Below, piece by piece: positions 1 to 64,000 of a DNA stretch of 64,000 nt (its first letter is position 1; each line of letters opens with the position of its first letter). The stretch is from assembly GCA_020746105.1 (NCBI GenBank), contig CM036617.1, forward strand, positions 167,036,912 through 167,100,911, written 5' to 3'. A model generated the notes under the pieces. The model did no database searches, was not told where the DNA came from, and saw only the letters and a list, made by a program, of their open reading frames with translations. The translations under genes were made by a program, and so were the position numbers. The DNA comes from Trogon surrucura. Taxonomy: Eukaryota > Chordata > Aves > Trogoniformes > Trogonidae.

Positions 1-18
1 CTGTGATTCTGTGATTCT
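1..18 (+). repeat. Tail of a CR1 LINE cut by the window edge
   Basis: The window opens with two copies of CTGTGATT, the 8-base 3'-terminal repeat typical of avian CR1 elements. The body of the element would lie outside the window to the left, in plus orientation. Confidence 0.5.
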
Positions 19-258
19 CATCCAGGAATGGCACCAGCAAAGAGAGTCCAAGCTGTGATCTCTCTCCTGTTGTCTATAGGACACGACTTTTTGTTTGCAG
101 GATTTCTTTTGTCTCACTGAAGTGGTGTGCACAGGCTGGGCTGTGGAAGGTATCGAAGGGGTGGGCCTGGTGGCTTCTGAAAGCAGGCAGATGCTTTTGG
201 GAACATGCCTGTCATGCCCTGCCTCAGGCCACAGTGGAGCAGTGGGGAAAGAAAACTT

Positions 259-277
259 TGTGTGTGTGTGTGTGTGT
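259..277. repeat. (TG)n microsatellite
   Basis: Nine to ten uninterrupted TG units in intergenic DNA. Confidence 0.9.
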
Positions 278-2658
278 CTGTCCCTGCGTGGCAGTGGCAG
301 GTGACGGTGAGGTGGCTGGGGAGGCTGGTACGTGTTGCTCTTAGTTACCTGAGTTTACACTGAGGAGTCGAGTCAGTGGGCTGGTCTGTGCTAGGTGTTA
401 CTTGTGTAATTAAGTAAAATAAAACCAGCTCTTTCCTCGTGGCTCTGATGGTGCACGATAAACTGTGCGCAGCACTGCCCAGTGTTACGAAGGTGAAGAA
501 TGAGCTCGTGAGGTCTTGCTCAAATCCTGGGAGTTTAGCTTGTGTGCTGGGGAAGGGAATGAATGACTGCAGCATGGGTGAGGTTCTCACCTAAATATGT
601 GGTTGTCATAGTCGGGATGATTTCTGGCAAGGGAGGACCAGAAGTTACAGCAAAGATTTTGATGAGGATAAAAAAAAATAAAAAAATCCATGCAGGCACT
701 GAAGTGATTTGTGCTGGAGCAGGAGGAGGTAGGTGTGAGAGGCTGGGGAGAGCATCCGTGCCTTGTGCAGGAGTGGGAGCAGGTAGGATGCAGGGGCAGG
801 AGAACTCTTTGTAAAATGACCGACTGCTGAAGTACTGACCACAGAGCTGCCTTTTGCTCTGCAGGACTGCTTTCAGCAGGCAAAATCACTCAGCTGTGGT
901 ACCTGGGCACACACAGCCACACCGCAAATGTGTGTGTTGGGTGCATGTGCCAGTCACAGCTGGGCCGGTGCTAGAGGGGAGTAAATGTGACGGTCACTTG
1001 GTGCCTCTTGTGAGCCAAAAGCGAGGGTAGGGCTGCACAGGGGCTTTCTAGCAGAGGCAGGGAGGCTTTCCTAGCCATGGTATTTTAAACACAGCACCCC
1101 CTCCTTTACTCCTGCTCCTGAGTGAGGTGAGGTGTGTGTGAAGGTGTCTTGCTTGCCCACAGCTGGAACTGCAGGGAGCCCCTGTGTGAGCACTTACGCC
1201 TGTGTGGCTTGAACGTGCCCCCAGCTCTGTGCACACAGAGCACCTCCATGTAATGTTTTTGCAATCCCAGTCCCTCACCCCTCCTTGCCCTCTTCCAGCT
1301 GTGCTGAGTGAAGGGCAGGGGGGCACCGGGGATTTATGACGTGCCCTTGAGCATGGACACGAGTACTCAACCAAACAACTAGACCTTGGTCATGGGCCCT
1401 GCCAGCTCTAAGTGCAGGGAAGCTCTGCCTGCCCTCCGTCACTTGTGCTGTTGCTTGGAGCCTGTGGAGGCCCATCCGCTGTTCCTGCTGGCCCATCATC
1501 AAAGGTGGCTCAGGTTCACCCACTGCCTGCTTTGTCAGCTTTCTGAGCTTGCACTGGGCCTCTGTTTGCAGCTCCAGCTTTACAGGGCAGCAATTTTGAT
1601 GCTTTTTTTGGCTAAGCACCAAATATGAACTAAGCCCTTCTTTGTGCAGCCCTCAGGTGTTTGCTCCTAATCGCTGCCTTGAGGGAACTCTTCTAAACTC
1701 CTGTGCTGGAGGCTGGCAGACATAGGCTGTCATGGGTATCAAGGAGAACACTTACAGGGCGGTGAAGGGCAGCCCAGGGATCTGATCTGGCAGCAGAGAA
1801 CCCAGGAATCAGCTGCTTGTTGAGACTGGAAGCACAAAGTGGCTGCAGGATGGCTGTTTGCGACTTGACTGTTGCTCCTAGGCAACACAGCAACATTGCA
1901 GGTTGTATTTACTGCTTTTTCACCCAATCTTATATCAAACCACTAACAGAAATTGTTTAAAAGGTTGCCTACTGTGTTGCACCTTGTTCTGCAGCGAGGG
2001 GAGGTGTGCAGCTGGTGTGACAAGCCTGCTTGTAAATACACATGGCAATGCGAGCTCTGCCTTTCTCCCAGCTTGAGCCTCTTACCCTGGGGCAAGAGCT
2101 GTTTTGTGAGCAAACCGGGATTTGTGGAGAAAAGAGGGTTCTGCTTCTAAGAGCCCTTTTCTATCAGTAAATGTTTACATCTATGGGACTCTGATCTGTG
2201 TGACTGTGGCTATTTTTTTGCCTTTGATGGGACCAGAGGACAAAGCTTTGAGTTGGGCTGCATGGACCTACAGGCAAGAAGCTGAATTCTCGGACGCCTA
2301 TTTAAAGTTAAAAGGTCTCTTTCAGCTTTTATCCCCCTCTCCAGATCTCACTGGGGAAGTGTGCTCTAAGCAGATTTGTGGCAGAAGCTGCCTCCTTTTT
2401 TCATCCCCCTGCTTCCCCGTTTTTCCATGTCTTCCAGCTTCTGCCTCTTAAACCTAAGGTTTTCAGGTGTGGCTGGAGAGGGGATTATTTGGTGGGAGGG
2501 GATGGAATTGGGAATTGGTTGTGATAAACCTCTCTTCTAATAACAAAAAGAAACCCGCTGTTCAGTCACTAGAGAGTGCCTACAGAGGAAACGAATCCTT
2601 CCAGCAAGACCACATGAATTACCACATCTAAAGCAAAGCTTTTGCTTCCCTTACCACA

Positions 2659-2683
2659 CCCCCCCCCCCCCCCCCCTCCCCCC
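2659..2683. repeat. Poly-C run
   Basis: Eighteen C, one T, then six C. Two further C-rich stretches follow within 50 bases. On the minus strand this is a long poly-G, able in principle to form a G-quadruplex; it is also a likely site of sequencing error in length. Confidence 0.9.
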
Positions 2684-4265
2684 ACTTCTGCAATCCAGTA
2701 ACAAACTCACCCCTGCTCCCCCCCCTCCCAGGTCAGCACACAGGCACTGCTGGTCTGGCACTCCAGGGCTGCAGCTCTTGCAGGGCACGAGATCTGTCAC
2801 CAGCACCCTCTGTCCTGGGAGCCAAAGACCCCTGCGCCAGCTCTGAGGTCAGTGCTGGTCTAGGCCAGACAGCACCGCGTGGCCTGGGGAGAAACCAGCT
2901 CCGTGGCTTCGTCAGGGTCGTGGTGCTGTGCTGCTGCATCAGGTCTCAGCCCCATCCTGGTGAGTGGGTGCTGATGTTGTGGGTTTTTTTGTTTTAATTC
3001 CCTTAATGTGACACAGCAGAAACAGTGGTGGGCTACAGCAGTGCACATCTTGCCCGGCCTGTACAGCAAGGCTTCTCTACAGCAAAACCAAGCGTGTGCT
3101 CTGGTTTTCGCTTCTTCACGTCTGTTTATCCCAGTACAAACAACAGTGCTTGTGCAGAGCGGTTACACTATATTTTATGATAAACTCAACGGTTGAAATG
3201 ATGTGCAGTATGTATGTGCTTATGCTGAACAGGCAGTTTGAGAAACTCGCCAGCTTTCCCAGTGTGATTGTGTTCAGGCATCACTTCACAAGGGTCCATC
3301 ATCTTTTGGATGGTGACTTGAAGCAAGCTCTAGTAAGTGCCAGGGAACTAATTACTACTGTCACAAATTAATTATATGCCCTGCAAGTACAGGCTCAGCA
3401 CTAACACAGGGTAGGGATGTCAGTAACTCCATGTTCTAAGCACTCAGTTTGAGTTCTCTACCTTTTGGCAGCTGAGTTGGGGCCAAGAGGCAGCTTTTTA
3501 GGATCCTGCCTTTGAGTAAGGCAACTTCGTGGTTCTCAGCCGAGTTGCACAACAGCTTCCACGGTGCTGTACCTGGCTCCTACCCTTGAAATGCAGCAGG
3601 GTGGAGGAGGGGCAGAGACTTTTGAGCCCTGTGCTGTAACATTTTATTGCCCTGATTTCATTACCCTTGGCTGACACAATTCGTTCTTTGCACAACTTAC
3701 CCCCTGGCTGGAGGAGCACGGCCAGCCCTGCGTGCTGAGCCCACTGCTGCGGGCTCACAGCTCTAAGGGTGCTGCGGAAAAAAAACCAAACTCGTCTGTA
3801 CTTTGGCCAAAGCTTCTTGTTAAAAGAATGACCATTTTTTCAGAGGTCAAACCCAGACCCTTGGGGAAAAAGAGAGAGGGCACCAACAATCTGGTTTCCA
3901 TTCCCATTCCCCCCTGGGCAACTCGGGATTCTGTCTGCCCAGCGTGCACATGCTCCCTCTTTGCTTTGCAGAAGTCCTGGAAGACGACTTTCCAGAAGTG
4001 TAGCATCGCTTTTGGTTTTCACTTCTGTGAGAAGACTTGGGAGGGCAGCATCCAGCAGTCGACTTTCTGGGAACGACCTAGAGCCAAACTGCTGCTGCTC
4101 AACCCGACTGGGGCGAGGTGGCAACAAGGCTGCCACGCTGGGACACCTCCAGTGACCCCTCCTCCAGCTGGCAGCGCTTCTGACAGGGAAGAGCCCCCAT
4201 GGGGTTCTTCTTGGAAGAGCCCTCTCCTGAGATGTCTGGAACTAAGCACAGATGACTCACATCGT

Positions 4266-7200
4266 TAAAAACCCAGTAGTTTATTTCAAAGTATAAATTT
4301 CAGGCTTGTCAGATAAAACCCCACTACAGTTGACACAGACGCACACACACTAATCTACAGTACATACGAAAACGGGGAGAGCTTGCAACTGCCCAAACTG
4401 GATATTAAAGCAGTCCCACATTTTTCACAAGTCCAGCTGCAAAATAAAACAAGAAATCAGATGGTGAGTTTCCTCACAAAGGATTTTTGCACATTTGACT
4501 CCCACTAGCCAGTGAATTACTAAAGCTGAACAAGACTCCCCAAACAGCTTGTACCCAGGTATCTTATTTACAGCCACACCCCATATTAAATTAAGACAGC
4601 ACTCCAAATATCTGTGTATGTACATATATATATATGTATATATATATAAAAAGAGAGGAAAATAGAATGCTCAGCCTGTGTGGTGACAATGAGAAATGGA
4701 GATACATTTTATGGGTACTTAGAAGGGATGAAAAAGAAAATTTGTTCACTTGTTTTCTCTTAGGTATCCTTATTTTCTTCTTCCCCTCAGGTTTTTGGAA
4801 GGGAAGACAGACTTTGGCGGCAGGGCTGGCTCAGTGTCAGTTGAACTCCTCTTCCTCCAATCTTTTCATACAATGCCCACCCCTACCCAAACCAACAAAT
4901 TAAAAAAATATATATTTAATACATCAAGCTTCCATTTAAAAGATCTGGATATTTGTGACTAAATGAAAACAGTTAAGAGCTTATAAGAAAGCAGAATCAC
5001 AGGTTGATTTTGTACAGTGTATGCAACACTCTAATACTGGGGAATCGCTGTTTGGGGAGCAGGAACAGATTTGACCTGTCCCTACACATAATACAGAGGT
5101 TTAATTTATTAGACATTTAACACAAACAGCACAAAGGAACGACTGAAGTGACTTTTGTTTTTGTTACACTACAAACTGGTACTCAGATCCTACTACTGGG
5201 CCCAATCATGCTCCCACTGAAGGCACAAGGTGTGTTTTGCCATTTTTTTAATTTTTTTTTTTTTTCCCTGCTAAGGAAGCAGGGCAGGACACCTTATTTT
5301 TACAGGGAAGACACCACAGGCATTTCCAGCCTTGTGCTTAAAACCCTTGGGACAGGTGAGCAGCCTGGTGCTTGTGACTGGTGATCCAACACCTGGCCAG
5401 CGGTAGCACAAATAATTTGAAGGAGCAAAGTCTAAAACCAGCTGCTCCTCCCAGGGAAGCTGCTCCTTGGGGCACGGACACAGAGACCGGCTGAGGGGAA
5501 CCTGCTTCTGCACCCTCCTGGTTTTTGAAGCTGCCACTGCAGATGTAGCACAGGTATTGTATCTCCAGTCCACCCCCTTCCTAGGGTTTAGTTATCTGAA
5601 GTCAATAAAGCTTTTTTTTCTCGGATGCATGCTGAAATGGAGGAGGCCAGTGAAGCTGCGACTAGTAGGAAGGCAGTGGAAAGGAACGGGATCTTGTCAT
5701 CGCCAGCCCACAGCAGGGCTCCTCTCCAGCCAGAAACTGAATTCACCCCAATTACTTCTCAGCCTGGACACCCAGATGCCCTTGCATCACGCAGAGCAAA
5801 CAACCCAAACCTAAAACCAGGAAGTGAATGAGGGGGTAAAGCACAGCTGCAGAGTCAGCGCTGAGTTGGCCAAAGCACAGGAACTAGATCCAAGGTGGAT
5901 TTAGTCATCTAGATCTAGACAGCTGCAACATCACGTACCCAGCAGCAACAGCAAAACACCAAGTCAGGAACAACTTGATGCCAGGCTACTGAAAATAAGA
6001 TGGAAAAACTTGCACGAAGCGCTAAGAAACTAAACTCTTGCACTTGAAAGCCATATGGAGATTCTGGGCATTTAAAAAGTGGGTTATTGGAAGCCCACAG
6101 CAACAAACACTTCTGTGAAGAGCCCTGTCTGGAAGGACAGCGTCAACAGACCCGTACTGAATGTGCCTGGAGATTTTGGTAACACTTTCAGATAAAGTCT
6201 ACTAAATGAAATCAGTTATTTCAGAATGATTGTTGTTAGCAGCAATTTAGTTTCCTCAATAGTTTTGTTGGTTTTGGGATAAAATGATTTTGCAGGAATG
6301 GTGGTGTTCTCTCAGCGTGTGTCAGAAATTTAAAGCTACGTTTAAGGTCTCCAAACCGAGCCAGGCGTTTCAGAGTCAAGCCCTGCGTTATCACATGCTT
6401 TGCCACCACTACTTGCTGAAGATCCTGAAACTGAGCAGCACTGCTGGGATAAAGCAGGAGAGAAGTCAGCTTTCACCCCGCAGCTGTGATGCCCGCAGTC
6501 AGCAAACAGTACCAGCTTATTTAATTTATTCACAAAAATCAGCTGCACTCTGTCACACTTTGCAGGAAAGGATCTATTAAGCTAGAAGCCAGGTGTTTCA
6601 CAACTGATCAGTTCACTTGAGAACTACCATATTTCTTTAGTAAATAAAGGTGAGTTGTTGTTCTCTACAGATCCAGCCCACAAAACCTCCAAGCACACCA
6701 GACCACCCCCAAGGAACACCTCCACTGGAGGAAAGAAAAAGAAATTTCTAACACGGCACCCTCAAAATCCCTGCTATCCCAAGCAAAACAAAGCTTAAGA
6801 ACAACTGTGACCTAAATGCAAGCATGAACTATGGAAAAGCTCAGGTATAGTTTGGGTTGGAACCACAATTAAATAAGCACCGTAAGTTCTAGCTTGTATT
6901 CTGATGTTTATTTTAACTTTCAATCTAGAAAAAAACCCCTCATTGTACCGATACAGCCAACAGCCCTTTGGTACCACCTCAAAGACACATTAAAAAAACT
7001 GCCCAAGGAGGACCTGACAGGCACCAGCCGGAGTGAACTGCTCTGACCTCTGCTATAGAACTCGCTCTGTAAGGACCCAGCTTTCCATAAGTAGAGCAAA
7101 TGCATTATTAAGTAATTACTCCTTGAAATAGCCAGACAAAACATTTAACTTAGCATAGAAAAATTCAAGGCGTTATTGATTATTGGCACCAGTAATACAG

Positions 7201-9139
7201 GAACAACTGTTCCCTTTCATAGGGTTGTTCATGAGAAGGTTCACACTGAACTCTCGCGTTTGTTGGATTTAGACAGAATTTTTGCTCGCCCAAATCAATA
7301 AAACTGCTGTACTTTAAATGCAAGTTTCTGTACATAAAATATTCGTTACTCACCTGACAGAAGTCACAATTCCAGCTACAGGAAGGACTGGGCAGAAGTC
7401 TACAGTGTAGTTTCTTTCACTGAGTTCTCAAAGGGAACACAACTGAAAACCCCATAAAATCCATGCTTTGGAATTTAATGTTTCCTGTCCCTTTTCAACC
7501 TTGCTTTAAATTTAGTATTATTGGGTTTTAAGAAAGCACTGAAATTAAAACACGTTATGTTCAACAGCTTTGCTCTGTGGCAAAGTGGATTAAAAAAAGA
7601 TCCTAAATCCAATGTTTGGTTCTGCTGGTCAGGAATGAGACTGCTGTCCTTGTTCTGGAAAGTGCCAAAATAAAAACCTTACATGTATTTTCTTGTCCAG
7701 GCACGTTACAGTTTGGGTCTGCAAAAAGCAGATTTAACATATCCATGACAGTGAGGCAGATGCACCAATTTCTTTCCTCAGCTTGGAAGCAACCTGAAAG
7801 CATCTCTTAACGTTTGCCGTTGCTCACATTTTTTAGGCCGGTGTCTAAAATTGTTTCTAAACCGCTTCGAGTGCATCAGCTTTCTGCAGAGGCAGGTGAC
7901 TGAGACAGAGAAGAGGACGGGGAAGCCAACTCGTCATCCTGAACGTTCAAACCAAGTGCAAGCAGCTGGAAGCTCTCATGGCACCACACCCCAGAGGTTT
8001 CCTCTTTGGCTGAACTGCAGCACGAACAGCTTTCCCAAAAGAACTGGGAAAGGCTCTGGTGGAAAATACTGCCCGTGTTACCCGAAAGGACAAAACCACG
8101 TACTCAAGACTTACAGCGAGGGAAGGGTCGAATGATATCACAGATAAAAACGAATCCAGCACTGGGAGATGTTACTCATCTTTACAGAAATAATAATTGC
8201 TGCAGGCCGGGAAAATGAGCAGTAACGAAAGCCTAGAAAGGTCAAGGGAAAAGGAACTCAAAGCAAATAAAAGAACACCACAAGGTATCCGGCTACATTT
8301 ATTTCTGAAATTCTTTAAGGCACAAAACAAATCTAAAAAATAGGGCTCGATGTATGAGGGGACGGGCAGAGAAAGTATTTGAACTAGAGAGGTGTGAATG
8401 CAGTCTTTACAATCCAGTTTCGCATCTGACCTGGGAATGCTCCCAGTGTGGGTGGGGGAGGATGGTGAAAGTAGAGGAGCATTCTTATTTAGCAGAGGTA
8501 GGAGGTGAGATGTTTTTTTTTTATTTTTTGTTTCCCCCCCCCCCCTCCAAATTTACACACATATTGGCTCCCTGGCCAGACTCACAGTTCCCTTCCCTTC
8601 CCTCAAAGCTCGTTACAGTTTGTAAAATACGACAGGACCGCTAAATCTTCCAGCGCAAAAACAAGACCTTGAAATCACTCTTCCTATCCCAGCCTGCTCC
8701 CGGAGTCGTGGTGGGCAAGAGGCAGATCTGTTCCTGCCCTCAAGTTAGTGCCTTGACAGGTATCACAGATGTGTAGGTTTTGCTTCAGATAAACTGTAAT
8801 TTATTCTGTTCCCACTCTGAAGCAGAATCCCAGGCATCCAGGGTGCCCTTGGAAAAGGGGTAGGTAGGTATCTAGGTGGAACAGCTGTCATGGAAGGGAA
8901 AAATGAAATTTTTCAAACGGCCCAGGACTTGAGCTACCCAGAAAAACCAGGCTCTCTTGCTGCAGGTGAGACTTTATTTTCCTTTTGGTTCTGAATGCAT
9001 GTGGTGTATCACACAACTGTCTAAAATAATCCTGCAGAGAGTGGGTTTAAAAGTGAATTTCATGCATGGGATCAACCCCCCCAAAACCGGGGTAATTCTT
9101 GGTGGTAGGACAGGTTTAAAGGCTCCAAAGATCTCTAGT
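4266..9139 (-). other. ATF7IP: Probable ATF7IP 3' untranslated region with alternative poly(A) signals
   Basis: About 4.9 kb beyond the stop codon with no recognisable gene and no visible CR1 or LTR copy. AATAAA on the minus strand is present at 8978-8973, 8805-8800, 8303-8298 and 4285-4280. The last one is followed by a GT-containing stretch and lies where the sequence becomes more GC-rich. A long 3' UTR with several ends is therefore plausible, but its true end is not shown by the sequence. Simple runs inside it: (TA)n at 4623-4648, poly-T near 5243-5266, and T-rich then C-rich runs near 8512-8548. Confidence 0.4.
4623..4648. repeat. (TA)n microsatellite
   Basis: Imperfect TA repeat interrupted by one TG, inside the probable ATF7IP 3' UTR. 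Confidence 0.85.
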
Positions 9140-9556
9140 TTAACTGCTCTGGGAAGAGATCACATCTGTGGACTGGGGGTCACAGAAGGGTCCAAAACGT
9201 CCGTAGATGTCCTTAGCCCGGACAGCAAAGTAATATTTGCTGCCAGACACAAACTGCGTAAGAGTGCATGCCATAGGTAGCGGGAGGGCCTTCACTTCCC
9301 CGATCTTCTTCCACTGCGAGGGCATAGTGGCGCTCGGGTCCTCGTGGTAGGCGTAGAGATGGTAACTGTCCACCGTGGCACAGCTCCGGTCCACCTCCAT
9401 GACACTCCACGACAGCACAATCCCGTTCTGGCTCTGTACCCGCGCCAGCTTCAGCTGCGGCTTTTGAGGAGGAGAAGTGTTGGCGGCTTCGGGGGGTAGA
9501 CGTGGGGGCTGCGGTGCCTCCGGGAGCGGGGCGGGATGTACAGGGCGTGGTGGCTC
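9140..9556 (-). CDS. ATF7IP: ATF7IP coding exon 14: fibronectin type III domain and stop
   Basis: The last coding exon, 417 nt including TAA at 9142-9140 (residues 967-1104). The acceptor TTGCTCAG precedes 9556. After a Pro-rich lead ([15 protein letters not shown]) comes a full FN3 domain: [20 protein letters not shown], the [20 protein letters not shown] strand, and [20 protein letters not shown] with the terminal [11 protein letters not shown]. In the family this domain mediates MBD1 binding and contacts with other repressors. Conservation with human is very high. The protein ends SSQSS, against SSTQSS in human. Confidence 0.98.
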
Positions 9557-12500
9557 CTGAGCAACGGAAGAGCAATAAGGTCAAGGTCAGAGTGTACAGC
9601 AGCAGCAGGAGGCTTGAATTCGTTGTTCCCCAGGCACACAGAAGTGAATGAGCCTCCTGCAGTCACCCACCCGGCACAACTTTTCAGTCGTGTTTGCAGA
9701 GAGCACGTGAGCGAGAGAGCAGCAGCCACGGCTGAGAAGGGGCAGGACACGGATGACCCAAGTTGTCGTTACTTGCTTACAAATTTCTGGCTCTACAGAT
9801 CACCACGGCCACAGTTATTCCCCTACATCCTCTTTGCCTCCCACCCAAGAGGGGCCACCCTGAACACTCTGCCCTTTCCCAAGAGCGAGCAGGCAGGTTC
9901 ACTGTCACTTGGGAGCTATGTCTGAGCCACAGTTCCCACGTTACCCAAAACACCCCAGGCTGTGCATTTTGCTGACAACCCGTCATCTTTTCAACAGGCA
10001 GGTTTTCAGTGACACAAGGAAGAATGGGTGCCACACGGATTTCATCACTTTAACTTAGTTACAAAAGCTCAGCCTCTGTTTCCAGAAAATTATGAAATAG
10101 GGGCACAAAGGTGGTTTTCCACTGACCTTTTTTTTTTTTTTAATGCCACAGAAACAGTCCTAGGTCTCTCATTTATATTAGTTAAGATGAATTTAGGAAT
10201 ATGGTTGCAATGAATATGAAATTTTGTTATTCTTCAAGCCAGGGGTCTTTCAGGTTGGAATCTGGGGTAGTTTTTGTCATCTTGAATGGTGAGCCACCTT
10301 GCTGGTAATGCATTTACTGTTTCAGGACCTCACAAGTGATGTGACTGCGCAACAGCGAGTGTGCAGGCAATGTATCTGTTCAGTCTTAAGAACAAAACTA
10401 CATGAAATGAGGCAGAGCAGATTCTCAAATACTTACAAAAGGTGTTGGAGGTAACGCAGAAGTAGTCATCTCCAACAGCGATAAAAAAAACTCTGAAATT
10501 TGGGAGTTGGCAACCTTGAGGATCCTGTCTATACCTTGTTCTCCTACCTCAGTCTTGCAAACAGCTGTACTGAGAAACTGGTCATCCAACTTGTACCCAA
10601 ATCGTGACTAAACTTTTTAGTGTCAGTTTTGCTGCACCCTTGGCTTCCACAGCTCACCCACAGACAATTCACGTGCTCATTTTCAACCTGTGCTACTGGT
10701 GACCTGGAGAACTCTGGGGTATGCTCGCAGACTGCACAGCTTCTGACATTCTTGGCAGAAGTTGCTGTAGGTGGTGGGATGGGGCTACACGCGTGAACTG
10801 TCTACAAGACATTTCACTATTCTGAAGTTCATATTAAGAAGCAAATCCGAAACTCATTAATGCAAGAGACAAGCCCATACATTGCACTAAAGTAACTTCC
10901 AAAGGACTACTCACAGCATGCACTTGAGGTGGTCGATGATGCACTGTGAGCTGAGGTGCTCCAGATCCCAGAGTCAGTCCATTGTTCACAACATACGTAG
11001 TTGTTTGAGGCATTCGTACCGTCATACCTAGAAGAAGCACAGTGAGTATTTTTGAGTATTCGATACTTAAAATCGGCTAAGTGGGAACACTGGAAGACCA
11101 ACTCCTTGGATGCACCGAATTTCACAGCTGACATGCTCTCCTCAAACCACCAGCAGAATGATGAAGTGCTGCACAACAACAAAACCAGCTCCCATCCCCT
11201 GAAGCTGTAAAAGTGAAAGAGACTGAGCGCTTAGGTCTGCAGAGGGGACAGAACGGTGTTTTACTAATTTGTAGCATGAAAAAAATGGGTGGGGAGGAAA
11301 AGCGTAGGAGATATGGGCAGCTTTAAGTATGGAAAGAGAAATTACATCACTTTGGGATTCAGAAAGGAAAAGAGGAATGCTGCTGTAGCCAGATGATACT
11401 CACTCCATACTCAAATGCCAGAAGGCTTTGCTGTGAATGGCACCACAAACAAAAAGGTAAAGTCATAGAATCATAGAATGTCAGGGGTTGGAAGTGACCT
11501 CTAGAGATCATCTAGTCCAACCCCCTGCCAGAGCAGGATCCCCTAGGGCAGCCACACAGGAATGCGTCCAGGCGGATTTTGAAAGTCTCCAGAGAAGGAG
11601 ACTCCACACCCTCTCTGGGCAGCCTATTCCGGTGCTCCGTCACACTCACAGTAAAGAAATTTCTCCTCATGTTGAGGTGGAACTTCCTATGTTCTAACTT
11701 AAACCCATTATTTCTTGTTCCATTGCTGGGCACCAGTGAGAAGAGATTGTCTCCTTCCCCTTGACACCCACCCCTCAGATATTTGTATACGCTAATAAGG
11801 TCCCCTCTCAGACATCTCCTCTCAAGGCTAAACAGCCCCAGTTCTCTCAGTCTCTCTTCACAGGAGAGATGTTCAAGTCCCTTGATCATCCTCGTAGCTC
11901 TCCCTTGGACTCTCTCCAGTAGGTCCCTGTCTCTCTTGAGTTGGGGAGCCCAAAACTGGACACAGTATTCCAGGTGTGGTCTCAGCAGGGCAGAGCAGAG
12001 GGGGAGGAAAAGCTCTCTAGCCCTACTGGACACACTTTTCTTAATGCACCCCAGGATGTCACTGGCCATCTTGGCCACAAGGGCACGTTGCTGTCCCATG
12101 GATAACTTGCTGTCCTTTAGGACTCCCAAGGTCTTGCTCCACAGGGCTGCTTTCCAGCAGGATGTCCCCTAACCTGTACTGGTGCCTGGTGTTACTCCTC
12201 CCCAGATGCAGGACTCTACACTGGTCCTTATTGAACTGCATGAGGTTCCCCTTTGCCCAGCTCTCCAGCCTGTCCAGATCTCGCTGGATGGCAGCACAGC
12301 CTGCCTCTGTGTCAGCCGCCCTAAGACGCTGCCCAAGAAGCTGGTCCTCCCTTGCAGAGTGGACACCACAGGGGATGTTACTCACAGGCGTTACCAGTTC
12401 ATTCTCACAGCAAATTGACCTGACTGGCACAAATAACGCAGGTAATTTTACAGCCTTGTACATAATATCCAGAACCTTTGCAAACTACCAAATGTTCATT

Positions 12501-15500
12501 CATTTTATACTACATCTCACTCTCTTAAGTAACGTTTTGTCCATTTCCTAGTGGAACACGTCTGTTATGTGAGCTCAAAGCTTTTTTTTGCTTGTAGAAT
12601 CGACTAAAAGATGGAAACTCTTGGTGTTTAAAAAGGATCAAGAAACATGATTGCTTTTTTTGTTAACAATATGTGAAACCTGTCTACCCTGTACGCAAAT
12701 ACAAAGCCTTGAAATAACCTGTACTCTGACTAAACCGGTCTTTTATCTGCTCAAGCAAACCATCTGCCTCCCTTGTGCTGAGGTACAGGGAATGCACAAC
12801 ACAAGTGAGGAATTATCATTTTCTTATGTGGCTGGTCAGACAGTAAGTCCTGTATAATACACAGACATACTTTTCAAGCCAGAGTGATGGAACTGCTTCT
12901 AACAGAATCACTGAAAAGCCCAGGTCTGAAGGGACCTCTGGAGATCATCTGGTCAAGAGCATTCTATTGAAAGAATGCTCTTAGATTAGGTTATTCAGGG
13001 CCTGGTCAAACTGAATCTTAACTATTTTCGTGGAAACCTGCCTTGATTTCTGAGAATTTCTAAGTAGACAACTGAAGGATAAGCTTTCATTTCTATCACT
13101 GGACCATCAGGGAGAAGCACATTACAAAAAGACCTTGCCCGGAAACTACGAATTCCCTACCTCATTGAGTTCTTCTAGAAAAGGCCTTAAAATAGCATAT
13201 TATGTTCTTCACCAACTCATTAATTATGCTGCATATCTAACACTAAAAGGTTTTCTGCAGACATAAGTGAAGTGCATTTAGTCGTCATAACCGCTCTAAC
13301 AAGTGGTAGATTCTGACAAAAAAATGTATTTTGGTACAAAATAAGAAAATACTATTAAAAATAAGCAACATAAATGAATCTAAGTACTCAAAACTCCTTC
13401 CAAAGCAAGGGGTAGATCACACTAACTCATGGTTAAGGGCAATGATGAAGAAAATTACGTGTGGGCTGAGGCTGCCTGGCCTTTTATGACCTTTTGCCAA
13501 TAGGGAACACATGATGCAGGCAGGTCCCTCAAGAGGTTTAAGAAACATGAACAAGTACTCTGAAATGAACAGCAATTTCCTCACACCCTGCAATTTCCTA
13601 GAGGTAGCTCCAGAACTGTCTGGTCAACATCTGTCTAGCTAACACAGCTGATTATTCACTGCTGAATCCAGTTGTAAGAGATCCTCAGAATTACACTGCT
13701 ACAAATGTAAGTGGATATTGTCCTTTACAAAACCCTACCATTTTAGAGCAATACATCACTTATTTCTGCACAAATCTACATGGGTACAGTTTTACATGGC
13801 TCACGTGTGCCGTGGTCCGAGTCTGGCTCATACAGATGGTATGTAAAAAAAAAAAAAAAATCACTACCTGAACCTCACAAAAGTAGGTTCATACTCAGGG
13901 CACAAGAATATTATGTTTAACAATAGTGTTAAAATAACCATAGTGTAGACAGTGTGGAGACCTACAAAAAGGCAGTTAAGACCCACCCCCTGGTAACAAA
14001 ATATAAACTATCATTTAACTTTATGGTCTTTGTTTTTGACACGTACTACTCATTTCAGAAAATAAGTTTAATGCTGTAGGAAGACACCAGTTACACGTTT
14101 GCAAAGTCAAGATGAACCTGCTGATATCTCCAGTCAAGTAAACAGATTTCTGATACATTTGGTGAGAAAACAGGAAAATTTTCTGGGTACAGGACATCAG
14201 AGATTAATAAAGAATTACACTAGGATGCCTGATACAACTTTAGACAGGAAATCTCGTATGTTTTAATCTGATATCTTTGAATCTTACTCCATAATAACAA
14301 AATGGTCTCTAACTATCTTTCTAGAAAATGGCGGCGCTCATGACATTACCTTGCCAAAGTACTGGGCATGTCATACAGAGATGCTTAAACTGGCAGAGTT
14401 AGTGCCTGACATGACCTAAATCCAGCTTTCCCTCACTTACACAGCTTCAGGGGGAGTAACTTCTTAATAGCTTAAGATTTTTCTAAAGCCTATAAGCTGG
14501 AAAAAAACCCGTAACCTCTGCAATTTGGACTAGTATTGTAAAAAAACCCCAATAAACCAAATTACACAACAAACTCCAAACAAGAACCCAAACCTCACAC
14601 CCATCAGGTAGAACATACCTGCTAAAATGTGCTTGGAAGAAAATGTCACTTACCTCCAGCCTGTGGGGTGACCGGCCTTAATCCCGGGCTTGGCATGACA
14701 GCTCCTCTGACGGGACTCGGAGCTGGTGGCGCAGGAAGGGTGGTGTAGACCACCTGGTGGTTCGCGGGGGTTCTTGGTATAGGCAGTTTTGCAGCAGTTT
14801 GAGTCACTGGCCGATGAGTTACATTCACTGTTGTTGGAGCTGGAAAAAACGACAGACAGACCACAACCTAAGAATGGAACGCCACAACGTTAAGCAGATG
14901 CGCCTGTTCCAGAGCACAACCCTCCCCTTTGGAAAGCTGATTCATCTGAACCATGAAAAAAACCCCCACCACCTTTCTCTGTGAAATTCAATCTGCTGTT
15001 GATAATGAAAAACCAACCAAACATACAAAAACTCCACAAAAAAACAGCCTAAACAATACAGCAATTTTCACCCGAAATAAGAATGTCAACACATTTACAA
15101 ATTCTAAATAGAAAAGTTAAATGTAACACCCACTGTCAAGATAAACGAAGACAGAAAGAGTGAGAGAGAAAGAGAGAGAGAGGGAGAAAGAGAGAGAGAA
15201 AGAGAGAGAAAAAGAGAGAGAAAAAGAGAGAGAAAAAGAGAGAGAAAAAGAGAGAGAAAAAGAGAGAGAAAAAGAGAGAGAAAAAGAGAGAGAGAGAAAC
15301 TGTCCTTTACAGAAGAAAGGCGTAAAATAAAGAAGGAAAAAAAGAAAGAATTTTTCTTTCTTCACAATAGAAAGGAAAAAAAGTATCACACTGCAGACAA
15401 AACAACATTTAATTAGGGACAGAACTTCAATGCCAGCCTTGCCATTCCCTCTGCCAAAAGGCTTAATTGCCAGGTGCAAGTGGACAGAGCTAGGAGTGAT

Positions 15501-18500
15501 GTTGCTCATGATTTTTTTCCCAACTAGTTAAATGATGCAACTGCTACGGGCTGTTTCTTCTCCTTCAGTTTTATCAGCAACAGTATATTTAATAATTTCC
15601 ATGACCATCCTTCGCAGGACTTCTTCCTTTCCATTGAAATAATTTGACCATGAATTCTTTCCAAACCCACAGGACTATCTTTCCCTTTCATTTAATCAGC
15701 TTTTTTTTTTTTTTTTTTAAAAAGAAAAAAGATTCTGGGAAACTGACTGGAACGCAAGATGTTACAAGTGACTCAAAAATTCTGAATGTTCACCTGAGAA
15801 GATCAGCACGACACAGGACACACAAGACTAGTTTAAGACAAAAAGCAGTCGCTGCATTCATACGATGATGGAAAATGAAGTTACCTGCAGGCAATACATG
15901 GATGGTGGTTTGGGAAGGTCCACTCGTCGGCACACCTGCCTGCGGCACAGGGTTTGGCTGCAAAGGTGGCAAAGGCTGCAAAGGTCGAGCCGCGGGCTGG
16001 GTGGGCGCGCTCGGTCCGGGGAGGGGTGTCTGGTTCTGCTTCTTGACATCTGCTATAAAAGAAAACCAAGTTTTACACAACAGCAAGCAGAAATTAGAGC
16101 ATCAGAAGAGTCTGAAAATATTTTTTGCCCATCATTCACAGATTAGCAAAGAATATTTCCTAGCATGATATTCCTTTGATCTTTTCATGCTGCAAACAAA
16201 ACTGTAGAAAATCTGTTCAATTACCCTCACTTTCATCATCTCAAGCTTTTTCCCCCCACACTCCAAAATGTTTCACTGTATCATCATAAGTCTGTGTATT
16301 TCAGCGTAACCTCGAAACCTGAATTTAGTGGAACACTATGCCAAAATCTTTAAAAGTTTCCATTAGAAAAGAATAGCCTAAAACCTTAAAAGGGCCCAAA
16401 CACTGCTGTACTCAATTTGTTTCAAGAAAGTGATAGATCTTCCTAAACAAATCTTGTCTACCTTTGATGGTTACATCCTGTTCTTGTTTGCTTTTTCCTT
16501 TGTTCAATCGATTCGTCAGCCCTGTCGCTGTTTTGAATTTTCACGCTATTTTCTTAAAAAAGGGGAATCACTTTATTTTTTTTTTTAGGAGTCTTGAAAA
16601 AGAGAACAAGTTGTTTTCTCTCACTGACACCCTCCTCAGCATGACTTACTGACTGCTGAGAATTGACAAATAGTGTCTTCATCTGCAGTTTACTACGTCA
16701 GTACTTTTCCTACTTCAGTTTGTTTGTGACAACATGAAATATTTGAGTGCAAGTCTGTACGTAATCAAGACTGTGCACAAGTTAGAGAATCATGGAGTGG
16801 CCTAGGCTGGAAGGGACCTCAGAGATCATTTTAATCCAACCTCCCTGTCATGGGCAGGGACGCCTCTCAACTAGATCAGGCAACACAGGGGGACCAAACA
16901 GGGATCGAACCCATGACCTTGGTGTTACCAGCACCACGCTCTAACCACGTGAGATAACCAGCCCCCTAAGTTGAATAAAGAATTGAAAAATTTTTGCCTG
17001 GATATTTCAGCTAGATTAGAGTAGTAGCGGGTAGAGTAGGAACCACGAAAAACTAAAAACCGCAAGATAAAAGGGTACGTTTTAAGGGCACTAATTCAAA
17101 ACAGATTTGTCATAATAAGTTGTACGTACAGCAGCCACTAGTTTAGTAAGAGAGTGCACAATATAAGAATAAAAATATGTTAATGTGTATTTTACTCTTT
17201 AGAAATATTAACATGTTAACAATATGCTGAAGAACACATTTAGAAACTATCCATGAAGTACGCTAACTAGATTTCAAAGCATTAAGAATGGGGATAATGA
17301 CAGTGTAGCTCAAAATGTTGGGGTTTTTAGCAGTCGAGACTATTTTGATGGTCTCACTGAGCTGCCTTTGACACTCTTATAGAAGTAGCAGTACCCTTCA
17401 CAAAATCCTATATTAGAAATACAATCAAAGACCTCAAAAATAAAATAAAATACAAACTGCAGACCATATTGCCTTGCTGTCCACTTCACTGAAGCCTTTT
17501 GATGAAAATACCATTTTTTTCTTTTTTTTTTTTTCAAAGTGTGTAAAAGGAGCAGTCAAGGGATGCTCATTTTGAAAAGAAAAGGTGAGATGTTTCCTGC
17601 TCTTTCATCAACTAACAGATCCTGTGACCAGTTCAAGCTTCTTCTATTCTCTGTGAGCTGGAGAGATTTCCCAGTGTTCAACAACTGACTTGACTCTGAA
17701 CAGATTCCTACAGAGATGCCTACACCTGTTTACTCCGAATATTTGCAGACTGATGCACATTTTGACCGTCGCTGGATAAGGGATGCAAGTGCACTCTTAG
17801 TCATGACCTAGAGAAAACATGCTCATTATCCAGCTACGTAAAAACCCAGACACACTATTGCCCTAAAAGTGTAGTTCAAGTAAAAATGACAGCCTGGACA
17901 CATGTGAGGGCTTCTCCGGGTTTGCTTTTGTTTTTTTTAATCTCACAAAGAAACAAGTTAGTTTGTCCCTGCCAAACAGCAGGTGGTAAAATAAGACAAA
18001 AAATTATCCAGAAAGCTAGATCTGTTAATTAGATAAAAAGGCCTATATTAGAAAACTAATACTGTACGTATTTGGTAATTTTTCCTACAAAAAGATAAAT
18101 GAAAAAACAAAAAAAAGTGGAATGTAGCTGTTTTTGAGAGTGCACTTTTGTATCTTAGATTACAAATCCACTTTAGCTTAGGGATAGGTAATTTGGTGCA
18201 ATGTGCTACACAAATATTTAATAAAAAGGACAGCAACGGGACCACACAAGTACTCCAAGATACTTCAGATGGAAACGTATCTAGATTACTTTTTGCAAAA
18301 ACGATGACAGCAATTGTTCTGTATCTAAAAAAGGTGCTGGAAGCTGAGACACGTGTTTCTGTTTTAATAGAGTGGGATTTTAATATGTCAAACCAAGAGC
18401 TGTTGAGTGACTACCCTGCTCTGCAGCAGTACCATGTCGAAGCCCAGTGGCTCAGGCACATGATCAGGGGGTTCTAATCACTAGGACACTAAACATCACC

Positions 18501-21500
18501 CCCTCCCAAAAAAGCATCCTTAAACCCAATCAAAAATCCCCCATCCTCAAAACATAATCAGCCCTTAAAAATACTCTGCACAGGGTTTTGTCTATCTACC
18601 ATAACTGAAAACTGAACTTGATGAGCTTGGTCTGCTCTTCCATGACCTGATACTGAAACGATAATTTCAGTTTAATAACCTCAAACAACAAAACACCTAA
18701 AAATTCCACAGTTCCTAACCTCAAGGTTAAGCCTAGTTTACCCTGGATGCATACTCTGGTATACAGTACTACAGGTGTTACTGATCCAAATGGAAACTTC
18801 ATTGGAAAAAGGAAGGGATGGAGATCAGATTATATGAACAAGTTCAAAAACCCACCACAAAGTTAAAATTTACTCTCAACCCAAATCTTTTATAATTTCA
18901 ACCAACAAGGACACAGGTGGTAGTTACCTACTACCAAAACAGTGTAACTTTGTACTAAGAGAGATTTAAAGAGAAGCACATAATAGACATCTCTCTCCAA
19001 ATATTAACACCTATTTAAATAACTTTTATAAGTAACAGAACTAGGTTTACTTAGTATTCAAGTGAAGTGCTTTAAACAAAATTATCAGGATCTGAGCATT
19101 GCCAAGAAGATCATGTAAGCGTTTCTCTTTTCTATTTGAAATAGTACTGAACTGATACCCCAGCACACTGCAGTAAACACCATAATGCTGCAGGTACTTT
19201 CTATCCTGCGGCTCTGTACCAATAAATCTACAACAAAATACTGGCTCCACGTTTGCTGTAAACAAAGTACAGCGGAAAAAATATTTGGTCAAAGGTATAT
19301 ACATGCACACGATTATGCAAAAGCTGTCCAAAGTGTAGTCTTCCTCTTTTTAACCTGAATGTTATTATCAGAACACGTGAATTATTTCCCAAGAAACGTG
19401 TTCAAAATCCCAGAGATGTGCTTTCCCTACACACAGTGAAACTCAGGCTTTTATTAGGGTTTTAGACCTTACATTTTTACAGCTTGTATGAAAAATACTG
19501 CCTCCTCACAGAAACTCTAAACATAACTCATCTGCAAGGCTGCAGACACTGCCAGTGAGAGTCTGGGTTCTGCTCCGCAAGAAAGAGACACACAGGAGCC
19601 AACCCAGCCTGAAAGTCTGCCTGCCTTGCTCCTAAGGATTAAAGGAGGGTTTTCTAAAATTGGACAAGTAACAGGAAAGAATCTCAGACCATCCCAAAGG
19701 AGCATATCAGATGATACCGGCACAAGCCTCCAGAAAAACTCAGAAAGAATTAAGCTACTGTACTACAATGTGCTGGCTGTGCCGTGGCTGCTAGCACTTC
19801 TACTGGGAGAAGCTTTCTTATAGTTGCACGTGCAACTATGGCATCGATCTTTTGTGGCAGTTGTGAGGTGAAGACATATTCCATGCAATCAGGGGAAAAA
19901 AAAAAAAAATCTGTGTAAAGTGTTACTTTTGCTACAAGATTATCTGAAACACATTACAACACGGTGATATGCTACTTTAAAACATGCCACAAATCCATTT
20001 TAGATGTGTTGGTGCCTCCAGAGTCCAAGTGAGAACAAGCCCTCAGAAGAGACGACAGCAATAAAAACTTGATTCTGTGGGCTATTCTGACACTCAGCTA
20101 AGTCATTCACAGAGTCGTCAAAATCCTCCAGCAGCCTCTTCTTGAAGCTGGATTGTCACCAACACCAATTGAAATGAACTGCGGTTTTGCCCAGGTGAAT
20201 CTGAAGAACATTTAAGCGTGGAGTTTCTACCATTCCTCTGTGCTGCACTACCTTCCTACTGTGTTTTCTTTTCCCCTCAAGCTCTACCTGAACCTCCTAA
20301 ACTTGTAGGTCATGGCCACGGCCTGACAGATCATCTGGCACTGCCGAGAAGAGTTGTGCTCCATCATCTTTGCAACTATTCTCCAAGTAGTTGGTTGCAG
20401 GCTGCTATTACACTGTCTTTCTTGTCTGGTCTTTGCCAAATATGCCATGGTCTGTCACAGGTCACATACTCTAGGCCCCCACCATCCCGACACCACCTAT
20501 TGGACCCTCTCCAGTGCTACCACAACTCTTCTGAACTCAAGGAAGGAGGAGCCAAAACTGGACACCTCATTTGAGGTGTGGTCCCACCAGTGTCAATGCA
20601 GATGGAATAGTAATCTAAATTTAAATGAGAACACACTGTTGGCTCACGCTTAATTTGGTGTCCACCATGTATCTTCTACTGATAGAACCACCCGACTGCT
20701 GGTTATCTGAACTGCATCACGCTTCTCTAATACTTGTATACCACATGCATGTCCCTTTTGGTGGTAACATCACATCTCTTCCTCACCGAAGGAAACGCTG
20801 CCACATGCCAATATAATTTTCTACATTTGTGTAACGCAAACACAGAGCAAGCTATTGGAATGCATGCGTAGAACCTGAACGTGCCAGCTAGAGAGACTGC
20901 TACTGAGGTCGTCCAAAAGAATGAAGCTTTTTGGTGGGTGGACTTCAAAACGCATTTAGAGACCACGCAGAACTAGAATTATATCTCTAAGAGCAGAAAT
21001 ATCATTGTTTTCAGTTAAGATGACCGTGCAATACAGGGTCTTATGTATAAATTCTTATTACTTCTCTGAAATACTGAAATTCTTTCCTAATCCAACACTA
21101 ATTATGACTTGCCCACAGTTATGCAAGGTCTAAAGAAAAATGTATTCTTTTAAAAGATGAAGTGCATCCAAACTGCCAAAGGATATAAGAGCACAATTAT
21201 ATCTATTCTAATCTTGGCATATAGTGCCAAAGCAAAGAACAGATCTGTATTTAGTATTCATAAATTTTTTAGTTAAAATATTAGAAGCTGTAATAATCTA
21301 ATGCCTGAAGAATAACTGTAGAATTAAAAGGTCTTTCATCAACCAGTAAACATAAGAATTAAATATATCTAAGAAGAACTTTCTGAAACATAGTAAAGAA
21401 TTCAAACATGTCAAATTATTCCCCAAGCCTAACAGATTTGAGCACAGACAGCAACTGCTTAGATTAAGGAAAAGGTAAAATAAGATAAAGACTGTTTTAC

Positions 21501-24500
21501 AGTAAGTAGAACTCCTTTCATTTAACACCTATCAGCATTCTCCAACAGTCCTGTTTAACTGAAACACTGAGAAATTAAACATAGTAAGCAGGAAAAGATG
21601 TTTATTCTGTCATTCAAGGGATGAAATAATACTTGTAGCTCAATTACCCCTGCAGCTAGCAAAAGCTTTTTCACGTACCTTGAGAAGAGCCATCATCCTC
21701 TTCATCCAGTGTAAGATCAATGACACCTCCTGAATCGCTTCCTGTGACCTTCCCGCTCTGAAAGACAAAACTCCTTCATTTTGCAAAAGCAAATCCAGGG
21801 AACACAGGCTTTTGGAAAAGGGATAGGAATTGAACATTCAGAAGGAGAGGTCTCAGAGTTGATAACACTTATTAGAAAGGAAGTGATGACATGAGCAGGA
21901 GGAGGAAATTTCTGACAAATTTCCCAAGAATCGAAAATCAGGCAATAACCAAATGACTGTATCATGGTATCAAATATTTAAGTATTTCTAGTTTCGTAAG
22001 GAGTAAGAAACACTGATTGATGACATTGCTATTTCACAGATAAATTAATAACAATTTAGTGTTACGGAGTATCTTTCAGTTATGGCTCTCAGAATTTTAA
22101 CAGAATCGCAGAATCATTTAGGTTGGAAAAGACCTTTAAGATCATCGAGTCCAACCGTTAAACTCATTCTGCCAAGTCCACCAAAGCCACTCCTGGAGTA
22201 GCTTAAGGCAGAATGCATCCCCAGAGAGACACTGGCGCCTTGTCCAAGTTTGTAATCTGTGCTTTCCTCTACAGTAGTATAAGCTTTTGACGGAAAAGTC
22301 ACCGAGAAAACACATTACTTATCTTGAGGCAGCTCAGTCTATGTGCCTATAAAGAAACTGACTTCAAAATAAGAAAAAGGGAAAGCTACACTGGAACCTG
22401 TGTGCTATTAAAATATGTCATCAACGGCAATGAGAAAACTCCAATTGCAGCCAGCTTTTAAAAGTAACTTCATTACTGTATTTTCAGCCATTATCACAAA
22501 TTTTAGCATTATATTATGCTCCGTACGAAGCCATTTGTAACCATCTCTTTAGAGAGGCTAAAAGTATCTTTTAAGTTCTTATGAAGGCGAAACATTGTAA
22601 GGACCCTAGAGGACCGTAGAAAAGATTTATTTTCTAGATCAATTACTGTCCCTTGGCTGTTCAAGGCTAGAGGGACCACCAACATTTTCCTTTTGGTGCT
22701 GAAAAAAAATATTGGGGGAGGTCCTATATATTTCTGGGCTCTTAAACATACTTATATATATAAAAAAAAAATCACAAATGATGTAATTTTCTAATTCCTT
22801 AAATTTTCTGCAAAAATCAGTAGTTTTACGATTTTGTATATGAGGTGATTGTTTATTGTTGGACTGAACTGCTACCAATTTATGGATTAGTAAACCAGGT
22901 TCCTTAGGACAAAGGGTTAGGAAAGCAACAATTATTAAAAGCTCTGAACAATTAACATGGAAAAAAGCCTAAGAGTTACCAGCCCCACAGGGCGTGTACA
23001 AATGACAACACGATAAATCCTGGGAAGATTACAGAGATTCTTCTGTGCAGACAGGTGGGAATAGATGCAAAAAGCCTGAATACTGAGATTATTTGCTCTA
23101 GGACCTTTCGTTTGGGTAAAATAAAGCCTTGAAGGAGGTCCTAACGACAACTCTCATAAGGGCGAGGCTTTGAGGAGAGGGAAAAAGAGGCCATTACATG
23201 GTTACTAAACGCAAATGAAAGCTGTGTCCAAACCCTTGGTCACTGAATTTGGAGTGCCTGACATGATCGATCTCTTCATTGCGCATTATTACAACCCGCT
23301 TTAAATTCTAATACTGCCACTGATGAAATTCTGCCAACAACCTACATGATACCCAGTTTGAATAATATTGAACTACTTATGTTCACAGGTGATAGAAGAG
23401 ATGTCTATAGGGGCTCTATCTTTGCTATACATAGAGAAACATCTTTCAGATTTATTAACCATGTATTTCTTCTGTTGAATGATTCCTATTTCAAAGACTT
23501 TCCAGCTTCAGTTTTCTTCGTATGATCAGCTGATTTACCCACTTGAAGCTTAAGATAAAAGGCACATTCAAATAATCAATGATTACTTGATTAGCACGAA
23601 GTCAAGAGGAATTCCATTCCAACTTGATAATCTTCCAAGTCAATGACGCGTATTTTGAACTACGGTGCTTTCTGCCAGGAGAAAGCAGATTAAAAAATGG
23701 AGGGGGAGGTTTTTACGGAATCGGAGAAAGGAAAAACTAACGCTAAACCATTAATTTCTCCCCATTATAAAATACATTAGTCTGAAGTAATTTCCTTTCA
23801 ATTCTTCCTCTGCAAGGAAATCTTAAATCCTTAGAAAAATACTCTGTACAAGCTGTGTTGAAGCCCTACGTAGCCATGCCAGCCCAGAAAGTTCTTTGAA
23901 CTTCCAAGTCAGTAAGTATTACAGCCTGCTTTTATTTTTTTTTATTTTGGTATGTCTAGAAGGCCAAAATCTTGAGTTAAACCAGAAACTACTAAATGAC
24001 AAATCCAACCAGCCAACAAGGTTGCACAAGCACACTTCTTGGGGAAAAAAAACCCCTTTTTGTAGTTAGCCACACCATTCAAGGTTTTCTGCTAAACAAT
24101 CCTGGTAGCAATCTCCTCAACAGGAATTATCCATAAGCAGTTCTTCGGTTTTCTCCACAACCCACACTAGAAATTCTGGATCTGCAGGGCAGCATTTTGG
24201 GTGCTGCTCTGTGGTACACCCCAAACCCTGGGCAGACAAAACACACACCCCACGAGGACGCTGTACTCCACACATAGTGCACCCTGAAGTCCTGGCTCCC
24301 CAGCCTCTTCCACTAGATTCCCCTCATTCACTGACTGTGCATCTCCCCTGAGTGAAATTTAGGGGCACAGGAAAATTTTAAGGAAACTCGCAACACTGAA
24401 AATATTGTGTTTCCTGCCTAGGGGGGTATGGTGCAGGCAGGTTAACCCCACACAAAACAGACTGTGAATTATGCCTGCCATAAAGGTCAGGATTTTGACT

Positions 24501-27500
24501 ACTTGGAGCATCCACCTACATTCAAAAGGAAGCGGAGTATCCATTCCTACACCCTGTAGTGTTGGCACACAGTTTTAAGATACACGTAGGTATCTTAAAT
24601 CCAGATAAGAATCCAGAATGACGAGGACCTTCAGGAAGAACTGAGAATTGGGTATTAGAAGACTGGTCCACACTCCTTCCTCATGGTGAAATTAAGCATC
24701 TTGGTGATCTGAGAGAGCAGCTTTATCACCCTGTCTCAGATATTTCTGGCGTGGTGTCACTTACCCCTGAATGGTTAAGACCTGCCAATGGAAGCATTTG
24801 AAACTATCCTCACCAAAAGCAAGTAAAAAATGGTTTTCAGAAAGTCCCGTGCCCAAACCATCAAGAAAGGAAAAATAACCCTTTTGAGTATCATGACCAT
24901 TTTACTTAGAAATTCTTTCAGGGAAATTTTTGTTGCTATAAGGGCTTGTGAAAACTCCAGCTTACTACAGAGCTTGTGGAAAGGCTAGAGAGCAACAACT
25001 CCCATTGCTTCTGCAAAAAAGAAGCAAATTGGATTTTGAGGAGGAGATTGCCACATCACACATCAGGAGATTCAGACACGCTACTCTGAGCAAAAATTAG
25101 AAACCAGCTTAAGAAGGCTTGCAGCCCTGAAGAAGGCAGGCAAAGGGAAGCCTGACATTGGAATTTCAGTCATGTATGAACAATATTCACATTTGTGTCA
25201 AAAACTGAAATAAGAGAACAAGTCTTTCAGTTCTTAGTATTAGATGTCAGCAAGCACTGTGGCAGAAACTGGTAATGCAGAAAAGCAAACCCAAGGTATT
25301 CTGGTCTGCTATCAGTTTTCAGCTTTCTCCAAACACGGGAAGCCAAGAACTTGAAATTTGCTTCAGCGGATCTCTGCAGATGAGCAAGATGGTGCAATCA
25401 CAACATCTCTTCATCAGCACAGTCACACTAGTGAAATAATTAAAACCATTTAATGAAAACCCAAAACATATGCCTGGTGCTTTAGGTCATGTATTGCCTG
25501 GAAAGTTTTGAATAATGGATGATTCAGTCGCTTTAAAATATCCAATAAGCTGGAACACAAATAAAATAACCACAGCAATATAAAATGATCTCTATGTATT
25601 TAAAGATCACAGTCACAAAAAAAAACACACCAAAGCAAACAAAACTATAACCCCTAAACCCACTGTTTCATCATTTGTCGGAACCAGAGCAGCAGTCTCC
25701 AAAGAGAGCTTTTACTCTCACTGTTTACAACAGTATCTGGGTAGTTTCTAGTAATTGAACAAAAAAAAGTTTACATTGAGACTTAAAAGAAATAGAAACT
25801 GTCCAATTCCCTTTTCCACCCTTAACAGTTGACATATCTTAAGGTAAATGGCTCCAAGTAAGTGGAAATCCTCCAAAATACTGTCATTCACACTGCCATT
25901 TTGGTCCTGTTTTACTCATAAGCCCATGAGCTAACTGTACAACGTGGAAGTAGCAACATCATGAACTGAATCATCCAGTTAACGACAACTGCATCTGAGC
26001 TGCCTTAGTTTAGACTTTTCTCTTAGTTTAGACTTTTCTCTTAGTTTAGACTTTTCAGCAACGCAACAAGAAAATCAAAAACAGAGTTGAAAATTAAACC
26101 TAACAAATCCTACTCCGAAATGTCAGTTTTAAAGATGCCCGTGAAGATGCGCATAACTTGGGAGCTGAAAGGCAAAACACCAGGTGAAGTGGGGAAAAAA
26201 AGACTGCAAGGTATGACTAAGGGCAGAAACAAACCTGAAAAAAAAGAAGCAGAAGGAGGGAAAAGCGAATTAGAGGCCAAACAGCAGGTGAGCACACACC
26301 TTCACCACAGATACGGGAAGATGGTGCGAGTGCACGATAATGCTACTCTGCTATTCGCTTTCAGCCTCGTGTGTTCCTCCTGAAACAGCCACCCAAGGAG
26401 AAGGCACTTCACACATTTACAATCTTAACCCGTTTTCGAAAAGTGCGTTCTCTGAATAAAATCTTGTCAAACTGCAGGCCCTCTGCCCCAGCGGCTTCAG
26501 TCTGCAAAGTCACGTCCCCACCTACTGCACTTACCACTGTATACCTACTCCTGGGCTCTGTTTGCTTGCTAAATGCCCCAAGTGAGCATTGAATTTGGCA
26601 AGCGTGAAGAAAAAGTATTTTAAGGCCAAGTGCAAGACCGTAGGTTAGGGGAAAAACCAAAAGAGTAAATCCTCAGCCCTCTCAATTACCTGCGTGAAGT
26701 CTGCCAAGTCCTGAAACAGAGGCTGAGTCACGACCTCCTCTAAACACCACTTAAACAGCTAAGCATGAACTGCTTCACATTGCGTAGGCATAAAATAAAT
26801 GCAAATACTTAGATCTGTGCTTTTTTTCCTCACTTAAATTGATATTAGAAATTTCTGAAGCGTTTTACTAGCCGCAAAACTTGTGCTGAAAGGTGCTCTA
26901 TAGTACTGATTCTTTCGAGTAACATTTTTAGATTTTTTTTAGCATGAAAACTAGTAGAAACAGACTTTGTTGTAATTTCTTACAACACAAAATCTCTATT
27001 CATACTACAATAATTACACTCCAGCTCTGGGTTTTCTACAAAGTATTGCCAAAAATGACCTACACTCAGAATTCTATGTATTTTCCTCTGCATATACTAT
27101 ACTATGACAGCATAACATCTGCTTTCTTCCAACTCCAAACACTAAAGTCTTTAACAATTAAAGATAGTACTGAGAAACAGATGTGCTGATAAACAGGATG
27201 TACTTATGGGGAGACGTGCTAGGAAAAAGCAGTAATAATACAGTTTTCCTTGAGGAGTAAGAGAATTTTACAGTGACTTTCCAGAACCAATGCCATATGG
27301 ATATCACAAACATTTTTTAGAAAGTGCAACAGAAAAAGGAGATCTTTGAGGTAATCAAAATCCTGGAACTTATAAAAAATGCTTATACACAGTGAACAGA
27401 GATACCTGAATCTTAAGTCACAATTAAGATTTGCAGTAAACCCAACATAAGTGCCTCCTTCCTTTGGAAGGCTGTCATTATATGCCATATACCATTGCAG

Positions 27501-30500
27501 TATCTAATAATCAACCTACACACTACTCAAAAGTAAATTAATAAAGGGAAATCAGGGCGGAATCCGCTTCGCAATGGAACGAAGCGCTGTGGTGTTGAAG
27601 TGATTCTGAGGCAGTTTCCTCATCTGCCTCTGGAAAAGCAGAGGCATTGAGACAGGCTACTACGTCTTTATGTTTCTCCACATGCTGAGACCATTTCAAC
27701 CCGGTGTAAAATACCGTGTAGTGGGAATAAAAACAGCACCTTAGCTTTGCTATCCAGCAACGTTTTCAGACCAACACTGCAGCAAGTTGATTCATCATTT
27801 GTAATTTTGAAAAGAAAAAGAAAAAAAAAAGCCAGGAGAGAGGGAATAGAAAGAAGCTATTCCAGTTCCACGGTGAAAACAAATACAAAGGAGGAGACTG
27901 AATTTAAAAGCCAAAGTACATATGGTAGACACGACATTGAGAAAAAGTAGGTATGTCCCACCATAACTACAGTTGTGAAATTTAACACTGTAAATAAGTA
28001 GTTACAGCATCACAGCATGTATGTGCCAATGGCAAACTACTTAATAAAACCGGCTAAGAAACCTTTAAGACTCAAATTCAACAGCAAATGTTGCCCATTA
28101 TATCATTTTGTCTAACAGCACACATACACACGCCCACACCCACCTGTATTTGTACCACATGAGAAAACAGAAGGTAAACGTTGGCATTATGAGGTAAGTT
28201 CTGAATATGCACTTCTCCATTCGCATGTGATATATATGACTAAAATAAATGTTTTGGTATTATATAACGCCACGGTTCAGTTCATCACATAGAGATAAAA
28301 TTGCTATTCATTGTAATGCCACCTGCTTTTCATAAAGAAACATTTCAGTATGTAAAAGTGAAAAATGACGAGGAAAAAAAAAAAAGCATCAACAAAGAAT
28401 ACAGTGCAAAATAAAAATTAATTCCAGGGTAGGAAATATCAAAATTCTGACAATTATGTGTGGCACACTGACACAGTGCAGATAATTTTATTATTAACAG
28501 TTTCTACAGTAACAAACCAGAAAAAATTCTGGGGGTTGTAAAACAGACAATCCATGAAGCATCACAACACCACAATAATACACGACGCACCAAGGCGTTA
28601 TATAATAGCAAAATCAATCTTAAACTATGGGGAGCAATGTTAAAAATACGTTCTGGGAACAGGGTGTGTGTGGGGAAGGTGTTGATACTGTGTTTGTACG
28701 CATAATTATAAGGCCCATATTATGCTTTTAGCCATATACAAAACTGCAGATTTCAAGCACAGTCTAAGCAGCTCTGGAAATTATTTTTAATACATTTTTT
28801 TATCATATTTTAGTCGCTAAGTGCTTCAGTGTTAGACCTATCACTCCTTAACAGTTATCTTCTCCAATGCACTAACTTCCACAAAATTGAGGCAATTATT
28901 CCAGCCTTGCAAAACCGTCACGAAAATTTATTTGACCAGGCACCAATGTAGTTGTCATCTCTTGGCAAGATAAAAATGAAAATGGTGATGCAATGAAGCT
29001 GGCAGTTTACCAAGATCACAGTTTGCACAAACAGACTTTCACAGGGCTGCAATACATGTTTTGATAGTGTATGGTTGCATACATGCACAATACTCAATTG
29101 CTATTAACAGACACTTTACATATTGAATTCACAAGATTGCTGCATTCCCCGTACCCTTAACTGGTACCGTGTTAACACTTCCTACACAACAAGAACAATG
29201 CAAGCATGGAAAAACCGAATAACCAGTCTTACTAACCCCTATGTATTATATACCCTCTTATTTCTTTGGTCGAAGAGTAGACATTGGCTCTGCTATGCCC
29301 ATTTAATAAGAATCAGAAATCAAGAGGGCTGGTTGCCAGAAATGCTGGCAATCAAATATATTTGGCAGGGAATAGCAATCAAAATTCCAACTAAACACCG
29401 CATAGAAACACCTGACAGAATGCTTAAAAAGTGTTTCTCTGCTACTGTGATTTTGATTTTCCTCACTGAAACAGTTAAGAGGGTATATAATAAACACATA
29501 CATGCATGCATGCACGCACGCACACGTCTCTCTACTGGTTTTTCTCTTTTAAGGTGAAACATCTACCTTGATTTCCCAAAGCCCACTGACGGTTTCCCAA
29601 CAGTATTATGTGGGATGGCCACCTTGGATGACAGAAGATCATCTTATTCATGAGTACATATATTTATGGCACCTTTCAGTTTAACTTAATGCAGCTTCCA
29701 AAAGCTATTATCATTGTCTGGTCATCATCAGCTGGCTTGTTTTAGTATTCCTTTCAATTTTTTGGCCTCGAGTAACAAATCAAAGCCTACAAAAGACAAG
29801 TATATTTACTCACTGAAAGCTGCTCTCAGTAACTTGAGGTGGTTTAGGTAACACAGATACGGCCTCAGGGAAAGACAAATCACTTCAGAAGTCATACAAG
29901 AATGGGTTCACTTGAATTTTGTTCCTTACGACAGACAATCAATTAAGCCTGGGAATTTCTCAGATTTTTTGAAATTGATTTTTTAAACTGTCCTCCTGCT
30001 AACATCTTTGTAATTTAGATTTCTAACTAGTCTCAGCTAAAGGTTCCACCTCCCAGATAAGAGCTAGCTGCATTTTAACAGCACAAACAACCCCAGGATC
30101 AGAGACAAAAATCAAGTAGCCCATTTTACATATATAATTATACATGTTTATTTTCAGTGACAAAACCATGAAATGCAAGGAAACATATTCATCAATAATG
30201 CTTCAACAATATAGAATTAATAGCTGCTTATAAGCTGTAAGCGGACACTGTTCACATTGTTTCCCAACAGATATCCACAAAGTTTGTTACAAAGTAAAGG
30301 GATAGGAGTCATAAATGTACTTTATTAACATTTTACCAGACGAATTTCCAATAGTCAGCAAAATAGCTTAAATTAAACTGTAGTTCAACCAAGCAAATCA
30401 ATGCACGTCAGCAACAACGGGAAATGGATAGGACACTAGTGGATTATTTTTTTTAAAAAAAAACAAACCAAACCCTAGTATTGGCTGAGAAGGTGAAATG

Positions 30501-33500
30501 CAGAGATGAAACAGATTGAAAAAAGATTTACTAAGAGGAGAAGGTGCACCTGGAGTGGGGAACAGAGAAAAGACTATTCACCTGACCTAGTGCTTTAATA
30601 AATATAACTTAGTCATTCTTGAACAGCCATTTTTAACACATCTGACCCCATTCGAATTTGTTCACTGTTATGTCACAATGCAATAAAATCTGCTTTCATA
30701 GATTCTCTCAGTATGCCATAGCTATATTCATATATATAATATATAGAAATCCTGTCTATATTACTGGGATTCATAATAAAATACTTAAAAACCATTCTAA
30801 AGATTTGTTATATAATTAAAAGTGCCTTTGCCTCTGTAACTATAATATTTACCGTAACACATTAAAAGGTGCTTGTTACATCTTCAGAAATGTAATTATA
30901 GGACCTGAGGCACTGGAACGGTCACTGGCGAAACAACTGGGACTGAGTAACAACCCTTAAATTCCTGTGTATGCAGGAAAAAGTTGAAGTTGAGAGACTA
31001 ACACAAACCTACTAAAATGCCCCCTCTCGCATCCTCGTGGCTGTTCCTTTTGGAGCAAGAAGCAGAGGAAGGCTGAAAAAAGGAGAAGCCGTCATCCAGC
31101 GAAACCATACGTCCAAGCTTGCTCACCAAAATCTTTGACTCTACCGACCTGAACAGTAAGCAACTGCTGAGAAGCTGTGTAATTCAGGATAACCAAAGAG
31201 ATGTACCAGACTAAAAACATAACCAAGCCAAGAATAAGTTCAACTTCGAAGCATCCTGCCCTGCCAATGCCTGCAGGTATTTGACCCTGTGCACAACGGA
31301 GCCCTTCAGGGGCATGGAGAAGGTGCACGTAGAGAAAAACATTTGCCTTCTACACCTCCCACACTGTGGATCACAGTACTTTAACAGTGGGGATTAATTA
31401 CTTAAATAGCAATAAAAGAATAAATACATAACATACTTTACGATACTGTGCCGACTTCACAACTTCCTTGAAGTAACAGCAGAGATTTCCAAACTTAACA
31501 GGAAAAAGTACAGAAGAGACAAGTTCACAGCACCAGAACCAAAGCTTCCTTATGAGACAGAAAACTGAATATATGAATGTATTATATAAGAGGGCAGTAA
31601 TTCCCAACATTTTCAGTCATCTCCAGTAAGGGAAATTGAATTTAGTCAATGACAAATTGAGTTCAGTTGACTTAGTTAAGTGCTGTTTAAATTGCAACTG
31701 AAATGAAATACTGTTATGATAGGAAAAGATCTAATTTGAAAACTTGAGAGTAATGATAGATTTCTTTCAACGTGTATTTGTATAGTCAGATTTTTAAAGT
31801 GAATTTTAAATGATGATTAACTATTTTGCATTAAGTTTACAGCCAAAGTCTAAATTTAAGTTTAGACAAACTGTACTTAACCTGTTGGTTAACCAACATG
31901 CTTCACCTGTAATAGAAACAGAATGTAAAAGGGTAAAAAAATCCCCACAGATTCAGTTATCCTGCTGTTTGAGGTTCTCTGCTGATACTGCTGCTCAGAA
32001 GTGCAATTCATGGTCTATTTCGTTAGAATTCATGATGTTCACACAGCATAACCTGTACTGCAATGAACAAGACTGACCTGAAATTGTATCTCACAGTTCA
32101 AAAAAAAGGGGAAAAGACCATCTGCTATCCGTATTACTGTACACATAGCCAAAGTTAACTACAAAAGCAGCAAAACATCCATTTCATTTGCCTACTTCAG
32201 CTTTTCTGGAAAGGAAATGTATGTAGAAGAGATTAATGTAACACTTTGGGTGGGAAGAGGAATAAGAGAAAGATTTTTTAGTTCTGAAACGTTAGAAATA
32301 CATTCTATTGATTAGGATTAATTGAAGTATTAGCGGAAATCTTGGTGAACACTGACTCCAGCTCTTGTGAAGCAGTAATACTTCCAGCCCAAACCAGGAA
32401 TGCTTTTTCTTGTTTTCAAAAAAATTTTCATCCATACAAAAATATAAAGCCAGTAATACTGCAGGCAGTAGTTTTGAAGTATCAGGTTCAAACTGAAGGC
32501 AGAAAGAGGACTTTGTGTAGTTGGTGCCAACAGAATTGGAATTCAACAAATGAGAAGCGAAAAATGCCCAATTGTGAGCCAACAGAATGAAGCCGAGTTA
32601 GAAGCCAAATGATAATTTAAGAAGAATCAGAGACGTGCCCAGATTGGCCAAGAAAGTCCCTTTTTTCAATTTAAATCATCAAGCAGATTTGGGTTAAGGA
32701 ATGAAACAATCAGCAATACGCTGTTACAGTAAGTTACCGAGGTGCAGCAAGGACCAGAGCAGGGCATGTGGTCAGTACGACCACAGTATGCAGCAAGAGG
32801 GAACAACAAGGAATTATCTCCTGGCAATACACTCTTTTTGTTTCAGCAGGATAAATATTCAATACCAGTATGCTGGAACAAGCTACTTACTACCTGAGAC
32901 AAAGAGGGGGGAAAATAATATATACCCATCTTGGTGAAAGTTTGAAGTAAATCGCTTCAAACAAGAAATTAAATTTGCCACTGGGGCTGAATTATGAATT
33001 CTGCGAATCTTTAAAATTTGGAAAACTGTATCACTTTAAAATATCCTAGAATAAGTTACTGTACAGTTTTCCTATATTTTCAGAACTGTTTGCACTTTGT
33101 TTTTTGAAATTTCCTTCTTTCTAGCCATGAGAAAGGATTACTTGCTTTACCTTTTCTATTTGATTTACTCCAAGTTTGACAAAATAATAACCCTGGAACC
33201 ACGATTTCCTTCATCCAGTCATCAATGTCCTAAGTTACTGCTGCTACTAAGTACGTGCAGGATTGTGCAGAATTAATTTTTATATTAATAATGATACCTG
33301 ATAACCAGCTCAATCATTATAACAACAGCAAATAAAAGTGACTGTAAACAAAAACATAAGATGAATAGAGCACTTTCTAAACCTCTTATCTTTAGCATGA
33401 TCCACCAGAAAATGGAACACTGAGATGGTCTTGCACTTTGCAAAACTGATGCACTAAGCATGAAGAACTGACCTAAGGCCACAAAGGCAAACAGTATCAG

Positions 33501-36500
33501 CCAAGGCAAAAACTCTGAAGTTCAGGCATCGAGTCCTCTGTTCAGACTACAACAAAGTGACAGATCTTATTCAATGTTTGAAAGCCTTTCCCATCAAGGA
33601 AGTTCTCCACAGAATTAAAGAGTTTATCATGGTCAATTTGTTATTCCAGCTGGGATTTTTCTCTTATTTTGTCCAGGGCTGAGCAACATAATAAACACTT
33701 CCAGTGAAGTCCTTAGTGTCATAAACTGTGTGTGTGTATGAGCACGTGCGTGTACACACATATACACACGCATTTCAGAAGGACGAAGCCATTCTTAGTT
33801 CATTAAATTCATACAATGGAAAATTATTTTAAATGCTACGCTGTTTCCTCTTTCAAAGTGGACCTACCATAATTTGTGATTTGATTACCAGTTTTCCATT
33901 TTTATTTACAAGATGATCTCATGATTCGTCCGAATCTCTGCTATTCTACGGCACAACTTTCATGAGAGACAAACCATGAGTTAGATTCTTAGGCGTGATT
34001 CATTAGAAACAAACTATGATTAGCCTTCCTATTTTCTTTTCATTAAAGAGCCTTTTAAATTACAATTTAATTTCTCTTGACAAAATTCACATCCACTATC
34101 CTCAGAATTTTTAACCTGTAAAAATCTCCTGTAGAAAACGTAATCATAGGACCAGTTTACTGTAATGAACTAATCTAAAGAACTTAAACACAAAAATAAA
34201 AGTTGAAGAGGGTTTGGTGGGGGAGAATGTGCTTCTTGTGAATTACACTCTACTGACAAAGACTGTACTGACTATACTTCAGACTGTGAAATGTAATGGA
34301 AGGGGTAGGTGAGAGGAAATACAAAAAACCTCTCAAGATAAGCACATACAGAGACAACATTTCAACTCCAATTACTTGCAACAAAACTGTTCTCAATGTT
34401 TTTGAGAAAGTTTTCCCCATTTCATGTACAAGTGAAGAGTTCCCAATTTTAATATCATTTGTATCAATAGTGCCTTTGGAGAAGAGAATGACTGAAATCT
34501 TAGCCAGAAATATTAAGAAGAAAAAGTAAAGACCTGCAAAACAAATCTGTAGCTCACAGAGAAAGTCAATTTCGAAGGATGTTTAATAAATAAATAAAAA
34601 AGGCACAATCCTCTGGTAGGTCTGATAACAATTTGAACAGAGAGGGTGACAGTGGTCAAGCAATTCCAGGTGTTTTCATGCACACGTATATATTTGTAGT
34701 GTATCTGTGTCTATTTTGTTCAGCTTCTACTTTCTCCGTGCTCTTCAGAAATCAAGTATTTGATTTGTAAGATGCTACATTAGTGCCAGCAGGCACAAAA
34801 TGGTATAATAAACACACTCTTCACAAAATATAAAAGCCATATACTTTTTTTTTTTCTGAAGAAAGCATAGTTCTTCAGCTAAGTGGAAATCAGTATTTCC
34901 CTTTCATTTTTTTTTTAATAGCTCTGCTCAGCCACTTAAAGAGTCCCAGCTGCTACAGAAAGTCATAGAAACTCCAAGCTCTGCTCTATCTAAGTTTCTG
35001 TTCCATAGCTCGCTTCAGGAGTGTGAACAGGATACTTCTTGCTGAGCTGGACCATACAAAAAAATCTCCTTATTAGATCAAGTGAAAAAGCAAATCTGGT
35101 AATTTTTCTATTTTAACAATTTACTTGAAATCAGTTCCATCACAGATGCATCAAGTCATTGGTTCTTGTTTTATCACACGCTTTATAAAGACAGGTTCGT
35201 TGTAACAGCCCCGAAGGGGATTGGCGGTTAGGTTCCCACTGGCCACGTTCTTGGGGAGAAACACCTTGGAAGAACTGTGGTTCAACAGGACGGGGCTTCT
35301 GGAATTCAGAGCTGGGTGTCCCTCAGGGACTAAAGTCACAGCATTAGCGTCAGGTGGCACCACAGATTTTGTAGGGAATAAAACTCTGTTTTTTTCTAGA
35401 GCAACGTGGTTTATAGAAGAGGTGGAGGCACTGGACAGTGATTCTTTCATCACTTCCTTTGGGATCTTGCTATACAGGTAACTGGAGGCGTTATTGTCCA
35501 TTATATCTGACCAAGCCCTGTAGCGAACTTCTGCAGCTCCCCAGTAGTGCCTGATAGCGGACTCAGAGCGATGGCCCGTCACTGCCATTATTTCTCTAGG
35601 CCCCAGTCCTGCTTCACACAGCAGCTGGATGGTGGTAGTTCGGAGCGAATGGTTGGTGTAGCGCTGGGAGAGCCTGGCTGCCACGCTTATCCTGGGCATC
35701 ATGGTACCCAAGTAGTTCACACCCATCGGTTCTCTTTTGTACCAGACAGGCTGCTCTTGCATCTGCTCTGACGTCAGCTTTAAAGGGTGCAGGTAAAAGG
35801 CGGGGGGCTCTGGAGGCAGCTTAGACAAATAAAGCTCCAAGGAAAAAACAGGGCAGTTTGGGTCCCCCGGCATATCATACATTTTACCCATTTTATGAGG
35901 ATCTTCTCCATTTTTCCCTTTGCCAGGGTACCTAAACATAGCGTATCGACGCCCGTTCTTGTCCTTCTCGACAACAAAAGCATCTGGAGCCAGATCTCTT
36001 AAGATCTCCCTCCCTCGCTTGGCAAAATGCAACTGCAAATCAAACCACACCTTGTTGACAAGTGCCAGCGGGCTGTGCAATCCCAGCACGCCGGACTGTT
36101 TAATCTTACGCAAGTCCTCAGCAGATATAGGAGGATGGTGGTGAGTCTCATCCTTCCCCTGCATGCGCAGCATCTTCAGCACGCTCACAAATACCATGTT
36201 GGCACTAGCAAACTCTTTGTCCTTCATTAAGCAAATCTGACGATTGTAAGGTGGCATTTTGAGATGCCGGTTTAAGCCAGCGCGCATGGACTTGTAGCTT
36301 GCCACGCTGTAGGTGTTTCCATCGTGATTCCTGATTGTGTAATAAAACTCTCTCAAGATATCATTGAGTTCACTTACTGGGACCAATTCAAAGCTAGGGT
36401 CTTTGCCATTTTTGGCCAGCCACTGCTTTAATAGGTTAGCTGCCCAGCCAGTCTGCTTGTGGGTGTTTTTGATGCTCTTAGCATCCTCTTCCTCTTCCTC

Positions 36501-39500
36501 CAAGCCAAAGAGGACATCCTCGGGGAAGTTAAAATTCGGCTGTGCTGCTTCTACCGCTTCTCTATTTTCTGATGAAGTCGCTTCCTGTTTCAACTGCTTT
36601 TTGAAACAATTGATCAAAGTTGTACCATCAAACATGCCACAGGTATACGGCACACAGCGAACTACTTTTTGATCTGAGAGCTGTGAAATGCGGAGCAATA
36701 TATAACATTTTGCATTTTACGTAACAAAAAGCAGGTGGCATTAACTGGATTTTTCAAATGATACGGGCATGGCAATTCCACACCTCACTAGCCAATTAAA
36801 ATGCATTAAGTCCTTCTTTATTAACCATGGCATTACACATACTCTAGCTGATTTGACTGAATGCAAACCTAGAAACATACACTATAACAGAAGACTGAAA
36901 ACCAGAAAGCATCAGGTGTCTTTTATTTCCCTCCTCCTGGCTCACCTTCCAATCCTAATCCATTCCTCTATCACACACAATCTCTTTTTCCAAATATTTT
37001 CCAGGTTTCAGGCTCTACCAAAGAAGAAAAATTCCAAAAATACGTATTTTATACTGAAAAGTCTTAAACCTGGACATCTGTCATCCATTCCAGTACTGAA
37101 CTTCCTGCATACCAAGTACTGACAAATGTTTTAATAGCTATAATCCACAGGTATGTTTGAAAAAATGAAGTTCCAACCAACCATTCTTTATTAAAGGCCT
37201 TAATTATAAGGTAGACTGAGGCATAGTTTATATTCTGTAATACTGGTTATCTTTGACAGACTATTTCTGTGAAAGGTGAAAATCAATCTTGTCCAGTATG
37301 TTTTCTTCTTGTTTTGAAATACAATTCAGATTTAACTGTACCTTGAAACGCTACTAAATATGTCAAGTTTGACTAGAAGAAATTAGTTTTATTTCCCTTA
37401 ATAAAATGACTTCTGGTTAACAGCAATGCAAGTAATAAGGTGCTTTGTCAAATATCTGCACGCAGAAAGGAAATTTATTATGAATGATTTTACAGAGCTT
37501 AATTTCAACCTTTAAATTTCAAAGCAAGTTCAACAAATTTTAGGCAAGGAATCCAGAAGTACCACAAGTCCTCCTTTATCATGAAGTAGTTATTTGTGAA
37601 GAAAGCTTCTTTTCCTTTTTATTTTTTTCCCCTGACATACGGCAATAAAAATTCTGATTAACTTCTGGATTGCTGTGGAGATGAGAGAGCTGCAGTAATT
37701 TACAAAGTATTTGTTGCTTTAAGCCCTTCGGACAAAAATTGGGCAGGGTTCTTCAGTATGTTACATCAGTTTTATCAGACAAGTTTTTAGTGTGCTCCTG
37801 AATTACTAACTCACCTAACTTAACCGAACCCCACCAGAAAACTTCTGAGAAGATTATCAGAAGCTCCTGTTCCAAGTAATATCCTGGGTCAGAAGAAGAA
37901 GAAAAATACAAAACGGACAGAATCTAGAAAGGATGGCACAAAAAAGAAACTAAAATTGTTTCATTAGAAGCAATAAAAGTAAAGAACTTTTCCCCTGTGG
38001 ATTGTAACTTTAGAATTTTATAGAGAAACAATCAACAACCTACCTGTGCTGTTCCCTCAGCAGTTCGCTTGTTTGCCGAAGTATCTGTTGGTGGCCTGCT
38101 TGTCTGGTTTTCTGAGGGGTCAAGAAATTGTTCATTTGCAGCATCTAATTGGTACTACATACTGCTATCCACTATACAAATTTGGAGGCAATATTTAAAA
38201 TTGTTTGATACCAAACATTCATTGTGTGGCACATTCAGCATTTTTCAGCCCCAATTTTCAATTACAAGTATTCAGGCTTGATTACCATCATTTCTACAGA
38301 GGGAACAGAAAAGCAAAATGGTACTTCCCAGCCTAAAAGCAGTATATGTTCCCTTCCTTAAAAGTCTGACAGTGTACTCAAAACCTTTTACGAACAATTT
38401 CCTTGCCTACCCAAGTACAAAACATAACTCCAACGTCTCATCTCTATGTAAACTGATATTAAACTGAAAAAAAATCACCATTATTCAACGTTTTTGTACA
38501 AAAAATTGACTGAACAATGGCTGGTCAGACTGTAAAACACATAAGTGACATAATTTGTGCAGGGAGACTGAGTATCAGCCCAACGTGTATCTAAAGTAGC
38601 AACTTAAGCAGAAGCTGCTTGAGTATCTGTTGTAAACATTTAAATCCAAATTCTCCATTCTCATTCCTTTTCATTTTAACCACGGCTTATGAGCAAGTAG
38701 GGTTTCAATTCTGGTGAAAAACTACAAGGTTCTAGACTAAGGCTACGGGAACTGCATAAAATGAGACACATTTTTTTGGACACGCAGGCCCTTCCTTTGG
38801 TCACTTTGCCTGATCTGTCCAGCCCCTTTTTATGTTGTGTTAAATCAGTTCAATTTAGTTTTAAAGCCAAAAATCAATTCAAAGCATGTCACTGTACAAC
38901 TCTGTGGAAGACATATTTTAAATCAGGTAACAGAGATGGGAAAATGAAAGAAAACTTATTCTGATGTCAAGCTCTATCTGAGTTCATTTTGACATTATAT
39001 TGCACCGATGAGAAAATTGCTAAAATTTCTACTCACTTAGGGAATCTGGGCACCTCTTAGTAAAAACAAAAAATTCAAGATATGCAAAATAAGTTTAGAG
39101 AATCATCATGGCACGGCCAAATATAGAAAGAAAGTATTTTAAAACAGTTGATCTAGATACCATTATTTGAACGTTCACCGTGTTCAGACATTTTATTCTA
39201 CGTAAAATAAACACACTTCTTTGGAACCACGTTAGTATTCAGTTGCATTTTTTCCCCGCAGTTTGTTTACTTTTAAGAGTGAAAATTAAAGTTAATGACT
39301 ATACTTTTCTTTCAGAATGTCTTTGCTTAGAAAGGCAGCCAGATTATTTTGAGAGGCTGCATTAAAAATAAATACCAAGTTGTTAATGGTAAGAGTTTCT
39401 GACTTCATGCCAGAAATGATATAAATCAAGTTCTAACTAAATCCAGGTTTACAGAGCCACACCTCCTAAGGAGGGATTATTTTCAACAATGGCTGAAACA

Positions 39501-42500
39501 CATCTACGACAGAGATGATTTTGATCTTGACCATCGTAGCAGAAAGGCAACCCAGAAGAAATGTCTCCGTAAAACACACCAACAAACAAATTTCCACAGG
39601 AGAGCAGTTCTGCAGTTCCCTTTGACAACTATTCTCCTCTCCCAGCGTCAACATTCAAGCGTCACTTACCAACTCTGGGGGCTGTAACGGTGGGTGCTTC
39701 AACAGGAGCTGTACTACTAAACGCAGAGAGGGGAATCTTCATCTGTAGGGGGGCTCGATTGCTGGCAGCGTTATAAAGTCCTGAAGTACCCACTGTGGGC
39801 AAAGAAGTCCTTGTGGCCTGGGCAACAGGATGTGCAGAAGAAACCGCCTGTACTGCCAACGTGGTGCCTATCGATGCAGCGCTGGCTGGAGAGTTCCTCT
39901 GAATACTAGAACTGGCCACGGACGGGCTGTTATTTGGTTTAGCTGGGTTAGTCGACGCCAAAGACACTGTCGTTTTGGTAAGGCTACCGATTGTAGACGA
40001 GCTTTGTACAGATATAAATTCAACGTTGCCCGACTGTTGGTTAGTGACCAAAGTCCCTGTGTGGCTTTGCAGGAGTTGAGGTTGGGATGACACCGCGACA
40101 GGTACGTGCAAGATTACGGGCAAAGACTGCAGCGAGACAGACACTGACTGAGCGCTGCCGCTGGGCACTGGGTTAGTGCCTACAACCGTAGCTGTGTTAG
40201 CTGTGGGAAGAACTGTTGTTGTCAAAGAGCTGGTGGAGGTCACTGGAGCCTGAGGCTTAGGTTGTGCACTGATGAGTGTCGGAGGAGCAGCAAGACTGGG
40301 AGCTGGCAGTACATGCACCAAAAAAAAAAAAAAAAAAAGAAAAGAAAATTAAGTATTTGAACTAAGTGGGAAGTTTCACTTCAACACAACAAATGACTTA
40401 CAATGAGGGTGGTGAATCATTGGAACAGGTTCTCTGGAGAGGATGTGAATTTCCCAGCAGTGTGAGTGTTCAAAAGTGTGGCTGGATGGGGCTTTGAGCA
40501 ATCTGATCTAGCGAAAGGTGTCCCTGCCCATGGCAGAGGGGTTAGACTACGTGACCTTTAATGCTCCCTCTGATCCCAAAATATCCTATCATTCTATGAA
40601 AAATGTGGTACATGACTAACTTTTTTGCAAAGAAAGGCTATAGATACTCTTTTTCTGTTGTGCACTTTGATATTCAATGGCCTACTTAAATACACCGTTT
40701 GAAAAAAAACTATACCTAAATGGCAAAAAAATAAGATATACAAAGAACTCCGACACAGTTTTTAAGGAATCTCCAGGATCTAACTGCTGAAAATAGAAGA
40801 AATACAGCATTTTAAACACTCATTACAGAAATGCTAGATCAACTGCTCCTTCAGAAAACACAAAAGAAAAACTGTCAGTTATGACTAACTTGCTTTGTAC
40901 AGGTAGGACCTTGTATCCAAAATATTCTACTGAAAGCAAGGATTAATGTGTTCAAGAAGATATTCCCTTTTATGCAACAAAGTTTTAGGAAAAAATCTAA
41001 ATATCTTGAGCATAATATACTAGAGAAAAACCAATATATACCTACTATGAGATGATTCTGCAAAAAAGCTTCAATATTAGGTAAACTATTTTTAAAACCA
41101 AGCATTGGGTGACTACAATGAAGGTGACCAATGGTGGTTTTGATTCTACATTGCCTATAAATTCTATCTAGAAATTCCATTTTTCAACTTGATGCCCTTA
41201 AGAAATGGGGCTTATGACTTGCTTTAGTTCCCCCATTTGACTTCTGTAGCCATTAGGCGGAGGGGAAGGTATCAGCATCCTGCTATGATCAAGTACAAAA
41301 AAAAACGGCCTTTGAGTCCCACGTTTCAGTTCTCGGCAGCCAAGGGACTGCAAGTTTTGTTGACACGCCCAGCCAGCAGTTTGCTGAAGCATCTAATTTA
41401 CCCACGTATTCTGAGTGGCCAAACCAATGTATTTTTTCGCTTACCTGGTAAGTGCACTACACAAATATAAACTGGGAAGGTGGAAAGGAGTAAAAATAAT
41501 GTCAGAAAAGTCCTAAGACTCAGTTTTGCTCTGTTCCATTAATTACTTATGTAATGGAATGCAATACAACTTTAAGGAAACGTGTTTACAGCCCACGTGG
41601 TTTCTTACCTGGATTCACAGGGGTTTGAGAAGTTGCTGGTGTGCTCTCCCCCACACTCCTCTTTGACTCCAGTATCTGTCTCACTGTGCCAGCATTTCTA
41701 CAGAACAAGCATTTCTCAATGAGTCAACCAGGGACAACTTTGAACAGTGTGACAATGAAAAAAATTCTAGTTGTTTTTTCACTGAGATTTTCTAAACCCA
41801 TTTATTTTCCGAATCCCCTTGCAAGTTAACTTTGGATGTTCCCCTACTAAAAAAAAAAAAAGTACTACTTGTAAATTTACAAGTTCTTGCACCCACTTTT
41901 GCCTTTCACCATGAAAATTTTCCCTTCTTTGAAATAAACTTCCGTTTTTATCCATTACTTTAAGTGCTGAAACAACACTCATCTTGGTTTACCCAAGAAC
42001 AGACTGGACACTGCCTCTTTACGACTTCTGTGAAAGAAAATGAAATTTTACAACCAAAGAGCAATCAAAGAAAAGGAAAAGCACTTTAATTAAATAAAGA
42101 AAATGGAAAATGCAGGGATTATCCATTACAGGAGGTATCTCAACCGTCCTATTGTTAATTTTAACACGGTCACAGTGATGTGCCTGCTTACCGATATGGT
42201 GCACTGTTTGTGTTTGCAGCTTCACTTGCTGCTTTCCCTGGAGACACTGGTGCATTTGGTGAATTCTAAAATGGAAGAAAGAGAGAGAGAGGTCGTAACA
42301 AAACAACCATAAGCCAGTTTGCAATCTTCTGCTTTCATTATATTTCATGTTCTTTCATTTCTGTGTGAGATACATATTTTCTGTAGCAAATGCCGCAGGG
42401 CAACTTGACATGTTTTATAACCCTCAAAAATCTCCTTGGTCCTACCTGCCTCCCCCTCTCCTATATCACCCCTCTTTATAAATCTCTCACCTTCAGGTTT

Positions 42501-45500
42501 TTATAGCATAAGATTCAAAATTTCTTCTTGAATGTTAACAGACTTTCAGCTTCCACTTCTTCACAGTATATAATCCAGAACATTAATTCTAGACACGAAA
42601 ATACTAGCATTTGTATCCATTCCCTCTACTCTTCCCTCTTCACCCCCAAAATCAAGGTATGGGGTTCACTTATTTACTCTCTGTATTGAAGTAAATTAGA
42701 TCTACTTATACAGAGTTTAATGTGCTTTCACACTAATAATGCCTACAGAATTTTTTGTTAAAATCACAGTTACATAACAGATGTTAGAAGACTATTCTTT
42801 CGTATTACTGCCTTTAACGAAACAAGACAAACTTATTTACGAATGCCACTGAACAACTAGGTCACATTTTTCTTCCTGTGAAATGTCTGTATTTTTCAAC
42901 ATAAGGTTTAGGTTAACACAGAAAAACAAAGATAACAAATCCAGTTCTTACTTCCTGTCTTTTCTTCAAGTCCTCCTTGGCTGCTCCAAACCGCTTTGTC
43001 AATCTTGCAATTTTAGCCTAAACGGGAAGAAGATGAAAAGTAAACAAAAGAAACCATAAATATTCTCTCCAAGAACCGTCAAAGTATACAAACTTGAAGA
43101 CATATAATTAAGACATCAAGTCAAAGGCTATTTTCATATCAGAGGAAGTTGTTCTTCCTTGAAGAGGGGTGAGGCATTGGAACAGGCTGCCCAGGGAAGT
43201 GGTGGAGTTGTCGTTCCTGGAGGTGTTCAAAACACGTGTAGATGCGGTACTTCAGGACATAGTTTAGCGCTCATGGTAATGTTGGGTTGACAGTTGGATT
43301 TGATCTTAAAGGTCTTTTCCAACCTTAATGATTCTATGATTCCTTGAAATACAGTACTACTCAATTACTTCAGAGCAGCAGAAAGACACACACGTGTATC
43401 ACAATCAAGATATCTTAGAGACAACTCGAAGTATTTTCCTTTCTTATTCAAAACAGCAAAACGGAATGTATCTTGCAGAAGTCCACACAATATTCCACAG
43501 GAATGAAAGCAACTGAAAACATTTGTTTTAATGCCTTTATGTACCAACCATATTGAAATATGCACCCGTTTTGTCTGTTGTATCATCTACTCTTTGCCCA
43601 TTTGTCCTCCTCACTGGCACACTACATATCACTCACACCTTACTGACAGGTTTGTTTCACTCTATCTGGTGTTCTGGTGTCAGGTTCATTATCTTTTTAA
43701 GCACCGTTCTTAGATCTCGTCTTTAACTTCTTGTGTTTCCCTTAATATACTCTTTGGTGTCCATTCATTCTGTAATAATCTGCCTCATCTAGGCTGAAGT
43801 TCTGATGGCTGCCTTATTCTGGAGGCAGCAGCTGTGACACTACTTTTTTTTTTTTTTTCTTCACAGAAAGAAGAGTTAAATTCTTTTTATAAACTCTTGA
43901 AAAACTACGCTAGCACTAGAAGAAGTTTTAAAAATCAGTATGTCTCACATACTGTAACTTCAGAACTTCTTACCTAAAAGTAAGTCCATTCAGAAGTCTC
44001 ACCTCTCACATTTTTACAAAGCAACCTGACAGGCTACAATTGTAGTCTGCCTTTAATTACAATTACGCTTCTGTTTGTTTTTACAATGTTGAAGCATTTT
44101 GGAGCAACACCACGTAAGTTTAGATTGTGAGTACATCAACACATTCACAGACTTATGTTACAGATTTGACACTGCAGCTGATGGCTAAAGATCCTAATGA
44201 ACGAGGACACTGAAAGCACCTTAGTGTTTAACAAAAGCTCAACATAAAACACATAAAGTGGCAAGGGGAAAGAGTTATGTAGTACAACCTGGTCTGGCAA
44301 ACTCCATACTTGTTTACGCTACATGTAAAATGGCCTTACTGTTTGAATTTGTTATGAGATAAGCTTTTAATTGTCTTGTCACCTTGAAGTTATTTGATTT
44401 CTATGGTGTTCCTCTTGTTACCACTAGGCACACCATTTCTGTGAAGAATGCAAGAAAGCACGCTCCACTCAATGCCAGCTGTTTGTTTCCTTGCTAGAGA
44501 TAACTATTCCGTTTCTGGAGAAATAAGATGGGTATCACATAATGGTTTTTTGTTTGGACATTCTACACAATCCAGTGCTGCTGCCCTCTCCTTTCTGCAA
44601 TTTTTCATTTTTAAGCAAATTTCTGGCTTCATAGAGACATTAGATATTTCCATGCTTAACATTCATTTGAAAAATGTCTAAACGGAACAGAAGAGTGGAA
44701 AAGCTATTTACTAACAGCTAATGAATCAGTTTGCTGGAAGGAAGATTTGCTCCGGCGTTTCTTTTTGATGACTAATGAATTGCTTTCTTTTCTTCTGAGT
44801 AGGGAACGAGAATCTTACCACTCAAAAGCAACATTAGCATTTGCTGCTTCCTTCCCACCCTTCACTCTGTGGTGTGAAAATGGTTTTCCTACTGACAACT
44901 ACAGGAGACTTCCAACTAAATGCTAAGGAACTTATTTTTAAATTTTACTCTAGTATGCAGTTCAAACAAACACTCACCTTTAGTTCAGTAAGCACAGTTT
45001 TATGCCTCTTGTTACATTCTACTTTTTCTATTCGGGTTTTCAAGTCTGCCAGAGTCTTGTCAAATACAGCACACTGTAAAGCAGTAAGTTTTTCTTCTAA
45101 TAGTCTCTGGATAACCTGTAAAATTATTATTAAAAAAATATAAATATAATCCTAGAATTTGGGTATAACTTAACAAATATCCTGCTTCAAACAGAACTAT
45201 GAGAATGGTCGTGCCCTGTCAATCAAATAGGTCTACAGTCAACAATAAGCGTGAGGTTGCGCAGCTAAGAAAAGCTTCTACATCTATTTTGGCAAATACA
45301 AGTGGTCCCTCTGTGACGTTAACTCAAGAAATTAATTTCATTCCAGTATAAGTGTATAAAACCTTAACAACAGAAGATATTTTCAGAAATTGCTGTGTTT
45401 ACACAAGTTAATCTTTCCTTTTACTTTCCTGTTCTTGAAAAGGACACTGACATTCAAAGAACAGAAATCAAAGATGTTCAACAAAGCTTTATTTGAGAGA

Positions 45501-48500
45501 TGCATTTTCCTCTAGGAAATACCTCTTTTACAATAGCTAAAAATGGGAAGAGACTGATTTACACACAGTTTACTTGACACTCTGTTTAATTTTTTCTCCC
45601 TCCTAGACTTACTGCAGCCAAAAATTTTCCTTAGGAAACAAAAATAAGCAAACACGGTTTAGTTTTCTGTATCCTACCTTAAAAAAAATTACAACATGCA
45701 CTAGCTAACTAACTAATGGAAGGGCACAATTTTTTTTTTTTCCTTCAAGACCACAGGTTTCTTTATGTGCCAATGGTTCAATGAGGCAACTAACAGCTCT
45801 ATAAAAATCTGCAGAATGCCAAGTTGACTGCCCTCTTACTTGGAGACAGACTTTCTTTAAAGCTAGGAACACAATAAAGCTCACCACATAAACCTTTACC
45901 ACACAGAAATACTTACTTTGCTAAGATGCTACCTCTACAGTCATGAGACTTATGAGTTTAAGTATTTCTTGCACTGTAGTTTTCAAATGGTATTTGGTCT
46001 CTTAAAACTAGGGATATATACAATTTTATATGAACTAATCCACCTTTGTTATTTGAATATTTTCAAGCACAAAAAAGGAGAAAATAGGGAGGATAGCAAG
46101 TGTGTGGGAAAAGACAGCTAATTAAAAGATGCTAAGACAAGTGACAGGTGTGTGCTTGCCCTGTGTGCTTTGCACCTCCATTCTACCTGTTGTATTTTTT
46201 GGTCAACATCCTTTCTGGTTGTAATTTTTACTTCAAGTTCTGCTTCATAATCTTCTCCCATGTACCGACGACGTTTAGAATGAACACTGTCTATGTCCTC
46301 AGATTTGGAACGCTTTCTCCTTGACACTTCACCTGAAACAATTGGATACAACTGCTCGTGAGGAATTTTTGAAAAAACAGGTATCTGCAGAATGCTATGA
46401 TTATTATAAAGGTTCATTTGGTCCCCAGTTTAAGCTTTTTCATCCGAAACAAGTAAAAATGCCTTTGGAAAAAGATGATTTTAGACAACACAGAAGTAGA
46501 AGACCAGTCCCTTTCACCTCAGTACACTGCTGCCCTGTTACTGAGTGTTGCTTTGGGCTTCACCAAACCATTGCCCCCAAAATAAAGTGGCTTTAGTACC
46601 ACCACTTCCTTCTGCAGAACTTGTCTCTGGTTCCTCCTGCTCCTATCAGCACCATCCCATAATGAAACACGGCTCATGAGACGCAAAACAAAACACTCTT
46701 CTGAAAACAGAATCCTCTTCTCAGGATTCCAGTCAAATAAAACTTGTCCTGTCTGTGTCAGTAATGAACTTTTTTTCTACTAGCCACGAAATTTTAACCT
46801 CAAATCCCTGACTGAAAAAACATTCACAGAATCCCAGAATGTTAGGGGTTGGAAGGGACCTCAAAAGATTATCTAATCCAGCCCCCCTGCCAGAGCAGGA
46901 TCACCTACAGTAGTAGGTCACACAGGAACGCGTCCAGACGCCCATTCAAACCTTTTTATAGAATCACAGAATGGTGAGGCTTTAAAGGGACCTTAAAGAC
47001 CATCTAGTTCCAACACTTGTGCTATAGGCAGGGACATCTACTGTTATCAGGTTGCCCAAAGCCTCATCCAACCTGCCACGAGCACTTCCACAGAGGAGGC
47101 ACCTACAACTTCTCTGGGCAACCTGTCCCAGTGCCACCACCCTCAGAGAAAAGAATTTCTTAGTATCTGATCTAAATCTACCCTCTTGCAGTTTGAAACC
47201 ATTGCCCGTTGTTCTATCAGCACACTTCCTGATAAAGAGTCCCTCCCCATCCTTCCCGCAGACCTCCTTGAGATACTGGAAGGCTGCTATAAGGTTTCCC
47301 CAGAGACTTCTCTTCTCCAGGCTGAACAGCCCCAACTCTCTCAGCCTGTTCTCATAGGGGAAGTGCTCCAACAGGTCCACGTCCTTTTTATGTTGGGGGC
47401 CTCAGAGCTGAATGCAGTACTCCAGGGGGGGTCTCACCAGAGTGGAGTAGAGGGGAAGAATCATCTCCCCGATGGCCACGCGTCTCTTGAGGCAGCCCAG
47501 GATGTGACTGGCTTTCTGGGCTGCCAACGCACACTGCTGGCTCATTCAGTTTTTCACCTGCAAAAACCCTCAACTGCTTCTCCGCAGGGTTGCTCTCCAT
47601 CCACTCATCTCCCAGCCTGTATTTATGGCTGCGAATGCCATGATGCAGTTGCAGGACCTTGCACATGGCCTCGCTGAACTTCAAGAAGTTTGCATGGGCT
47701 CACCTCTCCAGCCTGTCAAGGTCCCTCTGGATGGCATCCCCTCCCTCCAGCATGTTGACCACACCACACAGCTTGGTGTCATCAGCAAACTTGTTGAGTC
47801 CATACACCAAATACACAACTCTCCAATTTAGAGATAAGGATGTCATGTGAGACAGCGTTAAATGCTCTGCACAGGTCCTGGCAGATGATGTCACTTGCTC
47901 TTCCCTTCTTCACCAACACGGTAACCCCATCATAGACGGCCACCAAATTTTTCAGGCACAATTTGCCCTTAGTGAAACCACGCTGGCTGTTGCCAATCAC
48001 CTCCTTATTTTCCATGTGCCTTAGAACAGTTTCCAGGAGAATCCACTCCATGATCTTGACTGGCTTGTAGTTCCCCAGGTCTTCCCTTTTTAAAAAATGG
48101 GGGTTATGTTTCCCCTTTTCCAGTCAGCAGGAAATTCATCAGACTGTTACAACTTTTCAAATATGATGGCTAGTGGCCTAGCAACTTCATCTGCCAGTTG
48201 GCCAAGGACCCACAGATGCATCTCATCAGGTCCCATGGACTTGTGGACCTTCACATTCCTTACACGGTCTCAAATCTAATCTTCTCCTGCAGTGGGAGGT
48301 TCTTCATTCTCTCAGTCCCTGCATTTGCCTTTGAAAGCTTGGGCAGTGTTGCTGGAGCACTTGCTGGTAAAGATTGGGGCAAAAAAGTCACCGAGTATCT
48401 CATCCACCTCCATATGCCAGGTAACAAGGTCTCCCGTTTCCTTCTGGAGAGGAGCCATATTTTCCCTATTCCTTTTATGACCTATATACCTACAGAAGAT

Positions 48501-51500
48501 TTTCCTGTTGCCTTTAACATCCCTGGACAGATTTAATTCTATTGGGGCTTTGGCTTTTCTAACTGATTCCTGGCTGCTCAAACAATTTCTCTGTACTCCT
48601 CCCAAGTTACCTGTCCTCATTTACACCATCTCTAGGTTTCCTTTTTGTGCTTGAGTGTGTCCAATAGCAGCCTGTTCATCCACGTCAGCCTTCCCAAGTT
48701 TTTGCCTGACTTACTCTTTGTCAGGAAGCATCGCTCCTGAGCTTGGAGGAGGTCATTCCTGAACACTGACCAGCTTTCTTAGGCTTTCTTCCTTCCAGAA
48801 CTTTATCCCATTTTACTTTACCAAGCAGGTCCTTGATGAGGCCAAAGTCTGCTCTCCTGAAGTCCAGGGCAGTGAGCTTGCTGTGCAGCTTACTTGCTGC
48901 CCCTAAGGATCTGGTCGCTGCAGCCATGGCTTCCCCTGAGCTTCACATTCCCCATCAACCCTTCCTTACTTGTGAGAATAAGGTCCAATGTAACTCCTCT
49001 CCTTGTTGGCTCCTCTGTCACTTAGAGGAGGAAGTTATCACCAGTACACTCCGGGAACCTGAAGGTTTGACCTACATAATCTCCAAAGGTCTCTTTCAAG
49101 CTCAATGATTGTGTATTTTTAACACGTGCCACCAGTGACATGTGATAGTTTTAACATTACATACTTCTCTCTGCATGTTTCTCTTCTTCTTTGTGGGCCT
49201 CTTCTTTATCCTCCTCACTTTCCATTCTTGTCTCCTCCTCCACCTCTTCTAGAAACAGAAGAAAAAAAACCAATCTGTGACTTACACTGACCTATAAAAG
49301 TATCATAAGAGTCCTACTTTGACTACTGAACTTAGAATATTTATTAAAAACCATGTTGGGGAAAGTGAGAGAAATAAGTATGACACCGAGGAAATGCAGA
49401 GATTAAAAAAAATAAAACACAACAGAGGATACCTTCAGAATCAAAATTGAAACAACCACACAATACAGTAAGATTAATTTCTGGATTTGTTCAGCTTTAA
49501 AAATCAACAGAATGCCTCCAAGTTATGTCTGAAATGAAACAATGTATTTTTAATGTAGTTAAAGTTTTCAATAAATTATTTTATTTATTTTTCACCTAGG
49601 AAAGAAGTATAAAAATTTCAGTATCAAAATACTAACAAGTTTCTCTGTTTATTTACTATTGGAAAATTCACCCACAATCTTTATGGTAGAAAAGGTCTAG
49701 GTTCCTCTTTTCATTTAATGTTTCTTCCTAATACAAAGTATAACAGTATCGGACTAGATATTTTAAAGCATACCGTTCAGAAAATTCTCAAATAAAAATC
49801 TGAAATAACATCCCCAAATGCACATAGGTTAAAATGAAAAATGTTAATACTTCTTGAAAACTTATCTGTTCCATGAACTTCTACTATGTGTTTTGTACAG
49901 GCTGTATTTTCTATCTCCTGTGCTTGCTAGATGCAACACAAAACCACTACTTTTAAGATTGCATTAAAATCCACACACAGAACATAGCAGAACAAATCAA
50001 CACTCTTATAGGCATAGCTTGATCTGTACACTTCTCCAATTTTCTATTTTCACTTTGTTATTACTGCAGAGTTTACTAGTTATTTTAGAGAAAGTTCTGG
50101 CTGCAAAGGGTATGCTTGTTGCTGTCTGAACACTAAAATTAACTTCTATTATGAAGTACATTTGAGTGGTTTAAGATAAGTTGCCTAATAAATGACAAGA
50201 AGGACAGAGCTGGAAGACCCAAACCTGAAATTATGGTATTTTTCTTTTTGTTACTTTATGCAAGGAATAGTATTCATACCACATAAATTCTTCAAAACTA
50301 ATCTCATTTATTTTTAAGGTAATAAAATGGCATAGTGCCTACACCACTTGCTGATAGATAAGCTTCATGTATTTTATCAATAAAATAGGACTCATTTACC
50401 CAAGAATCTAAAGGAAAGTCATTAAGTGTGAGTACTTTTTTTCCACAAATTGCAGATTCCATTATTTTAATTACTTCCTTATTAGTGCTACTACTGTTTC
50501 ATTAAAGCTGGTTTTAGTTTTCTTTTCCAATCTGTAAGTATTTCTGCATTATCCCTTTTTCCCTTCCCCTTGGGGAGGGAGATGGGTTATTAGACAGCAC
50601 CTGTCATTCGTTCAGTGCTGGCCCAGCCCCAAGCCTGAAATATTCACTGAAAGATACAAATACTCCATGGAAAGATATGCATACCTATGAAGTCCTTAAA
50701 AAAAAAAAATAAATTATGTTACAAGTTCCAAAGCCGAGCTTTTTCAGTTCCATGTAGAGAACAAAGCAATTTCAGGGACAAGCAAGTCTTTTCCTTACAG
50801 ACTTCCACCACTCTGTGAACAAGTTTTCCCCATTTCACTAAAGGAGCTTAAACACAAGACACAGCTAAAACTCTCTAACCATAATACAGATATAATTTTA
50901 CAAGTGTCTATCAGCTTATTTTTCACTGATTAGCTGTGATCTCATTATCTTGATGCTAGATAGGCAGAAGCAATGAATGCAATCGTTTAAAAAATTAATT
51001 TGATTACAACATAAGTTATCACTGTATCACAGAAAACATAGAATCATTTAGGTTGGAAAATACCTTAAGATCATCAAGGACAAACATTAATCTAGTTTAT
51101 GACACACTTATCTTAATTCACCCTATTTGCTGTGGATCTGAACACAAAAGGTTCTTTTCTTTTTTCCTACGTGTTTGTCTGTCACTAAACAGTTGAACAG
51201 AGTTTTTAACAATTTCTACAACTGCAAACATTTAGATCTGTTTCTTCACTGTCTGGACGTTTATTTGGATGTCAGGTCTGCCAAAATATACTTATAAATG
51301 GAAGTAAAAATACTGAGCATCTGAACAGTATCTGCAAGTTACTCTGGACTGCACGGTCATACTCTCACTATTCCATAATCCTGTAACCACAACGTTCTCC
51401 TTATACATTGGCTAGAGCTGATGCACACAGACACCAACCATAAGGAAGTACAAAAGCAGTGTAAGCAGTGAATCCTTGAGCAAACTCTACCCAAAAGTTA

Positions 51501-54500
51501 TTGTAAAACAGAAATACAGATTTTTTTATTTTTTTTTTGCCATGAAATATGTCTGGATCTGATTCTTTTTGATTTGTAAGAAATCACAGATTCATATATT
51601 TCCAAAAGGAATCACCATGAACTACATAAGCTGGTGAAATGGGATGACAAATGTTTTATGATATTCAACAAGAACAAATATGGAAGTTCTGCACGTGGGA
51701 AGGGAGAACCCTTGGCAATGACACAGGCGAGGGACGGCATGGTTGGCGAGCTGCTCTGCTTTGAGGACTTGCATGGTCAACAAGCGAAGCACGAGCCACC
51801 AGCGTGCTCTGGCAACAAAAGTCCACAACATCCTGAGCTGCATTTCCAGGAGCCGAGCCCGTGTATGATCGAAAGCGGTTACTGCTCTTTACTTGGCACT
51901 CCTTACGCCGTCTCTTGGGAAGGAGTAAGAGACTGCTAAGAAGCTTGGGAATATGACCTCTACAAGAGGCTGAGGGAGCTGGGTTTTTTCACCATGGAGA
52001 AGACAAATCTTAACAGGGACTTAAAAATGGCTTTCCAGTATGCTGATCAAACTCAGACACACTCATTGTAAAGGTGCATGGCAAAGAACAAGAAACAACG
52101 TGTGCAGAGCAGAAACAAGAAATGTAATTATCAAGTGATTCAAATACAAAGTACAATATTCTCTTCTTCAACTATCACAACACTTTCAGTCAAAAAAAAA
52201 ATAATCCATAATAGACTTAAAAGATTACAACTGATGAATCCAACAATCCAATAGTTGGTCCTTCAAAGCCTGCTGGACAGAAGTGTGCCAGACTTCTGGT
52301 TTGCAAAATTCAGTGGTTCAAAAATACAACAGTTGTGCCTTTGTCTGTGGACATTAAAGAAAATTCTTCCCCCATATATTCTGCTCCCATTTGCAGATAT
52401 TATAGACCTCCTTAATCCTCCACTGGACTTAAAAAAAAAAAGTTATTTTAAGCTTTCTAGGATAAAGTTTTTTTCCCAAATGCCGAAATATTTTTGCAGC
52501 AACTTTCTGAAAGCCTTCCATTACGCCTTTTTGAAGTAAAAGCCAGAAACATTATTGCAGAAAAGTGGTTTCATCAATGCCATTTAAGCGTATTTTCCGG
52601 TTTGTGATAGCAAGAATTGACAGCTAGTTGTATGACAACATGAACAAAAGTTCATGTTTAGTTGTTTACTTGCCATTCACATGCTCTGAGGTTCTCTTCA
52701 AACGCTACTTTCCAGGAGATACGCTGCAGTCTTTTAAATGTTAACAGCACTCTTTATTCTTAAAAAGTTGTACTTTGGTGTGCTGCTTGACTTCAGACTC
52801 CCTTGACAAAGATCGGTAACAAAGAAATTCTTTTCAAACTATTCCTGAAGGGCATTAAATGTCATTGCTGTAAAGAAGCCTACAATCAAGATGTCCAGAA
52901 TGCACTCCAAGTGCTAGCACTTCTGAGAAAGAAAGGTTTCAGATTTTCTTTGGCAGACATACTCACTTGGTCAAATTTGGAAGTGTACAGATTAGATAAG
53001 AGAAGAAAACAGCAACAACTGCACTACGTAAAACCTACAGTTCACCTAATCCAGGATCCTATCTCAAACAGCTTCATGCCAAAAGCAGATATTCAAGTAT
53101 GGAAGAATATAAGAAGGAGAAAAAGAACACAGTTACACAGTCCCAGAAAACTTCCTCAGCTTTCTGAAAAATTGCTAGTGGAATACCTCCAAAGACTTAC
53201 GGCTTGAGCTTGACAGACCTCCAAAAAATTCCTCTTCCACAGAATATGAATGTCAGTAAACTTCCAGCAATCACAGTGCTGCTAGCAAGGAGCTCCAGAT
53301 GAACATAAACTCAGATGAACGCAAACATTAAGGACAGGCTGGAATGGGTGAAGCTGTTGCACTTTATGCAGAGGAGTACTCAGAGATTTGCCATGGGACA
53401 GGAGATGAGTCAGCTGAGAGCTTCTGGGCAAGGAGAAAGCAGCAAAGCAACGTGGGCAACATGGTGCTAGACATTACAGACTACTTGATCAAGGTGAAAA
53501 AAAAAAATCAATAGAGCTATCCCATATGACCAAAGGCCTTAGGACTTACTCTTGGGTGTACTTTAACTGGAAGGGCTATATTATCAGACACAATCTATGT
53601 GGTTTCTGGAGCATGCTGTAGACAATTTCTTGACACAAGTAATGCATGAGTCAATTAGGGGAGATTCTCTGTTGGGTTTGTTATTCACAAACAAGGAAGA
53701 ATTGGTCTGGGACATGAAGGTCAAGAGTATGTTCGCACGATGCAGCAACCACAAGATCATCGAGTCCAACCTTTTCCTAGCCCTATCAACACCACTAAAT
53801 CATGTCCTTCAAGGCAACATCTACCCTTCTCTTAACCACCTCCAAGGATGGTGACTCAACCACCTCCGTGGGCAGGCTGTTCCAATGCCTGACAATCCTC
53901 TCAGTAAAGAAATTCTTCCTAATACTCAACCTGAACCATGAGACTGTGTAATTAAAAATCCTGCAATAAGTCAGCAGAACAAATACCATTACAGTCACTG
54001 CCCTCAGGAGAGGGGATTCCACCTTAGTGAGGACCTACTTGGTAGTATCCCAAAGAGAGCTGCAGTGGAAAGCAAAAGCACCCATGAGAGCTGGTTGTTC
54101 TTCAAGAACATCTTCCTCAAAGCATGAGAACAGTTCATTTCAATATGCAGAATGCAGAGCCAGCATGGAAGAAATCCAGTTAGGGTGAACATGGACCTCC
54201 TGACAGAGCTCCAATGTAAAAGAGGGTTACAAGGGGAAGAGGAAGTACATAAGAGGAATACAGGGGCACTGTCCAGCTGTGCAAGTATGGAATAAGAAAA
54301 GCTGAAGCTCAACAGTGAGGGGATATGAGGGACAAGAAGGACTGCTGTAACTGCAATGGCAGCAAAAGGAAGTCCAAGGAAAATTGCTGGTCATAGAGGC
54401 AGGCAATCTAATGACTGAGGACACAGAAAATGCTGAGGTATTCAACTTTTCTGTCTCCAGTTTTCACCAGCAAGTTTTCCTCCTAAGTTCATGAGAGCAG

Positions 54501-57500
54501 AGGGACAAACCCTAGCAGAGTCTGCAGAAGAGAAATGCTATCCAAAGCCATGGAGATGGAGCTAGGGCACACGTAAGCAAGGTGGATACAAAGAAGTTCA
54601 CAAGAATGGATGAGATGTCCCCAAGAGTGCTGAGGGAGGTCGGCTGCCAGCATTGTGAGGCCCCCATCTACCATTTTTATGGCAACCAAGGGAAGCTCCT
54701 GATGACTAGAAAAAGGGAAATGTCACAGTCATCTGCAAGACAGTCAAGGAGGATGATTCAGAGAAACTATAGGCTAGCTGGCCTCACCTGACATCTTAGA
54801 AAGGTTACAGAAAAAAGTCCTCACAGAAAGCCACTGCCAGGCACACAAAGGAGAGGCAGGTGACTGGGAGTAGTCAGCTTGGATGTGGTTAAGGGAAAAA
54901 TCATGACTGGCAGACCTGGTAGCTTTTTACAAAGTGCTCAAAAACTCACCATCAGTGGTGCATAGTCCAGACGGTGGGTGAGCACTAGAGGCAGTCGTCA
55001 GGGCTGATGCAGTTTATTGCATTTACTCTCAGCCTGGACTTGTGGGCAGATCACACTTGACAAGCTTACAGATACAAACTGATGGGAGTGGTAAATATTC
55101 TGTAGGGCTTAGCTGCTATTCAGAGGCACGCTAGTAGGGCGGTGGAGGGAAATGAGCTAACGCAAAGTACAACAAATGCAAGTGCAAGGTCCTGCATCTG
55201 GGACAGAATAGCCCTGATGAAACAGGACAGACTGGGGGCTGACTGGCTAGAAAGTAACTTTGTAGAACAGGCCCTTGCTTCCTGGTGGAAAACAATATAT
55301 AAACATCAGTCAGTGGTGTGAAGCAAATTCAACAGAATTTCAGGCCATATTAACAAGTTGTATTCAGCAGGAAAAGGGAAGTGATATGTCTTTGTTCAGT
55401 ACCTGAGAAACTCCCATCTAGAGCACTATGTCTGGTTTTCATATCCCCAGTACAAGGCAGGCACTGGCAAAACCACATCCAGCAGATGGCCATCACAAAG
55501 TTCATGGGCAGCAGATGACAGAACTGGCTTTGTTCAGCCTTAACAGTGAAGACTAACTGGACATTATACCACTGCCTTCCATTACATAATTGGAGGGCAG
55601 AGAGAAAAGATGGAGCCACTACTCTTTAAGGTGCCCAGCAACTGGACAGGAGGCATTGACAAAAGTTGGAATACAGAAGATTCCAATTAGGCAGAAAGAT
55701 CTTCCACTGTTGAGGTTGGTTATGTATTAGGCTACCCAAGAAGAAACTGTGGCATATCCATCCTTGGAGATGCACAGAAACAAACCACCAAGGTCACTGA
55801 GCCATATGATATAGTTTGACCTGCTCTGAGTAGGAAACTGGAATAAAGACCATTAGATTTAAAATTACTCTGCAATTCTGTCATCTTCCCTGTTGCTCTT
55901 TCATGTACCTCTTCCAGTTCTGTGATATCTTGTATAACGGAAAGGGGAAAGAAACAGAATTACAAAAAAAAATTTAAGAGCTTGATGTCTCATCCTGAAG
56001 TTTTCCTCAATTTCTTCATTTTTTTCCCAGCATTCTTTAATTGCTTTCTTCAGCTGCTATCTATGTTTTTACAAAACTATCTATTATAATCCAGGAAACT
56101 TGTTCTTGACGGATGAGTCAGTTCTATCAGCATTTTCATTCTCATCTGTACCACTTTGTAGCTAACCATAATGAATGTCATCTTCCATTTTATACTGTAG
56201 TCATTCAGCACTGTAAGATTCTTCTACAGCTCTTGACAGCATCATTGCCAAACTGTGACCTCAGCAGTCATCCTTCATTTCAGATAAATTATTAATTCTG
56301 CTGCACAGCACAGTCTCTGGAACATATCATTGTAGATTTACTTCCCATTCCTCAAATGATTATTTCTTTCACAAGGACTTTCCATCTTATCTGAAGACAG
56401 TTCAGTTTCCAGAAGTTCCTGATCAGAAATCATTTGTATCTGGATATCCAAAGGAACTCAAACACATCAGTGAGGTCTTCCTTGTCACATGCCTGTTTAC
56501 TTACCTGAGAGCTCCAAGGTCTTCTAACGTATCATCTTCCATTACAAAAATCTTAAGTGTCAACACAGCTATTACATTTACTAATTCTACCTGAGAAAAA
56601 GATTCTATTAATTTGGCCATTTGAAGAAACAGTCTTCTAGTACCATTCTTCACATCATTGCCTAGCCGTTCTGGTTTCATCTGCGCTTTTTTAAAAACGT
56701 ACTTTTTAATTGAGCAGCTTGCACTTGTGCCTCCAATACAGCACCTTCCAATTATCTCCACACCATCTCCACAGATTTAATTCTCAGAGTTGTACCAGAA
56801 GTTAATCTTTATCTTCTAAGATAATTCTGTATTCTCATGCAATAGCTTCTCACCCCTACAACCTCTCTGCTCTTATCTTGTTATTGAAATTCGTAGGACT
56901 GCAACATTTTTGTATTAATACAATACTACATTTAATATAAAATGGGTCCACAAAAAATTGGCTTGAAATATTTCACTGGTTCAGGACAGAACGTACTCCA
57001 CAGTGGCCAGTTTTCATTTCCTGAAGTCTCAGTTACAGCCACGCAACTGTAAAAGTCAAACTGCTGCTGTCGATAAATAAAACTAGTCAAGATAATCTGT
57101 CCCATCACCAAAACTGAAAATTTGAAAAAAAGAAATGCTGGATACAATCACTTTAGACTTGTGCAAACCGTAGTCCAATACTTAATAGTCACTTTTGTCT
57201 TTTTGCTCCAGATCAAAAGCTCCTCTGTGACCACAGTGTGTTTTCTTATTGGGTAAGATGAAAAAGTCAACCCTGATATCCTAATCTCATTCATCTCCAA
57301 TGAAAGAACACTTACATTCCAGTCAGGAAAAGAATCATAAATTTATTTGTAATGTACATTTCATAAAAAGGGCACACTACAATTTTGACACAAGTTTGCA
57401 GAGTGTTCTTTCTTTCTGCTATCCCCCACCTCCAGATAGTTTCTGGAAGACTTTAGTTGCACAGCAACGATATCACTTCTGCAATTTCAGTGCAATGCCT

Positions 57501-60500
57501 AACACCTAAATAAGATCTTTAAAAGAAACTATGGAACCTAGTTTTTCTCTGTTTAATTGGCATAAATTTAAAGATAAATACCAGAAAAGAAGGAATGGTC
57601 TGAAACATGGCTGAAGAGCCATATTCTTATCTCCTTTTCTCTAGTTTTTTAAAGACTGAAGACTCAAGAATGCCATCTGTACTGGGTTCAGCTAGGATAG
57701 GGTTAATTCGCTAGCCGGAGCTGGTCAGGGTGGGGGGCGCTCTTTTCCAGTGCTCGGTCGGGCGCTGCGCTGGGTTTTTCCAGGTGGTGAGATCCACCTT
57801 ACATGTTACTTGCGTTATATCTGGTTAAACGTTATTGTTATTTCACTGTTATTGTTACCATTTATGTTCACCATTAAAACAAACTTTTTTATCTCAATCC
57901 CACGAGGCCTTTGCCTGCGCTCCTTTCGGGCTCTTCCCCTCACTCTCGGTAGGGGGGGAGGGAGCGACCACGTGGTTCCTTTGTTTCCTGGTTCCTTTGT
58001 TTCCTTCCTGCCGGTAACTCGGCTGAACCACAACACCATCGCACATTAGGGAAAGACAGTTTAATCATTAGAGAATTGAGATCAAAAACTATGGTTACTA
58101 ACTTCCCAGAGACTGAAAAACACATGGATCTTATTTAATCCATGGAATTCCTACCCAGTCAAGTATGTTTACACACATTTGGGTTTGCACGGTTGTTATT
58201 TCATAAAAAGCTATACATATATATGTGGGGGAAGAAGAAAAAAAGGAAAAAAAACCCACCCAAGATAATGTGAAACAACAGCTTTCTTAATTACCGCACT
58301 GGGTTCATCTAGGATGGAGTTAATTTTCGCTAGAAGCTGGGAGGGGGGCACAGCCTATCCCTGAACGGTTTGGGTTTCTGTTCAGCTATCCCAACCAGCC
58401 ACTAGCCAAGGGCATATTCAACACCATCATGATGTCATGCGTGGTACATATGAGGGGAGCTGGCAGGGTTCTCTCTCTTCATCCCTCTGAAAAGCTTGGG
58501 ACGCGTGCACAGGGCTGTGTCACTGGGTTCCGGGCGGCAAGATATCTGCGCTGCACATTACTCACGTTATACGCTGTGTAGTTAAACACTGTCGTTGTTA
58601 CTGTTATTCCTTTTTTCTGCATTACTATTATGTTTCATCATTAAAAAAACGTGTTCTTATCTCAATCCCACGAGTCTCTATCTACTGCTCCTTCTGGATT
58701 CTCCTCCTCATTCCCAGTAGGGGAGGAGCGAGCAAGTGAGTAACCTTGTGGTTCCTTCCCCTGCCGATCAGTCAGCTTGAATCAATTACAGATAGAAGAG
58801 TAGTGTCAATTTGACTGCAAATTATTCACCTGTTTGATTTTCAGAAATACATATACATAAAAAAATGCTTACAAAACTGTATGATAATAACAGACTACAG
58901 AGGACATTCATTCAGTTTAAGAAAAATCTTTCGCTAACTACATGAAAAGAGTAAAGTATGGGCCTCCTACACTTAATGTTTTCAAATGTTAATCAGTTGG
59001 CATAGTCATCAGATAAAAGTTAGATAAAAAACACTGTTAGTTAAATCAATAAAAGCAATATGGCATGAATACCACACATGACTTGCATTTTTCCAAAACT
59101 GTCTTTTAGTGAAAAAAAAGAAATTTGACTCAAGTAGGACTTGCGGCATGCCTGGATTACCAGCATGTTTTCACTCTTACTGCTTATTTGCACACTCAAG
59201 AAAGCTGAAATTCTTTCTTCTCCTCAAGAATAGTAAATGAACACATTTCTCTCTCTACAAATCTGTTACACGTCTGGCTACTGCTCATCTTTATTCTTCT
59301 ACCCACTAACCCTATTCCCATTTTGTGAGGAGTGCGAGGAAAACAAACACAATAAACCACAAAACAAACCAGATCTTCAAGATATCATTTTTTTTGGTGT
59401 TGCTTGCTTTTATTTTTTTCCTGAATCTCAAATTCCACCCTAGAGAACTCTATGTACTACAGAATCGGTGGATAAGACTGTCTTTTTGATTTAGAAACAT
59501 GTCACATGTGTGTCATTCTAAGAATTAAATTAAATCCTGGACTTGAATTGAAACTACCAATTTACAAAATTCTTACCTGGAAGACTTGATTTGTTTGGTA
59601 TTATCACTTCAGCCTGTTCCTCGTTCTCCTCACAGGGTTCATCTTCATCAGACAGTACTAAGAAAGCCTCCTTTGGCAGGCTTTCATTGCTTTCCTGCTT
59701 GGATGGTGAACCCAAAGAGTTGTCCATTTTCTCTTCTAAATCTGGGACTGTGTCATCCACTGGAAGCAGAGAACTTTTAGAAAAAGAGCTCAGTTCATCT
59801 TCAGCAGGAGCTAGTTTTTCCAAAATTGGAATAATTTCATCTGTTTCCATAGAGTCAGTAGTGTCCAAGATACTTTCACTTGGCTCATCTATTTTCTTCT
59901 GAACAGTGGTTTCTGGAAGACCTGCAGGGCTGTCCTGTTTGTCCTTTGGTTCCTGATCAGCTTCCATACTGCTAGAGATGGCTGCCTCTCCAACAGCATC
60001 TTCAACAGTTACTTCTTCAGTCCTCTTTTCTTCACCAGATGAATCAGAACTAATAGTTAAGTCGTTCGTTTCTCTATTCTCTTCAGAAGAGCCACTAACA
60101 TCGCAGTTAGATCTATTTTCACCTTCTGATGGGATGTCACCCTCTCTTTGGTCCAAATGATCATCTGTATTATTTTCTTCATGGAAGTTATCCTTATTGC
60201 TACCAAGCACCCCATTTTCAACCTCACAAGTTAAAGCAGTATCACCATCTTCATCTTCCTCAAGAGTAACATTGTCTGGAGAGAGTGTTAGAGGTTTCAG
60301 TTCTGTGTCATTGACTATGCTCCCTGCTCCACTTTCAGGGCTTCTGGCTTCGCTAATTTCATCAGAAGCTGTTCTTCCTTCTTCAGAATTAGCACACAAG
60401 TCCACTAGGCCATTAACCTCTTTCTTGTCCTCTGTACAGTCTGAATTGCTTAAAGGGGAATTTAAATCAGAATCTCCATTCTCATGCTTTCCATTTAACA

Positions 60501-60630
60501 GTTTAACTTCAGTTGTCTTCAACAGCTCCTCTTTAACCTTATAGACAGCTTCAAGTTGCTGTCGATCACTTACTCTCATTGTTTTTCGAGCTTTAAAGAC
60601 TTTCTTCTGAGGTTCATCTGTGCTATCCAT
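9140..60630 (-). CDS. ATF7IP: ATF7IP (MCAF1) gene, full coding span of the canonical isoform
   Basis: ATF7IP is a nuclear cofactor that binds and stabilises the H3K9 methyltransferase SETDB1 and links it to MBD1 and SUMO-marked chromatin for heterochromatin formation and silencing. Fourteen coding exons can be joined: 60630-59577, 49248-49165, 46332-46187, 45115-44978, 43017-42952, 42265-42192, 41697-41609, 40302-39670, 38111-38044, 21757-21679, 16052-15885, 14839-14654, 11027-10915 and 9556-9140. All introns are GT-AG and all phases match. The sum is 3315 nt, or 1104 residues, against about 1270 in human; the difference lies mainly in the acidic first coding exon. Domain order as read: ARKT motif (K16), acidic region to about 380, bipartite NLS (384-402), coiled coil (about 405-496), S/T/P/Q-rich region (521-761), SUMO-interaction motif VIDLT (796-800), Pro-rich linker, FN3 (about 995-1100). 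Identification is by recognition of the family; splice sites are seen in the sequence; expression is inferred. Confidence 0.97.
9557..10914 (-). other. ATF7IP: ATF7IP intron 13 (before the FN3 exon)
   Basis: Spliced from donor GTGAGTAG to acceptor TTGCTCAG. It holds a poly-T run near 10129-10141. I see no repeat family or RNA gene in it. Confidence 0.8.
10915..11027 (-). CDS. ATF7IP: ATF7IP coding exon 13: linker before the FN3 domain
   Basis: A 113-bp exon, phase 1 in and phase 0 out (residues 929-966). The acceptor TTCTTCTAG precedes 11027 and the donor GTGAGTAG starts at 10914. It encodes [20 protein letters not shown] then [18 protein letters not shown], almost identical to the human segment. 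The open frame continues past the donor in both directions, but phase and homology fix the ends. Confidence 0.96.
11463..12380 (-). mobile_element. CR1 LINE, 3' part with end of ORF2
   Basis: The antisense of a CR1 3' region begins at 11463 with two TCATAGAA units and continues GGGGTTGGAAGTGACCTCTA. The minus frame at 12129-11512 encodes the C-terminal end of the CR1 ORF2 protein: [20 protein letters not shown], then [21 protein letters not shown] second frame at 12463-12059 continues upstream ([20 protein letters not shown]), so a frame break separates the two. It is a 5'-truncated, dead copy in the intron between exons 12 and 13, in the same orientation as ATF7IP. The 5' boundary is approximate. 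Confidence 0.95.
12380..14653 (-). other. ATF7IP: Remainder of ATF7IP intron 12
   Basis: AT-rich intron DNA. A short CR1 3'-end remnant on the minus strand lies at 12902-12955 (antisense GAAGGGACCTCTGGAGATCA). A poly-A run is at about 13845-13860. Nothing else was recognised. Confidence 0.6.
14654..14839 (-). CDS. ATF7IP: ATF7IP coding exon 12: Pro/Thr-rich linker
   Basis: A 186-bp exon, phase 1 at both ends (residues 867-928). The acceptor GTTTTTTCCAG precedes 14839 and the donor GTAAGTG starts at 14653. It encodes [20 protein letters not shown], then [20 protein letters not shown] and the end LRPVTPQAG, closely matching human ATF7IP. No separate fold is recognisable; it connects the SUMO-interaction motif to the FN3 domain. 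Confidence 0.96.
15155..15297. repeat. Purine-only 12-bp tandem repeat (AAAAAGAGAGAG)n
   Basis: About 140 bases of uninterrupted purine on the plus strand. The right half is a clean 12-bp repeat with about eight units; the left half is less regular GA. On the minus strand, the sense strand of ATF7IP, it is an all-pyrimidine tract lying between exon 11 and exon 12. Such mirror-like purine/pyrimidine tracts can form triplex DNA. Confidence 0.95.
15885..16052 (-). CDS. ATF7IP: ATF7IP coding exon 11: Pro/Gln-rich linker
   Basis: A 168-bp exon, phase 1 at both ends (residues 811-866). The acceptor TCTTTTATAG precedes 16052; the donor GTAAC at 15884 is weaker than its neighbours. It encodes a Pro-rich stretch with [14 protein letters not shown] and ends [17 protein letters not shown], matching human [13 protein letters not shown]. 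The exon is much more GC-rich than the introns around it. Confidence 0.95.
16784..16966 (-). mobile_element. tRNA-derived SINE with a CR1-like 3' tail
   Basis: Read on the minus strand, the element starts near 16966 with a tRNA-like head, GGTTATCTCACGTGGTTAGA, including an A-box-like segment (16957-16945). GGTGCTGGTAACACCAAGGT is the anticodon-arm part, and GGGTTCGATCCC is a perfect B box (16911-16902). The head most resembles tRNA-Ile. After a short middle part comes a CR1-type tail (GACAGGGAGGTTGGATTAAA, then GAGGTCCCTTCCAGCCTAGG and CATGATTCTC). AAGTT occurs at both edges (16779-16783 and 16968-16972) and is a candidate target-site duplication. Mutations in the head make a working tRNA unlikely. 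Confidence 0.85.
20270..20760 (-). mobile_element. Old, degraded CR1 LINE fragment
   Basis: Antisense CR1 ORF2 remnants: TTGGACCCTCTCCAGTGCTA, then GGAGCCAAAACTGGACACCT and TTGAGGTGTGGTCCCACCAG. These correspond to the end of the CR1 reverse transcriptase frame, in minus orientation. It is far more diverged than the copy at 11463 and has no long frame. Boundaries are approximate. Confidence 0.6.
21679..21757 (-). CDS. ATF7IP: ATF7IP coding exon 10: SUMO-interaction motif
   Basis: A 79-bp exon, phase 0 in and phase 1 out (residues 785-810). The acceptor TTGTCTTTCAG precedes 21757 and the donor GTACGTGA starts at 21678. It encodes [20 protein letters not shown] then DDGSSQ. VIDLT followed by acidic residues is a classic SUMO-interaction motif, by which MCAF1 binds SUMO-modified MBD1 and other SUMO-marked chromatin proteins. 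The segment is collinear with human GSDSSGVIDLTMDDEE. It would be left out of a transcript ending at the Crypton exon. Confidence 0.96.
22103..22200 (-). mobile_element. CR1 LINE 3'-end fragment
   Basis: Antisense CR1 3' end: GAATCATTTAGGTTGGAAAA, then GACCTTTAAGATCATCGAGT. About 100 bases remain, 350 bases on the 5' side of the SUMO-interaction exon in the sense of the gene. Confidence 0.85.
26005..26056 (+). repeat. 18-bp tandem repeat, three units
   Basis: Unit TTAGTTTAGACTTTTCTC at 26005-26022 and 26023-26040, and 16 bases of a third at 26041-26056. The units are identical, so the amplification is recent. Confidence 0.95.
34914..34919 (-). terminator. Candidate poly(A) signal for the Crypton-derived exon
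   Basis: ATTAAA on the minus strand, about 230 bases beyond the stop codon of the Crypton frame. A canonical AATAAA lies further on at 33906-33901 and would give a 3' UTR of about 1.25 kb. Either could end a short ATF7IP transcript inside the intron. Which one is used, if any, cannot be told from sequence alone. Confidence 0.35.
35151..36680 (-). CDS. Crypton-derived tyrosine recombinase domain; probable alternative terminal exon of ATF7IP
   Basis: An uninterrupted frame of 509 codons. A long middle part (roughly genomic 36450-35490) has the look of the DUF3504/Crypton tyrosine recombinase fold: a helical core-binding segment with [20 protein letters not shown], a box-I-like RGREILRDL, a basic RYPGKGKNG turn, then [16 protein letters not shown] and [13 protein letters not shown]. 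His (35651-35649) and Arg (35642-35640) form HxxR; a second His (35573-35571) lies nine residues before Tyr (35546-35544), the spacing normal for tyrosine recombinases. The frame is open for 12 codons above the acceptor but has no ATG there; the first ATG is 15 codons inside the exon. CATTTCACAG at 36690-36681 is an acceptor giving phase 0, as exon 9 requires. Stop TGA is at 35151-35153. Known vertebrate Crypton-derived genes include ZMYM2/3/4, QRICH1, KCTD1 and KIAA1958. A separate gene starting at the internal ATG is the alternative. Confidence 0.8.
   Translation of the reverse strand, partial: LSDQKVVRCVPYTCGMFDGTTLINCFKKQLKQEATSSENREAVEAAQPNFNFPEDVLFGLEEEEEDAKSIKNTHKQTGWAANLLKQWLAKNGKDPSFELVPVSELNDILREFYYTIRNHDGNTYSVASYKSMRAGLNRHLKMPPYNRQICLMKDKEFASANMVFVSVLKMLRMQGKDETHHHPPISAEDLRKIKQSGVLGLHSPLALVNKVWFDLQLHFAKRGREILRDLAPDAFVVEKDKNGRRYAMFRYPGKGKNGEDPHKMGKMYDMPGDPNCPVFSLELYLSKLPPEPPAFYLHPLKLTSEQMQEQPVWYKREPMGVNYLGTMMPRISVAARLSQRYTNHSLRTTTIQLLCEAGLGPREIMAVTGHRSESAIRHYWGAAEVRYRAWSDIMDNNASSYLYSKIPKEVMKESLSSASTSSINHVALEKNRVLFPTKSVVPPDANAVTLVPEGHPALNSRSPVLLNHSSSKVFLPKNVASGNLTANPLRGCYNEPVFIKRVIKQEPMT
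36681..38043 (-). other. ATF7IP: Intron between ATF7IP exon 9 and the Crypton exon
   Basis: About 1.36 kb from donor GTAGGT at 38043 to acceptor CATTTCACAG at 36690-36681. Near the acceptor there is a modest pyrimidine tract (CCTGCTTTTTGTTAC) about 45-60 bases upstream and a TTAAT possible branch site. No repeat was recognised. In the canonical transcript this is simply part of intron 9. Confidence 0.6.
38044..38111 (-). CDS. ATF7IP: ATF7IP coding exon 9: short linker and branch point between two C-terminal ends
   Basis: A 68-bp exon, phase 1 in and phase 0 out (residues 762-784). The acceptor GACCCCTCAG precedes 38111 and the donor GTAGGT starts at 38043. It encodes [20 protein letters not shown] then TAQ, matching the human ENQTNKTIDASVSKKAADST region. 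It ends cleanly after CAG in phase 0. This lets it join two different downstream exons in frame: the canonical SUMO-interaction exon at 21757 or the Crypton-derived exon at 36680. It is therefore the candidate decision point between two ATF7IP isoforms. Confidence 0.9.
38112..39669 (-). other. ATF7IP: ATF7IP intron 8
   Basis: AT-rich intron DNA. No repeat family, RNA gene or conserved segment was recognised. Confidence 0.6.
39670..40302 (-). CDS. ATF7IP: ATF7IP coding exon 8: Ser/Thr/Pro/Gln-rich central region
   Basis: A 633-bp exon, phase 1 at both ends (residues 551-761). The acceptor is GTACTGCCAG just above 40302, preceded by a run of about 20 T on the minus strand; the donor is GTAAGT at 39669-39664. 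The product is rich in Ser, Thr, Pro, Val and Gln and contains [20 protein letters not shown] and [10 protein letters not shown]-like segments (here [10 protein letters not shown]) that are nearly identical to human. This low-complexity part has been linked in the family to binding transcription factors and general transcription machinery; that is family knowledge and no fold can be read from it. The open frame extends a few codons beyond both splice sites into intron. Confidence 0.97.
40320..40339 (-). repeat. ATF7IP: T20 run in the polypyrimidine tract of the exon 8 acceptor
   Basis: A run of about 20 A on the plus strand, so 20 T on the gene strand, ending about 17 bases before the AG of exon 8. 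It serves as the pyrimidine tract and, as a mononucleotide run, is prone to length changes. Confidence 0.8.
40395..40600 (+). mobile_element. CR1 LINE 3'-end fragment
   Basis: Plus-orientation CR1 3' end: ATTGGAACAGGTTCTCTGGA, then GGTGTCCCTGCCCATGGCAG and the terminal TATCATTCTATGAA. It lies about 100 bases upstream of exon 8 in the sense of the gene, opposite in orientation to ATF7IP. Confidence 0.9.
41609..41697 (-). CDS. ATF7IP: ATF7IP coding exon 7: linker with RNAGTVRQ motif
   Basis: An 89-bp exon, phase 2 in and phase 1 out (residues 521-550). The acceptor TTCTGTAG precedes 41697 and the donor GTAAGAAA starts at 41608. It encodes [20 protein letters not shown] then [10 protein letters not shown], collinear with the human segment [14 protein letters not shown]. 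The phase at each side matches its neighbours. Confidence 0.95.
42192..42265 (-). CDS. ATF7IP: ATF7IP coding exon 6: Pro/Ser/Ala/Asn linker
   Basis: A 74-bp exon, phase 0 in and phase 2 out (residues 497-520). The acceptor CCATTTTAG precedes 42265 and the donor GTAAGC starts at 42191. It encodes [20 protein letters not shown] followed by SAPYR. The VSPGK core matches the human linker, while the Asn/Ser-rich rest is diverged. It is too short to show as an open frame. Confidence 0.93.
42952..43017 (-). CDS. ATF7IP: ATF7IP coding exon 5: end of the coiled coil
   Basis: A 66-bp exon of 22 codons, phase 0 at both ends (residues 475-496). It has a GTTTAG acceptor and a GTAAGAAC donor. It encodes [20 protein letters not shown] plus QE, continuing the helical SETDB1-binding segment. 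Conservation with human ATF7IP is near complete, apart from Gly for Glu in KRFGAA. As an in-frame exon it could be skipped without frameshift, but this would break the coiled coil. Confidence 0.95.
43140..43343 (+). mobile_element. CR1 LINE 3'-end fragment
   Basis: A clear plus-strand CR1 end: GAACAGGCTGCCCAGGGAAG, then CCTGGAGGTGTTCAAAACAC, GGTCTTTTCCAACCTTAATG and a terminal ATTCTATGATTC. It sits about 120 bases upstream of exon 5 in the sense of the gene. Confidence 0.95.
43344..44977 (-). other. ATF7IP: Remainder of ATF7IP intron 4
   Basis: AT-rich intron DNA with a poly-T run near 43843-43858. Nothing else was recognised. Confidence 0.6.
44978..45115 (-). CDS. ATF7IP: ATF7IP coding exon 4: coiled-coil core of the SETDB1-binding region
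   Basis: A 138-bp exon of 46 codons, phase 0 at both ends (residues 429-474). The acceptor TTTTACAG precedes 45115 and the donor GTGAGTG starts at 44977. It encodes [20 protein letters not shown], then [20 protein letters not shown] and VLTELK, with a clear heptad pattern of Leu, Ile and Val. In the family this helical segment forms part of the SETDB1-binding region. It is one of the best-conserved pieces of the gene and anchors the identification. Confidence 0.96.
45116..46186 (-). other. ATF7IP: ATF7IP intron 3
   Basis: AT-rich intron DNA of 1.07 kb between exons 3 and 4, with no repeat or RNA gene recognised. Confidence 0.6.
46187..46332 (-). CDS. ATF7IP: ATF7IP coding exon 3: bipartite NLS and start of the SETDB1-binding region
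   Basis: A 146-bp exon, entering in phase 1 and leaving in phase 0 (residues 380-428). The acceptor TTGTTTCAG precedes 46332; the donor GTAGAA is at 46186-46181. It encodes [20 protein letters not shown], two basic clusters that form a bipartite nuclear localisation signal, followed by [19 protein letters not shown] and DQKIQQ. This is close to identical to the human segment that directs ATF7IP, and with it SETDB1, to the nucleus. The open frame runs on past the donor into intron sequence; the human protein and the good donor show that the exon ends at CAG. Confidence 0.95.
46828..46945 (-). mobile_element. CR1 LINE 3'-end fragment
   Basis: Antisense CR1 end: GTTAGGGGTTGGAAGGGACC, then CCCTGCCAGAGCAGGATCAC. 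It is cut off where a second CR1 copy begins with its own 3' end (TATAGAATCACAGAATGG) at about 46957, so two separate insertions lie side by side. Confidence 0.9.
46957..49110 (-). mobile_element. CR1 LINE, about 2.15 kb, with broken ORF2
   Basis: A long minus-orientation CR1 copy. The minus frames 47380-46982 ([20 protein letters not shown]), 47894-47700 ([20 protein letters not shown], with the FADDTKL form of the reverse transcriptase active-site region) and 48051-47782 ([20 protein letters not shown]) are successive pieces of the CR1 reverse transcriptase, separated by frame breaks. The upper part (48100-49110) is ORF2 upstream of the core reverse transcriptase, including endonuclease-linker sequence. 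Its 5' end lies only about 55 bases from the donor of exon 2. It is not a working element. Confidence 0.95.
49165..49248 (-). CDS. ATF7IP: ATF7IP coding exon 2: short Glu/Lys-rich exon
   Basis: An 84-bp exon of 28 codons, phase 1 at both ends, so it could be skipped without a frameshift. The acceptor is TTCTGTTTCTAG at 49260-49249 and the donor is GTATGT at 49164-49159. The translation is almost entirely Glu, Lys and Asp (begins [14 protein letters not shown], ends KEEEKHAER). It lies between the acidic N-terminal region and the nuclear localisation signal, and is too short to stand out as an open frame. Its position and phase match the equivalent part of human ATF7IP, where the sequence is also acidic but poorly conserved. 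A 2.1-kb CR1 copy begins only about 55 bases beyond its donor. Confidence 0.9.
51030..51095 (-). mobile_element. CR1 LINE 3'-end fragment
   Basis: Antisense CR1 end, ATAGAATCATTTAGGTTGGA then CCTTAAGATCATCAAG. Very short. Confidence 0.75.
51930..52180 (+). mobile_element. CR1 LINE fragment, degraded
   Basis: Plus-orientation CR1 sequence from the end of ORF2: CCTCTACAAGAGGCTGAGGG, then AGCTGGGTTTTTTCACCATG and GAGAAGACAAATCTTAACAG. Boundaries are approximate. Confidence 0.7.
53340..55850 (+). mobile_element. Long CR1 LINE, plus orientation, split by a nested CR1
   Basis: The left part (53340-53754) is the end of the CR1 endonuclease domain: its plus frame at 53597 encodes [20 protein letters not shown]. 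The right part (about 54000 on) resumes collinearly with GAGAGCTGGTTGTTCTTCAA and continues through the reverse transcriptase (GATGTCCCCAAGAGTGCTGA; GCAAGGTCCTGCATCTGGGA) to a 3' end near 55850. Many stops and frameshifts make it dead. The interruption at 53755-53990 is a separate CR1 in the other direction. Confidence 0.85.
53755..53990 (-). mobile_element. CR1 LINE 3' end nested in another CR1
   Basis: Antisense CR1 end: AGATCATCGAGTCCAACCTT, then CTCAGTAAAGAAATTCTTCC. The minus frame at 54022-53795 ends [20 protein letters not shown], the C-terminus of CR1 ORF2. It interrupts an older plus-strand CR1, giving the order of insertion. Confidence 0.9.
57678..58035 (+). mobile_element. Solo LTR of an avian ERVL-like retrovirus
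   Basis: A 358-bp element beginning TGTACTGGGTTCAGCTAGGA and ending GAACCACAACA, flanked on both sides by the exact 5-bp target duplication CCATC (57673-57677 and 58036-58040). It contains ATTAAA near 57873. No internal viral sequence is present, so it is a solo LTR left by recombination. It lies in intron 1 of ATF7IP in the opposite orientation. It shares its start, its middle (TTATCTCAATCCCACGAG) and its end region with the LTR at 58295, but is about 130 bp shorter. Confidence 0.92.
58295..58784 (+). mobile_element. Second solo LTR of the same family
   Basis: A 490-bp element beginning CGCACTGGGTTCATCTAGGA (first base changed from T to C) and ending CAGCTTGAATCA, flanked by the 5-bp duplication ATTAC (58290-58294 and 58785-58789). 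It shares sequence with the LTR 260 bases to its left in the same orientation. The different target duplications show that the two are separate insertions, not the two ends of one provirus. No viral gene is present. Confidence 0.92.
59577..60630 (-). CDS. ATF7IP: ATF7IP coding exon 1: start codon, ARKT motif and acidic region
   Basis: Encodes residues 1-351 and ends in phase 1. The start is the ATG at 60630-60628, in the context AAGATGG, seven bases inside the exon: a T-rich tract and AG acceptor put the exon boundary at 60637, so the true 5' UTR exon lies further upstream. The donor GTAAGA is at 59576-59571. The N-terminus contains KKVFKARKT, so Lys16 sits in an ARKT context like the histone H3 tail. 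In mammals this lysine is methylated by G9a/GLP and bound by MPP8. The rest is acidic and Ser-rich and low in order. A block near the 3' end ([18 protein letters not shown]) is strongly conserved with human, which supports this as the homologous exon. The middle is shorter than in human, where this exon holds long Gly/Asp/Pro-rich near-repeats. Confidence 0.97.
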
Positions 60631-61176
60631 CTTGACCCTTAAAACGAAATAAAAAAAAAAAATCAGAAAGATTTAGCAATTACAATTTATCATCTTATTA
60701 CAATGTTGCTAAGAAAGAAACATGCTTTTAGCACATTTTAAGCGAACTGTTTTAACTGCATCGACAAAAACACCTGACAACACACTAAAATTTTGCTTGT
60801 CCTCAGAAAAAGTGTATACGAGTTTCTACATATGTTGCACAAACACACACGTGTAAAGATCACTGAGAGCACACCGTAACATCATGTAGTAATATTCTGA
60901 CTACACACTGTAGACCAGTCGTGTCGGAGTATTGTCACAGCAAAGCCACATAACGAGGTTTTCGAGCTAGAAACAGATATTGTACTAACGTAAGAGCCAG
61001 CAGTCTCCGTCCTCATAAAATAGTAAAGAGCTATTCTTGGTCTATCAGTTTACATTTATTCTATCTTTTTAAATTACGGAATTTCACAAGTTTCAAACAG
61101 AATTAACAACTGGTGTAAATTACAAGATTTTGATTATCAAGTGACAACTAAGTAAACTCAATATACTGAAAGAATT

Positions 61177-61245
61177 TCTGATTTTTTTTCTTCTGCATGT
61201 TTTTTCTTCTGCATGAATTTCTGATTTTTTTTTTTCTTCTGCATG
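61177..61245 (+). repeat. Short local duplication with TTTTCTTCTGCATG motif
   Basis: TTCTGATTTTTTTTCTTCTG followed by a second TTTTTTCTTCTGCATGA and a third similar copy. Three TTCTTCTGCATG units occur within 70 bases. Confidence 0.8.
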
Positions 61246-62479
61246 GATAAAAGACCTTCATCTTTCCTATTTATACAATGGTTAACTGAACTTGGGTTTT
61301 TAGGGCATTTTGATTCTACTTGCAATATCTTAAGACCGTTTGTGTTCATAAAAACAACAGGTTTTGTGGCTTCTTTAATAAAAACACTCCACCTCTTTCA
61401 AGGAGAACTCATGTTTTAGCCCTCCATATCATTTTATTCATTCCATCCATCCATGTAAACGTTCAGAAAACTAAGAACATTAATATATAAGTAGGAAAAA
61501 TAATGTTAAATGATCTACTTTATTGATTTGATAAATAGAGTTAAATCCATCATTACCCAGGAAATTAAAATAATTTTGTTGGAACAGAACACCATCTTAT
61601 TTCATTTGTTTCCATCAAACAAACAAAACCCACAGGGGTTTTTAAACTGTATTTTTTCCTCCCAGGTGTTCTTGTTGTAGGACCCATTTTTAAAGGAACA
61701 GATATGGTAATATTGTTCAGAAGCTAAAAGCAATTAAGGAATTTGTTACATCCTAAATGAAACTCAGCAACTAAGATCTTCAATCAGCTGTTCCTAATCA
61801 ATTTAGTTCTACATCATCCTGAGTTACTCCTATCGAGGGTATGGCTTTTCTTAAGCTCTCAAAACATGCTAAAATTCATTTGGGTAACAGTAGTTGAAAG
61901 ATATCATAGGAAGTAGAAAAAAAGAAAATAAATCAGACAGTTACGTCTACATGAATTTTATTTTTTCCACAAGCATCAGGTAAGCAAGAACCACTCGTGC
62001 AACAGAATTACGACACACAAGACCCAGTTTAAGTATTTATTACAGTTCATTTTGCATCTTCCCCCAAACCACTTTTTTTTCACAGAGCTGAGAAATTCAT
62101 TGATAAACTGCATTTTGCCTTGTCAGGTGGGGTATAAAAATTTTCTTGGTTTTCCGATTAAGAAAACAATACAGGACTATGGTTAACACTAGCTTGGATC
62201 AGCGACGATTTTGTATAACCAAGTCATAAAATCCACAAAACAGAGATTTTACAGCCTCTAAGTAATAGCTTGGCTCCACCCTTTGTAATCAACCTTTTCT
62301 ATGAGTTTTATTTAGGGAGTCCTAAGACTGCCCTTTAGCCTTCCCTTCAGCAGAATTAAGTTGTCAACGTCCCTCAGCATCTTATCGCAGGTCACGTGCG
62401 TTAGGCTCCTATCATCTTGGCAGTACTCTGCTGGATTCTTACTAGTTTACTTGGAGCAGTTTGTTTATGAAGGAAATTA

Positions 62480-63370
62480 TTTAACATTTATGCGTTGCCT
62501 AACTGGAATATTCTACGGGCAAGTATACAGGCAGCAGAAGCAGGGACAGGTATCCTGGGTAAAGCATAGGGACACTGCCTGACTGCATAGGGATGGGCTA
62601 AGGAAAGCCAAGGCACAGCTGGAGGTGAACTAGGCAAGGGGTGCAAGAATAACAAGAAAGGCATCTACAGGTGTGTCAGCCAGAAAAGGGAGGTCAAAGA
62701 AAGCGCACCCCCACAACGAGCAAAACCGGCACAACTGGTAACAACACACAAGAAGTAGGCTGAGGTACTCAACAACTTTTCTACCTCAGTCTTCACTGGG
62801 AACCTCTCTTCCCACACCTCTTGAGGGAATGGACCAAAACCCAGTGACCAGGGGAGCAAAGTTCCTCCCGCTGTAAGAGAAGATCAGGTTTGGGACCACC
62901 TGAGGAACCTGAATATACTAAGTCTATGGGACCTGATGAGATGCATCCCTAAGACCTGAGGGTATTGGCTGATATAGTTGTCCAGCCAGTCTCCATGACA
63001 TCTGCGAAGTCACAGGAATCAGAGGAAGTCCCCGGCCACTGAAAAAGGGAAACATTACATCCATTCTTAAAAATAACAGGAAGGAGGACTCTGGGAACCA
63101 CCAACTTGTCAGCCTCACCTCTGTGCCTGGGGAAATCATGGAACAGTTGCTGCCAAAGGTTTTGCTAAGGCACATGGAGGACAGGGAGGTACTTCGAGAC
63201 AGCCAGCATGGTTATACCAAAGGCGAGCCCTGCCTGACCAATCCAGTGTTAACCGATAAAATGCGAACTTCAGGTGAGCTGTCAACGTCCTGCCACGGCA
63301 GTCTACCACCCAAATACAGTATCTTCCTATTCCTCCAGACACAAATGCATTTAACTCAGTAATTCTAGCC
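62480..63370 (+). mobile_element. CR1 LINE fragment, plus orientation
   Basis: Plus-orientation CR1 ORF2 remnant covering the stretch before and at the start of the reverse transcriptase: GTAAAGCATAGGGACACTGC, then CTCAACAACTTTTCTACCTC, GGGACCTGATGAGATGCATC and AGACAGCCAGCATGGTTATA. The plus frame at 63123 reads [20 protein letters not shown], a typical CR1 reverse transcriptase segment. It has many breaks. Confidence 0.88.
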
Positions 63371-63635
63371 CTGAAGTTAGAAGCATATAAAAACCTTTAG
63401 CATTTCAGAAGTGTGCGTGCAGTCTTTGAAAGAACAACCCTTCTTTCTTCCTAAGAACTCAGAATGTAAAGCATATTTTTTCACACTACAAAAGCATGTA
63501 TCAGTCTGTCACATAAGAGAGTACCAATCATCACACTCACATTCCATGCATATAATCCCCTTCAACCAACACGCATGCTCTTACAGATGTCCACCTGTGG
63601 TAGACATCTGGTTGGTTTAACCCCATCTAGCTGGC

Positions 63636-64000
63636 TGGTTTAACCCCAGCCAGCAATTAAATACCACGGAGCCGCTCACTCACTCTTCCCCTTTCCCAGT
63701 GGGATGAGGAGCAGAATTGGGAAAATAAAGTAAAACTTGTGGCTTGAGGTAAGAATAGTTTAATAACCAAACTAAACTACAACAACAACAGTAATAAAAT
63801 ATTATAATAGTAGTAACAAAAAGGAATATAATGAAAAGAAGGGAGAAATAAAACCCAAGGAAAGAACACAATACAATTGCTCACCACCCACTGACCGATG
63901 CCTGACCAGCAATCTGCAACCCCTAACCAATTCCTCCCAGTTTATATACTGAGTATCCCATTCTATGGTACGGAATATCCCCTGGGCTAGTTCAGGTCAG
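63636..64000 (-). mobile_element. LTR of ERVL-like family, truncated by window edge
   Basis: The antisense of an LTR: it begins TGGTTTAACCCCAGCCAGCA and contains CCTTTCCCAGTGGGATGAGG. Its minus-strand sequence GATTCTGCTCCTCATCCCAC resembles the corresponding part of the LTR at 58295, so it is the same broad family. It runs off the window, so whether it is a solo LTR or the end of a provirus cannot be seen. Confidence 0.75.

Follow-up and report, generated by a model that had tools for sequence, protein, structure and literature searches.

A Crypton tyrosine-recombinase frame in ATF7IP is a probable alternative last exon of a fused isoform conserved from sharks to birds

The window analyzed here is a 64,000-nucleotide stretch of the Trogon surrucura genome (contig CM036617.1), and all features described below lie on its minus strand. 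Nine coding exons of ATF7IP (59577..60630, with the ATG at 60630; 49165..49248; 46187..46332; 44978..45115; 42952..43017; 42192..42265; 41609..41697; 39670..40302; and 38044..38111) can be joined by GT-AG introns to give 784 residues. The last of these, numbered exon 9 also in an earlier note on this DNA, ends in a phase-0 donor at 38044. One partner for this donor is the exon at 21679..21757, which we take to be the SUMO-interaction (SIM) exon, and the FN3 domain of ordinary ATF7IP is carried by a frame at 9140..9580 (PF16794, E 7.3e-43).

The other candidate partner lies 1.36 kb downstream of exon 9, at 35151..36680, and is in phase with the same donor. From stop to stop (36716-35151) this frame has 521 codons, 509 of which lie 3′ of a CAG acceptor and are closed by a TGA stop. 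It matches PF12012 (DUF3504) with an E value of 2.2e-15 (57.5 bits, cut-off 29.7), and the Phage_integrase profile scores it at 23.9 bits, under the cut-off of 27.1. The earlier note had proposed an intact frame of 509 codons for a Crypton tyrosine recombinase (YR) on the ATF7IP strand, an acceptor whose phase matches the exon 9 donor, and a fused protein of 784 + 509 residues. The domain match and the in-phase junction bear this out, and the nine-exon assembly gives the expected 1293 residues. The note had also held that a single acceptor works. The next AG is indeed out of frame and would read IKK before a stop, with the exon start shifted by 7 bases and not by the 6 that had been given. However, a scan of positions 36720-36560 revealed AGs with first exon bases 36596, 36593, and 36584 that likewise preserve the reading frame and meet no stop before its end, and the idea of a unique acceptor must be abandoned. 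Two of these, 36596 (QLKQE) and 36593 (LKQE), form a tandem NAGNAG pair and correspond to 39 and 42 of 109 public fused models, respectively (81/109 together). The frame ends in VIKQEPMT (35154..35177), which includes a ψ-K-x-E motif, and the first possible poly(A) signal, identified by motif match only, is an ATTAAA about 230 bases 3′ of the stop (34914..34919).

Public gene models contain the predicted fusion in many species. A search with the fusion protein, in which the YR part of the query alone was scored and 120 of 143 matches were listed, returned 108 orthologous clusters (P0061-P0168) among the matches listed, and 106 of these carry both PF16788 (ATF7IP_BD) and PF12012. The two-domain clusters come from birds, turtles, a frog, sharks, and a ray, and nearly all are named ATF7IP. 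The junction with exon 9 is identical in the fused models of birds, turtles, frog, sharks, ray, and chimaera. These clusters and shared junctions, along with the protein conservation described below, uphold the proposal that an in-frame fusion keeps the ATF7IP_BD half and swaps SIM and FN3 for a recombinase fold. Public gene models may copy one another. The fact that duck models X2 and X3 represent the two acceptors of the NAGNAG pair (X4 is on the first acceptor) is hard to explain in one species without transcript data, and we infer that the public fused models rest on RNA reads. Splicing in P0154 and P0168 proceeds from the YR exon onward into the SIM exon. The ψ-K-x-E motif, which resembles a SUMO site, closes all 98 native C-termini among the 109 fused models; outside this set, P0005 ends in IKQVP and P0006 has another end in its place. 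A teleost protein with both domains, P0176 from Cololabis, was considered as support from ray-finned fish and rejected. Its Crypton lies past the SIM exon and it groups with other teleost rows, and it was therefore left out of the 106.

The locus, its intact frame, and the predicted alternative splice are already known, and thus this is not a new candidate. The available text of Kojima and Jurka (2011, PMC3212892) describes the Crypton in ATF7IP and predicts its alternative splicing, and that of a later study (MBE 2022, PMC9004415) dates it to the jawed-vertebrate ancestor; locus, intron, and frame are the same as those examined here. The element is described as intact in zebra finch (PMC3212892, PMC9004415) and in chimaera and alligator (PMC9004415), as frameshifted in chicken and turkey (PMC3212892, PMC9004415), and as having lost its frame in mammals (PMC3212892). 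The portions of the two papers that we consulted report no fused transcript, whereas here fused public models are found across jawed vertebrates. Our analysis further adds more acceptors, conservation by segment, additional lesions, the retention of R-H-R-Y, and the C-terminal ψ-K-x-E. Among the literature matches listed, no test of ATF7IP-YR function or recombinase activity was found.

The YR frame could instead be a separate gene nested in ATF7IP, with its own promoter and start. The Pseudopipra record P0007 is YR-only, P0001 and P0005 run upstream in frame to a Met, and a Met precedes residue 132 in 29 of the 109 fused rows, as it does at residue 16 in the window. However, the early Met of those 29 rows is scattered over several positions, and in the window the frame 5′ of the acceptor runs into a stop immediately before 36716 with no Met between. 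In the remaining 80 rows, the portion of the YR exon that each contains shows no Met ahead of residue 132, so the conserved N-terminal core residues there need an upstream exon. This lack of a shared early Met counts only indirectly against a separate 5′ exon. With the fused junction recurring across lineages as well, we consider a nested gene very improbable.

When the window was aligned with 19 other rows, the YR core proved to be better conserved than any other part of the fused isoform that was measured. Its identity to the window is 99.4% in penguin and duck, 99.1% in emu, 96.6% in green turtle, 83.4% in frog, and 78.1-78.7% in cartilaginous fish; for shark and ray proteins, coding exons 2-5 are 41-44% and exons 6-9 37-39% identical to the window. 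Such conservation bears on the notion that the exon serves mainly for dosage, wherein early polyadenylation would drop SIM and FN3 to give a weakened or dominant-negative ATF7IP with the YR as a passenger. This explanation draws on the terminal position of the exon, on the possible poly(A) signals close to it, and on the finding in mouse cells, given in the part of PMC7706265 available to us, that loss of FN3 alone weakens silencing. Yet the 319 core residues are 97.5-99.4% identical in the seven aligned birds that have neither a broken frame nor a broken tail, which is more than a mere stop would need, and a pure dosage role appears unlikely.

Conservation is also uneven in the manner of a protein domain, since the core is 98-99% identical and the tail only 65-83% in the six aligned birds for which no lesion was noted. 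This pattern argues against the exon being conserved as regulatory DNA, which we judge highly improbable even though mammals keep frameless fragments, according to the accessible text of PMC3212892 and PMC9004415. Lesions are seen in the models of galliforms, hoatzin, mousebird, and pigeon, and the cores of these lineages tend to be less conserved, again contrary to a role as DNA. The lesioned and the other birds overlap in this respect, and their identities serve as description, because the rows are related and represent only about four lesion events. The presence of the frame at this site in related birds, on which the earlier note had made its proposal depend, thus holds for most bird models and fails for those of galliforms, hoatzin, and mousebird, in which the frame is broken. 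Taken together with the mammalian loss noted in the available text of PMC3212892, the bird lesions show that the YR exon is dispensable in some lineages.

In a tree of 76 of 81 rows (P0016, P0057, P0058, P0059, and P0169 were dropped for short coverage; a quick search with long-branch warnings), 19 ATF7IP-YR rows form a clade (SH-aLRT 99) inside a 49-row Crypton-like set (SH-aLRT 99). A separate alignment took in 31 rows. The ATF7IP-YR clade broadly agrees with vertebrate lineages, and a protein search in which the best candidates were scored found a single copy in the 1.17 Gb trogon genome, where the three other matches to the YR are 37, 24, and 20% identical. Therefore, although an intact frame with R-H-R-Y residues would also be expected of an active or recently active Crypton transposon sitting at the locus by chance, we regard this explanation as almost certainly wrong. 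Fish Crypton-like proteins (P0012, P0014, and P0020 among them) share 40-43% identity over 72-80% of the YR exon and have R-H-R-Y as ATF7IP-YR does, but they form a clade apart, and the bird element is found once in its own genome. A search for orthologous DNA in viral_contigs and genome_contigs found no relatives.

Where aligned, R222 is present in 118 of 118 rows, H344 and R347 in 117 of 117, H370 in 109 of 109, and Y379 in 106 of 109. These R-H-R-Y residues are kept in ATF7IP-YR from sharks to most birds and are common to other Crypton-like rows, and in a profile comparison with XerA (E 0.0056) the HxxR, GH, and Tyr positions line up. The Tyr and the second Arg are missing from the three other trogon DUF3504 frames that were aligned. 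The residues near the β hairpin are less uniform. Of two candidates for the hairpin Lys, K254 is found in 117 of 118 rows, but K256, the one that 93% of other Crypton-like rows have as Lys, varies within ATF7IP-YR: turtles, hoatzin, and cartilaginous fish carry Arg at this position, and the frog carries Pro. Among the 107 rows read, His258 is absent from all but the ray. On this residue pattern, catalysis by ATF7IP-YR is possible. A catalytically active domesticated recombinase or topoisomerase, cutting and rejoining DNA after recruitment to SETDB1 chromatin, nevertheless seems unlikely to us, given that the Lys-Asn-His motif is not kept and that the pigeon model has lost the catalytic Tyr. 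Somewhat more doubtful still is a host-owned, competent site-specific recombinase that has been kept since the jawed-vertebrate ancestor, more than 400 million years back, and that makes programmed or protective DNA breaks while tethered to SETDB1.

ATF7IP-YR joins a group of domesticated DUF3504 proteins that includes ZMYM2/3/4, QRICH1, and KIAA1958. A close parallel is KCTD1 isoform b, which has DUF3504 plus BTB. The trogon frame L002, which from its architecture we take to be KCTD1-like, has Gly in place of R347 and no Tyr at 379, whereas ATF7IP-YR keeps both; the His in its H370 column sits inside a His run. As in ATF7IP-YR, the YR of KCTD1 isoform b is a one-exon CryptonA derivative placed on a transcriptional repressor through alternative isoforms, and ZMYM2/3/4, QRICH1, and KIAA1958 all are without the catalytic Tyr and second Arg (both from the available text of PMC3212892). 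KCTD1, ZMYM, QRICH1, and KIAA1958 are degenerate in this sense, in contrast to ATF7IP-YR, which retains the two residues in the window and most orthologues.

Our preferred reading, which we hold to be probable on sequence grounds, is that the YR frame is an alternative last exon that yields a sequence-specific DNA-binding, SETDB1-recruiting isoform of ATF7IP, derived from a CryptonA captured before the jawed-vertebrate split. A CryptonA recombinase gene would have inserted into an ATF7IP intron ahead of that split, and its coding part would have become an alternative last exon. Two in-phase joins would then be open to coding exon 9: one to the SIM exon, giving ordinary ATF7IP, and one to the YR exon, giving a protein in which the ATF7IP_BD half is followed not by SIM and FN3 but by the YR and a tail that ends in a SUMOylation-type ψ-K-x-E. 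We infer that this isoform binds SETDB1 and that its YR provides DNA binding and targeting. The fused protein could thereby act as an adaptor that directs SETDB1 and H3K9 methylation to sites that the YR selects and not via MBD1, ZMYM2, or SUMO. SUMO is a partner route by which ordinary ATF7IP recruits SETDB1.

The FN3 domain of ATF7IP is bound by ZMYM2 and ZMYM4 (PMC7706265, as far as its available text goes). Because the discarded domain binds ZMYM2, itself Crypton-derived, the isoform may act in cis as ordinary ATF7IP does in trans. ATF7IP-YR would also be a domesticated tyrosine recombinase whose R-H-R-Y residues are preserved, a possibility raised in 2011 (PMC3212892, available text), and one that is open to assay. 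If the preferred reading is true, the splicing of one gene would select whether SETDB1 is recruited via partners such as MBD1 and ZMYM2 or via the protein's own DNA-binding fold.

The frame at 36680-35151 on the minus strand, with 509 codons and a TGA stop, lies where the earlier note placed it. Its score for DUF3504 (PF12012) is 57.5 bits, the cut-off being 29.7. ATF7IP coding exons 1 to 9 on the same strand, counted from the ATG at 60630 to a phase-0 donor at 38044 (coding exon 9 being exon 9 of that note), are linked by GT-AG joins and assemble to 784 residues. The proposed fusion of 784 + 509 residues and its phase are correct. The Crypton tyrosine recombinase (YR) exon begins 1.36 kb from the coding exon 9 donor, and the SUMO-interaction (SIM) exon is at 21757-21679 (minus). 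The claim that only one acceptor is usable did not hold, however, since a scan of 36720-36560 revealed further acceptors, with first bases 36596, 36593 and 36584, that likewise carry the frame to the exon end. Elsewhere in the window, a 138-codon open frame at 52791-53204 (plus), within an ATF7IP intron, has a weak zf-Mss51 match (E 0.034). Open frames at 11515-12168, 46985-47401 and 53801-54034 (all minus) have no Pfam match and, judged by a motif, resemble CR1-type repeat remnants.

A database search with the fused ATF7IP-YR query, in which the YR part alone was scored, matched 143 proteins, of which 120 were listed. Among the matches listed, 108 clusters (P0061-P0168) from birds, turtles, the frog Ascaphus, the sharks Chiloscyllium and Heterodontus and the ray Narcine are ATF7IP-YR proteins, these being clusters at 90% identity that include several isoforms per species, such that their number is not a species count. 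Nearly all are labeled ATF7IP (exceptions P0064 and P0167), and 106 of the 108 carry both PF16788 (ATF7IP_BD) and PF12012; P0167 lacks PF12012, and P0168 holds FN3 plus a short YR piece. The chimaera model P0008 begins inside ATF7IP, has its YR junction at the same place and completes a set of 109 rows. Across this set, among the matches listed, the first acceptor (Q/LSDQ and variants, with a slash at the join) is used by 28 rows, the second (Q/QLKQE) by 39 and the third (Q/LKQE) by 42. The first is that of the shark, ray, chimaera and frog models, and duck isoforms P0068, P0136 and P0138 represent all three. Some models are told apart by one Gln, that of a NAGNAG pair, which, given the way RefSeq builds isoforms, would suggest that RNA reads lie behind them. 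The fused protein is very probably made in some species with an intact frame.

In two bird models, P0154 and P0168, splicing leads from within the YR exon to the SIM exon and FN3 is retained, which would fit use of the YR as a cassette exon. The ATF7IP model P0176 of the saury Cololabis carries a different, teleost-type Crypton YR beyond the SIM exon, reflecting either an additional Crypton insertion in this gene or an artefact of the model.

The distribution of methionines speaks against a common start within the YR exon. In the YR-exon part present in each row, among the matches listed, 80 of 109 rows have no Met before residue 132 (YKSM), and in 29 the first Met falls at scattered earlier sites (residues 10, 29-30 or 48). 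The count is a partial one, as residues 1-28 are missing from rows on later acceptors. The window's YR exon has a Met at residue 16.

Kojima and Jurka reported that an intron of ATF7IP contains a Crypton YR, and the available text of their paper describes partial sequences at the orthologous site in human, horse, kangaroo and platypus, predicts alternative splicing with no fusion mRNA or EST then known, and proposes that the YR may be translated within ATF7IP, with catalytic activity possibly retained in some birds (PMC3212892). Parts of a later paper date the insertion to the jawed-vertebrate ancestor and record intact YR frames in alligator and chimaera (PMC9004415). HUSH, SETDB1 and ZMYM proteins are the subject of two further papers, in whose available portions the YR exon is absent (PMC10380595, PMC10579616). 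No subsequent functional study of this exon was found in the searched literature, most subscription journals being outside its scope.

In a tree of 76 rows, built by a quick method and carrying long-branch warnings, 19 ATF7IP-YR rows, including coelacanth P0010, form one clade (SH-aLRT 99). Its branching, with cartilaginous fish first, then frog and coelacanth, turtles and birds, broadly follows vertebrate lineages with several forks open. A protein search of the genome to which the window belongs (1.17 Gb in 164 contigs) found at least this copy and three distant ones (37, 24 and 20% identical), and PF12012 gave 16 matches that we count as eight loci, several in pieces; no mobile Crypton family was seen in either scan. 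PF12012 was not found in 14 control genomes. Four more of the genome's PF12012 loci, split over several matches at 11.86 Mb of contig C15, 1.22 Mb of C27, 20.31 Mb of C1 and 12.71 Mb of C13, are presumably ZMYM/QRICH1 genes.

Conservation was measured relative to the window in an alignment with 19 public proteins. Identity over the 319-residue YR core is 99.4% in penguin and duck, 99.1% in emu, 96.6% in green turtle, 91.5% in softshell turtle, 83.4% in frog, 78.1% in two sharks and a ray and 78.7% in chimaera. Coding exons 2-5 (residues 352-510, part of ATF7IP_BD; missing from the chimaera model) give 91, 87, 83, 81, 77 and 64% for penguin, duck, emu, green turtle, softshell turtle and frog, and 41-44% for sharks and ray, for which coding exons 6-9 give 37-39%. 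For the YR-exon tail, identity is 65-83% in the six aligned birds for which no lesion was noted and 31-39% against cartilaginous fish. Of the segments of the fused isoform that were measured, the YR core is the most conserved in all 19 proteins, SIM and FN3 exons lying outside this comparison.

The window's YR exon ends in VIKQEPMT, and a psi-K-x-E motif, the SUMO consensus, stands at the C-terminus of all 98 rows with a native end; the remaining 11 of the 109 rows among the matches listed are lesioned, partial or spliced on. Outside this set, P0005 and P0006 lack it. This motif (IKQE, 35154-35177, minus) is retained from chimaera and sharks to birds despite the poorly conserved tail that precedes it.

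Active-site residues were read in 119 rows, ten of which are unaligned at H370 and Y379. R222 is Arg in 118/118 aligned rows, H344 and R347 are retained in 117/117 and H370 in 109/109, and Y379 is Tyr in 106/109, with Cys in P0141 and P0005 and Leu in sturgeon P0016. A 64-sequence profile matches XerA (E 0.0056) across this region, where HxxR, GH and Tyr line up. The solved structure that it matches best is QRICH1 (E 4.2e-12), which aligns solely upstream of that region. Other DUF3504 frames of the window's genome differ: L002, which we take from architecture to be KCTD1-like, has Gly at R347 and no Tyr, whereas ATF7IP-YR has both residues; L003 departs at all five positions; L004 retains R222 and stops before the others. 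The available text of PMC3212892 states that Tyr and the second Arg are lost in all other domesticated genes. At 51 sites, 46 other Crypton-like rows are at least 80% conserved; 11 deep ATF7IP-YR rows show the same residue without variation at 44 of these sites, and across the core 212 of 319 sites are invariant. The Lys-Asn-His motif (256-258) of the other rows is not retained in ATF7IP-YR, which would count against catalysis. DNA cutting by the fused protein seems quite improbable.

Several bird lineages carry lesions, taken from public models as they read and open to sequence or model errors. The frame is lost just downstream of the HxxR helix in galliforms (P0157-P0162) and hoatzin (P0163), the mousebird model (P0155) stops early after a different tail, and the catalytic Tyr is Cys in pigeon (P0141) and an unnamed record (P0005). 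Across 280 core residues that precede the frameshifts, identity to the window is 95.0% in galliforms, 95.7% in hoatzin, 91.4% in mousebird and 97.9% in pigeon. The median for 91 other bird clusters, including two partial ones, is 98.9% (95.0-99.6%). There is overlap between the two ranges, with takahe P0149, in which no lesion was noticed, at 95.0%, and the rows are related to one another.

The SETDB1-interacting region is described as essential to ATF7IP silencing, and FN3 as binding MBD1, ZMYM2 and ZMYM4 and tuning silencing efficiency, in the available parts of PMC7706265. The window's exons probably contain the SETDB1-binding region, since ATF7IP_BD is present; the fused isoform would retain this region and drop FN3. 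DNA binding is somewhat likely to be the main work of the fused protein. Given the loss of FN3, the kept SETDB1 region and the C-terminal psi-K-x-E, we favor, from sequence, a reading in which ATF7IP-YR would be a DNA-binding, SETDB1-recruiting alternative isoform.
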